64,000 nt of DNA from Chitinophagaceae bacterium. Its GTDB lineage: Bacteria > Bacteroidota > Bacteroidia > Chitinophagales > Chitinophagaceae. This document shows positions 1-64,000 of the stretch, in pieces; within the stretch, counting starts at the first letter, position 1, and each line of letters begins with the position of its first letter. A program made the position numbers and the translations under genes. The stretch covers positions 1-64,000 of the forward strand of contig JANWIJ010000013.1 in NCBI GenBank assembly GCA_025449935.1, read 5' to 3'. The notes under the pieces were generated by a model that worked only from the letters and a program-made list of their open reading frames with translations, did not search any database and was not told where the DNA came from.

Positions 1-771
1 ACCGTCACTCCGATTCCCGGGCAGACTAATAAATATTTATTAACCAGCACTTCCCAGAATGGATTTCGCTATGATTGGGATAAAGCAACCGGCGCCGGCT
101 ATATTACCGGGAAAGAAATTGACACGGTCTATTTTCCTGACCGGGGTGATTACACGGTAAAACTGTTTGTATTCGGTCACAGCGGTATTGACAGTGCGAA
201 ACAGGTAATCAGCGTTGCTGCGGACGACCCTGCCGCGCTGACTCCCTTTAAATTGCTCACCGGGAACAGTACCCGTAAATGGAAACTGGCCCCTGAGCCC
301 GGCGCGTTGTGGATAGGTCCTGATGCCGCCACTACCTGGTGGCAAAATGGCCTTGCGGAAGTTACTACCCGGTCCTGTCTTTTCAATGATGAGTACAGTT
401 TTACCAAAACAGGGAGCGTATTGACTTATGACAGCAAGGGTGATTTTTATGTGGACGAAGAAGGTGGTGTGCCGCACCCGGCAGGAATGCCTGCAGTCGG
501 CTGTTATGCTAACAGTGCTATCCCTGCGCAATTCCAGGCCTGGGCCAATAATGGAACATTTACGTTTGAAGTAATTGGCAATACAAAATTAAAAGTAACC
601 GGTACAGGTATTCATCTTGGTTTATATAAGGCCGGGACACCACCCGATGCAGCATTGGGGGCACCAGCTGCAAGCGTAACATACGATATCGTTTCCATCA
701 CCGCCACCCGGCTTGTATTAAAGCTTGATTACGGATGGGGTGCCTGGAGATTTACTTATGTCGCCCAATAA
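1..771 (+). CDS. PKD-domain surface protein, C-terminal part (5' end outside window)
   Basis: The frame is open from the first base to a TAA at 769-771, so about 256 C-terminal residues are present. The first ~75 residues look like the end of a PKD-type beta-sandwich (the pattern DRGDYTVKLFVFG with following valine-rich strand). The rest is a Trp/Tyr-rich beta domain ending in GAWRFTYVAQ. It stands directly before GH3, GH30 and GH16 genes, the place where Bacteroidota glycan loci carry the surface glycan-binding protein after susC/susD. I infer that it binds beta-glucan at the cell surface. The signal peptide and N-terminus lie to the left of the window. Confidence 0.75.
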   Translation, partial: TVTPIPGQTNKYLLTSTSQNGFRYDWDKATGAGYITGKEIDTVYFPDRGDYTVKLFVFGHSGIDSAKQVISVAADDPAALTPFKLLTGNSTRKWKLAPEPGALWIGPDAATTWWQNGLAEVTTRSCLFNDEYSFTKTGSVLTYDSKGDFYVDEEGGVPHPAGMPAVGCYANSAIPAQFQAWANNGTFTFEVIGNTKLKVTGTGIHLGLYKAGTPPDAALGAPAASVTYDIVSITATRLVLKLDYGWGAWRFTYVAQ

Positions 772-910
772 ATTTTTTCTCATGTAGCTACGCATAAGCA
801 ATCAAGCGGGCAGTTCGTCAAAGGGTGGACATATTTACTTTTCCAGGTAGATTATTATCCACCCTTCTTTTAAACCATTCTCAAATAATATCTATAACGA
901 TAGTGATCCC

Positions 911-3082
911 ATGAAGTTTGGAATATATTACATCCGCCGCTTATTTACAGGACTGGTTTTATTAATTATGCAACCGCCCGTTAATGCACAACCGGCCTCT
1001 TCAACCGAAATAAAGATCAGCGACCTGGTCAAAAAGATGACACTGGAAGAGAAAGTTGCTATGATTCATGCAACTTCTTCGTTTACTTCAGGAGGTGTTG
1101 CCAGGCTCAACATTCCTGAACTGGTAATGTCCGATGGACCCCATGGCGTAAGAGTGGAACATGGCCGTGACTGGGAAGCGGATAAGAATGTGTATGATTC
1201 GGGCACCTATCTGCCGACCGGTGTTTGCCTCGCTGCCACCTGGAACCCCCAGCTTGGATATGAATTTGGAAAAGTTTTGGGCAGCGAAGCCAGTTACCGG
1301 GGCAAGGATGTGATACTGGGCCCCGGCATCAATATTATAAGGACGCCACTGAACGGTAGAAATTTTGAATACCAGAGCGAAGATCCATACCTGGTTTCCC
1401 GCATGGTTGTGGGATATATTAAGGGAGTGCAGGGCCAGGGAATATCCGCCTGTGTAAAACATTATCTCGCCAATAACCAGGAAGTTAACCGGAATTTTGT
1501 GAACGTTCACATGAGTGAAAGAGCTTTGCGGGAGATATATTTACCGGGCTTCAAAGCTGCTGTAACCGAAGCAGGAGTTAATACGGTTATGGGGTCCTAT
1601 AATTTATTCAGGGGCCAGTATGCTACGCAAAACAGTTACCTGGTCAACGAGATACTAAAAAAAGAGTGGAATTTCAAAGGTGCCCTTATCAGCGACTGGG
1701 GAGCGGTGCATAACACCATGGAGGCTTTATGGAACGGTTGTGATTTAGAAATGGGAACAGATCTTTCCATGCTTCCCAATCCCCGCTATGATAAATTCTT
1801 TATGGGCGATACGGTCACCAAACTGGTGCGAACCGGTAAAATCCCTGAATCATTGCTGGATGAGAAAGTAAGCAGGATCTTATATGTAATGGCAAAGACC
1901 ACCATGCTTGACAGGAACAGGAAGAAAGGAGAATATAATACAATTGCGCACCAGCAAACCGCCGGAACGGTTGCAGAAGAAGGGATTGTCCTGTTAAAAA
2001 ACGAGAATAATATACTGCCCTTAACCGCTTCAATTAAATCGATTGCTGTAATCGGGTACAATGCAGTGCGGAAGCAATCCATGGGTGGTGGCAGTTCCCA
2101 GGTTAGAGCATTTTATGAAGTGACCCCGTTAGAAGGTTTGAAAAAGCTGGCCGGGAACAAGAGCAGTATTACTTATAGTCCCGGGTATAAAATTGAGCGG
2201 GGTGCAACCGCAGACCCCGCATTGATACAGCAGGCGGTTGAAGCGGCGTCAAAAGCGGAAGTGGCAATCATTGTAGCCGGGTGGACTCATGGATATGATT
2301 ATAGTGTATGGTCCGATAATGCTTATGATGCAGAAGATACCGATAAACCGGATTTGCAAATGCCATTTGGCCAGGATGAACTGATCAAAGCTGTACTAAA
2401 AGCAAATCCGAAGACTATCGTTGTCCTGATGGGCGGAGGACCAGTTGATATGACACAGTGGATCCAGGATACAAAAGGTATTATACAGGCCTGGTACCCG
2501 GGCATGGAGGGAGGCAATGCCCTGGCGAAAATCATCTTTGGTTTTGTAAACCCATCGGGAAAATTGCCGATGACATTTCCAAAGAAACTCGGCGATGTTC
2601 CGGCGCATAAATTGGGTACTTACCCGCATGATGAAAAGAAAAATTTATATTACCAGGATGATATTTATGTCGGGTATCGATATTACGATACCTATAAAAT
2701 AGCTCCTGAGTTTGCATTTGGTTATGGCTTATCCTATACATCTTTCAGTTATAGTAATTTAAAAGTACTGGCTTCCGGGAAAAAAGTCACCGTAACGGTT
2801 TCTGTAAAGAATACCGGTGCGGTGGCAGGCGCCGATGTTGTGCAGGTATATGTTCACCAGCAGGAATCAGCACTGGCAAGACCGGAAAAAGAATTGAAGG
2901 GATTTCAAAAGATTTTTTTGAAACCCGGGGAATCCAGGGAGGTCGTCATTACCCTGAATGAAGATGCTTTCCAGTATTTCAATGACCGGTTGAACAAATG
3001 GGTCATGGAACCCGGTGTATTTGAGATCCGGGTAGGTAATTCATCACGGGATATCCGGTTATCAGGAAAAGTGAAACTATGA
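911..3082 (+). CDS. GH3 beta-glucosidase, secreted
   Basis: 723 residues, full length for a GH3 enzyme with (beta/alpha)8 barrel, alpha/beta sandwich and C-terminal fibronectin III-like domain (about residues 615-720). The N-terminus is a signal peptide ending near NAQ (residue 27). The catalytic nucleophile is Asp262 in the ISDWG motif; Lys183-His184 in CVKHY is the usual substrate-binding pair. It would remove terminal beta-linked glucose from oligosaccharides in the periplasm. Its stop overlaps the next gene by four bases (ATGA at 3079-3082), so the two are translationally coupled. Specific linkage cannot be read from sequence; the neighbours suggest beta-1,3/1,6-glucan fragments. Confidence 0.93.
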   Translation: MKFGIYYIRRLFTGLVLLIMQPPVNAQPASSTEIKISDLVKKMTLEEKVAMIHATSSFTSGGVARLNIPELVMSDGPHGVRVEHGRDWEADKNVYDSGTYLPTGVCLAATWNPQLGYEFGKVLGSEASYRGKDVILGPGINIIRTPLNGRNFEYQSEDPYLVSRMVVGYIKGVQGQGISACVKHYLANNQEVNRNFVNVHMSERALREIYLPGFKAAVTEAGVNTVMGSYNLFRGQYATQNSYLVNEILKKEWNFKGALISDWGAVHNTMEALWNGCDLEMGTDLSMLPNPRYDKFFMGDTVTKLVRTGKIPESLLDEKVSRILYVMAKTTMLDRNRKKGEYNTIAHQQTAGTVAEEGIVLLKNENNILPLTASIKSIAVIGYNAVRKQSMGGGSSQVRAFYEVTPLEGLKKLAGNKSSITYSPGYKIERGATADPALIQQAVEAASKAEVAIIVAGWTHGYDYSVWSDNAYDAEDTDKPDLQMPFGQDELIKAVLKANPKTIVVLMGGGPVDMTQWIQDTKGIIQAWYPGMEGGNALAKIIFGFVNPSGKLPMTFPKKLGDVPAHKLGTYPHDEKKNLYYQDDIYVGYRYYDTYKIAPEFAFGYGLSYTSFSYSNLKVLASGKKVTVTVSVKNTGAVAGADVVQVYVHQQESALARPEKELKGFQKIFLKPGESREVVITLNEDAFQYFNDRLNKWVMEPGVFEIRVGNSSRDIRLSGKVKL

Positions 3083-4533
3083 AAATGATGAACAGAATAC
3101 TGGCACTTGCATGGTTACTCGCCTGCTCAGGCATTACGGCTGGTTGCCAGAAAAAATCAACCGGTGGTGATAACCCGCCGATTGACCCGCCACCCGGCCC
3201 GGTAGCTTCCGACGTGGAATACTGGATCACCCGGGGGGATCAATCCGTGTTGTTACAAAAACAGGTGGCGCCGTTAAATTTCAGTACAGCTACCAATTCC
3301 CACCCCTCCCTCGAAGTGGATTCAACTCAAATTTACCAGGCAGTGGATGGATTCGGGTATACGCTTACAGGTGGCAGTGCTGATCTCATCAACAGCCTGA
3401 ACCCCTCAGCAAAACAGGCACTATTACGGGAACTGTTTTCAACGGATAATAATGGTATCGGGGTAAGTTACCTGCGTATCAGTATCGGAGCTTCCGATCT
3501 CAGTGCCCAGGTATTTTCGTATGATGACATGCCAGTCGGGCAAACGGATGTGAACCTTGATCATTTCAGCCTGGGGCCTGATGAAATAAATCTGATACCT
3601 GTTCTGAAGGAAATATTGCTCATCAATCCAGCTATCAAAATCCTGGGATCACCCTGGTCGCCACCGGCCTGGATGAAAGATAATAATAGTTCCATAGGCG
3701 GCAGTTTATTACCGCAGTATTACCCGGTGTATGCAAATTATTTTGTAAAGTATATCCAGGCTATGCAGGCAAAAAATATTCCTGTTGATGCTATTACGAT
3801 ACAAAACGAGCCCTTGCATGGGGGCAATAATCCCAGTATGCTGATGCCAGCACAGCAACAGGCAACGTTTATTAAAAATCATCTTGGCCCGGCTTTCCAG
3901 GCTGCTGCCATTACCACCAAAATAATAGTATGGGATCATAACTGTGATAACCCGGGTTACCCGCTGGAAGTATTGAATGACCCGGCGGCCAAACAATATA
4001 TCAATGGTTCCGCCTTTCATTTGTATGGTGGCGACATCAGTGCGCTATCCCAGGTGCACAGCATGCACCCTGACCGGCATGTTTATTTTACGGAACAATA
4101 CACTTCGTCCTCGGGGAGCTTTGCAGGTGACCTAAGATGGCATATAAGGAATGTGATCATTGGTTCTATGCGTAACTGGAGCAGGAATGCATTGGAGTGG
4201 AACCTGGCTAACGATGCGGTATATGGCCCGCATACGCCCGGGGGGTGTACGGTTTGCAAGGGTGCCCTTACCATCAGCGGAGGGATTATTACCCGCAATG
4301 TGGCTTATTATATCATTGCGCATGCTTCACGGTTCGTGCCGGATGGTTCTGTCCGGATCAAAAGCGACCTGTATGGAAGCCTGCAAAATGTTGCGTTCAA
4401 AAGACCCGATGGGAAAAAAGTTTTGATCGTTTTAAATGATGATGTTTCGGCACAAACCTTTAATATTAAGTTTAAAGGGAAATGGGTAACGACTGCCCTC
4501 GATGCCGGGGCTGCGGCAAGTTATATCTGGTAA
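3079..4533 (+). CDS. GH30 glucanase, lipoprotein
   Basis: 484 residues with a lipoprotein signal (ITAGC lipobox, Cys about residue 23), so anchored in a membrane, probably the outer one. It belongs to the glucosylceramidase-like GH30 family: acid/base Glu244 in IQNEP and nucleophile Glu339 in YFTEQ are both present, and GSPWSPPAWMK is the typical family motif. The C-terminal ~60 residues form the small beta domain packed on the barrel. GH30 enzymes of this type in Bacteroidota loci with GH16 and GH3 often act on beta-1,6-glucan; that specificity is inferred from context. It is the second gene of the hydrolase operon. Confidence 0.92.
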   Translation: MKMMNRILALAWLLACSGITAGCQKKSTGGDNPPIDPPPGPVASDVEYWITRGDQSVLLQKQVAPLNFSTATNSHPSLEVDSTQIYQAVDGFGYTLTGGSADLINSLNPSAKQALLRELFSTDNNGIGVSYLRISIGASDLSAQVFSYDDMPVGQTDVNLDHFSLGPDEINLIPVLKEILLINPAIKILGSPWSPPAWMKDNNSSIGGSLLPQYYPVYANYFVKYIQAMQAKNIPVDAITIQNEPLHGGNNPSMLMPAQQQATFIKNHLGPAFQAAAITTKIIVWDHNCDNPGYPLEVLNDPAAKQYINGSAFHLYGGDISALSQVHSMHPDRHVYFTEQYTSSSGSFAGDLRWHIRNVIIGSMRNWSRNALEWNLANDAVYGPHTPGGCTVCKGALTISGGIITRNVAYYIIAHASRFVPDGSVRIKSDLYGSLQNVAFKRPDGKKVLIVLNDDVSAQTFNIKFKGKWVTTALDAGAAASYIW

Positions 4534-4564
4534 AAAAAATCTATTGTAGTTTTAACCTGATTAT

Positions 4565-5755
4565 ATGAGAACGATAATTATTTTACTGTTAGCAATCGGT
4601 GCAGCCTGTAATAAAGATGGTGGAGGCTCTCCTGCACCCCAGCAGCCTTCTGTTTCAATCAATAGTATCAGTTTGTCTGAGGGGAACACTGCCGTTACAA
4701 GTTTTAATTTCACGCTGTCGCTTAATAAATCCTTTTCTGAACCCGTAACGGTTACTTATTCTACATTGGAGGGAACTGCAAAAGCAGTAGAGGATTTTAC
4801 GGCCTTAGTCAATCAATCAGTGACCTTTCAACCCAATGAAATACAAAAAAGTATCAGTATCAGTGTTACAGCTGATGATGTGCGGGAGGGAGATGATATT
4901 TTCACGGTCATGATAACCGGTGCTACCAACGCCTCTATCGGCCAGTTCTCCGGAACTGCCACTATCATTAACGATGATACGCGTGTTCCCTTTACCAATG
5001 CCGGCTATGATGCCCCGGCAAGCTATCCCGGTTACACGCTCACCTGGGGCGATGAATTTAACAGCGGGGCATTGAATGCTGCTGCATGGACGGTGGAAGC
5101 GGGGGATGGCTGCCCGGGTATTTGTGGCTGGGGAAACAATGAACTGGAATATTATACAGGACGTCCTGAAAATCTCTTTTTCCAGGATGGAAAATTGATC
5201 ATTGAAGCAAGACAGGAAAGCTTTAATGGGAAAAATTATACTTCGTCTAAAATTGTGTCAAGAGGAAAAAAGATTTTCAAGTACGGCAGAATGGATATCA
5301 GGGCTAAGCTACCCCGGGGTAAAGGCATCTGGCCGGCCTTGTGGATGCTGCCGCAAAGCAATGTCTATGGCGGATGGCCCACCAGTGGCGAAATAGATAT
5401 CATGGAGCTGGTAGGTCATGAACCGAATAAGGTCTATGGCACCCTTCATTATGGACCGGGCCCGGGAAGTACATCGATCAGCCGGGGTTATACCCTTGGC
5501 GGGGGAGCCACTTTTAATGATGAGTTCCATGTTTTTTCACTGGAATGGAAAGTGGACCAGTTAAAAATTTTCGTGGATGGGAATTTATTTTCCACCGTGA
5601 ATAAGCCCGATATTGGCTCCGCTACCTGGCCGTTCAATGAGGATTTCTTTTTTATTTTCAATGTGGCGGTAGGGGGCAATTGGCCCGGCAGTCCGGATGC
5701 TACTACCAGCTTTCCCCAATGGATGATCGTGGATTATGTAAGGGTATACCAATAA
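4565..5755 (+). CDS. GH16 laminarinase-like endoglucanase with Calx-beta domain, lipoprotein
   Basis: 396 residues. A short lipoprotein signal ends at Cys15 (IGAAC). Residues ~30-138 form a Calx-beta repeat (VTVTYSTLEGTA, DDVREGDDIF, ATIINDD). Residues ~150-396 are a GH16 catalytic domain with the catalytic motif Glu276-Ile-Asp278-Ile-Met-Glu281 (EIDIME) as in beta-1,3-glucanases; the WGNNELEYYT motif is also typical of laminarinases. It would cut beta-1,3-glucan internally at the surface, feeding the GH30 and GH3 enzymes. Starts 31 bases after the GH30 stop, last gene of the operon. No terminator hairpin with a T-run follows. Confidence 0.93.
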   Translation: MRTIIILLLAIGAACNKDGGGSPAPQQPSVSINSISLSEGNTAVTSFNFTLSLNKSFSEPVTVTYSTLEGTAKAVEDFTALVNQSVTFQPNEIQKSISISVTADDVREGDDIFTVMITGATNASIGQFSGTATIINDDTRVPFTNAGYDAPASYPGYTLTWGDEFNSGALNAAAWTVEAGDGCPGICGWGNNELEYYTGRPENLFFQDGKLIIEARQESFNGKNYTSSKIVSRGKKIFKYGRMDIRAKLPRGKGIWPALWMLPQSNVYGGWPTSGEIDIMELVGHEPNKVYGTLHYGPGPGSTSISRGYTLGGGATFNDEFHVFSLEWKVDQLKIFVDGNLFSTVNKPDIGSATWPFNEDFFFIFNVAVGGNWPGSPDATTSFPQWMIVDYVRVYQ

Positions 5756-6083
5756 CCCGTACTTCAGTGTTTGCAATAAAAAAATAAAATGAACGGTATT
5801 TACCGGCCCCGGATAAATGCTGATCTTCCATAATGTGAATTAAAATCCACAATTTGAGACCTCTTTGGTATCATTATTGTCGTTTGAACATATTGCTACC
5901 CGTCGATCATAAAATTTTAACTGCAATCATAATATAACATAATATAGATTTTAGCCAGCTGCCGTCCCGGTTTTTTTTTGCACCCCACCCGAGTATAACA
6001 GGTTACTGAATGAATATTCATTCCAGTTATTTTATTCCTTAAATAAAGCATGATCCAAATTCTACGCTAAACTTTTTTTGCTT
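5756..6083. other. Intergenic spacer after the hydrolase operon
   Basis: No convincing coding frame. It contains a run of nine T (5971-5979) without a hairpin in front, an AT-rich stretch, and the perfect palindrome at 6008-6023 listed separately. The promoter of the coiled-coil gene should be here, but I see no clean TAnnTTTG box. Confidence 0.6.
6008..6023. promoter_or_regulatory. Perfect 16-bp palindrome, TetR-family-like operator
   Basis: GAATGAATATTCATTC is a perfect inverted repeat with its axis between 6015 and 6016; the flanks (ACT before, CAGT after) continue the symmetry with one extra base. It resembles operators of TetR-family fatty-acid regulators such as Bacillus FadR (TGAATGA..TCATTCA). 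It lies 60 bases before the ATG at 6084. Function is inferred; no TetR gene is in the window. Confidence 0.45.
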
Positions 6084-7292
6084 ATGCTGATAGCCGCCGG
6101 TGTTCTCATTCAATTTATGAGATTCATGCAGATTACTTTATTGATTATTTTACCACTACTGGCCGCAGCAATTGGTATTACTGCTTTTATTCATTACCGC
6201 CGGAAAAAAAGAAAGACAGAACCAGAAGCAGATACCGATGTGGTGCAGCAATTAATAACCGCTACGCCTGACGGTTTGAATTACGAACATGAGGATGCCG
6301 ACTATGTTCATTATGACCAGTCCGGGCTTATCAGGGAATATAAAAGTAAATTGATATACAGTCACGCACGGTACACAGCCCTCCAGCAGGATTACGACCG
6401 GCTGCGGGACAAATGTGATGCCCTGCTCACCCAAATCGGGATGCCTTTACCTAACATAAAACAATCAGGAATGAAAGACTTACAGGAGATACAGGACCTA
6501 TCCAGCCAGGATAATGGGATTAAAAACCCTGCAGCGATTGAATTGGAAAGAAATGAATTACAGGCAAGGCTGGACCAGGTCAACAGTTTGTACCACAACC
6601 TCGAAAAAGAAAACCAATCCCTTACTGAACAGGTTGGATTGCTGACAGCAACGGACGGTGAAAAAGCTTCCCTGGTTAACCGCTGGCAGGAGGAAAATGC
6701 AATGTTGCGGGATAAAGTGGCTGAACAGGAATACCTGCGGGATATAGTAGAAGAAAAGAAGATGCAGATTGAATTCCTGCAGCAGCAGCTGGAACAGCGA
6801 ATCCGGAATTATCACCAGTCTGAAAAACTGCTGGGTGAACTAACCCTGCAAATAGAGCAGGCAAACAGGACCGCAGAGGAAGCGAGGATAAGCTTTGATG
6901 CATCGAGGAATGAGTTTTTGCAAAAAGAAGAACAGTCGATGCTGTTGCAGAGAATATTGAATGAGAAAGAAGAGTTACTGGCAGGAAAAAATGATACGAT
7001 AACCTGGCTGGAAAACACTTTAGAAGAATCCAGGCAGCAAAGTGAAGTTTTGAATGCCATGGCGGCGGATAACAATGACCTTGTACTCGCCCTGCAGGAA
7101 GCAATGGCAGGTGAACAGTTAAGGGTAGTTCACCTGGAACAAAAACTTCAAAGCAACAAACAACTGCTGAAGAGACTGTACCATGAACTTTCATTATGCG
7201 TGGAAGAGGAAGCCGACCAATCACCGGTTATTGAACTCAAACCGGCCTATATCAGCCAGGAAAAACAGGAATGGCAGGAGACAATGGTTTAG
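6084..7292 (+). CDS. Membrane-anchored coiled-coil protein, unknown function
   Basis: I do not recognise a named family. From ATG 6084 the protein has 402 residues; an in-frame ATG at 6117 is an alternative start that still keeps the membrane segment. Residues ~15-36 form one hydrophobic helix followed by the basic stretch RRKKRK, so the body faces the cytoplasm. From about residue 80 to 380 it is Glu/Gln/Leu-rich with heptad character (LQQDYDRLRDK, LEKENQSL, QQQLEQRI), a long coiled coil. The overall look (one membrane helix, basic stop-transfer, long rod) is like structural or scaffold proteins such as EzrA/RmuC types, but no domain supports this. A possible operator lies upstream. Confidence 0.7.
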   Translation: MLIAAGVLIQFMRFMQITLLIILPLLAAAIGITAFIHYRRKKRKTEPEADTDVVQQLITATPDGLNYEHEDADYVHYDQSGLIREYKSKLIYSHARYTALQQDYDRLRDKCDALLTQIGMPLPNIKQSGMKDLQEIQDLSSQDNGIKNPAAIELERNELQARLDQVNSLYHNLEKENQSLTEQVGLLTATDGEKASLVNRWQEENAMLRDKVAEQEYLRDIVEEKKMQIEFLQQQLEQRIRNYHQSEKLLGELTLQIEQANRTAEEARISFDASRNEFLQKEEQSMLLQRILNEKEELLAGKNDTITWLENTLEESRQQSEVLNAMAADNNDLVLALQEAMAGEQLRVVHLEQKLQSNKQLLKRLYHELSLCVEEEADQSPVIELKPAYISQEKQEWQETMV

Positions 7293-7312
7293 TGATGACT
7301 GAATGAAATAAA

Positions 7313-8323
7313 TCATTTTACCACTTTTATATCCCCGACAATATTGGATAGTTCCTCGAGCATGTTCTTTTTATTGCTCAGCATGGCAATATGAATTACC
7401 AGCCCTTTCCCGATATGCTCAACCGGGATTACCTGCTCTTTCAGGAAAAGACCACTTTCCTTTTCTTCGAATAGGAGCCATTCGACATTATTCTGCAGGA
7501 ATTTACCGGGCACTTTGGAAGCATTTTTTGGATCCATTTCATACTCGGTGTGAAAGTAAGAGGGATGAGATCCTGTATATACAGTAAGGCTTGTATACGT
7601 GGTGTCCGTAATATTTTTGTACCTGTTTATTTTGTAAACCACGAAATCATATTTCTCATCAACCGTAACCAGGTAATTTTTGGGGAGTTTAAACAGCAGT
7701 TTATTCTCATTCCCCAGTATCTTATAAGTTTCCTCGCGGGGGGCCAGGTTTGTTTTCCTGTTTCCTTTGACGGCGGTATTGAAAATATTTTCAGTGAGCT
7801 TTGTAAAATCATTTTTTAAAGGGTACGCATCCGGGTTGATATAAGCATCCACTTTAAAAACAGTGTTATCAGGGGTTTTTACCAGCAGGCTGTTGATGAG
7901 TATGCCACCTGCCGTGGAATCAAAAGTGGTCGGAGTCGTCAGCACCGTAAGCAGGGAATCATTGTTGATCAGCAAACGCCGTGTGTATTCAGCATTGGGA
8001 GGATCCTCTTTAATTATATCGTTGAACATATTATTCCCGGCGAGCGTAAATATTTCCTGGGCAAAAAACACCAGTTTCATTTTATCCACGTCGTAGATGA
8101 TCCTGGTTTCCCGGTTTGCGTTTGGGTCGGCCGCCATAATATCCGCTACGCGGGGGCTTACCAGCGCTTTTGCCGGGAAATTGAAAAAGACTTTGCCATT
8201 TAGTATTGAAATACTTTTTTCCAGCCTGGTTGTGTCAGCAATACCCGGCTGGCTAAAAACTGGCTGAAGGAAACAGGAAGCGAAGGTTAACAAAAGGGCC
8301 GCAGTTCTGAATATCATTTTCAT
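7313..8323 (-). CDS. Secreted protein of unknown function
   Basis: 336 residues with a clear signal peptide ending at VFSQ (about residue 24). The mature part is a soluble mixed alpha/beta protein without membrane segments and without a motif I recognise; it repeatedly uses statements typical of Bacteroidota periplasmic proteins (NGKVFFNFPAKAL, KLLFKLPKNYLVTVDEKYDF). The gene runs towards the coiled-coil gene, ending 20 bases from its stop. A TATCTTTG promoter box lies at 8343-8350 on the same strand, 19 bases before the ATG. Function unknown. Confidence 0.8.
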   Translation of the reverse strand: MKMIFRTAALLLTFASCFLQPVFSQPGIADTTRLEKSISILNGKVFFNFPAKALVSPRVADIMAADPNANRETRIIYDVDKMKLVFFAQEIFTLAGNNMFNDIIKEDPPNAEYTRRLLINNDSLLTVLTTPTTFDSTAGGILINSLLVKTPDNTVFKVDAYINPDAYPLKNDFTKLTENIFNTAVKGNRKTNLAPREETYKILGNENKLLFKLPKNYLVTVDEKYDFVVYKINRYKNITDTTYTSLTVYTGSHPSYFHTEYEMDPKNASKVPGKFLQNNVEWLLFEEKESGLFLKEQVIPVEHIGKGLVIHIAMLSNKKNMLEELSNIVGDIKVVK

Positions 8324-8342
8324 AATGTATGCTATAACCAGT

Positions 8343-8350
8343 CAAAGATA
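8343..8350 (-). promoter_or_regulatory. Bacteroidota -7 box for the secreted protein at 7313-8323
   Basis: TATCTTTG on the minus strand, an exact TAnnTTTG match, 19 bases before the start codon. No convincing -33 TTTG at the usual distance. Confidence 0.5.
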
Positions 8351-8451
8351 CAGGCAAAGCCTGTTTCGTTGCATGGATGTGTCAATCCACAGATTCCCCA
8401 CAGTTTTTAACCCGGGACTATGGCCTGCGGCTTTCTTATTAACTTGCGCTC

Positions 8452-9246
8452 ATGCAGCAGTACCTTGATCTATTAAAACATATCCTTGATAACGGCACGG
8501 AAAAAAAGGACCGTACCGGCACCGGGACTAAAAGCTGTTTTGGCTACCAGATGCGGTTTGACCTGCAAAAAGGATTTCCCCTGGTAACCACCAAAAAAGT
8601 CCATCTCAGGAGTATCATCCATGAATTGCTCTGGTTTTTAAAAGGAGAGACCAATATCGCGTATTTGAAAGAAAATGGGGTGGGCATCTGGGATGAATGG
8701 GCGGATGAATCCGGCGAGCTGGGTCCTGTGTATGGTAAGCAATGGCGTAATTGGGAGGGTAAGGATGGCAAAACAGTTGACCAGGTTGCTGACCTCATCG
8801 GCCAGATCAAAAATAATCCCGACAGCAGGCGATTGATCGTGAGCGCCTGGAATGTAGCTGAACTTCCGGGAATGGCCCTGATGCCCTGTCATACACTTTT
8901 CCAGTTTTATGTTGCCGATGGAAAATTAAGCTGCCAGTTATACCAGCGCAGTGCGGATGTTTTTTTGGGAGTTCCTTTCAATATTGCTTCTTATGCATTA
9001 TTAACAATGATGATCGCACAGGTTTGTGACCTCCAGCCCGGTGAATTCATTCACAGTTTCGGGGATGTACATATTTATAATAATCATATGGACCAGGTAA
9101 ACCTGCAGCTGGGCCGCACCCCGTATGGTTTACCTTTGATGAAACTAAACCCGGCCGTTAAAGATATTTTTGATTTCAAATTTGAAGATTTTACACTGGA
9201 GAACTATCAATGCCATCCCGCTATTAAAGCGCCGGTCGCAGTTTGA
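8452..9246 (+). CDS. thyA: Thymidylate synthase
   Basis: 264 residues, the length of E. coli ThyA. It methylates dUMP to dTMP using 5,10-methylene-tetrahydrofolate. The catalytic cysteine is Cys146 in [10 protein letters not shown], at the same number as in E. coli; the dUMP-binding RRSADVFLG-like segment ([13 protein letters not shown]) and HIYNNH motif follow. It is directly upstream of folA, which regenerates tetrahydrofolate from the dihydrofolate this enzyme produces. A TAACTTGC variant of the -7 box (8440-8447) ends four bases before the ATG. Confidence 0.98.
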
Positions 9247-9247
9247 T

Positions 9248-9255
9248 TATCTTTG
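9248..9255 (+). promoter_or_regulatory. Bacteroidota -7 box for folA
   Basis: TATCTTTG, exact TAnnTTTG match, immediately after the thyA stop and 24 bases before the folA ATG. It suggests folA has its own promoter besides read-through from thyA. Confidence 0.5.
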
Positions 9256-9279
9256 CTCCTTACTAATGAATACCTAATC

Positions 9280-9774
9280 ATGAATATTTCCCTGGTTGTA
9301 GCCGCAGCAACGAACAATGGCATCGGGAAAGATGGGAAAATGCCCTGGCACTTACCCAATGACATGAAGCATTTTAAAAATGTTACCTGGGGCATGCCTG
9401 TTATCATGGGGCGCAAGACTTTTGAATCGCTCGGGAAGGTTTTGCCGGGCAGACAAAACATCGTGGTCTCCCGGCAGGCGGGGTGGAACCAGCCGGGGAC
9501 GGTGGTGGTTAAAAGTATTGACGATGGTTTGTTTGTCGCCACTGAAACAGACGCAAAGGAAGTGATGGTGATCGGTGGCGGAGAAGTATATAAAGCACTT
9601 TTTGACAGGGCCAAACGTATTTACCTGACCCGCGTGGAAGCAGAACCCGAGGCGGATACCTTTTTTCCTTCCCTGGACCCTTCATGGTGGTACCTGGCCA
9701 GCCAGAAGAACCATGAGGCGGATGAAAAGAACCCATTTAATTATTCCTTCCAGGTCTGGGAGAGAATAACCTGA
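9280..9774 (+). CDS. folA: Dihydrofolate reductase
   Basis: 164 residues. Reduces dihydrofolate to tetrahydrofolate with NADPH. Family motifs: NISLVVAAATNNGIGKDGKMPWHLPNDM (N-terminal strand and Trp/Pro loop, Asp in LPND as catalytic acid), IMGRKTFESLG, and VIGGGEVYKAL. The ATG at 9280 is chosen because DHFRs begin right before the ISLVVA strand; an upstream TTG in frame at 9253 overlaps the promoter box. Paired with thyA upstream and a methyltransferase 19 bases downstream. Confidence 0.97.
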   Translation: MNISLVVAAATNNGIGKDGKMPWHLPNDMKHFKNVTWGMPVIMGRKTFESLGKVLPGRQNIVVSRQAGWNQPGTVVVKSIDDGLFVATETDAKEVMVIGGGEVYKALFDRAKRIYLTRVEAEPEADTFFPSLDPSWWYLASQKNHEADEKNPFNYSFQVWERIT

Positions 9775-9781
9775 TGATATT

Positions 9782-9789
9782 TATTTTTG
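9782..9789 (+). promoter_or_regulatory. -7 box 4 nt before the methyltransferase start
   Basis: TATTTTTG, exact TAnnTTTG match; only ATTC separates it from the ATG at 9794. If used, the transcript would be leaderless. Confidence 0.45.
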
Positions 9790-9793
9790 ATTC

Positions 9794-10594
9794 ATGTATT
9801 CCAAATGGCAGCTCGCCAGGAAATATCTTAATTATTACTTCAGCGCTTCCAGCCGTGATGGCCATGGGGTTCATTCCCCGTTTGTTTTTGATTTCATACA
9901 GAAAGTGTTAACTGATAAACACCTGTATCCAGCCTACAAAAGGGTGGAAGCTTTACGCTCCAAATTAAAAGATGACACCCGGATGATTACTGTGCAGGAT
10001 TATGGCGCTGGATCTGTGATTGACAAAAAAGACCAGCGCAGCCTGGCTTCTATTGCTAAAAATGCAGTTAAGCCAAAAAAATTCGGACAACTGCTTTTCA
10101 GGATGGCCCGGCATTACCAGCCCGCAGTTATACTGGAACTTGGCACGTCGCTGGGTATCACCACGTCCTATCTTTCCCTGGCAAGACCAACGGCGAGGAT
10201 AATAACGCTGGAAGGTGCCCGCTCCATAGCGGAAGTTGCCAGGAATAATTTTGAAAAGGTACTACCGCTCAAAAATATTTCTGTCGTGGAAGGAAATTTC
10301 GAAAACACACTGGCAGCTGTGCTTGAAAATGAAAAAGAAGTCGATATGGCTTTTATCGATGGTAATCACCGCCGGGAACCGACAGAAAGGTATTTTCAGC
10401 AATTACTCGCCAAAACTCATAATGAATCGATCCTGCTGTTTGATGATATTCACTGGAGCCGGGAAATGGAAGAAGCCTGGGAAACCATCAAATCCCATCC
10501 TTCAGTCCGCGGCAGTATTGATCTTTTCTTTACCGGGATCATCTTATTCCGGAAAGAATTCAAAGAGAAACGGCATTTCGTTATCCGGTTTTAA
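9794..10594 (+). CDS. Class I SAM-dependent methyltransferase
   Basis: 266 residues. The SAM-binding motif I is ILELGTSLGITTSYLS (about residues 114-129), followed by IITLEG (acidic residue for the ribose), VVEGNF and MAFIDGNHR, the order of a Rossmann-fold O-methyltransferase-like enzyme. The N-terminal ~90 residues, with GVHSPFVFDFI, form a helical extension. The substrate cannot be told from sequence. It sits between folA and the transhydrogenase genes. Confidence 0.85.
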   Translation: MYSKWQLARKYLNYYFSASSRDGHGVHSPFVFDFIQKVLTDKHLYPAYKRVEALRSKLKDDTRMITVQDYGAGSVIDKKDQRSLASIAKNAVKPKKFGQLLFRMARHYQPAVILELGTSLGITTSYLSLARPTARIITLEGARSIAEVARNNFEKVLPLKNISVVEGNFENTLAAVLENEKEVDMAFIDGNHRREPTERYFQQLLAKTHNESILLFDDIHWSREMEEAWETIKSHPSVRGSIDLFFTGIILFRKEFKEKRHFVIRF

Positions 10595-10642
10595 AAATCA
10601 GTATCTTCGGCACTATCTATAAAAAACCTATTCAAGCGATTT

Positions 10643-11752
10643 ATGACGATTGGCATTCTAAAAGAACCGGCCCATGAAACAAGAGTGTCACTGCTGGCTG
10701 AGGCCGTTGGCACACTCGTCAAAAAAGGAATTACTGTTGTTATAGAAGAAGGCGCCGGCGGGAAAGCATTCTGCAGTGACGCGGATTACAGGAGTGCCGG
10801 TGGACAGGTAATTAACCGGGCCGGTGTTTTATCCCAGGCAGATATTATTTTAAGCATTCATGAGCCTGCACCCGGTGAAATAGAACAGTTACGCACAAAA
10901 ATCCTGGTCGGAACCTATCACCCTTTATTTAATGTGGGCCTGATGAAGCAGTGGGCAGCGGCAGGCATAACATCCTTTTCGCTGGATATGCTTCCAAGGA
11001 CTACCCGGGCCCAGGCCATGGACGTGCTGAGTTCGCAGGCAAATATTGCAGGGTATAAAGCCGTATTAACGGCGGCCAACCTCTATCCCCGTTATTTTCC
11101 CATGTTTATGACTGCTGCGGGCAGCATCAAACCTGCAAAAGCACTGATACTCGGGGCAGGTGTAGCTGGGTTACAGGCTGTAGCAACGGCCAGGAGGCTG
11201 GGTGCTGTAGTGGAGGTTTTTGATACAAGACCTGCCGTAAAAGAAGAGGTGATAAGTCTCGGCGCAAAATTCATTGAAGTAGAAGGAGCAGCGGATGCCT
11301 CCAAAGCAGGGGGATACGCGGTGGAGCAACCGGAAGAATTCATGCAACGCCAGAAAGCTAAAATCGCAGAGAGTATCGCCAAAGCCGATATTGTGATTAC
11401 CACGGCGCAGATACCCGGTAAAAAAGCGCCCATACTTATTACTGAAGAAATGATAAAGGCGATGCGGTATGGTTCCGTGATCGTCGATTTGGCCGCAGCG
11501 ACGGGAGGCAACACCCCTATTACAAAGAACAATGAAACCGTTATATATAATGGCGTCAGCATTATCGGGAATTCAAATCTTTCTTCGACAATGCCTGCTG
11601 ATGCCAGCAGGATGTATGGAAAGAATATCCTGAATTTTTTGCAGCTGATTACCAGCAAAGAAGGAAACATCAACCTGAACTGGGAAGATGACCTCGTGAA
11701 AGGAAGTTGTATAACGCATGGAGGTGGAGTATTGCATGAGCGTGTAAAATAA
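10643..11752 (+). CDS. pntAA: NAD(P) transhydrogenase alpha subunit, part 1 (soluble NAD domain)
   Basis: 369 residues. Domain I of the proton-translocating transhydrogenase, related to alanine dehydrogenase: N-terminal EPAHETRVSL motif, NAD-binding Rossmann motif ALILGAGVAGLQAVATARRLGA (about residues 165-185). It binds NAD(H) and exchanges hydride with NADP(H) bound by PntB, driven by the proton gradient. First gene of the three-gene form (pntAA, pntAB, pntB) in which the E. coli alpha chain is split. A TATCTTCG near-match promoter box lies at 10602-10609. Gap of 76 bases to pntAB. Confidence 0.96.
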   Translation: MTIGILKEPAHETRVSLLAEAVGTLVKKGITVVIEEGAGGKAFCSDADYRSAGGQVINRAGVLSQADIILSIHEPAPGEIEQLRTKILVGTYHPLFNVGLMKQWAAAGITSFSLDMLPRTTRAQAMDVLSSQANIAGYKAVLTAANLYPRYFPMFMTAAGSIKPAKALILGAGVAGLQAVATARRLGAVVEVFDTRPAVKEEVISLGAKFIEVEGAADASKAGGYAVEQPEEFMQRQKAKIAESIAKADIVITTAQIPGKKAPILITEEMIKAMRYGSVIVDLAAATGGNTPITKNNETVIYNGVSIIGNSNLSSTMPADASRMYGKNILNFLQLITSKEGNINLNWEDDLVKGSCITHGGGVLHERVK

Positions 11753-11828
11753 TTTGAAAAGGAGAAAGGGGGAGGGGTAATAGCAAATTCAATATTTCCA
11801 GCTTGTATAATTTCAAAATATAGTTCGT

Positions 11829-12143
11829 ATGGATACACTTTTAAACTGGATAACGGCTAACCAGCAGATCATTTACATTGTTATCCTGATGATTTTTGTG
11901 GGTATTGAAGTGATTGGGCGTGTACCCAGCGTATTGCATACGCCATTGATGAGCGGTGCCAATGCTATTCACGGGGTAGTGATTATCGGGGCAATCATTG
12001 TGATGGGGAAAGCGGAGCATGATAATTACCTGGCATTGATACTCGGTTTCCTGGCCGTGATATTGGGGACATTGAACGTGGTGGGGGGCTTTGTTGTAAC
12101 CGACAGGATGCTGGAAATGTTTAAAAAGAAGAAAAAGAATTAA
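11829..12143 (+). CDS. pntAB: NAD(P) transhydrogenase alpha subunit, part 2 (membrane)
   Basis: 104 residues with three hydrophobic helices (about 12-32, 45-62, 69-90) and the GANAIHGVVIIGAI motif of transhydrogenase domain II. It forms part of the membrane proton channel together with PntB. Ends in a lysine-rich tail. 33 bases separate it from pntB. Confidence 0.95.
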   Translation: MDTLLNWITANQQIIYIVILMIFVGIEVIGRVPSVLHTPLMSGANAIHGVVIIGAIIVMGKAEHDNYLALILGFLAVILGTLNVVGGFVVTDRMLEMFKKKKKN

Positions 12144-12176
12144 GGTTTACAGGATTAAAAGATCAAGCGGTCAACT

Positions 12177-13646
12177 ATGGAATTCAACATACTTACACTT
12201 TGTTATTTAATCGGTTCCGTCACCTTTATTATTGGGTTGAAAATGCTGTCCAACCCGGCCAATGCCAGGCAGGGAAATCTCATCGCTGCGGGTGGGATGG
12301 TGATCGCGATCCTGGGAACTATTTTTTTGTACCGGGATGAGGCGGGTAACAAACTGCATAACCACGGCTGGATATTCGGAGGCATTATTATCGGGTCCAT
12401 TGTTGGCACACTCGCCGCCAGGAAGGTTAAAATGACCGCGATGCCAGAGATGGTGAGTATGTTCAATGGAATGGGCGGAGCCTGTGCCGCATTAATATCA
12501 GTTGTTGAGTTTAACCACCTGGTTAAAGAGGCTGCTTTAAATTCCGGGACAGGTGTTTTATATCCCCCCCTGAGTGATCTTGCAAACAATGACAGTAGCC
12601 TGGTGATGCCGGCTGGCCAGTTATTGATCATCCTGTTGGGGCTGATAATCGGTTCCGTTTCTTTTGCAGGCAGCATGATAGCCTGGGGAAAATTAAATGG
12701 AGGGATTAAAGATTTTTCATTCAAAGGCCAGCATATTTTCAATATCGTATTGTTGCTGGTTATTTTGGGATTGGCTGTTTTCCTGGTTGCGGAAACGCCT
12801 TCAGGCAGTCGTATTATCTTCTATATAATTTTTGCATTATCGTTACTGTATGGGGTATTCTTTGTCTTCCCGATCGGGGGAGCCGATATGCCGGTGGTCA
12901 TTTCTTTATTGAATTCTTTTACAGGAGTAGCGGCGGCCTGCGGTGGTTTCCTGTATGATAATAAAGTGATGCTGACCGGGGGTATCCTGGTGGGTGCAGC
13001 CGGAACATTGCTGACGATCCTGATGTGTAAAGCCATGAACCGTTCCCTCGCCAATGTACTGATCGGTTCGTTTGGCGGGGATAAAACCGGGGCAGGCAGT
13101 ACCAAACAACAGGGTGCCTACAAAGAAATTTCACTGAGTGACGCGGCGGTGGTGATGGCTTACGCCAATAAGGTTATCATCGTTCCGGGTTATGGACTGG
13201 CCGTGGCACAGGCGCAACACGCCTGTCATGACCTGGAGAAAATATTGAACGACAAAGGGGTGGATGTGCGGTATGCTATCCATCCAGTAGCCGGACGGAT
13301 GCCGGGTCATATGAATGTATTGCTGGCTGAAGCTGATGTGAGTTATGAGAAGCTGCAAGAGATGGAAGAAGCCAATGAAGAATTTCCCTCTACCGATGTT
13401 GTGCTTGTACTTGGTGCCAATGATGTGGTGAACCCGGCTGCCAAAACAGATCCCGCTTCTCCCATCTATGGGATGCCTATACTGGATGTTGAAATGGCCA
13501 AGCTGGTTATTGTAAACAAACGAAGTATGAAACCGGGTTACGCCGGGATTGAAAATGACCTTTTCTTCCAGAAAAAAACGTCCATGTTGTTCGGGGACGC
13601 TAAGAAAGTATTACAGGATTTAATCGGGGAAATAAAAAACCTTTAG
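12177..13646 (+). CDS. pntB: NAD(P) transhydrogenase beta subunit
   Basis: 489 residues: an N-terminal membrane region with about nine hydrophobic helices (residues 1-290) and a C-terminal NADP(H)-binding domain III (about 315-489) with the motif VIIVPGYGLAVAQAQH, followed by VRYAIHPVAGRMPGHMNVLLAEA and VLVLGANDVVNP. Together with PntAA/PntAB it reduces NADP+ with NADH at the cost of proton entry, supplying NADPH, for example to the folate reductase encoded upstream. The stop is 23 bases before the M28 peptidase ATG. Confidence 0.97.
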   Translation: MEFNILTLCYLIGSVTFIIGLKMLSNPANARQGNLIAAGGMVIAILGTIFLYRDEAGNKLHNHGWIFGGIIIGSIVGTLAARKVKMTAMPEMVSMFNGMGGACAALISVVEFNHLVKEAALNSGTGVLYPPLSDLANNDSSLVMPAGQLLIILLGLIIGSVSFAGSMIAWGKLNGGIKDFSFKGQHIFNIVLLLVILGLAVFLVAETPSGSRIIFYIIFALSLLYGVFFVFPIGGADMPVVISLLNSFTGVAAACGGFLYDNKVMLTGGILVGAAGTLLTILMCKAMNRSLANVLIGSFGGDKTGAGSTKQQGAYKEISLSDAAVVMAYANKVIIVPGYGLAVAQAQHACHDLEKILNDKGVDVRYAIHPVAGRMPGHMNVLLAEADVSYEKLQEMEEANEEFPSTDVVLVLGANDVVNPAAKTDPASPIYGMPILDVEMAKLVIVNKRSMKPGYAGIENDLFFQKKTSMLFGDAKKVLQDLIGEIKNL

Positions 13647-13669
13647 TTTACTTGATAAAGCCAGCTAAA

Positions 13670-15916
13670 ATGAAAAGACATATAGCCTGCCTGTTGGCAG
13701 CTTCGTTCGTATTTGGAACCATCATTTCTGCCCAGCAAAAACTAATGGGTTTTACCGATGCCAATGCATCCAGTCAAATGGGTTGGGAAAAAGAATTTGA
13801 TGCACAATTAAGTGCGAAAAACCAGGATACCTGGATGCAGTTCCTTACTTCACACCCGCATCATATAGGATCTCCACAGGGCAGGAAAAATGCTGAGTAC
13901 ATGGCGGGGCTTTTCCGGTCCTGGGGTTATCAAACAGAAATTGCTGAGTATGATGTTTTATTTCCTACACCAAAAACCCGGATACTGGAATTATTGGGCA
14001 ATAAGCCATATAAAGCAAAACTGGAAGAGCCGGCATTGATGGAAGACAAGACCAGCGGACAAAAGGGGGAACAATTGCCTTCTTATAACGCCTATTCGGC
14101 CGATGGAGATGTAACCGCGGAACTGGTGTTTGTCAACCGGGGCATTCCTGCTGATTATGAAGAACTGGAAAAAATGGGAATCAGTGTGAAAGGCAAAATT
14201 GTCATTGCAAAATATGGCGGATCATGGAGAGGAATAAAACCAAAGGTTGCGGCGGAGCATGGCGCCATTGGTTGTATTATTTATTCTGACCCGGAAGATG
14301 ACGGCTATGCCCAGGGTGATGTATACCCTGCAGGTGCCTTTCGTCCAAAGGACGGTGTTCAGCGTGGTTCGGTGATGGATATGCCTGTTTATCCAGGCGA
14401 TCCATTAACACCGGGGGTGGGAGCAACAAAGGAGGCAAAGCGGTTGAACAGGAGTGAGGCGATTACGATAATGAAAATTCCTGTATTGCCAATTTCTTAT
14501 GAAGACGCATTGCCGTTACTGCAGTCTTTAAGCGGGCCCGTGGTTCCTGCTGCCTGGCGGGGTGGATTGCCCATTACCTACCATGCAGGACCCGGCAAAG
14601 AAAAAGTGCATCTGAAATTACAATTCAACTGGGACATAAAAACATTGTATAACGTAATTGCAAAATTGCCGGGAACTGAATTACCGGATGAGTGGATCAT
14701 CAGGGGAAATCATCATGATGGTTGGGTGAATGGAGCAGCAGATCCCATAAGTGGCATGGTGGCAGAAATGGATGAGGCAAAAGCTATCGGGGAATTGGTG
14801 AAAAAAGGATTTAAGCTAAAACGCACATTGGTTTACTGTGCGTGGGATGGCGAAGAGCAGGGTTTGTTGGGATCTACTGAATGGGCTGAAGATCACCAGG
14901 AGGAGTTACGTAAAAAAGCAGTGGCTTACATTAATACGGATGGCAATAGCCGTGGATTTGTAAATGCTGCCGGTTCGCATACATTAGAACCTTTCTTTAA
15001 TGAAATTGCGAATGAAGTAATTGACCCGCAAACCGGTGTAAGTATAAAAGAAAGAAAATACGGTTCTGATTTTGTGAAGGCTGATAAAACGGCAAGGACT
15101 AAGTTGACCGGCAATAAAAATATCAAGCTGGGGGCGTTGGGTGCAGGTTCTGACTGGTCGGGCTTTTTGCAGTTCCTGGGGGTTGCTTCCCTCCATCTTT
15201 GTTTTAGCGGTGAAGGTAACGGCGGGGAATATCATTCTATTTATGATTCTTATGATCATTTCATAAAATTTAAAGATCCCGGCTTTCAATATGGCATTGC
15301 GCTTTCAAAAACGGCCGGGAGGGTAATGATGAGAATGGCAAATGCTGAAGTACTGCCTATTGACTTTAATAGTTTTTATAAAACAGTATCTGAATACGTC
15401 GCTGAGTTAAAAACATTGCTTGATAATACCAGGGCCGAAACGGAACAGGAAAACAAAATGATCCAGGATAAATTTTATGACCTCGCAAAAGATCCCACGA
15501 AAGGGTTTCAATCTCCTAAAATAAAAGAGGGGGTTCCCTTTTTAAATTTCAGCGGGCTGGAGAATGCCCTGGTGCAATTAAAGGCAAGCACAGAAGAATT
15601 TCAAAAACTGTATGGAACGGGTACACAGTTATCTGCCGATAAGCAAAAACAATTAAATGAAATTTTGTACAAAGTTGAAAGGAGCCTGATTAATGAAAAA
15701 GGGTTGCCCCGGCGATCATGGTATAAACACCAGGTGTATGCTCCCGGGTATTATACGGGGTACGGGGTAAAAACATTGCCTGGCATTCGGGAGGGGATTG
15801 AACAGCGAAACTGGAAGGAAACCCAGGAAAACATTGAGATCGTTTCAAAAACAATGGAGGCATATGCAACACAGGTACAACAGGCAACAGCGATCATTGT
15901 AAAAAAGCCTTTTTAA
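13670..15916 (+). CDS. M28 zinc peptidase, glutamate carboxypeptidase II-like, secreted
   Basis: 748 residues. Signal peptide to about residue 25 (ISAQ). PA (protease-associated) domain about 120-270, M28 peptidase domain about 320-540, C-terminal transferrin-receptor-like dimerisation domain to the end: the layout of PSMA/NAALADase. Zinc ligands are visible at His348, Asp358, Glu396 (with catalytic Glu395), Asp424 and His522, with the same 10-residue His-Asp spacing as the human enzyme. It would release C-terminal residues from peptides in the periplasm or outside. ATG 13670 is preferred to the upstream TTG 13652 because the signal peptide starts there. It may be co-transcribed with pntB. 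Confidence 0.92.
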   Translation: MKRHIACLLAASFVFGTIISAQQKLMGFTDANASSQMGWEKEFDAQLSAKNQDTWMQFLTSHPHHIGSPQGRKNAEYMAGLFRSWGYQTEIAEYDVLFPTPKTRILELLGNKPYKAKLEEPALMEDKTSGQKGEQLPSYNAYSADGDVTAELVFVNRGIPADYEELEKMGISVKGKIVIAKYGGSWRGIKPKVAAEHGAIGCIIYSDPEDDGYAQGDVYPAGAFRPKDGVQRGSVMDMPVYPGDPLTPGVGATKEAKRLNRSEAITIMKIPVLPISYEDALPLLQSLSGPVVPAAWRGGLPITYHAGPGKEKVHLKLQFNWDIKTLYNVIAKLPGTELPDEWIIRGNHHDGWVNGAADPISGMVAEMDEAKAIGELVKKGFKLKRTLVYCAWDGEEQGLLGSTEWAEDHQEELRKKAVAYINTDGNSRGFVNAAGSHTLEPFFNEIANEVIDPQTGVSIKERKYGSDFVKADKTARTKLTGNKNIKLGALGAGSDWSGFLQFLGVASLHLCFSGEGNGGEYHSIYDSYDHFIKFKDPGFQYGIALSKTAGRVMMRMANAEVLPIDFNSFYKTVSEYVAELKTLLDNTRAETEQENKMIQDKFYDLAKDPTKGFQSPKIKEGVPFLNFSGLENALVQLKASTEEFQKLYGTGTQLSADKQKQLNEILYKVERSLINEKGLPRRSWYKHQVYAPGYYTGYGVKTLPGIREGIEQRNWKETQENIEIVSKTMEAYATQVQQATAIIVKKPF

Positions 15917-15939
15917 GATCTCGTTCAGGCAGGAGTTCA

Positions 15940-15947
15940 TAGTTTTG
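15940..15947 (+). promoter_or_regulatory. -7 box 4 nt before the rRNA methyltransferase start
   Basis: TAGTTTTG, exact TAnnTTTG match; CGGA separates it from the ATG at 15952. Confidence 0.45.
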
Positions 15948-15951
15948 CGGA

Positions 15952-17301
15952 ATGAAATTACCTGAGCCGTTACTCCTTTCCCTTCGGCTGGCCAAAGGTT
16001 TCGATAAAGAGGCCTTTGAAAAAACACATTCCTCCGGGGCGCAAGTGGTATCGGTAAGGATAAACCCAGCAAAACCCGTCAGCGATTTTTCCCATTTTCA
16101 TTTTTCAGGTTACGGGATTCCCTGGTCGGATTTCGGTTATTACCTCCAGTCCCGTCCATCTTTCACCTTCGATCCCTTATTTCATGCGGGTTGTTATTAT
16201 GTGCAGGAAGCCAGCAGTATGTTCCTGGAGCAGGCATTGAAGCAAACGGTTGACCTGGCAGTGCCACTGAGAATTCTTGACCTGAGTGCAGCTCCCGGCG
16301 GGAAGTCAACACATATCCAATCATTAATATCGAAAGACAGTCTGCTCGTCAGCAATGATGTCATCCGCTCCAGGGCCAATATCTTAAAGGATAATATCAT
16401 TAAATGGGGCTGTGAAAATGTGGCAGTGACCAATAACGATCCGGCTCATTTTTCAAAAATGGAAAATTATTTCGATGTGGTGGTATTGGATGCTCCCTGC
16501 AGTGGCAGTGGCCTTTTCCGCAGGGACCCTGAAGCCATCAATGAATGGAGCCTGAATAGCGTACAGCTTTGCAGCCAGCGCCAGCAAAGAATTCTCGCGG
16601 ATATTTGGCCCGCATTAAAACACGATGGGGTACTGATTTATTCCACCTGTTCCTATTCCGCAGCAGAGGATGAGGAAATCTGTCAATGGATATCTGCTAA
16701 TTTTTCAGTGGAAAGCTGCCCGTTGACGATCAGGGAAGATTGGGGTATAATTGAATCATCCGGCGGTTACCGGTTTTGGCCGGATAAGGTTAAAGGCGAG
16801 GGTTTTTTCCTGGCCTGTTTCAGGAAAAAGGAAGGAGAGGCTGACCCGGTGGTAAGAATAAAAAGAAAACCCGCGGAGTTATCCGGGGGCCAGGTCCGGA
16901 TCATTGAAAACTGGGTGAAGAAAAAGGAAATGCGTTTTATTCCGCACCTGAACACCGTTTATTCGTGGCCGGAGAATCATTTTTCTAATTTTAGTTTTTT
17001 ACTGGAACAACTCCGGGTTATGTATGCAGGGGTATTAACAGGAGAACTGGTCCGCGATAAACTCGTGCCGGCTCATGCGCTTGCCATGAGTCACAAAGTT
17101 GCCAGTGAAATACCCCGGGCAGTATTGACGCCTGAACAATCCATCCAATACCTGCAACGAAAGGACCTGAAGATAGAAACATCCGGCAAGGGCTGGCAGC
17201 TGGTTACCTGCCAGCAGCAGCCGCTGGGATGGGTAAATGTTTTACATAACCGCATCAATAATTATTATCCGAAAGAACTGAGGATATTGAAGGATAATTA
17301 G
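15952..17301 (+). CDS. rRNA (cytosine-C5) methyltransferase, NOL1/NOP2/Sun (RsmF-like)
   Basis: 449 residues. The Rossmann methyltransferase core carries LDLSAAPGGKSTH (SAM binding), DAPCSGSG with Cys183 and YSTCSYS with Cys233, the two cysteines used by RNA m5C methyltransferases for release and catalysis. The C-terminal ~150 residues (from about 300) match the RsmF-type RNA-binding tail (two small domains ending in GWVNVLHNRINNYYPKELR). Probable target is 16S rRNA, by analogy with RsmF of E. coli; the exact position cannot be read from the sequence. Confidence 0.9.
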   Translation: MKLPEPLLLSLRLAKGFDKEAFEKTHSSGAQVVSVRINPAKPVSDFSHFHFSGYGIPWSDFGYYLQSRPSFTFDPLFHAGCYYVQEASSMFLEQALKQTVDLAVPLRILDLSAAPGGKSTHIQSLISKDSLLVSNDVIRSRANILKDNIIKWGCENVAVTNNDPAHFSKMENYFDVVVLDAPCSGSGLFRRDPEAINEWSLNSVQLCSQRQQRILADIWPALKHDGVLIYSTCSYSAAEDEEICQWISANFSVESCPLTIREDWGIIESSGGYRFWPDKVKGEGFFLACFRKKEGEADPVVRIKRKPAELSGGQVRIIENWVKKKEMRFIPHLNTVYSWPENHFSNFSFLLEQLRVMYAGVLTGELVRDKLVPAHALAMSHKVASEIPRAVLTPEQSIQYLQRKDLKIETSGKGWQLVTCQQQPLGWVNVLHNRINNYYPKELRILKDN

Positions 17302-17353
17302 GCGGTGATAAGAAGTAAAATTTCCACATCTTTGCAGGACAAATCTTATCAGT

Positions 17354-18304
17354 ATGAGGAAACTTATCCTGTATCTGTTGATCTTGTTCTCCTCCGTTCC
17401 CTTTACATCAGCCCAAAAGAATGATCTGTTGGCAAAGCACAATGATAAAGGGCTTTACCTTGAACATAAAGTGGTAGCGAAAGAAAGCTATTTCTCGGTT
17501 GGCAGAAAATACAGCGTTCATCCAAAAGCCCTGGCGACTTTTAATAACCTTGATATCAATAAGGGATTACAAATAGATCAGAAATTGAAGGTGCCCCTGA
17601 CCGATTCCAATTTTACGCAGCAGGGAAACAGCGGCACACCCGTGTATTACAAGACTGGAGCCAATGAAGGATTGGTGGGTGCCAGCAAGGCAAATAACAA
17701 CGTTGCCATTTCAAAACTCCGGGATTGGAATAATATTACGGGAGAGAACGTAAGCCCGGGAACTAAATTAATTATAGGTTTTTTGCAGAGCAAGGAACTG
17801 CCGTCTGTGACCATTGTGCCCAGGCCAAAAACGGAAGAGCCCGTGGCCAAAGCCGATGAAAAGAGCAAAAAAACCAACCCCGTGGTGGAAGAGAAACAGG
17901 AGGATGTAAAGGAGCCAAAGATTGAAGAAAAAAAAGTGGACCCCGTGGTCTCAAAGATTGATGTGAAACCCATTCTCACAGAGCAGGGGTATTTCAAAAA
18001 ACATTTTGAACAACAGGCGAAGACTTCGCCGGCATCAAAGAATGAGACCGTAACCGCGGGAATTTTTAAAACCACCAGTGGCTGGCAGGATGCAAAGTAT
18101 TACCTGCTGATAGACCAGTTGCAGCCCGGAACCATTGTAAAGATTATCAATCCAGGCAACAGTAAAGCCGTCTATGCAAAAGTGCTGGGACAAATGAGCG
18201 GCATCCGGCAAAACGAAGGACTGACCATCCGTATCAGTAACGCCGCAGCTTTTGCGCTCGAGATTTCGGAACAGGATAAATTTATTGTAAACGTTAATTA
18301 TTAA
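17354..18304 (+). CDS. Secreted LysM protein with RlpA-like C-terminal domain
   Basis: 316 residues. Signal peptide to FTSAQ (about 21). One clear LysM motif at ~38-78 (SYFSVGRKYSVHPKALATFNN...LQIDQKLKVPL) and a second, weaker one at ~95-140. A charged Lys/Glu/Pro-rich linker covers ~145-200. The last ~95 residues resemble the double-psi beta-barrel of RlpA-like proteins (GTIVKIINPGNSKAVYAKVLG). I infer that it binds peptidoglycan in the periplasm. It converges with fmt, leaving only 12 bases between the stops and no visible terminator. Confidence 0.82.
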   Translation: MRKLILYLLILFSSVPFTSAQKNDLLAKHNDKGLYLEHKVVAKESYFSVGRKYSVHPKALATFNNLDINKGLQIDQKLKVPLTDSNFTQQGNSGTPVYYKTGANEGLVGASKANNNVAISKLRDWNNITGENVSPGTKLIIGFLQSKELPSVTIVPRPKTEEPVAKADEKSKKTNPVVEEKQEDVKEPKIEEKKVDPVVSKIDVKPILTEQGYFKKHFEQQAKTSPASKNETVTAGIFKTTSGWQDAKYYLLIDQLQPGTIVKIINPGNSKAVYAKVLGQMSGIRQNEGLTIRISNAAAFALEISEQDKFIVNVNY

Positions 18305-18316
18305 GCAGGAAGAAAA

Positions 18317-19255
18317 TTACTGGTTGCTTTCAACACGATAGCCGCGCAGAAATTCCCCGATAGGTATTTTCTTCTTTCCTTCCAGTTGCACTTCCAGGAG
18401 GTGCAGGTAGCCGTTCGTACAGGCAAATTTTAAAAAAGTTTTTCCGTCTGTCTGGTAATCACCTTCCGTATGTGCAGGGAAGACGATTTCTTTTTTTGCT
18501 TTGTAAATCTTCATCATTTTTTCATTGATAACGATGAAAGCGGTGGGATATGGGCTTAGTCCCCGGACGAGGTTATATACCTTTTCAACAGGCTGGCTCC
18601 AGTTAATCCTGCAGGTCTCAGTATTGATTTTTGGAGCATGCTTTATTTCAGTGCTGGTCTCCTGTGGTTGTTCTTTTATTGTCCCGCCGGCCAGTTCCGT
18701 TACTGTTTTCAGGAGTAAAGCCGCGCCGACTTCTTTCATCCTGTCATGAATGTCTCCCGCGGTATCATTTTCAGCAATGGGAATACGTTCCTGGAGCAAA
18801 ATATCGCCCGTGTCGATGGCGTGTTTCAGTTTAAAGGTGGTAACGCCTGTTTCTGTTTCGCCATTGATCACCGCCCAGTTGATTGGAGCTGCGCCCCGGT
18901 ATTGCGGAAGCAATGAACCGTGCAGGTTGACAGAACCCAGCCGTGGCATACTCCATACTGCTTCAGGCAACATCCTGAATGCTACGACCAGTTGAATATC
19001 AGCTTTAAGGGATTTGAGCTCTTCCAGGAATCCGGAATCTTTTAATTTTTCAGGTTGAAGGACCTTTAAGTGATGTTCAACAGCAAATTTCTTTACCGGG
19101 CTTTCGTTTATTTTCATTCCACGGCCGGCAGGTTTGTCAGGGGCAGTTATTACACAAACGATATTACAACCTGCCTTGATCAGCGCATCCAGAGAAGCGA
19201 CGGCAAATTCCGGGGTGCCCATAAAAACAATCCGCAGCGATTTAAGATCCGGCAT
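18317..19255 (-). CDS. fmt: Methionyl-tRNA formyltransferase
   Basis: 312 residues, normal length. Formylates initiator Met-tRNA using 10-formyl-tetrahydrofolate. Motifs: RIVFMGTPEFAV at the start, LHGSLLPQYRGAAPINWAV (catalytic Asn/His/Asp region with SLLPxYRGAAPI) and the C-terminal OB-like tRNA-binding domain from about residue 205. Start at ATG 19255; it follows the DUF1343 gene by 43 bases on the same strand. Confidence 0.97.
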   Translation of the reverse strand: MPDLKSLRIVFMGTPEFAVASLDALIKAGCNIVCVITAPDKPAGRGMKINESPVKKFAVEHHLKVLQPEKLKDSGFLEELKSLKADIQLVVAFRMLPEAVWSMPRLGSVNLHGSLLPQYRGAAPINWAVINGETETGVTTFKLKHAIDTGDILLQERIPIAENDTAGDIHDRMKEVGAALLLKTVTELAGGTIKEQPQETSTEIKHAPKINTETCRINWSQPVEKVYNLVRGLSPYPTAFIVINEKMMKIYKAKKEIVFPAHTEGDYQTDGKTFLKFACTNGYLHLLEVQLEGKKKIPIGEFLRGYRVESNQ

Positions 19256-19298
19256 AGCCGCGAAGGTAAATAAACTATGGGTGGGAGTATGGGGCAGG

Positions 19299-20570
19299 CT
19301 ATTCGAAATCTTCGTAAAGCAAATATTTTTTTCTCATTTTTTTAAATTCAGCCAGTCCGGGTTCCCAGCTTGCGCGGATTTCCTTTTCAGGTGTGGCATT
19401 TTTTACCTTCTGCCACAAATCATTATTGCCCGCCAGCTTGTTAAAAAAAGATTCTTCCATCTTCCCCGATTTGGGAAGAAGGAAAAATTTATCTTTTTCA
19501 GGAAACAACCGGTAAGCTTCAATCAACCACTTAAGTTGAACCTTGTTAGCTACTTTTGCCTGCACTTCATCGGGGCTGCCACTCAGGTCCCAGCCATAAC
19601 AGACCTGGCCAAACAATTTCGAATTCTTTGCTCCTTCATTAGGATTTGGTGTAAAGGAATATAGATTTTTTGGCAGGGAAGGATGGCCGAAAACCTGGAA
19701 GGGCTTGTTCGTCCCACGGCCCTCACTTAATACGGTTCCTTCAAAAAAGCAGGTGGAGGGATATAAATAAACAGATTGAATGTTCGGGAGATTAGGGGAT
19801 GGCTTCACCGGTAATACATAGGTTGTTTTATGATCATAGCCCTTGCATTTGATAACCTGGAAATGAAACATAGTATCGGGGGGAGAATTTTTTGCTGTCC
19901 TGTAATACTCATACCTCGCATTTGCTTTTTCACTTAACCATTTCTCACCCGCGATCATAAAAGCATACTCAGCAATCGTCATTCCATATACAATAGGTAT
20001 GGGCTGGCGACCTACAAAGGACCGGTAGGTTAAATCCAATACAGGCCCGTCGACGTAATGACCATTGGGGTTTGGCCGGTCCAGTATCATCAATGGTTTC
20101 CCGAGTTCGAAAGCTGTTTCCATAAATTCTTCCAGCGACGAAATAAATGTATAAAAACGCACGCCCACATCCTGGATATCAAAAATGAGCACGTCAACGT
20201 CTTTCAGGTCTTCCTCAGATGGTCTTCTTTTGCTGCCGTATAAGGACACCACCGGAATGCCAGTTTTCTGGTCGGTATAATTGCCCACCTTTTCCCCGGC
20301 ATCGGCAGTACCCCTGAAACCATGTTCGGGCCCGAAAATCACTTTGATATTAATCCCCAGCTTTAACAAGGTATCCACCAGGTGTGTATTCCCTACCAGG
20401 GAAGTCTGGTTGGCAAAAATGCCCACCCTTTTACCCTGGATAAGCGGCAGGTAAACATTTATCCTGTCCGCCCCGGCTAAAACTTTTGACTGGCTGTACG
20501 TAACAAATGGCCCCGCACAACAGGTTGCGGTGAGAAGGAAAAGAGGAAAAACCGTTCTGAAAAATTTCAT
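19299..20570 (-). CDS. DUF1343 protein, NamZ-like exo-beta-N-acetylmuramidase (GH171)
   Basis: 423 residues with a signal peptide (to about TYSQ, residue 28). The motifs GKRVGIFANQTSL, FGPEHGFRG, DIQDVGVRFYTFI and MILDRPNPNG are those of DUF1343, whose characterised member NamZ cleaves terminal N-acetylmuramic acid from peptidoglycan fragments. It therefore probably acts in muropeptide recycling in the periplasm. It lies upstream of fmt on the same strand and is divergent from the FKBP gene. No other muropeptide-recycling gene is beside it. Confidence 0.88.
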   Translation of the reverse strand: MKFFRTVFPLFLLTATCCAGPFVTYSQSKVLAGADRINVYLPLIQGKRVGIFANQTSLVGNTHLVDTLLKLGINIKVIFGPEHGFRGTADAGEKVGNYTDQKTGIPVVSLYGSKRRPSEEDLKDVDVLIFDIQDVGVRFYTFISSLEEFMETAFELGKPLMILDRPNPNGHYVDGPVLDLTYRSFVGRQPIPIVYGMTIAEYAFMIAGEKWLSEKANARYEYYRTAKNSPPDTMFHFQVIKCKGYDHKTTYVLPVKPSPNLPNIQSVYLYPSTCFFEGTVLSEGRGTNKPFQVFGHPSLPKNLYSFTPNPNEGAKNSKLFGQVCYGWDLSGSPDEVQAKVANKVQLKWLIEAYRLFPEKDKFFLLPKSGKMEESFFNKLAGNNDLWQKVKNATPEKEIRASWEPGLAEFKKMRKKYLLYEDFE

Positions 20571-20705
20571 CAGGATTTTTTTATTGAGGGATTAAAGTAC
20601 AGAAAATATCTCTTTAGACAGTTCCAAATATTTAAACGGTTGCATTGGTGAATTTGGGTTAACTTGCACCCCAGTTTTTACATTAAAATATTAAAAAGCA
20701 ATACA

Positions 20706-21161
20706 ATGGGGCAGGTAAAAAGTGGTGATAAAGTAAAAGTGCATTATCATGGCAAGTTAACTTCAGGTGAAACGTTTGATTCCTCATCAGGCCGGGAGCC
20801 GTTGGAATTTGAAGTTGGCAGCGGCAGCGTTATAAAAGGATTTGATGATGGGGTGACAGGAATGGCAGTAGGTGAAAAAAAGACAATCAATATCCCTTTC
20901 AATGAAGCTTATGGACCCAGGAACCCCGAAATGGTCATAGAGATGCCAAAGGACAGGTTTCCAAAAGATATGGAACTGGAAGTCGGGACGCCATTGATGA
21001 TGAGCGATCAGCAGGGCCAGCAATTCCAGGTAACGATCGTGGAAATAAAAGAGGAGGTTGTAATGCTGGATGCCAACCATCCACTGGCCGGCCAGGACCT
21101 TGTCTTCGATCTCGAACTCGTGGAGATTGTCGGTGGAAAGCCACTGATCATTATACCCTGA
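20706..21161 (+). CDS. FKBP-type peptidyl-prolyl isomerase, SlyD-like
   Basis: 151 residues. FKBP core VKVHYHGKLTSGETFDSS... and FEVGSGSVIKGFDDGVTGMAVGEK with an inserted chaperone (IF) domain at about 70-125 (PFNEAYGPRNPEMVIEMPKDRFP), as in SlyD. It assists folding by proline isomerisation in the cytoplasm; no signal peptide is seen. It lacks SlyD's His-rich metal tail. The ATG at 20706 is chosen over an in-frame TTG at 20664 because the FKBP fold starts at once. A TAACTTGC box lies at 20660-20667. Confidence 0.93.
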   Translation: MGQVKSGDKVKVHYHGKLTSGETFDSSSGREPLEFEVGSGSVIKGFDDGVTGMAVGEKKTINIPFNEAYGPRNPEMVIEMPKDRFPKDMELEVGTPLMMSDQQGQQFQVTIVEIKEEVVMLDANHPLAGQDLVFDLELVEIVGGKPLIIIP

Positions 21162-21181
21162 TAATATATTTTTTAACGTTT

Positions 21182-21217
21182 AATGGTTTAAGGTTTATCC
21201 TTAGACCATTTTCTTTT
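21182..21217 (+). terminator. Rho-independent terminator after the FKBP gene
   Basis: Twelve-base-pair hairpin (21182-21193 with 21199-21210, one G-U pair, loop TTTAT) followed by TTCTTTT. Lies 20 bases after the FKBP stop. Confidence 0.7.
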
Positions 21218-21249
21218 GATGTATATTCGGTACCCCAAAAAGAGAGAGT

Positions 21250-22497
21250 ATGTTTTCAAATTATAAATTCACAGCGGCAGAGCGGTTCATGCGGTATGTA
21301 CAGGTAGATACGCAAAGCGATCCCCAATCAGTCTCTTATCCAACTACAGAGAAACAGAAAACCTTAAGCAACCTGCTGGCAGGAGAATTGAAGCAAATGG
21401 GTCTTTCCGATGCACACATGGATGAATGGGGATATGTATATGGGACCATCCCTTCCAATTCAGAAAAAAAAGTACCCGTCATTTGTTTTTGTGCCCATGT
21501 GGATACCGCGCCTGATTGCAGCGGTACCGGTGTAAAACCTATTCTGCATAAAAATTACCAGGGACAGGATATTGTATTGCCCGACGATAAAACACAGGTG
21601 CTGCGGCCCGCTGAGTATCCCTATCTCCAGACGAAAACCGGCAACGATATCATTACTGCGTCAGGAAAAACGCTGCTGGGCTCTGATGATAAAGCGGGGG
21701 TGGCTGAAATAATGGACCTGGTTAATTTTTTAATGACCCATAAGCAAATCAAACACGGCACTATAAAAATCCTTTTTACCCCGGATGAAGAAGTAGGAAA
21801 AGGAACTGCAAAAGTTGACCTGGAAAAACTGGGAGCAGATTTTGCCTACACCCTGGATGGCGGTGAGGCAGGTTCACTGGAGGATGAAACATTCAGCGCT
21901 GATGGCGTACAGGTAGTTATTCATGGTGTTATTGCGCATCCTGGTTATGCAAAGGATAAAATGATCAACGCAATGAAGATCGCCGGTGAAATACTGGCGG
22001 CATTGCCCAAAGACCGGCTCTCACCGGAATCCACGGATGGGAAGAGAGGGTTTATTCACCCGGTGAGGATGGAGGGTATTGCAGAAAAATGCACCATCGA
22101 TTTTATCATCCGTGATTTTGACCGGGAAGGGTTGAAAAAGAAGGAAGATTATTTGAGAACGCAGATCGAAGAGAGAATGCGAACTTATCCCAAAGCAACT
22201 TTTGAATTTATTGTAACGGAGCAATACCGGAACATGAAGGAAATACTGGATGTAAATCCTCACGTGGTTGAATTTGCGAAAGAAGCTATTGCCCGTGCCG
22301 GGCTCACGCTAAAAATGGAAAGTATCCGGGGCGGAACAGATGGCAGCCGCTTGTCTTTTATGGGCTTGCCCTGTCCAAATTTATTTGCCGGGGAGCAGGC
22401 CATTCATTCCAAACTTGAGTATATCAGTGTGCAGGACATGAATAAAGCCGTAGAGACCCTGGTGCACCTGGTACAGATCTGCGAAGAAAAATCCTGA
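21250..22497 (+). CDS. pepT: Peptidase T (tripeptide aminopeptidase)
   Basis: 415 residues, M20 family zinc enzyme of the cytoplasm that removes N-terminal residues from tripeptides. Motifs: FCAHVDTAPD (first zinc ligand His and Asp), LLGSDDKAG (bridging Asp), FTPDEEVGKGT (catalytic Glu and ligand), LDGGEAG, and the C-terminal ligand His in FAGEQAIHSKLEY. A near-match promoter box TATATTCG is at 21222-21229. Confidence 0.96.
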   Translation: MFSNYKFTAAERFMRYVQVDTQSDPQSVSYPTTEKQKTLSNLLAGELKQMGLSDAHMDEWGYVYGTIPSNSEKKVPVICFCAHVDTAPDCSGTGVKPILHKNYQGQDIVLPDDKTQVLRPAEYPYLQTKTGNDIITASGKTLLGSDDKAGVAEIMDLVNFLMTHKQIKHGTIKILFTPDEEVGKGTAKVDLEKLGADFAYTLDGGEAGSLEDETFSADGVQVVIHGVIAHPGYAKDKMINAMKIAGEILAALPKDRLSPESTDGKRGFIHPVRMEGIAEKCTIDFIIRDFDREGLKKKEDYLRTQIEERMRTYPKATFEFIVTEQYRNMKEILDVNPHVVEFAKEAIARAGLTLKMESIRGGTDGSRLSFMGLPCPNLFAGEQAIHSKLEYISVQDMNKAVETLVHLVQICEEKS

Positions 22498-22531
22498 CAA
22501 TATATTTAAACGGTTTTTCGTTCAGCACCTG

Positions 22532-23644
22532 ATGAGATTTCCTGCTCCTTTATTATTTTATTTATTTATTTCTTCTTCCCCCGCCGCGCAGGACCTGGTT
22601 GCCAACGGCAGCTTTGAAGACATTAATATTTGTACGGAGTACCGGGTGGAATGTGCCCCGGAAGCATGGATCAGTTCTTCCAATGGATTTGCCAACTATT
22701 TTAAAGATGCCCGCCGGGCGCATAGCGGTGTAAATTGTATGGCCATTGAAGCGGGTCATTTTATAAAACCGTTTCAACGAACTTTTTTGCGCAGCCGCCT
22801 GGTTTGCGGGTTAAGAAAAGACAGCCGGTACCGGATAGAATTTTTTATCCGGTCGCCCCATGACATGCTTGATAGCACCGGCATCCTGTTTACTGCTGTG
22901 GACCCTTTGTTTGGTAAAACAGCTTTAAACAAACTTACGCCCTCCTTATACCTGCATGAAACCGTGGCGCCGATGAAGATATACGACAGTGCCTGGCATA
23001 AGGTGGAAGTTTTGTATACGGCAACCGGGGAAGAGCGGTTTATCCTTTTCGGGTTTTTTGGAAGAAATGATGAAGTAGGTGAAAGGGCTCACCCGCTGGA
23101 GAACCGGTATTTTGTTTTCTTTGATGATATTAAAATGACACCCGTTGATCCAAACGAAAAACTTTGCGAAGGATGGCAGCAGGTAAAAGAAGAAATATAT
23201 GCCGAGGATGAACGGCACAGTCTGTTGGAGAAGAAAATAAGTTATTATAAGAAGAACCCGCCTCCTCCTCCCACCGTTGTGAAAACAACTTATACCTTCA
23301 TTGACACCCTGGTATTACCTGATATCCTTTTTGCAACCGCAAAGGCAGACCTGCAACCCTCGAGTTTCTCCTTACTCGACAGTTTCTGCCGGAAAATAAC
23401 CAACAAACTGGTTGATTCCATCATCGTGGAAGGACACACGGACAGTACCGGCACTTACCAGCTAAATGAAAAATTGTCGCTCGACAGGGCAGTGGCGGTA
23501 AAGAATTATATTTTTCAAAAAACAAATTCCCCGGGGATTATCGCCAGGGGATGGGCCTTCCTGAAACCGGCTACGGACAACAAAACGACGGAAGGACGCC
23601 GCAGGAACAGGCGGGTAGAGGTTTTCCTGTATATCAGGCAATAG
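22532..23644 (+). CDS. OmpA-family outer membrane/periplasmic protein
   Basis: 370 residues. Signal peptide ends near PAAQ (about 19). Residues ~20-210 form a beta-rich domain similar in look to carbohydrate-binding jelly rolls (LVANGSFEDINIC start, then IEFFIRSPHDM and FVFFDDIKMTP), common on Bacteroidota surface proteins. Residues ~255-370 are an OmpA C-terminal peptidoglycan-binding domain (ILFATAKADLQPSS, IIVEGHTDSTGTYQLNEKLSLDRA, NRRVEVFLYI). No OmpA beta-barrel is present. It may link the envelope or a ligand to peptidoglycan. The SPFH gene follows after 37 bases. Confidence 0.85.
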   Translation: MRFPAPLLFYLFISSSPAAQDLVANGSFEDINICTEYRVECAPEAWISSSNGFANYFKDARRAHSGVNCMAIEAGHFIKPFQRTFLRSRLVCGLRKDSRYRIEFFIRSPHDMLDSTGILFTAVDPLFGKTALNKLTPSLYLHETVAPMKIYDSAWHKVEVLYTATGEERFILFGFFGRNDEVGERAHPLENRYFVFFDDIKMTPVDPNEKLCEGWQQVKEEIYAEDERHSLLEKKISYYKKNPPPPPTVVKTTYTFIDTLVLPDILFATAKADLQPSSFSLLDSFCRKITNKLVDSIIVEGHTDSTGTYQLNEKLSLDRAVAVKNYIFQKTNSPGIIARGWAFLKPATDNKTTEGRRRNRRVEVFLYIRQ

Positions 23645-23681
23645 GTCAACAAGTCGTACATTGCGGGATAAATTTTAAATT

Positions 23682-24623
23682 ATGGAATTCTCAAAATGGC
23701 TTGCTGAATACTGGTGGGTAATTGTTGCTGTGATCCTTTTTTTTGGTTCCCTGTTTACCATCAACCAGGGATATATCGGTGTGATTACCATGTTTGGGAA
23801 ATACCGGCGAATCGTCCGCCCGGGGTTGAATATTAAAATACCCATCCTGGAGACAGTATCCAAAAAGGTTTCAATCCAGAACCGGTCGGTGGAACTCGAA
23901 TTCCAGGCCGTAACATTAGACCAGGCGAATGTGTACTTCAAAAGTATGTTGTTGTATTCCGTTCAGAACGCTGATGAGGAGACGATCAAGAAAGTAGCTT
24001 TTAAATTCATTGCGGACAGGGACCTCATGCAGGCCCTGATAAAAACCATCGAAGGCAATATCAGGTCTTTTGTAGCTACCAAGCGGCAGGCAGAAGTGCT
24101 TGGACTGCGCCGGGAAATAGTTCAGTATGTAAAAGTAGAGGTAGATCTTTCTTTGGAAGAATGGGGTTATCACCTGCAGGACCTGCAGATCAATGATATC
24201 ACCTTTGACAAAGTGATCCTCGACTCTATGAGCAAGGTAGTGGCGAGTAATAACCTGAAAGCCGCGGCCGAGAATGAAGGACAGGCCCTCCTGATTACAA
24301 AAACAAAATCAGCAGAAGCAGACGGTAATGCCACTAAGATTGCCGCAGAAGCAGAAAAGGAAGCCGCCCGTCTCCGTGGCCAGGGTGTAGCCCTTTTCCG
24401 TAAGGAAGTAGCTGCTGGTATGTCGGAAGCTGCCGAACAAATGAAACAGGCCAATCTTGACACCAATGTCATATTATTCAGTATGTGGACCGAAGCCATT
24501 AAGAATTTCGCGGAATACGGGAAAGGTAACGTGATATTCCTCGATGGAAGTCCCGACGGAATGGAAGGAACGATGAAGCAAATACAGGCACTGATGATAA
24601 AGCAAGCCGGAACGAAAGGCTGA
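23682..24623 (+). CDS. SPFH/Band 7 (prohibitin-like) membrane protein
   Basis: 313 residues. One N-terminal membrane helix (about 11-30), then an SPFH domain (YIGVITMFGKYRRIVRPGLNIKIPILETV...) and a helical coiled part with AEADGNATKIAAEAEKEAARLRGQG, as in HflK/HflC, stomatin and QmcA. Such proteins assemble into membrane rings and often regulate proteases such as FtsH; no NfeD partner is adjacent. A TACATTGC variant box is at 23657-23664. A strong hairpin terminator follows at 24660. Confidence 0.92.
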   Translation: MEFSKWLAEYWWVIVAVILFFGSLFTINQGYIGVITMFGKYRRIVRPGLNIKIPILETVSKKVSIQNRSVELEFQAVTLDQANVYFKSMLLYSVQNADEETIKKVAFKFIADRDLMQALIKTIEGNIRSFVATKRQAEVLGLRREIVQYVKVEVDLSLEEWGYHLQDLQINDITFDKVILDSMSKVVASNNLKAAAENEGQALLITKTKSAEADGNATKIAAEAEKEAARLRGQGVALFRKEVAAGMSEAAEQMKQANLDTNVILFSMWTEAIKNFAEYGKGNVIFLDGSPDGMEGTMKQIQALMIKQAGTKG

Positions 24624-24659
24624 CAGAACCCAGGCCGGTAAAGCATTCCAGGAGTTTGT

Positions 24660-24706
24660 GAAGTTTAGGTGATCAGACTATCATCATAAACTTCCCGTGC
24701 TTTTCT
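24660..24706 (+). terminator. Hairpin terminator after the SPFH gene
   Basis: Fourteen-base-pair stem with a single bulged A: GAAGTTTA at 24660-24667 pairs with TAAACTTC at 24687-24694, and GGTGAT (24668-24673) pairs with ATCATC (24680-24685, one wobble), hexaloop CAGACT. CCGTGCTTTTCTATT follows. Confidence 0.65.
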
Positions 24707-24834
24707 ATTATCCGCAGCTGTTAAATAACTCTAAAATCGCCCTGCCCCATACAACGTGGCATTATTTTTCTCGTTCAATGCAGAATAAATAAATTTTCTG
24801 TCCCCAGGTTCTACCAATAAGCCGCTTTCCATTT

Positions 24835-24860
24835 CCATTTCCCCGGCAGGGGAAGGATGG
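24835..24860 (+). other. Strong GC-rich hairpin upstream of exbB, role unknown
   Basis: CCAT-TT-CCCC (24835-24844) pairs with GGGG-AA-(GG)-ATGG (24849-24860): ten pairs with a two-base bulge and tetraloop GGCA. No T-run follows, so it is not an ordinary terminator. It lies 80 bases before the exbB ATG and may be in its leader. Confidence 0.4.
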
Positions 24861-24940
24861 GGCGTTATCCAGAACTGTTGAAAACAGCTAAAATCAAATT
24901 AATAAGCATCGCCTACTTTTACACCTAAAGTACCATACAT

Positions 24941-25636
24941 ATGATTGACCTTCTACAGATCACAGATTCACTGGCCACAGCAGCACAAACCATTGCAGGT
25001 GACAACAACCACGACGGGCATTTAAGTTTTTTTGAGCTATTAACCATGGGAGGCTGGATCATGATCCCCCTGGCCCTGATGATGTTGTTCGCCGTATATG
25101 TTTTTGCTGAAAGGACGATTGCCATCCGCAACGCCGGGAGGATCGACAATAATTTCATGAATATTATCCGGGATCATATTGTAAGCGGCAATGTGGCCGC
25201 AGCCAAAAGTTTTGCCAAGAACACCAATAACCCGGTGGCCCGCATCATTGAAAAAGGCATCCAGCGTATCGGCAAACCGATCGACGGCATAGAGAAAAGT
25301 ATGGACAATGTCGGGCAGCTGGAAATGTATAAGCTGGAAAAGAACCTGGGCGTTCTTTCTGTCGTATCCAAAGCAGCGCCCATCTTCGGTTTCGTAGGTA
25401 CCCTGGTTGGTTTGATGCAATTGTTTTCCCGGATCAATACTTCCAACGAGTTTGAAGTAGGTACGATCGCGGGAGGTATTTATACCAAGCTGATCACCTC
25501 CATCACTGGTCTTGTCATTGGATTGGGAGCTTACCTGGCCTACAGTTACCTGAAAACCCAAATAGATAAAACGGCCAATAAAATGGAGGCGGCATCATCT
25601 GATTTCCTGGATGTACTGCAGGAACCTACCCGGTAA
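24941..25636 (+). CDS. MotA/TolQ/ExbB proton channel protein
   Basis: 231 residues. Three hydrophobic helices (about 28-50, 140-165 and 180-205), with KAAPIFGFVGTLVGLMQLF and the AGGIYTKLITSITGLVIGLGAYLAYSYL segment of the family. Together with the ExbD-type protein encoded 43 bases downstream it forms a proton-driven stator that energises TonB or a Tol-type system. No TonB or TolA gene accompanies the pair here, so the system cannot be assigned. Confidence 0.94.
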   Translation: MIDLLQITDSLATAAQTIAGDNNHDGHLSFFELLTMGGWIMIPLALMMLFAVYVFAERTIAIRNAGRIDNNFMNIIRDHIVSGNVAAAKSFAKNTNNPVARIIEKGIQRIGKPIDGIEKSMDNVGQLEMYKLEKNLGVLSVVSKAAPIFGFVGTLVGLMQLFSRINTSNEFEVGTIAGGIYTKLITSITGLVIGLGAYLAYSYLKTQIDKTANKMEAASSDFLDVLQEPTR

Positions 25637-25679
25637 CCAGGAGACATGCAGTTGGTCCTTTAACATCTAACCAGTACAA

Positions 25680-26078
25680 ATGAATTTCAGAAAAAAACAT
25701 AAAGAAGAATCGGAGGTTTTTACAGACTCGCTGAATGATATTCTTTTCATCCTGCTGATGTTCTTCCTGATCGTGGCCACCCTCGCCAACCCAAACGTGG
25801 TGAAAGTTGGTGTGCCAAAAGGAAAGAAGGATACAAAAGCAAGACAGGATATCATGGTTTCGATCGATAAAAACCAGCAATATTATATCGGCACCACCAA
25901 AGTAGCTTCTACCGATTTTGATTCCCTGCTTTCACTCCAGATAAAAAAATACCGGGCACTGAAAGATACCCCGGTGGTAGTGATCAACGCAGACACGGCC
26001 TCTTTTTATGGGGAAGTGTACCGGATCATGCGCGCTGCTAAAAGAGATTCAGCGAAAGTGGTGGCAAGAATTGACTAA
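25680..26078 (+). CDS. ExbD/TolR biopolymer transport protein
   Basis: 132 residues: short basic cytoplasmic start, one membrane helix (about 17-40) with the key Asp in LNDILFILLMFFLIV, and a periplasmic domain. Partner of the ExbB-type protein just upstream. The operon ends at a hairpin terminator at 26105-26135 that lies inside the end of the convergent prmC. Confidence 0.94.
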   Translation: MNFRKKHKEESEVFTDSLNDILFILLMFFLIVATLANPNVVKVGVPKGKKDTKARQDIMVSIDKNQQYYIGTTKVASTDFDSLLSLQIKKYRALKDTPVVVINADTASFYGEVYRIMRAAKRDSAKVVARID

Positions 26079-26100
26079 CTATTTTCAGCCATGAAAATGT

Positions 26101-26955
26101 TTACAAAAGACCGGCCCTGATCATCCGGTCTTTTTGTTGCATGTCTTTTTTTATTTCAGAATAAAATCCTTTCGCCTGCAACAGTCCTGTAACCGCGCTT
26201 CCCAGGTCTTCATGTACCTCCAGGTACAGGCTCCCGTTTTTTTCCAGGTGCTTTAAGCAAAATTCCGCGATGGCTTCATAAAAGACCAGTGGGTTATTAT
26301 CAGGAACAAACAAAGCGGTTGCTGGTTCCCACGCCAGTACATTTGGCTGCATTTGTTCTTTATCCTTTTCCGGAACATACGGAGGGTTGCTGACAATGAT
26401 GTCGAAGTTCGGCAGCGTATTTCGTTCTTCTTCATCCAGGAAATCAAGTTGAACAAAATGCACATCTGTACCCAGGGAAAAAGCATTTCTTTTTGCGACC
26501 TCCAGCGCGCCCGGGCTGATGTCACAACTCCAGACTCCGGCTTTACGGATCCTTCTTTTTAACGTAACGGGGATACAACCACTCCCGGTTCCGATATCAA
26601 GTATTTTTAATTCTGCTACCGGGAATTTGCAATTGCTGATGATCCACTCCACCAGTTCCTCTGTCTCCGGCCTCGGTACCAGCACATTTTTATCAACATA
26701 AAATTTCAACCCGCAAAACCAGGATTCGTTCAATACATACTGTACCGGTTCATGGTGAAGCAACCGTTCAGCGAATTGCTGTAGCTGCAATTCTTCTCCC
26801 GGGGTAATCTCTGAATTTTTATACAGCATCCGCTCCGCCTTCTTTGAGCCGGTCACATGTTCCAATACCCAATCAGTTACCTGGCTGGCTTCTCCATCCG
26901 GGTACACAGACCTCAACTGCTGCAACATAAAATAGGTAGCTTCCTGCATTTTCAT
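26101..26955 (-). CDS. prmC: Peptide chain release factor N5-glutamine methyltransferase
   Basis: 284 residues from ATG 26955 (an ATG two codons later is also possible). Methylates the GGQ glutamine of release factors. Motifs: KILDIGTGSGCIPVTL for SAM, IIVSNPPYVPE with the catalytic NPPY, and an N-terminal helical domain. The longer upstream reading to 27240 overlaps ribD on the other strand and shows no homology-like composition, so it is rejected. TAAGTTTG at 26961-26968 is five bases before the start. Confidence 0.96.
   Translation of the reverse strand: MKMQEATYFMLQQLRSVYPDGEASQVTDWVLEHVTGSKKAERMLYKNSEITPGEELQLQQFAERLLHHEPVQYVLNESWFCGLKFYVDKNVLVPRPETEELVEWIISNCKFPVAELKILDIGTGSGCIPVTLKRRIRKAGVWSCDISPGALEVAKRNAFSLGTDVHFVQLDFLDEEERNTLPNFDIIVSNPPYVPEKDKEQMQPNVLAWEPATALFVPDNNPLVFYEAIAEFCLKHLEKNGSLYLEVHEDLGSAVTGLLQAKGFYSEIKKDMQQKDRMIRAGLL
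26105..26135. terminator. Bidirectional terminator embedded in the 3' end of prmC
   Basis: AAAAGACCGG (26105-26114) and CCGGTCTTTT (26125-26134) form a perfect 10-bp stem with loop CCCTGATCAT; T-run 26131-26135 on the plus strand. It ends the exbB-exbD transcript and, read on the minus strand, encodes the last residues of PrmC. Confidence 0.75.
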
Positions 26956-26960
26956 GTGAG

Positions 26961-26968
26961 CAAACTTA
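26961..26968 (-). promoter_or_regulatory. -7 box 5 nt before prmC
   Basis: TAAGTTTG on the minus strand, exact TAnnTTTG match; CTCAC separates it from the ATG at 26955. Confidence 0.5.
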
Positions 26969-27036
26969 CAAAGTGAATGGGTAATGGGAAAAGCCGGCAC
27001 GGCCAGCGAGGAGGGAATCTCCAGTGGGTAATGGAT

Positions 27037-27044
27037 TATCTTTG
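27037..27044 (+). promoter_or_regulatory. -7 box for ribD
   Basis: TATCTTTG, exact TAnnTTTG match, 19 bases before the TTG start and 40 before the first ATG of ribD. Divergent from the prmC box. Confidence 0.5.
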
Positions 27045-27063
27045 ACGGAATTAAGCGTAATAA

Positions 27064-28152
27064 TTGACTGATCACAGAAAATACATGCAAAGATGCCTGG
27101 AACTGGCAGCCCTGGGGTCGGGCTATGTGGCCCCTAACCCTTTGGTGGGAGCTGTCCTTGTGTATAACGACCAGGTTATTGGGGAAGGTTACCACCGCGA
27201 ATACGGGCAGCCCCATGCTGAGGTGATTTGTATCGGGCAAGCTATTCTAAACGGATACGAAGCCCGGCTGGCGGAATCAACATTATATGTCTCACTGGAG
27301 CCCTGCGTTCATTTTGGTAAAACTCCTCCCTGTACGGATTTGATCACCCGGTACAAAATTCCCAAAGTCGTTATCGGTTGCCGTGATCCGTTTAAAGAAG
27401 TGGATGGTAAAGGAATTGAAAAACTGAAAGCAGCCGGTGTGAATGTGGAAGAGGTTGACGGGGTTCTTACCTCGAGATGTAAAGAAATTAATAAGCGGTT
27501 CTTTACTTTTCATACCCGGGAACGACCCTATATTATTTTAAAATGGGCGCAAACGGCCAATGGGAAAATAGCCTCCGCCAGTGCAGAACGGCTGCTGATT
27601 ACTAATGAATATACAAACAGGCTGGTGCACCAGTGGCGTGGCGAGGAAGCTTCTATCCTGGTAGGAACAGATACGGCCCTGCTGGATAACCCTGAGCTGA
27701 CAACAAGGTTATGGCCGGGTCCTTCACCTATCCGTTTGGTGATAGACAGGGAACTCCGGTTACCTGCGCATCTTAATATTTTTGATGGCCAGCAACCCAC
27801 AATTATCTTCAATACACTTCGCCACGATATGCCGGGAGAAATGACAGCCTCTCTCCTGAAACAAAAAGCCGGGGTATGGCATTACCAGGTTAAACCGCCT
27901 GAATTTTCACTGAAAGAGATACTGAAGGCGCTTTACCATTTAAACATACAGAGTGTGCTGGTGGAAGGGGGAGCAAAACTGTTGCAATCGTTTATTGAAG
28001 AGGGTTTATGGGATGAGACGAGAATAATTAAGAACGAACAATTAATAGTTAATCATGGCCTTAATGCGCCGCTCCTGCAGGGGGCGGATAAAATAGCTGA
28101 GCAGGAACTATCTTCTGACAGGATAGAAATATTCACACTTAAATCCTCCTGA
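27064..28152 (+). CDS. ribD: Riboflavin biosynthesis deaminase/reductase
   Basis: 362 residues. Bifunctional: N-terminal zinc deaminase (HAEV motif and EPCVHFGKTPPCTD zinc site, residues ~1-145) and C-terminal reductase (~150-362), giving two consecutive steps to 5-amino-6-ribitylamino-uracil phosphate. The TTG at 27064 is taken as start because the family usually has about seven residues before the YMxxxLELA helix; the ATG at 27085 is the alternative. YigZ follows after nine bases. No other riboflavin gene is in the window. Confidence 0.95.
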   Translation: MTDHRKYMQRCLELAALGSGYVAPNPLVGAVLVYNDQVIGEGYHREYGQPHAEVICIGQAILNGYEARLAESTLYVSLEPCVHFGKTPPCTDLITRYKIPKVVIGCRDPFKEVDGKGIEKLKAAGVNVEEVDGVLTSRCKEINKRFFTFHTRERPYIILKWAQTANGKIASASAERLLITNEYTNRLVHQWRGEEASILVGTDTALLDNPELTTRLWPGPSPIRLVIDRELRLPAHLNIFDGQQPTIIFNTLRHDMPGEMTASLLKQKAGVWHYQVKPPEFSLKEILKALYHLNIQSVLVEGGAKLLQSFIEEGLWDETRIIKNEQLIVNHGLNAPLLQGADKIAEQELSSDRIEIFTLKSS

Positions 28153-28161
28153 CTCCGGCTA

Positions 28162-28767
28162 ATGACTCAAAACAATTTTTACTTCAGCATAGAAAGACCT
28201 TCCGTGGCTGAATTCAAAGACCGGGGCAGTAAATTCATTGGGTATACTTTTCCTGTTAAAGATGTCAGGGAATCTAAGGAGAAACTGGCTTTAATAAAAA
28301 AGGAACACCCCAAAGCGGCGCATTATTGCTTTGCATACCGCATTGGTCTGGATGGAAACAGTTTCCGGGTAAGTGATGACGGCGAACCATCCGGGACGGC
28401 AGGGCGGCCGATACTTGGACAGATAGACAGCAGACAACTTATCAATGTCCTGGTTATCGTTGTCCGTTATTTCGGCGGCACTTTGTTAGGCGTGCCCGGC
28501 CTTGTTAATGCTTATAAAACTTCTGCCGCACAGGCCCTGGAAGCTTCATCCATTATAAAAAAACCCGTGCTGGTTAATTACCGCCTGCGGTTTGATTATA
28601 CGCAGATGAATGAAGTAATGCGGCTGGTTAAACAATTTGACTGCCTGGTTTTTAAACAGGAAACACAGTTATTTTGTTCATTAGAGATGGGAATACCAAA
28701 GGATAAACTGGAAGAGGTGCTGGGTAAATTAAAGGATATAAGAGGAGTGGAGCCGGAGAAGGTCTGA
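28162..28767 (+). CDS. YigZ/IMPACT family protein (UPF0029)
   Basis: 201 residues. The N-terminal IMPACT domain carries SVAEFKDRGSKFIGY, KAAHYCFAYRIG, DDGEPSGTAGRPIL and VVRYFGGTLLGVPGLVNAY; the C-terminal ~65 residues are the DUF1949 ferredoxin-like domain. The biochemical role in bacteria is not settled; homologues contact translation factors or RNA. It follows ribD closely and is likely co-transcribed. Confidence 0.92.
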   Translation: MTQNNFYFSIERPSVAEFKDRGSKFIGYTFPVKDVRESKEKLALIKKEHPKAAHYCFAYRIGLDGNSFRVSDDGEPSGTAGRPILGQIDSRQLINVLVIVVRYFGGTLLGVPGLVNAYKTSAAQALEASSIIKKPVLVNYRLRFDYTQMNEVMRLVKQFDCLVFKQETQLFCSLEMGIPKDKLEEVLGKLKDIRGVEPEKV

Positions 28768-28810
28768 TTCAGTTTCCATTTTTGCAATAAGCCATCCGGG
28801 TGTATTGATC

Positions 28811-29698
28811 CTATTTTAGCCGCTGACTAACCACCAGTTCCTTGCTTCCTGCTGTATAGGTATAAAAACCTTCCCCGCTTTTTACACCCAGTTTACCGGC
28901 CGCAACCATGTTGGCGAGTAAGGGGCATGGTGCATACTTGGAGGTCCTGAAACCGTCCTGCAAAACTCTTAAAATAGCATAGCAAACATCGAGGCCAATA
29001 AAATCGGCAAGTTGAAGCGGCCCCATCGGGTGAGCCATGCCGAGTTTCATCACCGTATCTATTTCTTCCACGCCGGCCACCCCTTCATATAAACTGTAGA
29101 TGGCTTCGTTGATCATCGGCATTAATATACGGTTGGCAATAAAACCAGGATAGTCATTTACCACGCAGGGTATTTTGCCCAGCTGTTTGCTGAGTTCAAC
29201 AATTGTGTCTGTGACTTCTTTTTTGGTGGCATAGCCATTTATGATCTCTACCAGTTTCATCACCGGCACGGGATTCATAAAATGCATACCGATCACTTTC
29301 CCTGCCCTGCCTGTTACTGCGGCTATCTTAGTAATGGAAATACTCGATGTATTAGTAGCCAGGATGGTTTCTTTGGGGGCATATTTGTCCAGTTCTTCAA
29401 ATATCTGGAGTTTCAGTTCGATGTTTTCGGTAGCGGCTTCCACGACCAGCTCAGCATTCTTGACACCTTCGATCATATTGGACTCTATGCTGATATTGGC
29501 CAGGGTATTTTTTTTCTGCTCCTCGGTGATGGCAGCTTTGCTGATCTGCCTGTCCAGGTTTTTAGTGATCGTAGCCACCGCACGGTCAAGCTGTGCCAGT
29601 GAAATATCAACAATAGTCACTTTGAACCCGGCCTGTGCAAATACATGGGCAATGCCATTTCCCATGGTGCCTGCGCCGATAACGGATATATTATTCAT
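28811..29698 (-). CDS. 3-hydroxybutyryl-CoA dehydrogenase
   Basis: 295 residues, the length of single-domain-type Hbd/PaaH enzymes. N-terminal NAD-binding motif ISVIGAGTMGNGIAHVFAQAG, followed by the catalytic His in IGMHFMNPVPVMKLVE and the C-terminal helical dimer domain (GAHPMGPLQLADFIGLD-like). It oxidises 3-hydroxyacyl-CoA to the 3-ketoacyl form in fatty acid or amino acid breakdown. It could process the crotonyl-CoA-derived product of the glutaryl-CoA dehydrogenase at 44236, though the two are not adjacent. No partner thiolase is nearby. Confidence 0.95.
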   Translation of the reverse strand: MNNISVIGAGTMGNGIAHVFAQAGFKVTIVDISLAQLDRAVATITKNLDRQISKAAITEEQKKNTLANISIESNMIEGVKNAELVVEAATENIELKLQIFEELDKYAPKETILATNTSSISITKIAAVTGRAGKVIGMHFMNPVPVMKLVEIINGYATKKEVTDTIVELSKQLGKIPCVVNDYPGFIANRILMPMINEAIYSLYEGVAGVEEIDTVMKLGMAHPMGPLQLADFIGLDVCYAILRVLQDGFRTSKYAPCPLLANMVAAGKLGVKSGEGFYTYTAGSKELVVSQRLK

Positions 29699-29720
29699 CG
29701 ATGGAGGTTTAAATAAAACC

Positions 29721-29756
29721 GAAAATCGAAAGTTGAAAAAAAGTGAAAATCGAAAG
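29721..29756 (+). repeat. Short direct repeat GAAAATCGAAAG, two copies 24 nt apart
   Basis: GAAAATCGAAAG occurs at 29721-29732 and 29745-29756, with a third partial copy (AAAATCGAAA) at 29809-29818. It lies just upstream of the hydroxybutyryl-CoA dehydrogenase start (on the other strand) and of the decayed four-helix gene. Function unknown. Confidence 0.5.
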
Positions 29757-29846
29757 CGTATACGAAAATAACGAAATCAATACATCAAAATCACAAATCC
29801 AAAAGACAAAAATCGAAACTACTTTGTAAACACCCAAAACCAGCTT

Positions 29847-29990
29847 ATGCGCCATCAATTAAAAGATAGAACGAAAGCATTTGGCTTAAAGGTAAATGCA
29901 ATGGTCAGAAAGATCCGGAGTGAAAGAAGCACAGGGAATAACCGTCATACTAACAACCCGCGGTTAAAATGCGAAAGTGGGATGGAAGAG
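29847..29990 (+). pseudogene. Decayed four-helix-bundle (S23/IVS-type) protein gene
   Basis: From ATG 29847 the reading gives MRHQLKDRTKAFGLKV followed by AMVRKIRSERSTGNN, very like the first helix of four-helix-bundle proteins of the 23S rRNA intervening-sequence family (DRTKxFALRVIKLVRxLPxxRxG). The conserved LLRSGTSVGANYRA region that should follow is not present, and about 50 residues in, the frame runs into sequence antisense to the next gene. I take it as a truncated remnant. The spacer 29699-30038 also holds the repeats above and an inverted repeat GCGAAAGT/ACTTTCGC (29971-29978, 30021-30028). Confidence 0.5.
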
Positions 29991-30038
29991 CAGCAGGCTG
30001 TTTGCAATATGCATTTTCCAACTTTCGCTTTCCGGGTT

Positions 30039-30680
30039 TCAATTTTTATTCTTGAAATCCCCTCGCTTCCATGCCTGGATAAAATCGGCCCAGGCAGCTG
30101 GGTTGAAGATATTTTGCGGGGGCATTTGTCCCTGGTAAACAGCGCGGTTGGCAATTTTATTAAACTGCATCCTTGTAGCTTCACCACCATCGCCGGGAAC
30201 GGTGCGCATTAACACCCGGCGTTTGGCCGCGCTGGTATTTTGCCGGGCTATCTCATATTCATCATCGGGCACTTGATTGTTCACAAAATCACGGGCAAAC
30301 TGTTCAGCGGTTGGGCGGGGTTTAATAATTGTGGCAGGCAGGTAAACAGTATCCACCACCATCAATTGTACCATACTATACTGGTTGCCTTCGAGGTTGC
30401 GGGGTATCGTGATCGTTTTTGATTTATAGGTGACATGTGAAAATTCCACCTGGTCGCCTTTTAAAACAACGATGGAAAAAACACCCTGGCTGTTGGAGAT
30501 CGTTCCGCGGTTCTGCCCCTTGACCATTACACTCACGGCAGGAATGCCGACCAGGCTGTCGGCGGTCATGATAATCCCGTATAACTGAACGACTGAGTCA
30601 CGGGATGTTTCAAACTGGGCTTTAGCAGCGGCGGGTACAAGAAAAGCGGCAATAAAAACGTATAGTATAATTTTCTTCAC
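30039..30680 (-). CDS. Secreted carboxypeptidase-regulatory-like domain protein
   Basis: 213 residues from a GTG at 30680, chosen because the signal peptide (KKIILYVFIAAFLVPAAAKAQ) starts exactly there and an exact promoter box sits five bases upstream. Residues ~30-120 look like a CarboxypepD_reg-like beta-sandwich (LYGIIMTADSLVGIPAVSVMVKG, NSQGVFSIVV), the plug-associated fold common in Bacteroidota. The remaining ~90 residues are helical and contain the RVLMRTVPGDGGE stretch. It has no TonB receptor attached. Function unknown; probably periplasmic. Confidence 0.8.
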   Translation of the reverse strand: MKKIILYVFIAAFLVPAAAKAQFETSRDSVVQLYGIIMTADSLVGIPAVSVMVKGQNRGTISNSQGVFSIVVLKGDQVEFSHVTYKSKTITIPRNLEGNQYSMVQLMVVDTVYLPATIIKPRPTAEQFARDFVNNQVPDDEYEIARQNTSAAKRRVLMRTVPGDGGEATRMQFNKIANRAVYQGQMPPQNIFNPAAWADFIQAWKRGDFKNKN

Positions 30681-30685
30681 TGCGT

Positions 30686-30693
30686 CAAAAATA
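30686..30693 (-). promoter_or_regulatory. -7 box 5 nt before the GTG start at 30680
   Basis: TATTTTTG on the minus strand, exact TAnnTTTG match; ACGCA separates it from the GTG. Confidence 0.45.
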
Positions 30694-30739
30694 AAGACAA
30701 GTTGCTGATTTCGTAAAACAAATTGCCCCGCACAATGGT

Positions 30740-30747
30740 TAACTTTG
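30740..30747 (+). promoter_or_regulatory. -7 box for the Mrp/ApbC gene
   Basis: TAACTTTG, exact TAnnTTTG match, 34 bases before the ATG at 30782, divergent from the box at 30686-30693. Confidence 0.5.
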
Positions 30748-30781
30748 CCGGTATTCAGGACATTTAACAAATACTTGGAAA

Positions 30782-31876
30782 ATGACTAAGGAAAAAGTAC
30801 TGGAGGCATTAAGCAATGTGCAGGAACCCGACCTGGGTAAGGACCTGGTAACGCTGAATATGATCCGCGATATCGAAATCGATGGCAACCATGTATCGTT
30901 TACACTGGTGTTAACGACGCCGGCCTGCCCGATGAAAGATATGATGCAGACGGCCTGTACCAATGCTATAAGAATACTAGTGAATAAGGAAGCGATCGTG
31001 AAAGTGAATTTTACTTCCAACACCACGACCAAACGAACGGACAATAAAGCACTTCTTCCCGGTGTAAAAAACATCGTGGCCGTAGTTAGTGGAAAAGGTG
31101 GAGTAGGCAAATCAACTGTGGCAGCTAACCTCGCACTGGCTATAGCGCAAAGCGGGGCGAAAGTGGGACTGATGGATGCGGATATTTATGGTCCCAGTGT
31201 GCCGATTATGTTTGGCGTGCGGGGTGAACGCCCCATGATGATAGATGTAGGTGTTGAAAAACCCATGATTGCCCCCGTAGAGAAATATGGTATCAAACTG
31301 ATCAGTATCGGGTTGCTGGTAGATGAAAAAAATGCAGTTATTTGGCGGGGCCCGATGGCCAGCAGCGCCATCCGGCAGTTTGTGACTGATGTGTACTGGG
31401 GTGAGCTTGATTATCTTGTTGTGGATATGCCGCCCGGCACGGGGGACATACACCTGACCTTGTTACAAACGGTGCCCGTAACAGGAGCTGTTATTGTTAC
31501 CACTCCGCAGGATGTTGCATTGGCTGATGCCAAAAAAGGTATTGCCATGTTTGCCCAGGCGCAGCTGAATGTACCCGTGATCGGCCTGGTGGAGAACATG
31601 AGTTATTTTACTCCCGCGGAATTGCCAGACAATAAATACTACATTTTTGGTAAGGATGGTGGAAAGAAACTGGCTGATGAATATGACCTGCCATTTCTCG
31701 GGCAGATACCATTGGTGCAAAGCATCCGTGAAGGGGGTGATGCCGGCGTGCCGGTCATGATGGGGGATGATATGATTACAAGAAAAGCATTTGAAGGATT
31801 CGCTGCCCATGTGGTAAGAAGTATTGCCATGCGAAATGCAAATATGAGTGCGGAAAAGATTGCAGAAACTGTTTAA
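30782..31876 (+). CDS. Mrp/ApbC (NBP35-type) iron-sulfur carrier ATPase
   Basis: 364 residues. N-terminal MIP18/DUF59 domain (residues ~1-85, with the TTPACPMKD motif), then a deviant Walker A P-loop VSGKGGVGKSTVAANLALA (about 103-121), MDADIYGPSVP, and VDMPPGTGDIHLT. It carries Fe-S clusters to apoproteins in the cytoplasm. The usual C-terminal CxxC metal site of eukaryotic members is reduced to a single region without a clear CxxC, as I read it. The PaiB-like gene follows after 23 bases. Confidence 0.94.
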   Translation: MTKEKVLEALSNVQEPDLGKDLVTLNMIRDIEIDGNHVSFTLVLTTPACPMKDMMQTACTNAIRILVNKEAIVKVNFTSNTTTKRTDNKALLPGVKNIVAVVSGKGGVGKSTVAANLALAIAQSGAKVGLMDADIYGPSVPIMFGVRGERPMMIDVGVEKPMIAPVEKYGIKLISIGLLVDEKNAVIWRGPMASSAIRQFVTDVYWGELDYLVVDMPPGTGDIHLTLLQTVPVTGAVIVTTPQDVALADAKKGIAMFAQAQLNVPVIGLVENMSYFTPAELPDNKYYIFGKDGGKKLADEYDLPFLGQIPLVQSIREGGDAGVPVMMGDDMITRKAFEGFAAHVVRSIAMRNANMSAEKIAETV

Positions 31877-31899
31877 AGGACAATTACGGCACCCGTTTT

Positions 31900-32532
31900 A
31901 TGTATAATCTTCCTGAGTTTAAAGAAAAAGAAGCAGCCGCTGTGTTGCAGTTTGTAAAAGAACACCCTTTTGCTTTTCTCTGTGGCAGCGATGCAGCGAA
32001 TAAACCGGTAGCTACGCAGATCCCTGTATTTATTGATGAAATAGACGGGAAACTTTTCCTGTCCGGTCACATGATGCGAAATACGGACCACCACAAAGCA
32101 TTTTTGCAAAATAATAAGGTGCTGGTGGTTTTCAACGGTGCGCATTGCTATGTCAGCGCCAGCTGGTACGAAGATAAAGCCCAGGCATCTACCTGGAATT
32201 ACCGGAGTGTTCATGCAAGAGGTCTGTTGGAATTCCAGGATAAACAGGCTTTGCTGGATATATTACAAAGAACTACCAGCCATTTTGAAAACAATCCTCG
32301 CTCCGGTGCTAATTTTGACGACATTCCGGAAGAGTATGTGAACCGGATGATCACCGCCATCGTTGCATTCCGGGTTGAAGTGCAGCATATTGATCATGTA
32401 TTTAAGCTGAGCCAGAACCGGGATGAAAAAAGTTATGATAACATCATCAGTGAACTGGAAAAAAGAGATGCCGGCGCCCGGGAAATTGCTGCGGTAATGA
32501 AAAACAGAAAATCAAAAGTATTTCCTTCATGA
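31900..32532 (+). CDS. PaiB-family FMN-binding protein
   Basis: 210 residues. Split-barrel flavin-reductase-like fold: start MYNLPEF, then PFAFLCGSDAANKPVATQIPVFID, FLSGHMMRNTDHHKA and CYVSASWYEDKAQASTWNYRSVHARG, which are the conserved blocks of PaiB. In Bacillus PaiB is described as a transcriptional repressor of sporulation and protease genes; in other bacteria it may be an FMN-dependent enzyme. The role here is open. It overlaps the next gene by four bases (32529-32532). Confidence 0.9.
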   Translation: MYNLPEFKEKEAAAVLQFVKEHPFAFLCGSDAANKPVATQIPVFIDEIDGKLFLSGHMMRNTDHHKAFLQNNKVLVVFNGAHCYVSASWYEDKAQASTWNYRSVHARGLLEFQDKQALLDILQRTTSHFENNPRSGANFDDIPEEYVNRMITAIVAFRVEVQHIDHVFKLSQNRDEKSYDNIISELEKRDAGAREIAAVMKNRKSKVFPS

Positions 32533-33455
32533 AAACTAATCTGCTAGCCGGGTTCATGTTATTCATTTTATCATGTTCCAATTCAAAAAAAATGAAAGAG
32601 AGTTCGCCGGGGACCCCTGCCGAAACCTATATCCAGGGTGATTTTGATAAACAGGGTCACCGTGGCTGCCGGGGACTCATGCCGGAAAATACGGTTCCGG
32701 CTATGCTGATGGCACTGGGCCTTGGTGTAACCACCCTGGAAATGGATGTGGTGATCACCAAAGACAAGGAGGTTATTTTATCACATGAACCCTGGTTTGG
32801 CCGGGAAATTACCACCAGGCCCGACGGTACTTACATGGGAGAACGGGAGGAACGCAAATTCAACATTTACTGGATGACCTATGAGCAGACCAAAACCTTT
32901 GATGTGGGTTTGAAACCGCACCCGCGTTTTCCGCAGCAACAGAAGATGAAAGTGACAAAACCTTTGCTGGCGGATGTAATTGACAGTGTCAAAAAGGATA
33001 TGATGACCAGGAGAAGGCCCTTCCCTTATTATAATATTGAAACCAAAACCAATCCTGAATTTGACGGTGTTTTTCATCCAAAGCCTGAAGAGTTCGTGGA
33101 CTTGTTGATGGCCGTAATAAAGGAAAAGCAGGTCGAAGAGTATGTAATTATTCAATCTTTTGACTTCCGGACACTCCAATACCTTCACCGGAAATACCCA
33201 ACCATCAAAACGGCCATCCTGGTGGAAGATTTTGATAAGCGGACCTTCGAGGAACAAGTAACAGCCCTGGGATTCACTCCAACCATTTATAGTCCCGCTT
33301 ACCAGCTGCTGAATGAGAATTTAGTTAAGAAGTGTCATGCACAAAACATGAAGGTTATTCCCTGGACGGTAAATGAAAAAACCAAAATAGACGAATTAAA
33401 GAAGATGGGCGTGGATGGAATCATTACGGATTATCCCAACCTTTTCAACGAGTAA
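32529..33455 (+). CDS. Glycerophosphodiester phosphodiesterase, lipoprotein
   Basis: 308 residues. Lipobox FILSC with Cys16, so membrane-anchored. GDPD TIM barrel: GHRGCRGLMPENT (catalytic His44, Arg45, Glu53, Asn54), LEMDVVITKD (metal Glu/Asp), LSHEPW (second His) and a C-terminal PWTVNEKTKIDELKKMGVDGIITDYP. It hydrolyses glycerophosphodiesters to glycerol 3-phosphate and alcohols, probably in the periplasm. Translationally coupled to the PaiB-like gene. It converges with ACMSD, five bases apart. Confidence 0.94.
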   Translation: MKTNLLAGFMLFILSCSNSKKMKESSPGTPAETYIQGDFDKQGHRGCRGLMPENTVPAMLMALGLGVTTLEMDVVITKDKEVILSHEPWFGREITTRPDGTYMGEREERKFNIYWMTYEQTKTFDVGLKPHPRFPQQQKMKVTKPLLADVIDSVKKDMMTRRRPFPYYNIETKTNPEFDGVFHPKPEEFVDLLMAVIKEKQVEEYVIIQSFDFRTLQYLHRKYPTIKTAILVEDFDKRTFEEQVTALGFTPTIYSPAYQLLNENLVKKCHAQNMKVIPWTVNEKTKIDELKKMGVDGIITDYPNLFNE

Positions 33456-33460
33456 GCATA

Positions 33461-34474
33461 TTATTCGAAGTAAGGGAAATTCTTATCGTTAAGTCCCAGC
33501 CATTTCTGGGCATTCCGGTACAGCAATTTTTTGGTTAGTTTTTTACTGAAACCCATTTTTTCAATCAGCCTGCCCGGTTTGTGCTCACCTAGTGGGAAGG
33601 GATAGTCGCTCCCGAGACAGACCGTGTCTTCGCTCATTACTTCCAACAAATAAGCGAATGCTTTCTTATCATGCACTAAACTGTCCACCCAAAATTTGCC
33701 GATATAATCCCTGGGGTTAATGGGATTGTCAACGGCAACCAGGTCCGGCCGGACTTTAAAACCATGCTCAATGCGGCCAATAGTTAACGGGAATGAGCCA
33801 CCCCCATGCGCAAAAGCCACTCTCAGCTTTGGAAATTTTTCAAAAATGCCGCCGAATATCATTGAGCAAATAGCCCGTGAAGTTTCAGCCGGCATGCCTA
33901 CCAGCCAGGGCAGCCAGTATTTTTCCATTTGTGTTTCGCCCATCATTTCCCAGGGATGGATAAATAATGCGCATCCGAGTTTTTCGGCGGCTTCATAAAA
34001 CGGGAAAAAAGAAGTATCAGAAAGATTTTTTCCATTGATATTGCTGCCGATTTCCAGCCCGGGCATCTTTAACTCTTTAATACAGCGTTCCATTTCCCTG
34101 GTGGCCAATTCAACATCCTGTAATGGAACTGTCCCCAACCCGATAAAATGATTGGGCTCCTTTCTCACGGTTTCTGCAATATGGTCATTGAAAAACCGGG
34201 AAGTTTGATAACCATCCTGCGGTTTCGCCCAATAATTGAACAATACCGGGATGGTGGAAAGCACCTGTACCGTGACTTCTGTTTCGTCCATTTCCTTTAA
34301 CCGGGCTTCCCGTTTGTAGGAATTTTCTGCTACCACACGAAACACTTTATCGCCTTTCATCATGCAGGCTTCGCAATTACGGTGTTCGAGGTGGATGAAT
34401 TCACCATAACCAAACTTCTCAGTCCAGTTTGGCATTTTTTCAGGCATGATATGCGTATGGATATCTATTTTCAT
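33461..34474 (-). CDS. 2-Amino-3-carboxymuconate-6-semialdehyde decarboxylase (ACMSD)
   Basis: 337 residues, amidohydrolase superfamily zinc enzyme. It starts MKIDIHTHIMPEK (zinc ligands His6 and His8), and has CALFIHPWEM (third His), FAHGGGSFPLTIGRIEHG and LGSDYPFPLGE (Asp ligand), the same blocks as the human ACMSD. It decarboxylates ACMS made by HAAO to 2-aminomuconate semialdehyde, which commits kynurenine carbon to breakdown instead of NAD synthesis. It is downstream of haaO on the same strand (61 bases), divergent from the rest of the kynurenine genes. Confidence 0.95.
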   Translation of the reverse strand: MKIDIHTHIMPEKMPNWTEKFGYGEFIHLEHRNCEACMMKGDKVFRVVAENSYKREARLKEMDETEVTVQVLSTIPVLFNYWAKPQDGYQTSRFFNDHIAETVRKEPNHFIGLGTVPLQDVELATREMERCIKELKMPGLEIGSNINGKNLSDTSFFPFYEAAEKLGCALFIHPWEMMGETQMEKYWLPWLVGMPAETSRAICSMIFGGIFEKFPKLRVAFAHGGGSFPLTIGRIEHGFKVRPDLVAVDNPINPRDYIGKFWVDSLVHDKKAFAYLLEVMSEDTVCLGSDYPFPLGEHKPGRLIEKMGFSKKLTKKLLYRNAQKWLGLNDKNFPYFE

Positions 34475-34535
34475 ATTGCTGGTTCTTGTTGCCGGCAGCA
34501 GGAAATGAAATTAACAGCCGGCAATTTTTATACAT

Positions 34536-35078
34536 TCATGATGCGGCCGGGGGTTTCACGGGTGGCTCCATCACCTCGCCACATTTTTTACAGGTCCTTA
34601 ATTCTGTACTTCCCCAGAACTTTTCCATTACAGGGGGTAATTGCTTTACAATATCTTTTACAAACAAAACATCCTCATGGAGTTTATTGCCGCAGTTCTC
34701 GCAAAACCAGAGAAAAGCATCTTTCTCCTCTTCCTCATCCTCCCTCACTTTCTCAATAACCAAACCAACGGTATTTGGTCCGCGCTGGGGCGAGTGCGGG
34801 GTTTTTGGGGGTAACAGGAACATATCCCCTTCATTGATGGGAATGGACCTTGGAACACCTCCATCAATGATCTTGAGTACAATGTTTCCTTCCACCTGGT
34901 AGTACAGTTCTTCACTTTCGTTATAGTGATAATCTTTCCGTGCATTGGGCCCGCCCACAACCATCACGATAAAATTCTCGGCATCCTTATACACGCATTG
35001 GTTGCCTACCGGTGGTTTCAGCAGGCCACGATTTTCATCGATCCATTTTTTCAGGTTAAAAGGAGCAGCAATAGCCAT
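34536..35078 (-). CDS. 3-Hydroxyanthranilate 3,4-dioxygenase
   Basis: 180 residues, cupin. Fe(II) ligands His51, Glu57 and His95 with Arg47 and Arg99 in the substrate site, the same numbers as in the Cupriavidus enzyme. C-terminal rubredoxin-like iron site Cys126-x2-Cys129 and Cys163-x2-Cys166 is complete. It opens the ring of 3-hydroxyanthranilate made by kynureninase. First gene of the minus-strand arm; 100 bases separate it from the divergent SDR gene, so promoters for both arms lie between 35079 and 35178. Confidence 0.97.
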   Translation of the reverse strand: MAIAAPFNLKKWIDENRGLLKPPVGNQCVYKDAENFIVMVVGGPNARKDYHYNESEELYYQVEGNIVLKIIDGGVPRSIPINEGDMFLLPPKTPHSPQRGPNTVGLVIEKVREDEEEEKDAFLWFCENCGNKLHEDVLFVKDIVKQLPPVMEKFWGSTELRTCKKCGEVMEPPVKPPAAS

Positions 35079-35165
35079 AGAGCAGATTTTAAAAAGATTA
35101 AAGTTTAAAAATTTTGGATTGTCAAACTCCGGACTTCCAGTGGGAAAAATTACAACTTTTTGCCG

Positions 35166-35173
35166 TAGGTTTG
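35166..35173 (+). promoter_or_regulatory. -7 box 5 nt before the SDR gene
   Basis: TAGGTTTG, exact TAnnTTTG match; ACTAT separates it from the ATG at 35179. It would start transcription of the plus-strand kynurenine arm. Confidence 0.5.
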
Positions 35174-35178
35174 ACTAT

Positions 35179-35964
35179 ATGAATCTTTCTCTGGAAGGAA
35201 AAAATGCCGTCATTTGCGGAAGTACACAGGGAATCGGGCTGGCCATAGCCGAAGAATTGGCCCTGCTCGGCGCCAACTGCACATTGATCGCAAGAAATGA
35301 AGCAGCACTAAAGGCAGCCGTACATAGTTTGGATATCGCGCTCCGGCAACAACACCATTATCTCGTGGCTGATTTCAGCAAGCCTGCTGAAGTAAAAGCC
35401 GCGATTGAAGGACATGTGTCCGGAACCCCGGTCCATATTCTCATCAATAATACCGGGGGTCCTGCAGCCGGTCCTATCATCGAAGCCTCAGAAGAAGCAT
35501 TTACAGATACGTTTAGCCAGCACCTGGTCTGTAATCATATTCTGGCCAAAGCGGTTGTTCCTTCCATGAAGAAGGAAGGTTTCGGGCGTATCATTAATAT
35601 TATTTCGACATCAGTTAAAATCCCGCTGAAGAACCTCGGCGTGTCCAACACCATCCGGGGTGCGGTGGCCAGCTGGGCTAAGAGCATGGCGAATGAACTG
35701 GGGCAGTATAACATTACCGTGAACAATGTGTTGCCGGGGTTTACTTCTACCCAGCGTTTATCAACACTGATTGAGAATATCGCTAAAAAGGGAAACACGG
35801 TTGTGGATATTGTGGAAAAGAATATGATGGAAGAAGTGCCCATGAAACGTTTTGCCGATGCTGCAGAGGTGGCAGCCGTCGCGGCTTTCCTGGCTTCACC
35901 GGCCGCTTCTTATATAAACGGGGTCAGCATACCGGTAGATGGCGGAAGAACGGGAAGTATTTAG
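35179..35964 (+). CDS. Atypical SDR family protein (lacks YxxxK) in the kynurenine cluster
   Basis: 261 residues. SDR Rossmann fold with nucleotide motif GSTQGIGLAIAEEL (TGxxxGIG variant), INNTGGP in place of NNAG, and C-terminal SYINGVSIPVDGGRTGS. The usual catalytic YxxxK is replaced: aligning KAAV to RGAV, Tyr becomes Ser156 and Lys becomes Arg160 (SNTIR). This SNxxR pattern fits the divergent 'BKR-like' SDR subgroup annotated as not matching the catalytic tetrad. ATG 35179 is chosen because the SDR fold starts there; a longer reading overlaps haaO. It heads the plus-strand arm. I infer a role in kynurenine catabolism from place only. Confidence 0.85.
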   Translation: MNLSLEGKNAVICGSTQGIGLAIAEELALLGANCTLIARNEAALKAAVHSLDIALRQQHHYLVADFSKPAEVKAAIEGHVSGTPVHILINNTGGPAAGPIIEASEEAFTDTFSQHLVCNHILAKAVVPSMKKEGFGRIINIISTSVKIPLKNLGVSNTIRGAVASWAKSMANELGQYNITVNNVLPGFTSTQRLSTLIENIAKKGNTVVDIVEKNMMEEVPMKRFADAAEVAAVAAFLASPAASYINGVSIPVDGGRTGSI

Positions 35965-36056
35965 TTAATTTCAATTCTACTGAAGCTGAACGCCTTTTTA
36001 AATTTGTTTCCAAATCAACGAGACAGAACTCTAAATAGACAATTTTCTGACTGACC

Positions 36057-36080
36057 AATTAACTAATTAACCAATTAACT
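36057..36080 (+). repeat. Three tandem copies of the octamer AATTAACY
   Basis: AATTAACT, AATTAACC, AATTAACT in direct succession at 36057-36080, in the 133-base gap between the SDR and aldehyde dehydrogenase genes. It could be a binding site or a slippage product; it overlaps the upstream edge of the dehydrogenase reading frame. Confidence 0.55.
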
Positions 36081-36097
36081 TACAAATCCCATATCAT

Positions 36098-37531
36098 CTG
36101 GAGAATTACATTGGCGGAAATCTTATTGGTCCGTTAAGTGGAAATTTTATTGAGAATATCAACCCGGCAACTGGAGTGATGTCAGGCCAGGTTCCGGACA
36201 GCAATGAGAAAGACGTAAATATCGCTGTTGAAGCGGCTAAGAAAGCATTTACATCATGGAGTGTAACACCTGCTGAAGAACGCTTCAGAATTCTCAACCG
36301 GATTGCGGAACTGATTGATGCCAGCCTGGATGACCTGGCCCTGGCTGAAACCAACGATAATGGCAAGCCACTTTGGTTAAGCAGGAAGGTGGATATTCCA
36401 AGAGCGTCGGCAAACTTCCGTTTTTTTGCCACTGGAATCATGCACTTTGCCACGGAGAGCCATTCGATGGAAGACAAGGCTGTGAATTATACCTTACGCC
36501 AGCCTCTTGGTATTGTCGGTTGCATCTCTCCCTGGAATCTGCCTCTTTATTTATTCACCTGGAAGATCGCACCGGCACTGGCCGCCGGTAATTGTGTCAT
36601 TGCCAAGCCTTCAGAAGTTACACCGGTTACTGCCTTCCTGCTTTCAAAGATTTGCCAGGAGGCTGGTTTGCCGCCCGGCGTGCTGAATATTGTGCACGGT
36701 ACCGGGAATATAACCGGGGAGGCGATCGTTAAACACCCTGGGATTAAAGCCATTTCTTTTACCGGCAGTACAAGAGCCGGGGAAAGGATTGCTGCTATTG
36801 CTGCACCCAAATTCAAAAAACTTTCCCTGGAGCTTGGCGGAAAAAACCCCAATATCATTTTTGCGGATTGTGATTGGGAAAATATGATGCGAACTTCCAT
36901 TCAATCTTCTTTTTCCAACCAGGGAGAAATATGTTTATGCGGCAGCCGCATCCTGGTGGAAGAAAGTATATATGAAAAATTCAAAACTGAATTCGTTGAA
37001 AGGACAAAAGCATTAACCGTGGCCGACCCGCTGGAAGAAAATACCAGGCAGGGGGCAATCGTCAGTAAAGTACATTTTGATAAGATCATGCGCTGTATTG
37101 ATACAGCCAGGCAGGAGGGAGGAAGGATCCTGTGCGGCGGGCATTCGGTCAGGCCCGAAGGACGATGTGCCAATGGATATTTCATTCAACCCACCGTTAT
37201 TGAAGGGTTGGGTCCCGAATGTCATACCAACCAGGAAGAAGTTTTTGGGCCCGTTGTTACGTTGCAATCTTTCAGGACTGAAGATGAAGCGCTGCACCTG
37301 GCAAATGCTACACAGTATGGCTTGTCGGCAACTATCTGGACGCAGGATATATCAAAAGCAAACCGCGTGGCAGCAAAAGTTGAAAGTGGGATCATCTGGA
37401 TCAATTGCTGGCTGCTTCGGGACTTGCGGACTCCGTTCGGGGGAATGAAAAGCAGCGGGGTGGGCAGGGAAGGCGGCTGGGAGGCATTGCGGTTTTTTAC
37501 AGAAGCAAAGAATATTTGTGTACAATTATAA
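36098..37531 (+). CDS. 2-Aminomuconate 6-semialdehyde dehydrogenase (ALDH family); start codon non-standard
   Basis: About 477 residues if started at CTG 36098. The frame is open from 36071; homology to aldehyde dehydrogenases begins at once (LENYIGGNLIGP, INPATG), but no ATG, GTG or TTG occurs before GTG 36176/ATG 36179, which would cut off the first ~27 residues. Catalytic Cys about 279 (GEICLCGSRI), Glu about 245 (LELGGKNP), and FTGSTRAG for NAD binding are present. It would oxidise 2-aminomuconate semialdehyde from ACMSD. RidA follows after two bases. Either a rare start (CTG, ATC or ATT) is used, or the shorter protein is made. Confidence 0.85.
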   Translation: MENYIGGNLIGPLSGNFIENINPATGVMSGQVPDSNEKDVNIAVEAAKKAFTSWSVTPAEERFRILNRIAELIDASLDDLALAETNDNGKPLWLSRKVDIPRASANFRFFATGIMHFATESHSMEDKAVNYTLRQPLGIVGCISPWNLPLYLFTWKIAPALAAGNCVIAKPSEVTPVTAFLLSKICQEAGLPPGVLNIVHGTGNITGEAIVKHPGIKAISFTGSTRAGERIAAIAAPKFKKLSLELGGKNPNIIFADCDWENMMRTSIQSSFSNQGEICLCGSRILVEESIYEKFKTEFVERTKALTVADPLEENTRQGAIVSKVHFDKIMRCIDTARQEGGRILCGGHSVRPEGRCANGYFIQPTVIEGLGPECHTNQEEVFGPVVTLQSFRTEDEALHLANATQYGLSATIWTQDISKANRVAAKVESGIIWINCWLLRDLRTPFGGMKSSGVGREGGWEALRFFTEAKNICVQL

Positions 37532-37533
37532 TT

Positions 37534-37947
37534 ATGCCGGACATTATTCATACTGACAATGCTTCCAAACCACTGGGTGCTTACCCGCATGCCAGGAAGG
37601 TGGGGAATCTTTTATTCCTGTCGGGTATCGGCCCCCGCAACCCAAAGGATAATTCAATTCCCGGGCTGGAACTGGATGGCGCGGGGAATATTGTGAAATA
37701 TGATATTGAAGCGGAATGTCACTCCGTATTTGCCAACGTGAAAGCTGTGCTCGAAGCCAGTGGCAGCAGTTGGGATAAGATCATTGATGTGACCGTATTC
37801 CTGACCAATATGAAAAAAGATTTTCCTGTATATAATAAAGTATATGCAGAATATTTTACACCGGTGCAGGCTTGCCGGACGACCGTAGAAGTAAAGAGCC
37901 TTCCAACTCCAATTGCGATTGAATTAAAAGTAATAGCAACGGTCTGA
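37534..37947 (+). CDS. RidA-family 2-aminomuconate deaminase
   Basis: 137 residues, YjgF/RidA fold: SGIGPRNP near the N-terminus and a C-terminal ACRTTVEVKSLPTPIAIELKVIA strand with the conserved Arg of CRTTVEV. RidA homologues in nba/amn clusters are 2-aminomuconate deaminases; the place directly after the semialdehyde dehydrogenase supports this. Product would be 4-oxalocrotonate plus ammonia. ATG at 37534, two bases after the ALDH stop, so translational coupling is likely. kynU begins 37 bases later. Confidence 0.9.
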   Translation: MPDIIHTDNASKPLGAYPHARKVGNLLFLSGIGPRNPKDNSIPGLELDGAGNIVKYDIEAECHSVFANVKAVLEASGSSWDKIIDVTVFLTNMKKDFPVYNKVYAEYFTPVQACRTTVEVKSLPTPIAIELKVIATV

Positions 37948-37984
37948 ACCATGATTGATGGCATTTTAATGAGTAAGCGGAAAT

Positions 37985-39259
37985 ATGGAATATAGAAATA
38001 CGCCTGACTTTGCAAGAGAATTAGACGCCAGGGATTTACTTAAGGGTTACCGGAAGAAGTTTTTCATTCCGCAGCACGATGGTAAAGATGCTGTCTATTT
38101 CACCGGTAACTCTCTCGGGCTGCAGGCCAGGACAACTTCCCGATATGTACAGCAGGAATTGGATGATTGGGCACGGTTGGGGGTGGAAGGGCATTTTCTG
38201 GCTAAAAATCCCTGGCTGCCTTATCATGAAATTTTTCCCGGCCAGTTGTCAAAGATCGTTGGGTGTCATGAGAATGAAGTGGTGGTCATGAACCAGCTAA
38301 CGGTGAACCTTCATTTGCTGATGGTGAGCTTTTATCGCCCAAACAAGCAGCGCTATAAAATAATTTGTGAGGCCAAAGCATTTCCTTCTGACCAGTATGC
38401 ATTTGAATCCCAGGCCAGGTATCATGGTTTTGCTCCCGCGGACGCTGTTATTGAAGTGCATCCCCGGGATGGCGGGCATACACTGAGAACGGAAGATATC
38501 CTGTCCACCATCAAACAGCATGGTGACAGCATAGCAGTCGTATTATTTGGCGGTGTTAATTATTACACCGGGCAATTGTTTGATATGAAATCCATTACGG
38601 CAGCAGCACATGCAGTGGGCGCCTATGCCGGTTTTGACCTGGCCCATGCAGCCGGTAACGTGGAATTGCACCTGCATGAATGGGATGTAGATTTTGCCTG
38701 CTGGTGTTCTTATAAATACCTGAATTCAGGACCCGGGGGTGTAGCCGGCGTATACATTCATGAAAGACATTCTGTCAATAAGGAGTTGCCAAGATTTGCA
38801 GGCTGGTGGGGTCATACCAAAGAAACCCGTTTTCAAATGGAAAAAGGTTTTGAACCGATACCAACTGCGGAAGGCTGGCAATTGAGTAATGCCCCTGTAT
38901 TGTCCATGGCGGCCCATAAAGCCTCGCTTGACATTTTTGAGGAAGCAGGAATAAGTAACTTGCATGAAAAGCGAAAACGATTATCGGGTTACCTGCACTT
39001 TATTTTGGATGATATCAATGGCCGCCAGGAAAAAAAAGTGGTGGAGGTCATCACTCCTGCCAATGAAAGTGAAAGAGGGTGCCAGGTATCTATGCTGATG
39101 CTGAAAAGGGGAAAAGAAATATTTACTGAATTATCAAAGCAGGGGGTCATTGCTGACTGGCGCGAACCCAATGTGATCCGGGTGGCCCCTGTGCCTTTGT
39201 ATAATTCTTTTGAAGATGTCTGGCGGTTTGGACAAATTATTGAAAGTACTTTGCAATAA
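37985..39259 (+). CDS. kynU: Kynureninase
   Basis: 424 residues, PLP fold type I. The PLP lysine is Lys244 in SYKYLNSGPGG; FTGNSLGLQ at the start, FDLAHAAGNVELHLHEWDVDFACW and GWWGHTKETRFQM are all kynureninase blocks. It cleaves 3-hydroxykynurenine to 3-hydroxyanthranilate and alanine, the substrate for HAAO encoded on the other arm. Part of the plus-strand arm between the RidA and small membrane protein genes. Confidence 0.98.
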   Translation: MEYRNTPDFARELDARDLLKGYRKKFFIPQHDGKDAVYFTGNSLGLQARTTSRYVQQELDDWARLGVEGHFLAKNPWLPYHEIFPGQLSKIVGCHENEVVVMNQLTVNLHLLMVSFYRPNKQRYKIICEAKAFPSDQYAFESQARYHGFAPADAVIEVHPRDGGHTLRTEDILSTIKQHGDSIAVVLFGGVNYYTGQLFDMKSITAAAHAVGAYAGFDLAHAAGNVELHLHEWDVDFACWCSYKYLNSGPGGVAGVYIHERHSVNKELPRFAGWWGHTKETRFQMEKGFEPIPTAEGWQLSNAPVLSMAAHKASLDIFEEAGISNLHEKRKRLSGYLHFILDDINGRQEKKVVEVITPANESERGCQVSMLMLKRGKEIFTELSKQGVIADWREPNVIRVAPVPLYNSFEDVWRFGQIIESTLQ

Positions 39260-39280
39260 TAACCAGGTCAAAGAAAAGCA

Positions 39281-39697
39281 ATGATTGAAAAATACCTTTG
39301 GATCAGCGGCTCCTCCATTTTTTTAATCCTGGCAACCATTCATTTGTACTATACTTTTTTCACCAATAAATTTTCGGTTCGCGACCGGAACACTGAACAA
39401 ATGATGAAGAAAGCCTACCCGGTCCTGACAAAACAGACCACCATGTGGAAAGCCTGGCTGGGATTTAATGCCAGTCATAGTGCCGGGGGTATATTTTTTG
39501 GCGCGATCAATTTGGTTTTTGCATGGAGTTATTTTGATTTATTGAAAAGCTCAGCCCTGTTGCTCCTGTTTACCTGTTTGACCAGTTTTTTTTATCTTTT
39601 TCTGGGATTTAAGTATTGGTTTGATATACCCCGTACCGGGATTTTAATTTCGTCTGGCTGTTTTGCGGCGGCCACGGTAATAATCTTTATGAAATGA
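39281..39697 (+). CDS. Small four-helix integral membrane protein in the kynurenine operon
   Basis: 138 residues with four hydrophobic helices (about 5-27, 66-86, 90-114, 118-137) and a conserved-looking NASHSAGGIFFGAINL at the start of the second. I do not recognise a function; similar small four-helix proteins occur in Bacteroidota and Leptospira. It overlaps kmo by four bases (39694-39697), so the two are translationally coupled. Possible roles: membrane partner of the monooxygenase or a small transporter, both speculative. Confidence 0.8.
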   Translation: MIEKYLWISGSSIFLILATIHLYYTFFTNKFSVRDRNTEQMMKKAYPVLTKQTTMWKAWLGFNASHSAGGIFFGAINLVFAWSYFDLLKSSALLLLFTCLTSFFYLFLGFKYWFDIPRTGILISSGCFAAATVIIFMK

Positions 39698-41046
39698 AAA
39701 AGAATGTTACGATAATCGGTGCCGGGCTGGTGGGATCGTTGCTTTCCATTTACCTGTCCAAAAGAGGCTATAAGGTGAACCTGTTTGAGCGGCGGGGCGA
39801 TATGAGGAAAGAAACCATGAGCGCAGGCCGCTCCATTAACCTGGCATTAAGTGACCGGGGACTGCTGGCATTGGAGAAGGTGGGCCTGGCAGAAGAAATA
39901 AGAAAGATCTCCATTCCAATGCATGGCCGTTATATACACAACCTGGACGGGACCACGGCCTTTCAACGCTATGGAAAGGAAGGACAATATATTAATTCGG
40001 TTTCAAGGGCTACACTGAACATGAAACTGATGGACCTTGCGGAACAGCATGGGGCGGGAATTTATTTCAATCATAAATGCACGGCGATTGACTGGAAGAA
40101 GAATATTATCACTTTCGAACTTCCCGGCTCTGAACTGCAGACTCAACCCGCCGAACTTATTTTTGGCTCCGACGGAGCTTTCTCGGCTGCCAGGTTGCAA
40201 CACCAGTTACAGCATGATAAATTCGACTACCAGCAACATTATATTGACTGCGGGTATAAAGAGCTAACCATTCCTCCGACCCCTTCCGGCGACTTTGCGA
40301 TGGAAGTAAACGCACTGCATATCTGGCCCAGGAAGGATTATATGCTGATTGCCTTACCGAACCTTGACAGGACTTTTACCTGCACCCTGTTTTTCCCATT
40401 TGAAGGGCGGGCATCCTTTTCAAACCTGGATACTAAAGAGAGCGTGAAAGGTTTTTTCGAGAAAACATTTCCCGATGCGGTTCCGCTGATGCCAAACTAT
40501 ATACAGGAGTTCTTTTCCAATCCTGCATCATCGTTGGTTACAGTTAAATGTTACCCGTGGGTACGGGAGGATAAGTTCGCATTGATCGGTGATGCGGCTC
40601 ACGCCATCGTCCCGTTTTTTGGACAGGGTATGAATTGCGGGTTCGAAGATTGCCGGGTACTCGATGAATTGATTGAACAGCATGCAGACGACTGGAATAC
40701 CATACTGGGGAAATACCAGGCCACCCGTAAACCTGACGCAGATGCTATAGCCGACCTGGCTGTCAATAATTTTATTGAAATGCGGGAAAAAACAGCTGAC
40801 CCGAAATTCTTATTGCAAAAGAAAATTGAAGCAAGGCTTCATGAAAAGTACCCGGGCAAATGGATCCCCGCTTACTCGCAGGTCACGTTTAGTCCTTATA
40901 TCAGGTATTCAGAAGCATTGCAGCGTGGGCAGAGGCAGGAGAGCATCATGCAGGAAGTAATGCAATTGCCCGATATTGAACAGATCTGGCAGGCGGAAGA
41001 AATTGAACACTGGATCATCTCGAAAGTTCAAAACAGGCCAATCTGA
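39694..41046 (+). CDS. kmo: Kynurenine 3-monooxygenase
   Basis: 450 residues. FAD-binding motif VTIIGAGLVGSLLSIYLSKRG, then AGRSINLALSDRG, the NADPH/FAD GSDGAFSA motif, and ALIGDAAHAIVPFFGQGMNCGFEDC (second FAD motif). It hydroxylates kynurenine to 3-hydroxykynurenine with O2 and NADPH. The C-terminal end has no membrane helix, unlike the eukaryotic enzyme. Genes for tryptophan dioxygenase and kynurenine formamidase, which would feed it, are not in the window. Confidence 0.97.
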   Translation: MKKNVTIIGAGLVGSLLSIYLSKRGYKVNLFERRGDMRKETMSAGRSINLALSDRGLLALEKVGLAEEIRKISIPMHGRYIHNLDGTTAFQRYGKEGQYINSVSRATLNMKLMDLAEQHGAGIYFNHKCTAIDWKKNIITFELPGSELQTQPAELIFGSDGAFSAARLQHQLQHDKFDYQQHYIDCGYKELTIPPTPSGDFAMEVNALHIWPRKDYMLIALPNLDRTFTCTLFFPFEGRASFSNLDTKESVKGFFEKTFPDAVPLMPNYIQEFFSNPASSLVTVKCYPWVREDKFALIGDAAHAIVPFFGQGMNCGFEDCRVLDELIEQHADDWNTILGKYQATRKPDADAIADLAVNNFIEMREKTADPKFLLQKKIEARLHEKYPGKWIPAYSQVTFSPYIRYSEALQRGQRQESIMQEVMQLPDIEQIWQAEEIEHWIISKVQNRPI

Positions 41047-41060
41047 TTACCTTCGCACAC

Positions 41061-41864
41061 ATGACCCGTCAGCAACTCGTTGAACAGATTTTTTTAAAAC
41101 AATCCTATCTCTGCGTTGGTCTCGATACCGACCAGGCAATAATCCCTAAACAGCTTTTATCAGAAGCTGACCCGGTTTTTTCTTTTAACAAGGCGATTAT
41201 TGATGCGACAAAAGACCTCTGTGTTGGCTATAAAATCAATACGGCTTTTTACGAAGCGTCAGGTGCAAAAGGCTGGGAAGCGATGGAGAAAACGGTGCAT
41301 TATATTGGCAGCGAACATTTCAAAATCGCCGATGCCAAGCGGGGAGATATTGGGAATACTTCCCACCAGTATGCCAAAGCATTTTTTGAATCGATGCCTT
41401 TTGATGCGGTTACCGTTGCCCCTTATATGGGAGAAGACAGTATCAGGCCGTTCCTGGAATATGCGGGTAAATGGGCGATAGTGCTGGGCTTAACGTCTAA
41501 CCGGGGAGCCCACGATTTTGAATTGCAGCAGGCGGGTGGTGGATTGTTGTATGAAAAGGTTTTACAAACTGTATCTGGCTGGGGTAGCCCTGAAAATTTA
41601 ATGTTCGTGGTGGGGGCCACACAGCCACAAGAGTTTGCCAATATCAGGAAAATAGCACCAGGGCATTTTTACCTGGTTCCCGGAGTTGGAGCACAGGGAG
41701 GGAGTTTAAAAGAAATATCCGGGAAAGCCATGACCAGGGACTGCGGCATTTTGGTAAATGTCAGCCGGGCTGTTATTTATGCTTCGGGTGCCGGGGATTT
41801 TGCTGATGCGGCCCGGAAAATTTCCATGGAATATCATGAAGAAATGAAAATGTACCTTCCTTAA
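41061..41864 (+). CDS. pyrF: Orotidine 5'-phosphate decarboxylase
   Basis: 267 residues, the longer class-II type. Makes UMP. Motifs: LCVGLDTD at the start, FKIADAKRGDIGNTS (catalytic Lys/Asp), and VPGVGAQGG near the C-terminus. ATG 41061 is 14 bases after kmo; a near-match box TACCTTCG (41048-41055) is five bases before the start, so it may have its own promoter although it follows the kynurenine operon. Unrelated in function to that operon. Confidence 0.97.
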   Translation: MTRQQLVEQIFLKQSYLCVGLDTDQAIIPKQLLSEADPVFSFNKAIIDATKDLCVGYKINTAFYEASGAKGWEAMEKTVHYIGSEHFKIADAKRGDIGNTSHQYAKAFFESMPFDAVTVAPYMGEDSIRPFLEYAGKWAIVLGLTSNRGAHDFELQQAGGGLLYEKVLQTVSGWGSPENLMFVVGATQPQEFANIRKIAPGHFYLVPGVGAQGGSLKEISGKAMTRDCGILVNVSRAVIYASGAGDFADAARKISMEYHEEMKMYLP

Positions 41865-41867
41865 ATG

Positions 41868-41896
41868 AAAAAAGGTGGCCTGGTTAAGGACCACCT
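41868..41896 (-). terminator. Rho-independent terminator for the sigma/anti-sigma operon
   Basis: Read on the minus strand: AGGTGG-(T)-CCT stem pairing with AGG-CCACCT, loop TAACC, followed directly by six T (41868-41873). The T-run favours the minus-strand transcript; on the plus strand, after pyrF, the same hairpin is followed only by CTTCC. Confidence 0.7.
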
Positions 41897-41918
41897 CTTC
41901 CTGGAATTCATGGCTATA

Positions 41919-42920
41919 CTAAATCTTCGTTGTTTTTGTCTTTGCTTTCTTTTTCTCTGTCATATCTACCTGCATGTTATGCCCGGCAATGATCTCTCCA
42001 AAGCTTGATTCAATCTTTAGTTTTGAACTGCCGCTGCCGGAAGTTCCTGTGTAACGTTGATTGAATTTTGGACCATACCCGTCATTGTCCCCGCCCTGTT
42101 TCTTGATCGCGAACGCGGTCTCATTCGAAAAACTTCCGTGAGATGTGGATATGTCATAGGTAGCCGATAGATTTTTATCGAGGTCCAGGTACACGGCTGA
42201 ATAGGAATTATGAATGTCCAGATTCTTTGCGTCGTTGTCGATAGTAAGTTTCACTTTGGAAAATTCAAGATCGGATCTTACATCACCACTGAGCTTATTC
42301 ACTGTTCCGTTTGAAAACTTGATGGTGAGTTTTCCCCCATTGATATGTGCAATATCAGCTTGCCCGAACTCAACAGTTACTTCCCTGGCATGGCTGAGCT
42401 TGCCGGCTGTGAGAGAGCCGAATTTACTTTCCAGCTCAGCTTCACCGCGATAATCTGGAACGATCATTTTTCCAAACTGGTTTTCCGCTTTAAGCGCATT
42501 GCCGGCAGGGAGGTAGACCAGGTAATTGATCTCCATTCCTTCATTCCGGTGTTCTTTTTTATCGCTCTTATCCGCATGTTTTTTCTCATCGGCAAATTCT
42601 GTTTTAAAGAAGACCGTGTTACCCTCTTTTCCATCGGAAATGGAGATCCGGTTCACGATATCCTGCGCCCGCTGCTCTTCGTCAGATTTTCCCGTAATAC
42701 TTACATCTACTTTGATCTCGTTCTTTTCCCAGGTTACCAGTTTCATTTCACCGAATTGGTTGCTGAGGCTTACTTTGTCGCTGCTCCCAAGCGGGTATGA
42801 TTTAGAAAATGATTTGGCCTTTTTGAATTTAGGCTCGGTTTTTTCCTTTTCCTGTGCAAAAGTCAGCGTAAAGCTTAACAGGCCGGCTGCGAGGAAGGCA
42901 GCATTAAATATTCTTTTCAT
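41919..42920 (-). CDS. Secreted DUF4097-like beta-repeat protein
   Basis: 333 residues with a signal peptide (to FAQ, about 23). The mature part repeats short strands with a phenylalanine-glycine turn (NQFGEMKLVTW, ENQFGKMIVPDY, ESKFGSLTAG, SSFGEIIAG), the look of DUF4097-type putative adhesins with a beta-helix. Such proteins are often encoded after ECF sigma/anti-sigma genes in Bacteroidota and are likely targets or sensors of that system. The start overlaps the end of the anti-sigma gene by 17 bases. Cell-envelope location inferred. Confidence 0.8.
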   Translation of the reverse strand: MKRIFNAAFLAAGLLSFTLTFAQEKEKTEPKFKKAKSFSKSYPLGSSDKVSLSNQFGEMKLVTWEKNEIKVDVSITGKSDEEQRAQDIVNRISISDGKEGNTVFFKTEFADEKKHADKSDKKEHRNEGMEINYLVYLPAGNALKAENQFGKMIVPDYRGEAELESKFGSLTAGKLSHAREVTVEFGQADIAHINGGKLTIKFSNGTVNKLSGDVRSDLEFSKVKLTIDNDAKNLDIHNSYSAVYLDLDKNLSATYDISTSHGSFSNETAFAIKKQGGDNDGYGPKFNQRYTGTSGSGSSKLKIESSFGEIIAGHNMQVDMTEKKKAKTKTTKI

Positions 42921-43482
42921 GGTTTTTACTTTTTTGTTTTATTTCTTTAATGATCAGCAGTTGCCTGTTCAGTAAGTCGCTCTGCAGTTGCAAATTCTGA
43001 ATCATGGCTTCCAGGAGCATTTCCCGGTTAGGGTTTTCTGCCAGGGTTATTTTGAGTGACTGGTACGAGCTATCCAACTGGTTAATATCGCCTGCAAACT
43101 GCCGGTACAATTGCGGGTACACTTTTTCCAGTTGTTTCAATTCACTTTGTTTTAATCCAATTAAGTTTTTGAAATGATAGATCTGTTTTGCATAAACCGG
43201 GTCACTGATACCGTTTGTTTCATTGTTGAAGTCGGGTATTTCTTTGGCAATATCCCCGGCCGTATCATTTTTGCCAGGCCAGGTAAAATAGGCGATCCCC
43301 GCTACAAGAATCAGCATGGCGGCAGCAGCAACCCATTTTAACAGGGGGGAACTCATTCTTTTTATTCTCCCGCTCCCGGACAATCCAAGCTGTAATTTTT
43401 TGAATAGCCGCGGATCAGGTTCAGCGGTATCAAAGGATTTCCTGTTTTCGTCAATAAACTGTTTTAGTTTGTCACTCATCAT
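42904..43482 (-). CDS. Putative anti-sigma factor, single membrane helix
   Basis: 192 residues. N-terminal ~45 residues are cytoplasmic and charged, one membrane helix lies at about 49-67 (LLKWVAAAAMLILVAGIAYF), and the periplasmic part is helical. No zinc-binding HxxxCxxC motif is seen. Its start overlaps the sigma gene by 11 bases and its end overlaps the DUF4097-like gene, so the three form one tight operon. The call as anti-sigma rests on this arrangement and topology. Confidence 0.7.
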   Translation of the reverse strand: MMSDKLKQFIDENRKSFDTAEPDPRLFKKLQLGLSGSGRIKRMSSPLLKWVAAAAMLILVAGIAYFTWPGKNDTAGDIAKEIPDFNNETNGISDPVYAKQIYHFKNLIGLKQSELKQLEKVYPQLYRQFAGDINQLDSSYQSLKITLAENPNREMLLEAMIQNLQLQSDLLNRQLLIIKEIKQKSKNHEKNI

Positions 43483-44029
43483 AACCTCCTTTTTGTATTA
43501 GCCCCAGTAATTTAAGTTTTGCCCGGTGGTATTGGCTGCGGACCGTTGATGGCGATATCTTCATTATTTCCCCGATTTCATCATAGTCATACCCTTCAAA
43601 CAGGTATAAACTGAGAACAGTGCGGTAACCGCTTGGCAGCAAAATGATTGCTTTCTTAATGGCCGTTATTTTCAGCTCAATATTTTCTTCATCAATCACC
43701 CCCTGGTCCCGGATCTCCTGTGCGCCGCTTTCCTCTATGTCAATCGTTATTAACCTGCGTTTGCGGAGCACATCTATTGATTTATTGACCACGATCCGTT
43801 TTAACCAGGCCCCAAACGTGGAGGAATAATCAAAATGATCCAGGCGAAAAGCAGCCAAAAAGGATTCCTGCAACACATCTTCAGCATCCGAAGTGTTGTT
43901 CACAATGCGAAGACTCGTATTGAACATGGCTTTGGCATATTGCCGGTACAGCATTTCAAAACTGTAGGAATCGCCCTGTTTGCACTTGGCAACCAGTTCA
44001 TCGTAATAAACAGTCGCGGTCAGGTCCAA
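43472..44029 (-). CDS. ECF RNA polymerase sigma factor
   Basis: 185 residues. Region 2 (YRQYAKAMFNTSLRIVNNTSDAEDVLQESFLAAF) and region 4 (YRTVLSLYLFEGYDYDEIGEIMKISPSTVRSQYHRAKLKL) are complete. The start is a TTG at 44029; an in-frame stop lies seven codons upstream and no ATG is close, so TTG is almost forced. It directs RNA polymerase to a small regulon, probably held inactive by the membrane protein encoded next. Divergent from glutaryl-CoA dehydrogenase. Confidence 0.94.
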   Translation of the reverse strand: MDLTATVYYDELVAKCKQGDSYSFEMLYRQYAKAMFNTSLRIVNNTSDAEDVLQESFLAAFRLDHFDYSSTFGAWLKRIVVNKSIDVLRKRRLITIDIEESGAQEIRDQGVIDEENIELKITAIKKAIILLPSGYRTVLSLYLFEGYDYDEIGEIMKISPSTVRSQYHRAKLKLLGLIQKGGYDE

Positions 44030-44203
44030 TTGGTCGGCTTTAAATTAAGTACGCAGGCTGGAGCGGTTTGTTGCATGTAAGGTAATTCCCGGCGAAAATT
44101 TTATTGGCATTGTTGGACGACCGGGTAAAATGTGGGTATAAAAGGTAAAGCCAAAACACCCGGGCCATGGTTTTCATCAATACCAACTGTTTCATTTATC
44201 CTT

Positions 44204-44211
44204 TACCTTTG
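44204..44211 (+). promoter_or_regulatory. -7 box for glutaryl-CoA dehydrogenase
   Basis: TACCTTTG, exact TAnnTTTG match, 24 bases before the ATG at 44236. Confidence 0.5.
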
Positions 44212-44235
44212 CGCCAACTAAAAATCGATTGCAAT

Positions 44236-45420
44236 ATGGCGGCCCGTACAGACCTTTTTACCAGTCCTGACTATTTTGGCGTAGATGAATTATTAACCGA
44301 AGAACACAAACTCATCCGTGAATCTGTCCGCAGTTATGTGAAGAAAGAGGTTTCACCCATCATTGAAGAATATGCCCAAAAGGCCGAATTTCCTGAACAG
44401 ATCGTAAAACAATTGGGTGACCTGGGATGCTTTGGCCCTACCATTCCAGTACAATATGGTGGCGGCGGTCTGGATTATATTTCATATGGATTAATGATGC
44501 AGGAACTGGAAAGGGGAGATAGCGGAGTCCGTTCTACTGCATCAGTCCAGGGTTCCCTGGTCATGTTTCCTATCTATCAATACGGGAGCGAAGAACAGCG
44601 GAAAAAGTACTTGCCTAAACTGGCAAGCGGGGAATGGTTGGGTTGTTTTGGCTTAACAGAACCCAATCACGGCAGCGATCCGAGCAGCATGCTTACCAAT
44701 TATAAAGATGCCGGAGATCATGTACTACTGAATGGTTCCAAAATGTGGATCAGCAATGCGCCGTTTTCACAGGTGGCGGTGGTTTGGGCCAAAGATGAAT
44801 CCGGCGAAATTAAGGGGCTGATTGTGGAAAGAGGAATGGAGGGATTCAGTACACCCACAACCCATGGAAAATGGAGCCTCCGGGCCTCGGCAACCGGTGA
44901 GTTGGTCTTTGATAATGTGAAAGTACCTAAAGAAAATATTTTCCCGAATGTAAAAGGATTAAAGGGGCCCCTGGGTTGCCTCACCAAAGCGCGATATGGT
45001 ATTGCGTGGGGTACAATAGGAGCCGCGATGGATTGTTATGATACCGCGCTGCGTTATTCCAAGGAAAGAGAGCAGTTCGGCAGGCCGATCGGAGGCTTCC
45101 AGTTGCAACAAAAGAAACTGGCGGAAATGATTACGGAGATCACCAAGGCACAATTATTGAACTGGCGGTTGGGTGTGCTGATGAGTGAAGGAAAAGCCTC
45201 GCCCCAGCAAGTGAGCATGGCTAAAAGAAATGCCTGCGAAGTTGCTGCCAATATTTGCAGGGATGCACGCCAGATACTTGGAGGAATGGGAATCACCGGC
45301 GAGTATTCGGTGATGCGCCACATGATGAACCTGGAGAGCGTGATTACTTATGAAGGTACACATGATATCCATTTGCTGATAACGGGGATGGATGTAACGG
45401 GCTTTAATGCATTTAAATAA
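44236..45420 (+). CDS. Glutaryl-CoA dehydrogenase-type acyl-CoA dehydrogenase
   Basis: 394 residues. Acyl-CoA dehydrogenase fold. EPNHGSDPSSM and the catalytic Glu373 in ITYEGTHDIHLLITG are the forms found in glutaryl-CoA dehydrogenases, so oxidative decarboxylation of glutaryl-CoA to crotonyl-CoA is the best call. Glutaryl-CoA arises from lysine and, in animals, tryptophan via 2-oxoadipate, which fits the kynurenine cluster 3 kb away. ATG 44236 is chosen because the family starts there and a promoter box precedes it; an in-frame upstream ATG at 44167 is in front of the box. Confidence 0.9.
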   Translation: MAARTDLFTSPDYFGVDELLTEEHKLIRESVRSYVKKEVSPIIEEYAQKAEFPEQIVKQLGDLGCFGPTIPVQYGGGGLDYISYGLMMQELERGDSGVRSTASVQGSLVMFPIYQYGSEEQRKKYLPKLASGEWLGCFGLTEPNHGSDPSSMLTNYKDAGDHVLLNGSKMWISNAPFSQVAVVWAKDESGEIKGLIVERGMEGFSTPTTHGKWSLRASATGELVFDNVKVPKENIFPNVKGLKGPLGCLTKARYGIAWGTIGAAMDCYDTALRYSKEREQFGRPIGGFQLQQKKLAEMITEITKAQLLNWRLGVLMSEGKASPQQVSMAKRNACEVAANICRDARQILGGMGITGEYSVMRHMMNLESVITYEGTHDIHLLITGMDVTGFNAFK

Positions 45421-45512
45421 GAGTCGGTAAGCCAGTAGACAGGTAGTCGGAAACAATATTCTTGCCATTGCAGGGGTCTTGCGGGCTTGCCGTCTTCCGG
45501 ACCATCTCTACC

Positions 45513-46019
45513 ATGAAAATTTTTTTAATAGGATTTATGGGTTCCGGCAAAACACACTGGGGCCGCCTGCTGAGTGAAAAACTGGGCATCCGGTTTTTTG
45601 ACCTTGATGAACAGGTAACAGAACACGCCGGGAAATCCATTCCTGAAATATTCAGTACAGAAGGAGAAGAGCATTTCAGGTTAATGGAGAAAGATGTGCT
45701 GCATATCATTGCGGAAAGCCATGATAGTTTTGTGATGGCCTGTGGTGGGGGATCTCCCTGCTATTTTAATAATATAGATTACATGAACCGGGAAGGCACG
45801 ACCGTCTGGATCAATGTCCCGATGGAAACATTGTTTCACCGCCTGGCGGAAGAAAAAGATAAGCGTCCATTGATAAAAGAATTATCGGATGATCAACTGA
45901 GAAACTTTATTGCCCGGAAGTTTTCAGATCGTAAGATTTACTATGAACAGGCAGACATATTTGTCGACGAACAACCTGTTCAACTCGATAACCTGATAGA
46001 AAAAATTTTTCATGCATAA
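45513..46019 (+). CDS. aroK: Shikimate kinase
   Basis: 168 residues. P-loop LIGFMGSGKTHWGRLL near the N-terminus, DLDEQVTEHAGKSIPEIFSTEGEEHFR (shikimate-binding Asp, Arg), and ACGGGSPCYFNN. It phosphorylates shikimate in chorismate synthesis. ATG 45513 is chosen because the P-loop strand begins there. Its stop overlaps the next gene's start by eight bases (46012-46019). Confidence 0.96.
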   Translation: MKIFLIGFMGSGKTHWGRLLSEKLGIRFFDLDEQVTEHAGKSIPEIFSTEGEEHFRLMEKDVLHIIAESHDSFVMACGGGSPCYFNNIDYMNREGTTVWINVPMETLFHRLAEEKDKRPLIKELSDDQLRNFIARKFSDRKIYYEQADIFVDEQPVQLDNLIEKIFHA

Positions 46020-46407
46020 ACAGTACCTCGTACTCGCCGCCGTTTTTGGAGGCCTGGCGGTAGCGCTGGGCGCTTTTGGTGCCCATGGCCTGGAGAATAT
46101 CACTTCGGACGAAAAAATATTGCATGGGTTCCAAACCGGGGTCCAGTACCAGATGTACCACGCACTGGCCCTGCTGGCCACCGGGATACTGACCGCCAAT
46201 TTCTATAATCAATGGATGAAATGGGCGGCTAATTGTTTTATTACCGGGATCATTCTTTTTTCAGGGTCACTTTACCTGCTCACTTTCTTAAAGATCCAGG
46301 GCAGTACAGGGGTAAGGTTTGCCGGACCGGTTACGCCATTGGGGGGCCTCTTCTTTATTGCCGGATGGCTGTTCCTGCTGGTAGCAGTTCTGCGGAAAAA
46401 AGGATAA
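46012..46407 (+). CDS. DUF423 family membrane protein
   Basis: 131 residues, four hydrophobic helices, with GALAVALGAFGAHGLE-like start (FGGLAVALGAFGAHGLE) and FQTGVQYQMYHALALL, hallmarks of DUF423 (YgdD/TMEM256). Function is not established. It is translationally coupled to aroK by an 8-base overlap and ends three bases from the convergent histidine kinase. Confidence 0.92.
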   Translation: MHKQYLVLAAVFGGLAVALGAFGAHGLENITSDEKILHGFQTGVQYQMYHALALLATGILTANFYNQWMKWAANCFITGIILFSGSLYLLTFLKIQGSTGVRFAGPVTPLGGLFFIAGWLFLLVAVLRKKG

Positions 46408-46410
46408 AAA

Positions 46411-48318
46411 TTACAAGGGAAGCTCCAGGGTTGTCAATGTGCCCTGGTTATTTTCGATGGTAAAACTGCCACCGATACTTTCCATGCGGCGGGCCATATT
46501 TTTCAGACCATTTCCGAATTGACGCAGCTTTTCCAGGTTGATACCGCTGCCATTATCAGCTATTTTTATCAGGAGCCGGTGATTGACCGTAATATCAATG
46601 GTCACCGTGGAAGCCCCGGAATGTTTGAGCGTATTATTTAGCGTTTCCTTGACCGCCAGGAAAAGATTTCGTCTTTTATCGCCGGTCAATTCTGTCTCCG
46701 CGATTTTAGCCGGGTTATTGACCTTACACTGAACAGGTGTATTCTCGAAGTATTCCAGCGCATAAGTCCGGATATAATAAATAAGGTTGTCCAGTGAATC
46801 ATTGCCGATGTTCATACTCCAGATAATCGCATTCATTTTATTGAGTACATCATCAGCAGACGAGGATATCTTTTCAATTTCTATCGGGGTATTCTCTTTC
46901 ATTTTATTCCGGGCTATTTCACTCATCAGCCGGATCGCCGTCATACCGGATCCCAGTTCATCATGCATATCAGCCGAAATCCTTTCACGTTCTGCCTGCT
47001 GTGCCTTATAAACTGCAATTTCTTTTTCATACTCCTTCAGTTTATTTTCCGCTTTGAGTGTTTCCCGCTCTTTGGTTTGCTCGATAATCTGTTTTCGGTT
47101 TTTGTAATTGAGCCCCATCAGGAAAAGAACCAGTTCGAGGAACAGGCCCACTTCATAATAGAACAAGGCGGAATTGAAAATGGGCAGTACGCCTTTAAAA
47201 TTGGGCCTTGTCATGCTGAAAATCTGAGAAAGAACGGAGAATATCAGCAATAAAAGGTTACCCCAGAACAGGAAGCGGAGCAGTTTGTCATTCCAGCGTT
47301 GCAGGCTATATGCGAGGAAGATCACGATCATAACCAGCAGGAGTATTTTGGTAATAAGTTCCACACCATATTCAGCCTGGTAATTGTCGGTCAGGTAATG
47401 AAGCAGGGTATAGGCCATGACGGATGTGGCCAGTAAGATGATCCCCGTATTGTAAAGCCGGTGCAGGAAGGGATGGGTACTCCGGGTGGCAAGGAATTTT
47501 TGCATAAAGATCATGTAGAACATGATGCCCAGTCCCTGGAGAATAAAATCAAGATAACCTTCGAGGAAAAAATTCAGGTGCGTGCTGCGCAGATTATACA
47601 TCGCTTTGGTCAGGAGCATGGCACCAATAAAAAAAGCATATCCTGAATAGTAAAGAAATTCCGGATTTCCCCCCTGCGAAAAATTGGCCAAAGAAAAAAG
47701 GATCATCATCAGTAAAAGGCCACAAAAGACATAGGTCACCAGGGTGTCTTCGTTATGGTTGCTGCGTACTTCTGCTATAAAGGAATCAACATATTCAGGA
47801 TGTATCAGTCTTGGCCGCGCTGTATTAATATACGTTTTTACGAAAATCAGTTCCGCCAGCAGAAGCGTTGAGTCATGCGGTGCTAAACTGATCAGCCTGT
47901 ATCCCAGGCTGTCGCTCAAAGCCGGTAAAATGGGTGGTATCATCCTGACCACTGATCCTTCAACCCGGTAAAGTTTTATTTCCCGGTAATAAAAACCCGG
48001 GAAAAAATAGACCGATGCAGTTGAGTCAGAGCTATTGCATAAATAAAATTTTAATAGCAGTTTCTTTGTAACGAAGGAGTTGGGGATATTTTTTGTGTGC
48101 TTCAAACCCGGAATGAATGTTAAGCCGCTGTAACCTGTTTCCGGGGTGTTATTTTTTGAAATATAGGCGCTGCTGATGTTTTTGGAAATCGGTTTAACCA
48201 GCCGTATTTTACTGATGTCGGTAAAGGAATTCCACAAACTATCCTGCGCTATGGCTGGTATGACATGCAGGATGCTTACCAGTATGAAACCGAAACAGGA
48301 GCCTTTTATTTTTTTCAT
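46411..48318 (-). CDS. 7TM-DISM sensor histidine kinase
   Basis: 635 residues. Signal peptide, periplasmic DISMED2-type sensing domain (about 30-185), seven hydrophobic helices (about 195-400), a coiled linker, then a HisKA_3 region with His452 in ADMHDELGSGMTAIRLM and a HATPase_c domain (VKETLNNTLKHSG, IADNGSGI). The 7TM-DISM layout senses extracellular small molecules or sugars. This kinase class pairs with NarL/LuxR regulators; no regulator is adjacent, so it is an orphan here. Divergent from ftsK. Confidence 0.93.
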   Translation of the reverse strand: MKKIKGSCFGFILVSILHVIPAIAQDSLWNSFTDISKIRLVKPISKNISSAYISKNNTPETGYSGLTFIPGLKHTKNIPNSFVTKKLLLKFYLCNSSDSTASVYFFPGFYYREIKLYRVEGSVVRMIPPILPALSDSLGYRLISLAPHDSTLLLAELIFVKTYINTARPRLIHPEYVDSFIAEVRSNHNEDTLVTYVFCGLLLMMILFSLANFSQGGNPEFLYYSGYAFFIGAMLLTKAMYNLRSTHLNFFLEGYLDFILQGLGIMFYMIFMQKFLATRSTHPFLHRLYNTGIILLATSVMAYTLLHYLTDNYQAEYGVELITKILLLVMIVIFLAYSLQRWNDKLLRFLFWGNLLLLIFSVLSQIFSMTRPNFKGVLPIFNSALFYYEVGLFLELVLFLMGLNYKNRKQIIEQTKERETLKAENKLKEYEKEIAVYKAQQAERERISADMHDELGSGMTAIRLMSEIARNKMKENTPIEIEKISSSADDVLNKMNAIIWSMNIGNDSLDNLIYYIRTYALEYFENTPVQCKVNNPAKIAETELTGDKRRNLFLAVKETLNNTLKHSGASTVTIDITVNHRLLIKIADNGSGINLEKLRQFGNGLKNMARRMESIGGSFTIENNQGTLTTLELPL

Positions 48319-48481
48319 GCAGCGGTTGTGGAGACAATTTCAAATGTAATACATCGTTTCTGGTTTTGCCAGCGCCGGTCATACTACTTTCCGGTATATT
48401 TTCAACGGCAGGAGACCAGGCTGATGGTTTGGGCCGGGACTAAAACAGCCCGGATGATAGTAACATGACCCGCAAACTATT

Positions 48482-48489
48482 TATCTTTG
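48482..48489 (+). promoter_or_regulatory. -7 box 5 nt before ftsK
   Basis: TATCTTTG, exact TAnnTTTG match; CAGCC separates it from the ATG at 48495. The same box-plus-CAGC context is seen before msrC on the minus strand at 58153-58160. Confidence 0.5.
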
Positions 48490-48494
48490 CAGCC

Positions 48495-51053
48495 ATGGCT
48501 AATAAGGGGAAAAAGAAAGCAAAAAACGGTCCTGAGAAAAAACCTGCCAAATCCGATCTGAAAGCTTTTAAGGCAGAAAAAGTAGAAAGAATAGACTGGA
48601 AGGGTCTTGCCCGCGATGAGCGGACCTGGAAGATCGTTGGTGCCCTTTTTTTGCTCATCGCGGTTTTCCTCTTCATATCTTTTGCATCTTACCTTTTCAC
48701 CTGGAAGCAGGACCAGGCCATTGCGCAACAGGGTCTTTCAACGCTACTGGATAATGATAAACCGGTGGCAAACCTGCTGGGTCGCCTGGGAGCCGTCATT
48801 TCTCATTTTTTTATATTTAAAGGGTTTGGTATTGCTTCTTTCCTCATCTGCACATTTTTTTTCGTTGTAGGTGTAAACCTCCTGTTTCGCCGCAAAGTGT
48901 TCTCAATCTGGCGTAACCTTAAGTATGTTACCGTAGGATTACTTGTCCTGTCTGTTTCTTTAGCTTTCATTTTTGTACAAAGTATCTTCCCTTTTGGTGG
49001 GGGAGTGGGAGACATGATCAGCCGGCAACTTACAGGTGTACTGGGTACCATTGGCACCGCAGCTGCATTGTTACTGGTGGCCCTGGGTTATTTTATCTGG
49101 CAGTTTAACCCGGCTTTTAACTTGCCGCAAAGAAAGGAGGAATACGAGCTAAGTGATTTGGAAGAAGGGATAACCGGGGAAGAAATTATCCCTGCCCTTA
49201 CTACTGCCAGTATCAATGACCAGTACAGTGAAAAGATCAGCGTGGGTAAAAAAGGGAATACGGTAAATACCGATATCGGAATGACCATCATATTCCCGGA
49301 AGAAGTATCCCAGCATGATTTTACCCTGGTAGAAAAAGACGATCAACCGCAGGAAGCAACCGGAATAACAGCGCAGGAGCCGGTAGTAGAAAAGGAAATT
49401 GTCAACGAACTGCTCCACAAGAATGAAAATGGTGATATGGCGATACCGCTCAGGCCCGTCATAACAAAAACGGATCAAGATTTAGAACTTGAAATAAAAG
49501 AAGTCCCGGGTAAAGAAGAAGAGGCCGGGGTGACGATTGAAAATTTACCCCCTTACGAGCCCACGCTGGATCTCCGTGATTATAAGTACCCGTCCCTGAA
49601 TCTTCTGGAAACACATGGAAGCGAAAAAATCATCCAGGATGCAAATGAACTGGAGAATAATAAGAACCAGATCATCGCCACGTTGCGGAATTATGCCATC
49701 GAGATCCAAAAAATAAGTGCAACAGTTGGCCCGACGGTAACCCTTTACGAGATTGTTCCGGCCCCGGGAGTCCGGATTTCAAAGATCAAAAACCTTGAGG
49801 ACGATATTGCGTTGAGCCTCGCGGCGCTGGGTATACGGATTATTGCACCTATCCCCGGCAAAGGAACCATTGGTATTGAAGTACCTAATGTAAGGAAAAC
49901 GGTAGTGAGCATGAAGACGCTGCTGGCCTCTGAAAAATTTCAGCACAATAATTATAGTCTGCCGGTGGCTATCGGGAAAAAAATTGACAATGAAAATTTC
50001 ATCGTGGACCTTACTTCCATGCCGCACCTGCTGATGGCGGGCGCTACAGGACAGGGAAAATCGGTCGGGCTGAATGCAATCCTGGTATCGCTGTTGTATA
50101 AAAAGCATCCCTCGCAACTCAAACTCGTGCTTATTGACCCCAAAAAAGTTGAATTGAGCATATACCGGCATATTGAAAAACATTTTTTAGCCAAACTGCC
50201 GGGAGAAGAAGATGCGATCATTACGGATACAAAAAAGGTGGTACATACTTTAAATGCCCTTTGTATTGAAATGGATAACCGCTACGATCTTTTGAAGGAA
50301 GCCGGTGCGAGGAATATTAAAGAATATAACGAAAAGTTTATTAAACGAAAGCTGAACCCGCAGAAAGGTCACCAGTATCTCCCGTTCATTGTATTGGTCA
50401 TTGATGAATTTGCTGACCTGATCATGACCGCAGGTAAAGAAATTGAAATGCCGATTGCCCGGCTGGCCCAGCTGGCCCGGGCAGTAGGTATTCACCTCAT
50501 CATCGCTACACAACGTCCTTCCGTAAATATTATCACCGGTACGATCAAAGCCAATTTTCCATCCAGGATTGCCTTTAAGGTTTCTTCAAAAATTGATTCA
50601 AGAACAATCCTTGATACCGGGGGAGCTGAACAGCTGATCGGGAAGGGGGATATGCTGGTCTCGCACCACGGTGAAGTCACCCGCCTGCAATGTGCTTTTG
50701 TTGATACACCGGAGGTTGAGGAGATTGTGGGATTTATCGGCGACCAGCGCGGGTATCCCCAGGCATTCCTGTTACCCGAGTATGTTGATGAAAAAGAACT
50801 GGAAGGAAAGGATTTCGATCTCGGTGACCGCGACTCACTCTTTGGCGATGCTGCCAGGCTGATTGTTCAAAACCAGATTGGTTCTACCTCCCTGCTTCAA
50901 CGGAGGATGAAATTGGGTTATAACCGGGCAGGCCGCCTGATGGATCAGTTAGAGGCTGCCGGGATAGTGGGTCCCAACCAGGGCAGTAAAGCGAGAGATG
51001 TATTGATAAAGACAGAAATGGACCTCCAGCAACATCTGGATGCCATGGGATAA
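48495..51053 (+). CDS. ftsK: DNA translocase FtsK
   Basis: 852 residues from ATG 48495. Four N-terminal membrane helices (about 50-200), an acidic linker, then the motor domain with Walker A GATGQGKSVGLNA (Lys522), LIDPKKVELS, Walker B VLVIDEFADLIM, and the C-terminal gamma winged helix (LLQRRMKLGYNRAGRLMDQLEAAGIVG). It pumps DNA at the septum and activates XerCD at dif. Shorter linker than E. coli FtsK, as in SpoIIIE types. lolA follows 127 bases later. Confidence 0.97.
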   Translation: MANKGKKKAKNGPEKKPAKSDLKAFKAEKVERIDWKGLARDERTWKIVGALFLLIAVFLFISFASYLFTWKQDQAIAQQGLSTLLDNDKPVANLLGRLGAVISHFFIFKGFGIASFLICTFFFVVGVNLLFRRKVFSIWRNLKYVTVGLLVLSVSLAFIFVQSIFPFGGGVGDMISRQLTGVLGTIGTAAALLLVALGYFIWQFNPAFNLPQRKEEYELSDLEEGITGEEIIPALTTASINDQYSEKISVGKKGNTVNTDIGMTIIFPEEVSQHDFTLVEKDDQPQEATGITAQEPVVEKEIVNELLHKNENGDMAIPLRPVITKTDQDLELEIKEVPGKEEEAGVTIENLPPYEPTLDLRDYKYPSLNLLETHGSEKIIQDANELENNKNQIIATLRNYAIEIQKISATVGPTVTLYEIVPAPGVRISKIKNLEDDIALSLAALGIRIIAPIPGKGTIGIEVPNVRKTVVSMKTLLASEKFQHNNYSLPVAIGKKIDNENFIVDLTSMPHLLMAGATGQGKSVGLNAILVSLLYKKHPSQLKLVLIDPKKVELSIYRHIEKHFLAKLPGEEDAIITDTKKVVHTLNALCIEMDNRYDLLKEAGARNIKEYNEKFIKRKLNPQKGHQYLPFIVLVIDEFADLIMTAGKEIEMPIARLAQLARAVGIHLIIATQRPSVNIITGTIKANFPSRIAFKVSSKIDSRTILDTGGAEQLIGKGDMLVSHHGEVTRLQCAFVDTPEVEEIVGFIGDQRGYPQAFLLPEYVDEKELEGKDFDLGDRDSLFGDAARLIVQNQIGSTSLLQRRMKLGYNRAGRLMDQLEAAGIVGPNQGSKARDVLIKTEMDLQQHLDAMG

Positions 51054-51137
51054 TTGGCTGAGTTAGTAGGTTGTTAAAGAAAACCCACCTGGTGCAACCC
51101 GGTATGATCGTTGCACATCCTATTCCCGTAATTCAAT

Positions 51138-51145
51138 TATCTTTG
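51138..51145 (+). promoter_or_regulatory. -7 box for lolA
   Basis: TATCTTTG, exact TAnnTTTG match, 35 bases before the ATG at 51181; a TTGC at 51111-51114, 23 bases upstream, could serve as the -33 element. Confidence 0.5.
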
Positions 51146-51180
51146 CGCCGTTCCCGTGAGAACTGCCACACAAATTAATC

Positions 51181-51834
51181 ATGATGAAGAAGTTATACCT
51201 GTTTGCTACCCTTATTACTCTCTCCTTTTTTTCGACTGCCCAAACCAAAAGTGATCCGGAAGCAAAAGCGGTTCTTGATGCGGTAAGTGCTAAATTCAAA
51301 ACCTTTACAACTGTCCAGGCCGGGTTTACTTATAAAGTGGAAAATGGAGCCGGGAAAGCACTTTCCACCAAAACAGGTAATATCTGGATGAAAGGAACGA
51401 AGTATAAAGTTACTTTCAGCGGACAGGAGATATATTGTAACGGCACAACTATCTGGAACTATGACAAAGCAGCCAATGAAGTTACGATCAGCAACCTGGA
51501 CGCCTCCAGTGGTATGATTACCCCGCAGAAGCTATTTACTAATTTTTACGACAAAGATTTTTTGTATGTATTGAATGGAGAAAAAAAGATAGGGGCAAAG
51601 ACAGTCCAGGAAATTGAAATGACCCCTGTTGATAAAAGTAAGCCGTTTCACAAAGTGTACTTACAGGTGGATAAATCTGCCAAGACCATCTATAGCACAC
51701 GGGTTTTGGAGAATGCCGGTAACCGTTACAGTTATACAGTAAGCAGCATGAAGACTAATGGTTCCCTGGCTGATAACATATTTGCTTTTGACAAAAAGAA
51801 ATATCCTGGGGTTGAAGAGGTGGATCTGCGCTAA
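51181..51834 (+). CDS. LolA-like periplasmic lipoprotein carrier
   Basis: 217 residues. Signal peptide to about STAQ (residue 21). The mature part is an antiparallel beta-sheet with the LolA order (FKTFTTVQAGFTYKVEN, TKTGNIWMKGTKYKVTFSGQEIYCNGTTIWNYDKAANEVTI). It ferries lipoproteins across the periplasm to the outer membrane. Placement after ftsK is the common Bacteroidota arrangement. It converges with kdsA. Confidence 0.9.
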   Translation: MMKKLYLFATLITLSFFSTAQTKSDPEAKAVLDAVSAKFKTFTTVQAGFTYKVENGAGKALSTKTGNIWMKGTKYKVTFSGQEIYCNGTTIWNYDKAANEVTISNLDASSGMITPQKLFTNFYDKDFLYVLNGEKKIGAKTVQEIEMTPVDKSKPFHKVYLQVDKSAKTIYSTRVLENAGNRYSYTVSSMKTNGSLADNIFAFDKKKYPGVEEVDLR

Positions 51835-51857
51835 TCTTACTACACGATTAATAAATT

Positions 51858-52679
51858 CTAAAGAAGAGCCTTCCTAATTTTTACCAGTTGATGCAGCAGG
51901 TCTTCCAGTAAATCTAATTGCAGCATGTTTGCTCCGTCGCTTAATGCCCTGGAAGGATCGGGATGTGTTTCTATAAATAACCCGTCAGCTCCTGCAGCAA
52001 TCGCTGCTTTGGCGATCGTTCCGATCAGTTGTGGGTTACCTCCTGTTATTCCCGTTGTTTGGTTGGGTTGTTGTAATGCATGGGTTACATCCATTATCAC
52101 CGGTACTCCGTGTGCCTGCATGGCCGGAATATTGCGGTAATCAACCACCAGGTCCTGGTAGCCAAAGGTAGTACCCCGCTCCGTCAGCATCACCTTATCA
52201 TTACCTGCCTTCCTGATTTTATCAACCGCAAATTTCATGGCTTCACCGCTTACAAATTGTCCTTTCTTGACATTCACAATTTTCCCGGTTTCTGCCGCGG
52301 CAACCAGCAGGTCTGTCTGGCGGCAGAGAAATGCGGGTATTTGTAAAACATCCACAAAGCCGGCCGCTGTGACTGCTTCCTGCGGTGAATGAATATCTGT
52401 TACGACTGGAAGATCGAACCTTTTGCCGGTTTCTTGCAGCATTTTCATGGCCAGTTCGTCACCCAGCCCGGTAAACGATGCCCCACTTGTGCGGTTGGCT
52501 TTGCGGTAAGACGACTTAAATATATAGGGAATGCCAAGGTTTTTGCAAATGCCGGAAACTTTTCCCGCAACGACCCCAAGAAGTTCTTCACTTTCTACTA
52601 CACAGGGCCCGGCCAGCAAAAAAAAATTTTTTTCATCATATTGTTGACCGGCAAAAAGATCTTTCAGCATTTTTTCCAT
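51858..52679 (-). CDS. kdsA: 3-Deoxy-8-phosphooctulonate (KDO-8-P) synthase
   Basis: 273 residues. Condenses arabinose 5-phosphate and phosphoenolpyruvate for lipopolysaccharide core. Motifs: LLAGPCVVES, IFKSSYRKANRTS, LPVVTDIHSPQEA, QIPAFLCRQTDLL, and FIETHPDPSRALSDG. The Cys26 in GPCVVES is the metal ligand of the metal-dependent class (E. coli has Asn at this place). Start at ATG 52679. Confidence 0.97.
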   Translation of the reverse strand: MEKMLKDLFAGQQYDEKNFFLLAGPCVVESEELLGVVAGKVSGICKNLGIPYIFKSSYRKANRTSGASFTGLGDELAMKMLQETGKRFDLPVVTDIHSPQEAVTAAGFVDVLQIPAFLCRQTDLLVAAAETGKIVNVKKGQFVSGEAMKFAVDKIRKAGNDKVMLTERGTTFGYQDLVVDYRNIPAMQAHGVPVIMDVTHALQQPNQTTGITGGNPQLIGTIAKAAIAAGADGLFIETHPDPSRALSDGANMLQLDLLEDLLHQLVKIRKALL

Positions 52680-52797
52680 CCGGCAAAAATAGAGGTAAGT
52701 TTTGAATTTCAGTTTTAAGTTAGAACATGACTGCCAGCAGCGGGGAGAGTGAGATTTGTTGATATTTTTATTTAATCTTTGCTTTTAAAAGCCTGCT

Positions 52798-53739
52798 ATG
52801 GTTAAAGATAAGATACTTGTTATTGGAGCATCCGGACAGATAGGAGTAGAGCTGACAATGGCGCTCCGGAAAATATATGGAAACGCGAATGTGATTGCTT
52901 CCGATCTGCGGGAACAAAACCCCTTACTGGAAGGTACAGGCCCCTATGTTTCACTGGACGTGATGCATAAAGAAATGCTCCATGTACAGGTAATACGCCA
53001 GGGAATAACCCAGATATACCTGCTGGCAGCCATTCTTTCTGCCACCGGGGAAAAAAATCCAAACCTGGCCTGGAACCTGAATATGCAGGGTTTATTAAAT
53101 GTGCTGGATATTGCCAGGGAGGAAAAGCTGCATAAAGTGTATTGGCCGTCTTCGATCGCTGTGTTCGGACCCACTTCACCCAAACAGAATTGCCCGCAGC
53201 AAACGATTATAGAACCCACCACGGTATACGGGATCAGCAAGTATGCCGGTGAATTCTGGTGTAATTATTTTTTTCACCGCTTTGGTGTTGATGTAAGAAG
53301 TATCCGCTACCCGGGATTGATATCATATAAATCAGCTCCCGGTGGAGGAACCACCGATTATGCCGTTGAAATTTTTCACGAAGCCCTGGAAGAAAAAAAA
53401 TATGAATGCTTTTTAAAACAGGACACCTACCTGCCGATGATGTACATGCCCGATGCGATCCGGGCAACGATTGAGCTGATGGAGGCTCCGGCTGCAAAAA
53501 TCTCCATCCGTACTTCCTATAATGTCTCCGGGATGAGTTTTTCTCCCAAAGAAATTGCCGCGGAGATCAAAAATCATATACCGGCATTTTCGGTTTCCTA
53601 TAAACCGGATTATCGTCAATCGATCGCAGACAGCTGGCCCCAGAGTATTGATGATGCAGTCGCCCGGAAAGACTGGAACTGGAAAGAAGAATATGACCTG
53701 GCTTCTATGGTCAAAGATATGCTCAGGAACCTGCAATAA
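52798..53739 (+). CDS. SDR-type L-threonine 3-dehydrogenase
   Basis: 313 residues. Extended SDR with ILVIGASGQIGVELTMALR for NAD and active-site TVYGISKYAGE (Tyr and Lys of YxxxK). The blocks YPGLISYKSAPGGGTTDYAVEIFHEAL and LPMMYMPDAIRATIELMEAP match SDR-type threonine dehydrogenases from Flavobacteria. It oxidises threonine to 2-amino-3-ketobutyrate. An AATCTTTG box at 52774-52781 with TTTG at 52755-52758 is a plausible promoter. It ends three bases before the convergent response regulator. Confidence 0.9.
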   Translation: MVKDKILVIGASGQIGVELTMALRKIYGNANVIASDLREQNPLLEGTGPYVSLDVMHKEMLHVQVIRQGITQIYLLAAILSATGEKNPNLAWNLNMQGLLNVLDIAREEKLHKVYWPSSIAVFGPTSPKQNCPQQTIIEPTTVYGISKYAGEFWCNYFFHRFGVDVRSIRYPGLISYKSAPGGGTTDYAVEIFHEALEEKKYECFLKQDTYLPMMYMPDAIRATIELMEAPAAKISIRTSYNVSGMSFSPKEIAAEIKNHIPAFSVSYKPDYRQSIADSWPQSIDDAVARKDWNWKEEYDLASMVKDMLRNLQ

Positions 53740-53742
53740 GGA

Positions 53743-54393
53743 TCAGTCAACGATCCCGTTCTTAACCGCGAACATAACCAGCCCGGCAGTATTCCGGACG
53801 CCGATCTTTTCAATCAGCCGTTGCCGGATGCCTTCCACGGAACGGGGACTTAGAAAAATCTCTTTGCCGATTTCTGCAGCCGTTTTTTCTTCGCAGATCA
53901 GCTTCAGCACTTCCTGTTCCCGTTCGGACAAGTCAATATTCTGGTTAAAGGATGGCTTGAGATTATTTTTAAGGACCAGTTTTTTCAGCAACGCTTTATT
54001 CACCAGGTCGTTGAAATAATAACCATTTTCATGTACCGCATAAATTGACCGGCGTATCTCATCCGGCTCGGCATTTTTCAACAGGTAACCGTTTGCCCCG
54101 TTCTCCATCAGGTGAATTATGAATTTGTCATCTTCGTACATACTGACCACGAGCACTTTTACGGACGGGTACTTTTTCCGCACCAGTTTCGTGGCTTCCA
54201 TACCATCCATGATGGGCATTTTAAGGTCCATGATGATCACATCCGGAACCACTTTTTCCAACGATTTCAGGAGATCCTCGCCATTGTCCGCTTCGGCTAT
54301 TACCGAAAGGTTCTCATCGGCAGATAGCCCTACCTTCAAACCATCCCGGTAGATTTTGTAATCGTCGGCTATAGATATTTTTATGGTACTCAT
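53743..54393 (-). CDS. NarL/LuxR response regulator
   Basis: 216 residues. Receiver domain with phosphoacceptor Asp56 (IIMDLKMPIMDG) and Lys in YLLKNAEPDE, followed by a LuxR-type helix-turn-helix (LSEREQEVLKLICEEKTAAEIGKEIFLSPRSVEGIRQRLIEKIGV). It overlaps its kinase by four bases (54390-54393), so they are a coupled pair. Confidence 0.95.
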   Translation of the reverse strand: MSTIKISIADDYKIYRDGLKVGLSADENLSVIAEADNGEDLLKSLEKVVPDVIIMDLKMPIMDGMEATKLVRKKYPSVKVLVVSMYEDDKFIIHLMENGANGYLLKNAEPDEIRRSIYAVHENGYYFNDLVNKALLKKLVLKNNLKPSFNQNIDLSEREQEVLKLICEEKTAAEIGKEIFLSPRSVEGIRQRLIEKIGVRNTAGLVMFAVKNGIVD

Positions 54394-55199
54394 GGCTGAT
54401 TTGATTTAACCGGTATGTGAATATTGATGCGGTAACCTTCGCTGCCGCTGGTAAAATGGATACTTCCTTTTAGCAATATAATCCGGTTCTGGATATTTTT
54501 TAGTCCTAATCCTTCTTTTTGATACCGCAATTCTTCAAACTGTTCCTGGGTAAGCCCGTCCCCGTTATGAAAGATCACCATATCGAGCTCATTACCCCGG
54601 TGAGTTGAACTGACGATAAACTCGGTGGCATTGGCATATTTTAAGATGTTATTCACCAGTTCCTGCACCATCCGGTAGATACTGATATCGTTGTCGGGGT
54701 TTTCTGTCTTGTAATTATCATCGAGCGCCGTGGTGGCGTGCAAAACAGTGCCCTGGGCTATTTTCCGGATAAAATGCCGGATGGCTTCATTGAGACCAAA
54801 CTCTTTTAAGATATTCGAATGCAGGTTGTGCGAGATCCCTCTTACCTTCTGGATCACTTCATTCAGCAGCTCCCGTCCTTTTTCATGCAGTTGCTGGTCC
54901 CGCTCATCCAGGATGTCTGATTTGATACCCAGCAGGTGAAGTTTGGCTGAAGATAAAATAGCTCCAACTTCGTCATGCAGGGTCTCTGCAATCCGGTGCC
55001 GTTCTGTTTCTTCGCTGCGGACCGCTGCTTCTATCAGCTGGTTTTGCTGCTGTTCCCGTAATTTCTCCATCGACTGCTGGTATTTCAATTTTTTTCGTTG
55101 ATTGAAGATCAGCGCCAGCAGGAAACTGGTAAAAAGCAATAACATCACGGCTATCCCGATAATGACGAGGTAACGGATATCTGTTCCAGTTGTTCCCAT
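54390..55199 (-). CDS. Sensor histidine kinase (HisKA_3), partner of the regulator
   Basis: 269 residues. One membrane helix near the N-terminus (about 9-31), a coiled segment, the HisKA_3 region with His75 (AETLHDEVGAILSS) and a HATPase_c domain (RMVQELVNNILKYANATE, GDGLTQEQF, GLKNIQNRI). No periplasmic or PAS sensor domain is present, so the input probably comes through the membrane helix or a partner protein; the two envelope proteins encoded upstream are candidates. Confidence 0.93.
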   Translation of the reverse strand: MGTTGTDIRYLVIIGIAVMLLLFTSFLLALIFNQRKKLKYQQSMEKLREQQQNQLIEAAVRSEETERHRIAETLHDEVGAILSSAKLHLLGIKSDILDERDQQLHEKGRELLNEVIQKVRGISHNLHSNILKEFGLNEAIRHFIRKIAQGTVLHATTALDDNYKTENPDNDISIYRMVQELVNNILKYANATEFIVSSTHRGNELDMVIFHNGDGLTQEQFEELRYQKEGLGLKNIQNRIILLKGSIHFTSGSEGYRINIHIPVKSNQP

Positions 55200-55355
55200 G
55201 ATGGCTTAAAATTTATTCGAATGTAGATTCCTAAATGGTCCTGTCAAAACGATTTTATAAGATTGCGTAGATACTTACGGATAATGCGTAGTTCTACGGA
55301 GATGCCATAATAAAGAACTGTTTGGAGATCCTGGACTGAAATCCCGGGTGCAATT

Positions 55356-56054
55356 TCAGCCGGTAACCCCGGAAAGATTTGATTTTTTCCGGCTTTTATA
55401 TAAAGCAAGTGCAAGCAGGATACAAAATACCACAAACGTGATGGTATAGATTCTCATGGTTACTGCTGCGAAGGATATGTCTTTCTGGTGCAAGGGATAA
55501 AAGAATAGGAAAATAAAAAATGTGATGACCTCGTAAAGGCTGATTCCGGCAGCAATCAGGAAGGAAGGATGTTTGAGCCAGTTGATGTCACTTTCATCCT
55601 GCATGGAACGGAAAAAGTAAAACAAGCATATGACGAGCAGGGTAATGCTTTCCGCCGCGTAAAGACGGGTGCTCAGGATAAACGGTGATTCATAAAAGGT
55701 GAAATTGGTGATGACAAAAACCAGGTAAAATATCAATAAAGTCTTTAAAAGAAAGGGAAACTTATACTGTCTTACCGATATAATATACCAGCCCAAAAAT
55801 AAAACCCGGACAAAGGAATGAAGGTTGTAAAGGATATTATTATTTACATAACCATCGGTATAAGTCCAGGAAGGCATCAGGTAATAATATTCAACCATAA
55901 ACGTTGCCAGGAAATTCAGGATAAACCCGGCAAAAACATATAAAATAACCGGCCGCAGCTGTTTTTTTGCCGGTTTAAAGACCAGGATAATGATCAGAGG
56001 TATAAGCAGGGCCCATACCTCTGACCAGTCACGGATAAAATTAATTAGTTTCAT
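55356..56054 (-). CDS. Seven-helix membrane protein, unknown function
   Basis: 232 residues with seven hydrophobic segments (about 13-27, 38-60, 73-95, 102-122, 130-150, 160-185, 195-220) and few charged residues. I do not recognise a family. It overlaps the upstream lipoprotein gene by four bases (56051-56054) and is followed after 156 bases by the histidine kinase gene on the same strand. This suggests it may present a signal to the sensor-poor kinase, an inference from place. Confidence 0.75.
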   Translation of the reverse strand: MKLINFIRDWSEVWALLIPLIIILVFKPAKKQLRPVILYVFAGFILNFLATFMVEYYYLMPSWTYTDGYVNNNILYNLHSFVRVLFLGWYIISVRQYKFPFLLKTLLIFYLVFVITNFTFYESPFILSTRLYAAESITLLVICLFYFFRSMQDESDINWLKHPSFLIAAGISLYEVITFFIFLFFYPLHQKDISFAAVTMRIYTITFVVFCILLALALYKSRKKSNLSGVTG

Positions 56055-56746
56055 TTTGCCTTGGATCCCGACGTGTCTTTTTTAAGCGGCATCCTTGGTG
56101 TACTGTCTACCGGGGGAAGTGAATCTTCAGGTGGCACACATGGCGGTTTACAATACACGCAAGGCGGACAAGGCAGCACATCCGGACGGGCTTGAATGAC
56201 GTCGCCAATTTTAACCCCAATTTTAAATTTAAGGAAATTCAAGCCATTGTCGTAATAGACATCCGGGGTCAATATGATCTTGTCAAAGTCAGTCACAAGG
56301 TTTCCATCAGCGTTATTGATTATTTGCAGGTCGTTCAGGCTTACATCATAACTCTGCCCAAGAAGTAGTTGCGGCAAATTTACACCACAGGCAACCCCGG
56401 CACTCAGGGAAAGGGAACTACCAAGCGAGGCGTTGTTCATATTATAAGCCCTTGCAGTTATATCGTAGCTCCCGGTCACCGGGTTATAGGTAGGATAAAA
56501 CTTGATTACACTGATCTTGTTTACTTCGGGGTTGTTTGGCTTGGTATACTGGGGAATCCAGTTATTAATCCTGGTTCTGATCAACGTCATACAGGTGGGA
56601 TTTACCCCGTCCGCCAGGGTGGCCTGCGCGTCTGTTTTTTTCTTATTCTCATTGCAGGAGGAAACTCCCAGGAGGGATAAAAACACGATGGCAACCGGTA
56701 GTAGTATCCAAACTTTTCTTTTTAACAATACAAAAGTTGTTTGCAT
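56051..56746 (-). CDS. Lipoprotein with Cys/Pro-rich tail, unknown function
   Basis: 231 residues. Lipoprotein signal with lipobox VSSC (Cys about 31). The middle ~130 residues are beta-rich with no family I know. The C-terminal part holds PCPPCVYCKPPCVPP, with four cysteines at CxxC-like spacing that could bind a metal or form disulfides, followed by a Pro/Ser/Lys-rich end. Coupled to the seven-helix membrane gene. Confidence 0.75.
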   Translation of the reverse strand: MQTTFVLLKRKVWILLPVAIVFLSLLGVSSCNENKKKTDAQATLADGVNPTCMTLIRTRINNWIPQYTKPNNPEVNKISVIKFYPTYNPVTGSYDITARAYNMNNASLGSSLSLSAGVACGVNLPQLLLGQSYDVSLNDLQIINNADGNLVTDFDKIILTPDVYYDNGLNFLKFKIGVKIGDVIQARPDVLPCPPCVYCKPPCVPPEDSLPPVDSTPRMPLKKDTSGSKAK

Positions 56747-57024
56747 AATAGTTGGTTTAAGGTGATTATAAATAGCGGAAGGGAGTTTTCAGGCGGGATA
56801 ATTCTTATCTAATTTAAGTTGTCTGCCTGACTTTTCAAAGCCTTGTGGTATAAAGGATTTTATATTTTCCATAACAGTACTTGTACGCAACGACCAGGCA
56901 GGCGTACTACCACGTAATCGTTAACGGTTTTAGCAGTCTATATACCTCATCTGTTTTTTCCGCATTTCCTACCTTGTTTCAGGGCCTGCGGTGGATGAAA
57001 ATTTGGGTCATAAATCAATTTTTT

Positions 57025-57396
57025 ATGACACGATATTTCATCTTAAGCATCCTTTTCCTGTCGATGCTGACTTTGCAGCCAGGTATAGCCAAAACGGCCG
57101 GGAATAGTGTTCTGACAGGAACTGAAAATCTAAGTGATGACAGTAAAATGTCTACTGCAGACCAGGCGACGGGTAAAGCACTTCCTGTTTTCCCCGGAAC
57201 AAACCAGGAAAAATCGCATGGTACAAAAGCCACAGCTCCCCACATGGAAGAGCTTCCTCATATTCACCGGTTTCATAAAGAAAGGGTAAAAAAGATCAGG
57301 CAACATCATGGAAAATTTTGGTTGTTGAGCAAGATCCTGGTAGTGCTTTGTCATATCTCCATCCTGGTCATCGCCTACCTGCATGCCACGCACTAG
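57025..57396 (+). CDS. Small secreted/membrane protein, unknown function
   Basis: 123 residues from ATG 57025, chosen because a signal-peptide-like helix (TRYFILSILFLSMLTLQPGIA) starts there; an in-frame ATG at 56995 is possible. The middle is polar and Thr/Ser/Lys-rich, then His-rich (PHIHRFHKERVKKIRQHHGKF), and the end is a membrane helix (LLSKILVVLCHISILVIAYL). No recognised domain. Converges with the acylphosphatase gene with a four-base overlap of the ends. Similar proteins with a KK(I/L)RxHH...SK(V/I)L pattern are common beside Bacteroidota genes but uncharacterised. Confidence 0.6.
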   Translation: MTRYFILSILFLSMLTLQPGIAKTAGNSVLTGTENLSDDSKMSTADQATGKALPVFPGTNQEKSHGTKATAPHMEELPHIHRFHKERVKKIRQHHGKFWLLSKILVVLCHISILVIAYLHATH

Positions 57397-57668
57397 TAGC
57401 GTTCTACCGTGAACTGTTCAAAATACTGCAACGGAAGTTCGCGGATATCAACAGAGACGACATCCGCTTTTGGAGGCCCATTCCTGCACCAGGCAGCCAG
57501 GGCATCCAGTTGGGTTTCTGTCCCTGTCGCAATAATGTACACATTGCCGTCGGCCTGGTTGTTTATGCGCCCGTTCACACCAATTTCCCGGGCCTTTTCC
57601 CGGGTGGACTGCCGGAAGAAAACACCCTGTACTTTTCCTGAAACAATAATGGAGATAGTTTTCAGCAT
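57393..57668 (-). CDS. Acylphosphatase
   Basis: 91 residues, normal length. Catalytic Arg19 in GKVQGVFFRQST and Asn37 in NGRINNQADGNV with the normal 18-residue spacing. It hydrolyses acyl phosphates. Six bases downstream of the msrC stop, same strand, so likely one transcript. Confidence 0.94.
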   Translation of the reverse strand: MLKTISIIVSGKVQGVFFRQSTREKAREIGVNGRINNQADGNVYIIATGTETQLDALAAWCRNGPPKADVVSVDIRELPLQYFEQFTVERY

Positions 57669-57674
57669 GCGGTA

Positions 57675-58148
57675 TCAGAATTCAACCAGGTTAACGATTG
57701 TTTCGAGATATTGCTGGTCGGTGTTGTCAAAATGACCATATTCGCTGCTGTCAACATCCAGCACGGCTACCACCTGCCTGTTCCTGATTACCGGCACAAC
57801 AATTTCTGATTTTGATAAACTGCTGCAGGCTATATGGCCGGGGAATTTTTCAACATCAGGGACAACCAGTGTTTGTGCCCGGGCCCAGCTACTGCCACAA
57901 ACACCCCTGCCTTTTTTTATCCGTGTGCAGGCGACAGGACCCTGGAATGGTGCCAATACCAGTTCCTCATTTTTTACTACATAAAAGCCTACCCATAGCC
58001 AGCCAAATTGTTCCTTCAGCGCCGCCACCAGGTTAGCCATATTTGCTACGGGATCGGTTTCTCCTGCCAGTAATGCTTTTAATTGCGGAATCAGGGATTC
58101 GTATTGTTCAGTTTTATTCCCCGTCATAATTTGTAAATCTTCTGCCAT
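57675..58148 (-). CDS. msrC: Free methionine-(R)-sulfoxide reductase (GAF domain)
   Basis: 157 residues, GAF fold. Cys74, Cys84 and Cys108 have exactly the 10- and 24-residue spacing of E. coli fRMsr (Cys84, 94, 118), in GPVACTRI, GRGVCGSS and FPGHIACSSLSKSEIVVPV. It reduces free methionine (R)-sulfoxide. ATG 58148 is chosen since a TATCTTTG box ends four bases upstream. Divergent from the metalloprotease-like gene. Confidence 0.95.
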   Translation of the reverse strand: MAEDLQIMTGNKTEQYESLIPQLKALLAGETDPVANMANLVAALKEQFGWLWVGFYVVKNEELVLAPFQGPVACTRIKKGRGVCGSSWARAQTLVVPDVEKFPGHIACSSLSKSEIVVPVIRNRQVVAVLDVDSSEYGHFDNTDQQYLETIVNLVEF

Positions 58149-58152
58149 GCTG

Positions 58153-58160
58153 CAAAGATA
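58153..58160 (-). promoter_or_regulatory. -7 box 4 nt before msrC
   Basis: TATCTTTG on the minus strand, exact TAnnTTTG match; CAGC separates it from the ATG at 58148. Confidence 0.5.
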
Positions 58161-58234
58161 AATGGAATTGAAAAAGACCAGGGATGGCAGCACAATATCA
58201 TTTTACCCGTAACTTCCCCAAAATATCCAGCTCC

Positions 58235-61054
58235 ATGCGAAAGCTTTTATTCCCGGCATTCCTGTTCTGTTTTCCTGCTTTATCATTCTCCCAGCAGTTT
58301 GGAGGCACCCCGCCTTCCCTGAAATGGAAACAGGTCAATACTGATTCGGCCCGGATCATTTTCCCGGAAGGGTTGGATAGCCAGGCAAACCGCATAGCAT
58401 CCATTGTACATTACCTCGCAGCCACAAAGCCGCTTTCCCTGGGCGACCAGCTGAAAAAAATAAATATTGTATTACAAAACCAGACGACGGTACCGAACGG
58501 GTACGTACAGCTTGGACCATTCCGCAGCGAGTTTTTCATGACACCTGTGCCCAGTAATTTTGACCAGGGAAGTATCCCCTGGAGTGACCAGCTGGCATTA
58601 CATGAATACCGGCATGTGCAGCAGTTCAATAATTTCAATAACGGGATAAGCCGCCTTATGAAAACCCTTTTTGGCGAGGAGGGTTTCGCAGTGGCCATTA
58701 ATGCTTCCATACCCGATTGGTTTTATGAGGGTGATGCAGTATATAACGAGACGGTGCTGACGAAACAGGGGCGTGGCCGGCTGCCTCTTTTCCTGAATGC
58801 ATATCCTTCGCTCTGGCAGGCGGGTAAGCAATATTCCTGGATGAAATTACGTAACGGCTCTTTCAAGGATTATGTTCCCAATCATTATTACCTCGGGTAC
58901 CTGCTGGTAAATTACGGGCGGGAAAAATATGGAGCCGATTTCTGGAGAAAAGTGACAACAGATGCCAGTGCTTTTAAAGGGTTGTTCTATCCATTTCAAC
59001 GGGCTGTGAAAAAACATGCGGGTGTTGACTATAAAACATTTTTGGAACAGGCCTTCGATTTTTATAGAAAAAATATTGAAAGAAATTCCATCTCTCGTGA
59101 TGAATACCTGGTTCCTGTAAATAAAAATTATGTAAGCAGCTATTATTTTCCTTACCAGGCCGGGGTTGATTCCCTGCTTTACCTGAAAGCCAGTTACCGG
59201 CATCGCCCGGCATTTTTTATAAAAGACGCTAAAGGGGAACATAAGCTGAGGACCCGGGATATTTCAACGGATGAACAGTTTTCCTACCGCAATGGCCGGA
59301 TTGTGTATACCGCAATCGAAACGGATCCACGATGGGGCTGGCGGAATTACAGCGTCATTAAAATGCTGGATGTACACACCGGACGACAGCTGTCACTGAC
59401 AAAAAAGACAAAATATTTTACGCCGGATATCTCGGCCGATGGTTCAAGGGTAGCCGCTGTACAGGCAGCCAGCAACGGTAAAAGCGAACTACATATTCTT
59501 GATGTAAAATCAGGAAAAGTATTGCGGACAATCGGGTCGCCCGAAATAAACCTGTTTACCGATCCAAAGTTCATCGATGAGAAGTCCGTGGTTACTGCCG
59601 TTCGCCTGTCCAATGGACAAATGACATTGGCCGTTGCAGATATATCAACTGCGGAAATTGAGCGGCTGACACCGGCATCTTTTAATGTAGTGGGTTATCC
59701 CTGTGTAAATAACGGGCTGGTATATTTCACCGCCTCTTATGCGGGTAATGATGATGTATTTGCCCTGCGTTTAGGTGATAAGAAGATTTACCGGATCAGT
59801 GATGGCCCGCTGGGGAATTATTATGTGAATGCTGCCGGTGGAAAGATCAGCTGGTCGGCCTTTACAGGAGATGGATACCAGGTTAAACAGGTAAACGAGA
59901 AGGATATTGTGTGGAAGGAAATAATACCATCAGAAGCAGTGTCCGTCCGCGAAAAATTTATTGTCAGCGACAGTAATCATTTGAATAATGTACTCCTGGG
60001 CAAAATACCCTGGCGGGAGTTCCCGGTCAGCCCCTATAAGAAAGGGACACGGCTACTTAATTTCCATAGCTGGCGGCCTTATTACGAAGACCCGATTTTT
60101 ACTTTCTCGCTGTACGGAGAAAATGTGCTCAACACGCTGCAAACCGAAATCTATTACCTGTATAACCAGAATGAGCGAACCAGTGCAGTGGGCTTTAATA
60201 CCGTGTACGCGGCATGGTTTCCTTATCTCAATATCGGGAGTGAATTCACTTTTAACAGGCAGGGCATTACGGCTGACCGGTTGCGTGAGTGGAACCAGCT
60301 GGATTCAAAAGCGGGGGTGGTGATTCCATTAAATTATACCAGCGGGAGGACTTTCCGGAGTTTTAACTTCAGCAACTATTATGTATTACGCAATGAATAC
60401 AACAAAGATTTTTTTAAAGACTCATTGGGAAATACCTCTTTCAGTTATTTATCACACAGTATTTCCTGGACCCAACAGGTGCAAAGAGCGGTTCAGCACA
60501 TTTTCCCGAGATACGGGTATTCAGCTTCAGCGTCATACCGGTATCCCATTACAAAGTATGAAGGCTACCAGTTTTACGGCAGTGCATCACTGTATTTGCC
60601 CGGGTTAATGGCGGCACACAACCTTGTCCTGACAGGCGCCATCCAGCAACGCGATACCAACCGCCTGATATTCAGTTCCAGGATAGCCAATGCCCGGGGC
60701 TTTACAGATTATTATGGAACCCGCGCCGGGTCAAGACTATGGCGTCTGTCCGCGAATTATCATTTACCCTTGTTTTATCCTGATTGGGGATTCGGGAACA
60801 TCTTATATATACAGCGGTGGAGAGCTAATATTTTTTATGACCTTCAACGGTTATTCTCCGATGATAAAAAGATTACCTATGATCTCCGCAGTGCAGGCTT
60901 AGAGTTTTATTTTGATACGAAATGGTGGAACCAGTATCCCCTGACATTTGGATTCCGGATAAGCAGGTTACTGAAAGATGACCCGCTGGCAGGAATTGGT
61001 AAGGGGACAAACCTGTTCGAACTGATCTTGCCCGTGAGCATTATACCGAGGTAG
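58235..61054 (+). CDS. Gluzincin-like protease domain fused to beta-propeller and outer-membrane barrel-like domain
   Basis: 939 residues with signal peptide (to FSQQ, about 20). Residues ~25-290 look like a gluzincin metalloprotease: HEYRH at 123-127 (HExxH) and Glu165 in WFYEGDAVYNE as third zinc ligand. Residues ~290-600 contain TolB/WD40-like propeller repeats (YFTPDISADGSRVAAVQ, ELHILDVKSGKVLRTI). The last ~300 residues alternate aromatic strands and end in LILPVSIIPR, like an outer-membrane beta-barrel of the surface-antigen type. ATG 58235 is used as signal peptide start. Substrate unknown. It is divergent from msrC. Confidence 0.8.
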   Translation: MRKLLFPAFLFCFPALSFSQQFGGTPPSLKWKQVNTDSARIIFPEGLDSQANRIASIVHYLAATKPLSLGDQLKKINIVLQNQTTVPNGYVQLGPFRSEFFMTPVPSNFDQGSIPWSDQLALHEYRHVQQFNNFNNGISRLMKTLFGEEGFAVAINASIPDWFYEGDAVYNETVLTKQGRGRLPLFLNAYPSLWQAGKQYSWMKLRNGSFKDYVPNHYYLGYLLVNYGREKYGADFWRKVTTDASAFKGLFYPFQRAVKKHAGVDYKTFLEQAFDFYRKNIERNSISRDEYLVPVNKNYVSSYYFPYQAGVDSLLYLKASYRHRPAFFIKDAKGEHKLRTRDISTDEQFSYRNGRIVYTAIETDPRWGWRNYSVIKMLDVHTGRQLSLTKKTKYFTPDISADGSRVAAVQAASNGKSELHILDVKSGKVLRTIGSPEINLFTDPKFIDEKSVVTAVRLSNGQMTLAVADISTAEIERLTPASFNVVGYPCVNNGLVYFTASYAGNDDVFALRLGDKKIYRISDGPLGNYYVNAAGGKISWSAFTGDGYQVKQVNEKDIVWKEIIPSEAVSVREKFIVSDSNHLNNVLLGKIPWREFPVSPYKKGTRLLNFHSWRPYYEDPIFTFSLYGENVLNTLQTEIYYLYNQNERTSAVGFNTVYAAWFPYLNIGSEFTFNRQGITADRLREWNQLDSKAGVVIPLNYTSGRTFRSFNFSNYYVLRNEYNKDFFKDSLGNTSFSYLSHSISWTQQVQRAVQHIFPRYGYSASASYRYPITKYEGYQFYGSASLYLPGLMAAHNLVLTGAIQQRDTNRLIFSSRIANARGFTDYYGTRAGSRLWRLSANYHLPLFYPDWGFGNILYIQRWRANIFYDLQRLFSDDKKITYDLRSAGLEFYFDTKWWNQYPLTFGFRISRLLKDDPLAGIGKGTNLFELILPVSIIPR

Positions 61055-61142
61055 GCTATTGGACTGATACCAGCTGCGGGCACTTAGTGTTAGCTATTAG
61101 CGGGCGAAGCAGGACTCGCCATTTTAAAAGCCAGGTTTGGAA

Positions 61143-63773
61143 TTACAGGGTAGCCAGGCTTTCTTCAATCACCCTGATCTTTGCTTCCGCATCAGCTTTT
61201 TTCCGGCGTTCTGTCTCTATTATTTCGGGTTTGGCATTTTGAACAAACCGTTCATTGCCTAATTTCTTTTCTACCGAAACCAGGAAGCCTTTCAGGTAAT
61301 CAAGATCTTTTTGAAGTTGTTCTTTTTGAGAAGCGGTGTCAAGTGGACCGGTAGTTTCGATAAATAGTTTATCTTTTTGAACGACAATCGATATGCTGTT
61401 GGCAATTAAGGCAGGGGTATAGGAAACGCTCTCTGCATTTACCTGTTTCAGTAATATACTTTCAATGGCTTTGTAGGTCTCCGTATTGGTTGTTTGTACA
61501 TGCAGCCTGATGCTGTCCTTTGGTTTCAGCTGATTTTTGTTCCTCGCATCCCGGATAGCAGTAATAATTTCTTTTAATAAAACCGCCCTGCCGGATATTT
61601 GAGGATTTGGCCGGCTGGAAGCAGGGTATGGTTTTACCGTCAGGTCGTCATCCTGTTTTTTAAGCTGGTGATAAATTTCTTCCGTGATAAAAGGCATAAA
61701 GGGATGAAGCAACTGCATCAGTTGTTCAAAGTAGTGGACGGTTTTTTCGTAGATCGTTCTGTCAACCGGTTGTTCAAAGCCAGGTTTAACCCACTCCAGG
61801 TACCAGCTGCAGAAATCATCCCAGATAAGTGAATAGGTTGTTTTAAGCGCTTCACTCAGCCTGAAATCGCTGAATTGTGTATCCAGTTCTGTTCTTACTT
61901 CATTCAACCGGTTCGCAAACCAATCAACGGCGAAGTTTCCATTTTTTAACTCCTGGCCCTTGCCGGGTTCAGGAGTTGCAATCCTGGCTTCCCAGCTCTT
62001 CACTAATTTCAGTGCATTCCAGATTTTATTGTTAAAGAATAAACCTTGCTCATTACTGCTCTCATCCCATAATAAATCATTCCCGGCCGGGGAGGAGATC
62101 ATTATACCAAAGCGGGTGGCATCTGCCCCATATTTTTCGATCAGGGCCAGCAGGTCCGGGGAATTACCAAGACTCTTGCTCATCTTTCTTCCCTGTCTGT
62201 CACGAACAATGCCAGTAAAATAAACTTCGTTAAAGGGTTTTTCCCCTTTGTATTCAAAACCGGCCATGATCATCCTTGCTACCCAGAAAAAAATAATTTC
62301 GGGTGCCGTCACCAATGTATTGGTGGGGTAGTAGTAGTTGACTTCTTTATTACCCGGGTTGCTGTAACCTTTAAAAACTTCAAAAGGCCATAGCCAACTG
62401 GAAAACCAGGTATCAAGACAATCTTCGTCCTGCTTTAATTGTGGATTTGTAATGGAGAACTGTTCCTGGAACATTTTTTTTGCATCTTCCATGGTCGCGG
62501 CGACCACAAATCTACCTTCAGCATCGTACCAGGCAGGAATGCGGTGTCCCCACCAAAGCTGGCGGCTGATGCACCAGTCTTTAATATTCTCCATCCAGTG
62601 GCGGTAGAGGTTTTTGAATTTGGCAGGATAGAACCTGATTTCTTCATCCATCACCGCATGCAGCGCAGGACCCGATATTTTTTTCATGTCAACCCACCAT
62701 TGTAAAGACAGCCGGGGTTCTACCACCACATCTGTCCGCTCACTGTAACCCACTTCACTATGATAATCTTCTGTTTTAAGGATATGACCTTTTGTTTCGA
62801 GGTCATGTACAATTTTTTTTCTTGCTTCGAAGCGGTCTTCCCCGACATATATCTGTGCTTCCGCATTGAGTGTTCCATCTTCATTGAAAATGTCAACAAC
62901 TTCGAGATTGTGTTTTTGTCCCAGCTGGTTGTCATTCATGTCGTGAGCCGGGGTAACTTTTAATGCACCGCTCCCAAATTCCATGGTCACATAATCATCA
63001 GGAATGATGGGAATACGCCGGTTGATTAAGGGCACAAATGCAAATTTTCCATGAAGGTGTTTGTACCGGTCATCCGAAGGATGTACACAAATGGCTGTAT
63101 CTCCCATGATCGTCTCGGGGCGTACAGTAGCTATAACAATGTATTCTTCGGCAGGAAGATCAAGCCGGTATTTCAAATGATAAAGCTTTTGCTGCGTGGG
63201 TTTACGGATCACTTCTTCGTCACTCAGCGCCGTTTTTGCTTTGGGGTCCCAGTTGATCATACGTTTGCCCCGGTAGATATAGCCCTTCTTATAGAGATCA
63301 ATGAACACATTGATGACGGATTCATAGTAGGCGGGATCCATGGTAAATGTCGTTCTATCCCAATCCAGGCTGCACCCCAGTTTTCTTAATTGCTGTAAGA
63401 TGATACCTCCGTACTTTTCTTTCCATTCCCAGGCATAAGCCAGGAAATCTTCCCGGCTCAGGGATGCTTTCTGGATTCCTCTTTCCCTGAGCATTTGCAC
63501 CACTTTAGCTTCGGTGGCAATAGATGCATGATCTGTACCGGGGACCCAGCAGGCGTTCTTTCCCTGCATTCTTGCCCGGCGTACCAGGATATCCTGTATG
63601 GTATTATTGAGACAGTGACCCATGTGAAGCACACCGGTTACGTTCGGGGGAGGAATAACAATCGTGTAGGGTTCACGATCATCCGGTTCGCTATGAAAGT
63701 AGTTTTTGTCCAGCCAGTGCCGGTACCATTTCGCTTCAGCTCCGTTATGATCAAAGTTCCTGCTAAGTTCCAT
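61143..63773 (-). CDS. valS: Valyl-tRNA synthetase
   Basis: 876 residues, typical for ValRS. Class I motifs PPNVTGVLHMGHCLNN (HIGH) near residue 40-55 and GRKMSKSLGNSPD (KMSKS) near 535; an editing (CP1) domain lies between. The anticodon-binding domain (about 600-740) and C-terminal coiled arm (about 815-876) are complete. Charges tRNA-Val. TAATTTTG at 63781-63788 is the likely promoter. Confidence 0.98.
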   Translation of the reverse strand: MELSRNFDHNGAEAKWYRHWLDKNYFHSEPDDREPYTIVIPPPNVTGVLHMGHCLNNTIQDILVRRARMQGKNACWVPGTDHASIATEAKVVQMLRERGIQKASLSREDFLAYAWEWKEKYGGIILQQLRKLGCSLDWDRTTFTMDPAYYESVINVFIDLYKKGYIYRGKRMINWDPKAKTALSDEEVIRKPTQQKLYHLKYRLDLPAEEYIVIATVRPETIMGDTAICVHPSDDRYKHLHGKFAFVPLINRRIPIIPDDYVTMEFGSGALKVTPAHDMNDNQLGQKHNLEVVDIFNEDGTLNAEAQIYVGEDRFEARKKIVHDLETKGHILKTEDYHSEVGYSERTDVVVEPRLSLQWWVDMKKISGPALHAVMDEEIRFYPAKFKNLYRHWMENIKDWCISRQLWWGHRIPAWYDAEGRFVVAATMEDAKKMFQEQFSITNPQLKQDEDCLDTWFSSWLWPFEVFKGYSNPGNKEVNYYYPTNTLVTAPEIIFFWVARMIMAGFEYKGEKPFNEVYFTGIVRDRQGRKMSKSLGNSPDLLALIEKYGADATRFGIMISSPAGNDLLWDESSNEQGLFFNNKIWNALKLVKSWEARIATPEPGKGQELKNGNFAVDWFANRLNEVRTELDTQFSDFRLSEALKTTYSLIWDDFCSWYLEWVKPGFEQPVDRTIYEKTVHYFEQLMQLLHPFMPFITEEIYHQLKKQDDDLTVKPYPASSRPNPQISGRAVLLKEIITAIRDARNKNQLKPKDSIRLHVQTTNTETYKAIESILLKQVNAESVSYTPALIANSISIVVQKDKLFIETTGPLDTASQKEQLQKDLDYLKGFLVSVEKKLGNERFVQNAKPEIIETERRKKADAEAKIRVIEESLATL

Positions 63774-63780
63774 AAGGCGG

Positions 63781-63788
63781 CAAAATTA
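63781..63788 (-). promoter_or_regulatory. -7 box for valS
   Basis: TAATTTTG on the minus strand, exact TAnnTTTG match, seven bases before the ATG at 63773. Confidence 0.5.
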
Positions 63789-63830
63789 CCGGGTTTTGCG
63801 TAGATGGCGAAACCAGCAGGAGGTGGGGTG

Positions 63831-64000
63831 TCAAAACATTTCTCTTTCTTCCGGGTTCATTTTCGCTTTTACTTCCTGGCAGATATATTTCTCTCCCTGG
63901 TGTACTTCGCGGATACCATGATTGATCTCGTCCAGCCCGGAAGTTTTGGTTAAATAACCACTTGCGCCCAGTTCCAGCATGCGGAGTGCAAATTTGGGCT
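63831..64000 (-). CDS. Response regulator receiver domain, C-terminal part (5' end outside window)
   Basis: Minus-strand frame entering from the right edge: 55 residues with LRMLELGASGYLTKTSGLDEI (receiver alpha4-beta5, conserved Lys of YLTK) and IREVHQGEKYIC, typical of NarL-type receivers in Bacteroidota. The protein ends KMNPEEREMF, exactly where the LuxR helix-turn-helix (usually LTxREIEVL) should begin, so the output domain is missing. It lies 57 bases upstream of valS. Confidence 0.8.
   Translation of the reverse strand, partial: PKFALRMLELGASGYLTKTSGLDEINHGIREVHQGEKYICQEVKAKMNPEEREMF

What the first reader, a model, noticed from the sequence alone, without database searches (positions are those of the whole stretch)
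33461..41046. Kynurenine breakdown cluster with an unexplained step after 2-aminomuconate
ACMSD, HAAO, aminomuconate semialdehyde dehydrogenase, RidA-type deaminase, kynureninase and kynurenine monooxygenase are all present, so kynurenine can reach 2-aminomuconate and 4-oxalocrotonate. The bacterial meta-cleavage genes that normally follow (oxalocrotonate decarboxylase, hydratase, aldolase) are absent here. Instead the cluster contains an atypical SDR, and a glutaryl-CoA dehydrogenase and a 3-hydroxybutyryl-CoA dehydrogenase are in the same window. This suggests a mammalian-like exit: reduction to 2-oxoadipate, then glutaryl-CoA and crotonyl-CoA. The reductase for that step is the missing piece, and the SDR is a candidate.
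Basis: partly seen in the sequence, partly recalled or inferred. Interest (0 to 1): 0.6.

Follow-up and report, generated by a model that had tools for sequence, protein, structure and literature searches.

The report
Candidate enzyme for missing tryptophan-breakdown step
A tryptophan-degradation gene cluster in a Bacteroidota bacterium carries an unusual reductase-like gene that tracks the pathway across two phyla and is absent from the one sampled pathway genome found with the usual follow-on enzymes, so it is a good, still untested, candidate for the step leading to 2-oxoadipate.

Summary
The cluster is real and correctly read: ACMSD, HAAO, SDR, AMSDH, 2-aminomuconate-deaminase-like RidA, kynureninase, a small protein and KMO at 33461-41046. 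The genome has no 4-hydroxy-2-oxovalerate aldolase and no homologue of a known oxalocrotonate decarboxylase/hydratase pair. In 247 Bacteroidota genomes 57 have HAAO: 35 also have this SDR and all 35 have AMSDH; of the 22 without the SDR one has AMSDH (G085). One HAAO+ACMSD genome without the SDR (G128) has a 2-oxo-3-hexenedioate-decarboxylase-like gene beside HAAO plus hydratase, acetaldehyde dehydrogenase and aldolase genes. In 274 Gammaproteobacteria 5 carry the SDR, 4 beside AMSDH, one in a complete cluster. The SDR has lost the Tyr and Lys of carbonyl-reducing SDRs; its best Foldseek match is AerF, a NADPH-dependent double-bond reductase, with BacG/YwfH close behind. Two of its arguments weaken: glutaryl-CoA dehydrogenase is in 64 of 64 genomes tested, so uninformative; and the SDR persists without the pathway in a Chitinophaga/Niastella/Pedobacter clade, so it probably has a second role. 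No biochemistry was possible.

The parts
33461..34474 (-). [quoted passage not shown]
   Evidence: PF04909; closest solved structures 2wm1/4ofc named ACMSD, E 8e-129
34536..35078 (-). HAAO (3-hydroxyanthranilate 3,4-dioxygenase)
   Evidence: NF009763 and TIGR03037 over cut-off; PF06052
35179..35964 (+). atypical SDR, proposed 4-oxalocrotonate / 2-aminomuconate ene-reductase
   Evidence: PF13561/PF00106; S143, S156, R160 invariant in 40 rows and no Tyr/Lys; model pLDDT 95, best Foldseek matches AerF; co-occurrence
36074..37531 (+). 2-aminomuconate-6-semialdehyde dehydrogenase (AMSDH); apparent start codon ATT
   Evidence: PF00171; best solved relative 7bzv, named 2-aminomuconic 6-semialdehyde dehydrogenase, E 3e-131; start compared with kin
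37534..37947 (+). RidA-type 2-aminomuconate deaminase
   Evidence: PF01042; best solved relative 6izh, named 2-aminomuconate deaminase; start read from the ORF (the scans used 37528)
37985..39259 (+). kynureninase
   Evidence: TIGR01814 over cut-off, 462 bits
39281..39697 (+). LIC_13387-family small protein (looks membrane-spanning by eye), role unknown
   Evidence: NF047765 over cut-off; not matched in the other clusters searched
39694..41046 (+). kynurenine 3-monooxygenase-like FAD monooxygenase
   Evidence: PF01494; same gene in kindred clusters
44236..45420 (+). glutaryl-CoA dehydrogenase (possible downstream step; present in every genome tested)
   Evidence: closest to solved GCDH entries; 64 of 64 genomes
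28811..29698 (-). 3-hydroxybutyryl-CoA dehydrogenase (possible downstream step, general metabolism)
   Evidence: NF004474 over cut-off; PF02737, PF00725

Best explanation
The cluster takes kynurenine to 2-aminomuconate (KMO, kynureninase, HAAO, ACMSD, AMSDH), and the RidA-type enzyme deaminates this to 4-oxalocrotonate (2-oxohex-3-enedioate). The atypical SDR then delivers a hydride from NADPH to C4 of the conjugated 2-oxo-3-ene system; the enolate is held by the invariant Ser143, Ser156 and Arg160, which stand where ordinary SDRs have Ser-Tyr-Lys, and is protonated at C3 to give 2-oxoadipate. A general 2-oxoacid dehydrogenase makes glutaryl-CoA, and glutaryl-CoA dehydrogenase leads to crotonyl-CoA and acetyl-CoA, as in mammals. 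Shown here: the genes, the missing alternative exit, the co-distribution, the replacement in one genome, the residue changes and the fold. Inferred: substrate, cofactor, chemistry and flux. Whether the SDR acts before or after deamination is open.
For: (1) No aldolase and no match to G128's decarboxylase-like gene in the window's genome; its 3 FAA_hydrolase genes sit in other contexts. (2) Of 57 HAAO genomes in a 247-genome sample, 35 have the SDR at 325 bits or more and all 35 have AMSDH; of the 22 without it, 1 has AMSDH. ACMSD of the window's type is in 29 of 64 genomes searched, 27 of them with the SDR. In 11 of the 35 the SDR lies on another contig than HAAO (10) or 0.33 Mb away (G043). 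(3) G128, with HAAO and ACMSD but no such SDR, has beside HAAO a gene whose best NCBIfam match is 2-oxo-3-hexenedioate decarboxylase (257 bits, under the 351 cut-off), the enzyme that acts on the very compound proposed for the SDR, and on another contig a RidA-type gene, a 2-oxopent-4-enoate-hydratase-like gene (320 bits, cut-off 409), and acetaldehyde dehydrogenase and 4-hydroxy-2-oxovalerate aldolase, both over cut-off. (4) In Gammaproteobacteria 5 of 274 genomes carry the SDR; 4 have it beside AMSDH, one within a full KMO-KYNU-ACMSD-HAAO-RidA-AMSDH-SDR cluster; none of the 5 has the aldolase. (5) Best Foldseek matches are AerF (37% identity, TM 0.94) and, at rank 11, YwfH/BacG (33%). [quoted passage not shown] BacG turns epoxy-3E-H2HPP into epoxy-4S-H4HPP (PMC9147277). 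That both substrates are conjugated 2-oxo acids reduced at C4 is recalled chemistry.
Against: The SDR is kept without HAAO in 7 of 42 carriers, and none of those 7 has ACMSD or AMSDH by the thresholds used. Of 50 further carriers, all picked from the 60 of 80 loci with no HAAO near the SDR, 26 lack HAAO. G085 has ACMSD, HAAO, AMSDH and RidA but neither this SDR nor the aldolase nor the decarboxylase-like gene. Of the three invariant residues AerF shares only Ser156. 33-37% identity to double-bond reductases does not fix a substrate, and ordinary carbonyl-reducing SDRs align with almost the same Z, AerF ranking eighth there. The 325-bit line was drawn after seeing the scores (next lower 296.5) on a profile built from cluster members; only the ten best first-look candidates of a genome were scored in that search for most genomes; and the genomes are related, so the Fisher values overstate the certainty. 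Some assemblies are fragmented, so a few of the 11 unlinked pairs could be linked across a gap. The 2-oxoadipate dehydrogenase step was not tested.
Confidence: 0.6

Rival explanations
1. The SDR is a general reductase of conjugated 2-oxo acids (or another conjugated metabolite) that the kynurenine branch recruited; the pathway role is real but secondary, and its older role persists in Chitinophaga, Niastella and Pedobacter.
For: 26 of 50 further carriers without HAAO near the SDR lack HAAO altogether, mostly in one clade (27 of 33 HAAO-less tree rows); the SDR is intact beside kynureninase in Niastella, beside tryptophan dioxygenase in Chitinophaga pinensis, and in unrelated neighbourhoods in Pedobacter and Runella.
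Against: Outside that clade 63 of 69 SDR rows are labelled as from HAAO genomes, 3 of those labels assumed, so the pathway association is the common state in this sample; no alternative substrate is suggested by a shared neighbour in the loci looked at.
Confidence: 0.25
2. The SDR acts earlier in the branch, on 2-aminomuconate semialdehyde or as a helper of AMSDH (for example protecting or recycling an unstable intermediate), and the exit from 4-oxalocrotonate uses an unrecognised enzyme elsewhere.
For: AMSDH is often the direct neighbour, also in Gammaproteobacteria; the SDR tracks AMSDH more closely than window-type ACMSD.
Against: Loss of Tyr and Lys argues against carbonyl chemistry; no other exit gene was seen, and the one sampled HAAO genome with a recognised exit set lacks this SDR.
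Confidence: 0.1
3. The SDR is an ordinary FabG-like passenger gene, near the pathway by synteny only.
For: It sits in many unrelated neighbourhoods: 48 of 80 loci have no HAAO, ACMSD, AMSDH or kynureninase in the DNA held, some of it short; two of the 48 have tryptophan dioxygenase.
Against: Co-occurrence holds in 11 of 35 genomes without adjacency in the assembly and across two phyla; it lacks the FabG catalytic Tyr and Lys; 14 other SDRs of the same wider family show no HAAO or ACMSD nearby.
Confidence: 0.05

Closest known systems
AerF (Microcystis aeruginosa, aeruginosin biosynthesis; PDB 6jh7, 6jha, 6jhb)
   Same: SDR fold, 37% identity, best Foldseek match; Ser in place of the catalytic Tyr; [quoted passage not shown] a structure with bound 4-hydroxyphenylpyruvate, a 2-oxo acid, exists (6jhb title)
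   Different: Biosynthetic; Gly and Asn where the window's SDR has Ser143 and Arg160; different gene neighbourhood
BacG/YwfH (Bacillus subtilis, bacilysin biosynthesis; PDB 3u49, 3u4c, 3u4d)
   Same: SDR fold, 33% identity, Foldseek rank 11; converts epoxy-3E-H2HPP to epoxy-4S-H4HPP (PMC9147277 passage)
   Different: Biosynthetic, cyclic substrate; its catalytic residues were not compared here (one search did not print its alignment)
Burkholderia SDRs of unknown function (5va8, 5vps, 5idx)
   Same: Among the top profile matches; share Ser, Ser and Arg at the three invariant positions
   Different: No function given in the entry titles; about 31% identity
Mammalian 2-aminomuconate to 2-oxoadipate step ('oxalocrotonate reductase')
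   Same: The same conversion is proposed; the enzyme is named in the figure 4 legend of PMC12899273
   Different: I know of no assigned gene; the human proteome was not searched
Bacterial 2-aminophenol / kynurenine meta pathway (amn/nba/dmp genes)
   Same: Same steps down to 4-oxalocrotonate (ACMSD, AMSDH, deaminase; pathway recalled)
   Different: No decarboxylase, hydratase or aldolase found

Membership tests
Classical short-chain dehydrogenase/reductase | Rossmann fold and GxxxGIG nucleotide motif | tested here: met
   GSTQGIG, PF00106/PF13561; model pLDDT 95, VIA-align Z up to 36.7
Classical short-chain dehydrogenase/reductase | catalytic Ser-Tyr-Lys (YxxxK) | tested here: not met
   S143 kept; Ser (S156) stands for Tyr and Arg (R160) for Lys, invariant in 40 aligned relatives; register against FabG set by eye
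AerF/BacG-type C=C reductases | nearest characterised relatives in sequence and fold | tested here: met
   Foldseek ranks 1, 2, 4, 10, 11 and 17 are AerF or YwfH; ranks 3 and 5-9 are uncharacterised Burkholderia SDRs. By VIA-align Z, L-sorbose reductase ranks level with them
AerF/BacG-type C=C reductases | same catalytic residues as AerF | tested here: inconclusive
   Ser156 shared; Ser143 and Arg160 not
AerF/BacG-type C=C reductases | NADPH-dependent reduction of a conjugated double bond | not testable with these tools
   needs an assay; Arg39 after strand 2, invariant in 24 cluster SDRs, suggests NADPH (inference)
ACMSD/AMSDH branch of the kynurenine pathway | HAAO, ACMSD, AMSDH and deaminase together | tested here: met
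Canonical meta-cleavage lower pathway | 4-oxalocrotonate decarboxylase, 2-oxopent-4-enoate hydratase, 4-hydroxy-2-oxovalerate aldolase | tested here: not met
   no match in G000 to PF07836 or, at 1e-5, to G128's decarboxylase-like gene; 3 PF01557 genes in other contexts
Glutaryl-CoA exit as in mammals | glutaryl-CoA dehydrogenase of the decarboxylating type | tested here: met
   by similarity only: 426 bits to 1sir against 251 to 3mpi, which I recall as non-decarboxylating
Glutaryl-CoA exit as in mammals | 2-oxoadipate dehydrogenase activity | not tested
   no search for the E1 component was made

The most novel reading that the evidence does not exclude
This SDR family is the bacterial gene for the orphan oxalocrotonate/2-aminomuconate reductase, giving Bacteroidota and some Gammaproteobacteria a mammal-like glutarate exit from tryptophan by Tyr/Lys-less SDR chemistry of the AerF/BacG kind, in place of meta-cleavage.
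Probability: 0.58. Interest if true: 0.75.

Novelty: new variant of a known kind. Interest (0 to 1): 0.63.

Why it matters
The step from 2-aminomuconate to 2-oxoadipate is part of the accepted tryptophan route in mammals, yet in the open-access library searched five names for its reductase turn up in one paper, in a figure legend, with no gene in the passages seen. A bacterial candidate gene, with natural contrasts (genomes with the SDR, one with the meta-pathway set instead, one with neither), makes the step testable with one protein and one knock-out. It would also extend Tyr/Lys-less SDR ene-reductases from peptide biosynthesis to catabolism and correct pathway predictions for many Bacteroidota.

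Tried and rejected
GCDH as evidence for the exit: rejected, since it is in 64 of 64 genomes. GCDH and the 3-hydroxybutyryl-CoA dehydrogenase near the SDR also occur around the SDR of HAAO-less Flavihumibacter (L146), so in this family it looks like plain synteny.

The three FAA_hydrolase genes of the genome as hidden decarboxylase/hydratase: rejected from neighbours read by eye (a flavin-reductase-like gene; peptidyl-tRNA hydrolase; a gluconate-permease-like and a gluconolactonase-like gene); none matched G128's gene at 1e-5. Two of the three were scanned against NCBIfam: best matches HpaG C-terminal (90 bits, cut-off 276) and GguC (35 bits, cut-off 340), neither over cut-off. The third (L002) was scanned against Pfam only.

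Aldolase-family hits in SDR carriers G258 (HAAO and AMSDH present) and G281 (no HAAO) as exceptions: each lies between an epimerase-type gene and an acetaldehyde-dehydrogenase-like fragment, in one case with an aminotransferase-like gene, on about 3.2 kb and without a decarboxylase/hydratase gene there. I read them as surface-sugar genes, by inference; G258 remains a possible counter-example. The other aldolase genome of the phylum sample, G058, has no HAAO.

H115 as a catalytic residue: rejected, because the SDRs of G212, G204, G220 and G043 lack it although these genomes have ACMSD and AMSDH.

A query cut to show the YwfH alignment did not print it. The careful tree did not finish; the quick tree is reported. 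No docking was done. No viral contigs, phage, plasmid or E. coli search was made. Literature: searched an open-access library only.

Rows dropped or assumed: in the tree, 8 of the 80 genome-contig loci were left out beforehand, most on short contigs, and the HAAO label of 3 rows (L201, L211, L212) was assumed from their clusters. The 50 genomes were chosen from the 60 of 80 loci with no HAAO in the DNA held; 10 were not tested. HAAO counts use E below 1e-46; 17 weaker cupin-like genomes's 74 were dropped. ACMSD counts leave out 3 genomes with 29-30% matches.

Full report
OBSERVATION. Matches to solved structures fix identities more tightly than the family models: ACMSD is nearest to entries named ACMSD (E 8e-129), two of the three best matches of the aldehyde dehydrogenase are named 2-aminomuconate semialdehyde dehydrogenase, the RidA-type protein is nearest to an entry named 2-aminomuconate deaminase, though a UPF0076 protein scores nearly the same, and the acyl-CoA dehydrogenase at 44236 is nearest to glutaryl-CoA dehydrogenases. 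HAAO and kynureninase pass their NCBIfam cut-offs, and so does the 3-hydroxybutyryl-CoA dehydrogenase at 28811. KMO is assigned by family (FAD_binding_3) and context only. The window lies in a 3.5 Mb, 118-contig assembly estimated 100% complete.

IS THE USUAL EXIT REALLY MISSING? Yes, in the assembly as held. DmpG_comm, the mark of 4-hydroxy-2-oxovalerate aldolase, is in 2 of 247 Bacteroidota genomes and not in this one. The genome has three FAA_hydrolase genes; their neighbours place them elsewhere, and no gene in it matches the decarboxylase-like gene of G128 at 1e-5.

WHO CARRIES THE SDR? A profile of 24 cluster SDRs (A1) was searched in the same 247 genomes (for most genomes only the ten best first-look candidates were scored). 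Scores fall into a high group (42 genomes, 325 bits or more) and a lower one (296.5 and below). HAAO at E below 1e-46 is in 57 of 247. The table is: SDR and HAAO 35; SDR only 7; HAAO only 22; neither 183. For the 57 HAAO genomes plus the 7 SDR-only ones I searched ACMSD, AMSDH and GCDH. AMSDH (E up to 1e-150) is in 36 of 64: all 35 genomes with SDR and HAAO, and G085. Window-type ACMSD (50% identity or more) is in 29 of 64, 27 of them with the SDR; the exceptions are G085 and G128. Seven genomes of family f5 with the SDR (Flavobacteriaceae, judged from their kin in the tree) have a divergent ACMSD-like amidohydrolase (26-30% to the window's) beside HAAO; the best solved relatives of the one tested are also ACMSDs (E 1e-23). 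G192 has SDR, HAAO and AMSDH but no ACMSD match. The other 20 HAAO genomes without the SDR (22 less G085 and G128) have no AMSDH; 17 are in f5 and 3 in f8, and the 3 in f8 have HAAO, kynureninase and KMO side by side, as for NAD synthesis (that reading is inference). One of the 20, G053, has a distant 29% amidohydrolase. GCDH is in 64 of 64, so it carries no weight. Fisher values are but ignore kinship; within-family contrasts among the 64 agree in f5 (7 genomes with both AMSDH and SDR, 17 with neither) and f8 (3 with both, 3 with neither), and disagree in f1 (3 with both, 4 with the SDR only).

LINKAGE. In 24 of the 35 genomes the SDR lies within about 10 kb of HAAO. In 11 it does not: 10 have it on another contig and G043 has it 0.33 Mb away. 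Some of these contigs end close by, so a few pairs could be linked across a gap, but in G017 the SDR is deep inside a 1.4 Mb contig.

THE NATURAL REPLACEMENT. G128 is the only one of the 57 HAAO genomes with the aldolase. Its best SDR scores 260 bits, on another contig. Beside its HAAO lies a gene (L044 10392-11180) whose best NCBIfam match is 2-oxo-3-hexenedioate decarboxylase (257 bits; cut-off 351), and a second contig holds in a row a RidA-type gene, a gene best matching 2-oxopent-4-enoate hydratase (320 bits; cut-off 409), acetaldehyde dehydrogenase and 4-hydroxy-2-oxovalerate aldolase, the last two over cut-off (L129). 2-oxo-3-hexenedioate is 4-oxalocrotonate, so the position used by the SDR in many relatives is held there by the enzyme type that removes the same compound. 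None of the other 63 genomes has that decarboxylase-like gene except for one 28.7-bit match in G030. G085 is the unexplained case: ACMSD, HAAO, AMSDH and RidA, and neither exit.

ANOTHER PHYLUM. Marinicella meishanensis (Gammaproteobacteria) led to its class: in 274 genomes, itself included, 5 carry the SDR at E up to 1e-85. In 4 of the 5 it is beside AMSDH (gaps of about 10 to 810 bp), and in G477 it closes a complete KMO-KYNU-ACMSD-HAAO-RidA-AMSDH-SDR cluster; in G444 it stands alone in 20 kb. None of the 5 has the aldolase. HAAO and AMSDH were not tallied over all 274.

AGAINST AN EXCLUSIVE ROLE. Of the best 80 SDR loci in named genomes (more existed), 48 have no HAAO, ACMSD, AMSDH or kynureninase in the DNA held (up to 10 kb each side, less on short contigs); two of the 48 have tryptophan dioxygenase. 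Of the 60 loci without HAAO in the DNA held I tested 50 genomes: 24 have HAAO elsewhere and 26 do not; AMSDH is in 25 of the 50, of which 23 also have HAAO. Completeness is not told for these 50, so some absences may be gaps, but isolates of Chitinophaga, Niastella and Pedobacter are among the 26. In a quick tree of 128 SDRs, 27 of the 33 HAAO-less rows fall in one 45-row clade (support 88) of mainly Chitinophagaceae and Sphingobacteriaceae, which also holds the window and, at its base, Marinicella; outside it 63 of 69 rows are labelled HAAO, 3 of these labels assumed. In Niastella the SDR sits between a glycerophosphodiesterase-like gene and kynureninase, in Chitinophaga pinensis beside tryptophan dioxygenase (PF03301), and in Pedobacter, Runella and other Chitinophaga in unrelated surroundings. 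So it either does something else there too, or acts on a related compound.

THE PROTEIN. Where ordinary SDRs have Ser-Tyr-Lys this family has Ser143-Ser156-Arg160, invariant in 40 aligned relatives, within a motif close to NIISTSVKxPxxGLGVSNTIRGAVASW. The model has mean pLDDT 95. Foldseek ranks AerF first and second (37% identity), uncharacterised Burkholderia SDRs next, and YwfH/BacG eleventh; VIA-align gives nearly tied Z for many SDRs (36.7 down to 34.0 over 50 entries, Burkholderia 5vps first, AerF eighth), so the fold alone does not choose. [quoted passage not shown] BacG converts epoxy-3E-H2HPP to epoxy-4S-H4HPP (PMC9147277, passages seen); that this is hydride addition at C4 of a conjugated 2-oxo acid is recalled. 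4-Oxalocrotonate is likewise a 2-oxo-3-ene acid. AerF shares only Ser156 of the three residues; Burkholderia 5va8 shares all three.

MECHANISM AND LIKELIHOOD. I hold at 0.6 that the SDR reduces 4-oxalocrotonate (or 2-aminomuconate) to 2-oxoadipate. That it belongs to the AMSDH branch in most carriers outside the Chitinophaga-Pedobacter clade is, I think, much safer. Substrate, cofactor and flux are inferred. The 2-oxoadipate dehydrogenase step was not tested.

WHAT IS IN PRINT. PMC12899273 (passages seen) lists 'oxalocrotonate reductase' and '2-oxoadipate dehydrogenase' as steps in a figure legend. PMC7842363 (passages seen) states that 2-oxo-3-hexenedioate may be reduced to 2-oxoadipate or decarboxylated, in Aspergillus, and a figure legend there mentions an SDR among syntenic genes. 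The passages seen of PMC13151070 and PMC10143591 say that 2-aminomuconate or its semialdehyde leads to glutaryl-CoA and name no reductase. Five names for such a reductase occur in one paper of the library. I found no report of this SDR in the pathway in the listings, in an open-access library only.

VERDICT. Observation confirmed; interpretation partly supported, strengthened in its main point and weakened in two of its arguments.

Noticed in passing
window 36071-36176: The AMSDH frame is open from 36071 but has no ATG/GTG/TTG before 36176; kin L135 and L150 have ATG at the matching place, the window has ATT (36074). Either a rare ATT start or a changed base.
   Followed up: partly
window 39281-39697: LIC_13387-family small protein between kynureninase and KMO, overlapping the KMO start; not matched in the other clusters searched.
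   Followed up: no
L044 (G128) 8597-11180 and L129 (G128) 6530-10036: A Bacteroidota genome with HAAO and ACMSD that has the ordinary meta-cleavage exit, rare in the phylum (aldolase in 2 of 247 genomes).
   Followed up: yes
L042 (G085) 2756-13637: Kynurenine cluster with ACMSD, HAAO, AMSDH, RidA and a tryptophan dioxygenase (PF03301), but neither the SDR nor the aldolase: exit unknown.
   Followed up: partly
L203 (Chitinophaga pinensis) 10001-11946: The SDR directly precedes a tryptophan 2,3-dioxygenase gene (PF03301) in a genome where no HAAO was found.
   Followed up: partly
L035 (G107) 8407-9498: f5 clusters have a divergent ACMSD-like amidohydrolase (about 26% identity to the window's ACMSD) in the ACMSD position.
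   Followed up: partly
L035 (G107) 12494-12883: Unknown 129-residue ORF between AMSDH and the RidA-type gene in an f5 cluster.
   Followed up: no
L224 (G477): Complete kynurenine cluster with the SDR in a gammaproteobacterial genome, suggesting transfer between phyla.
   Followed up: partly
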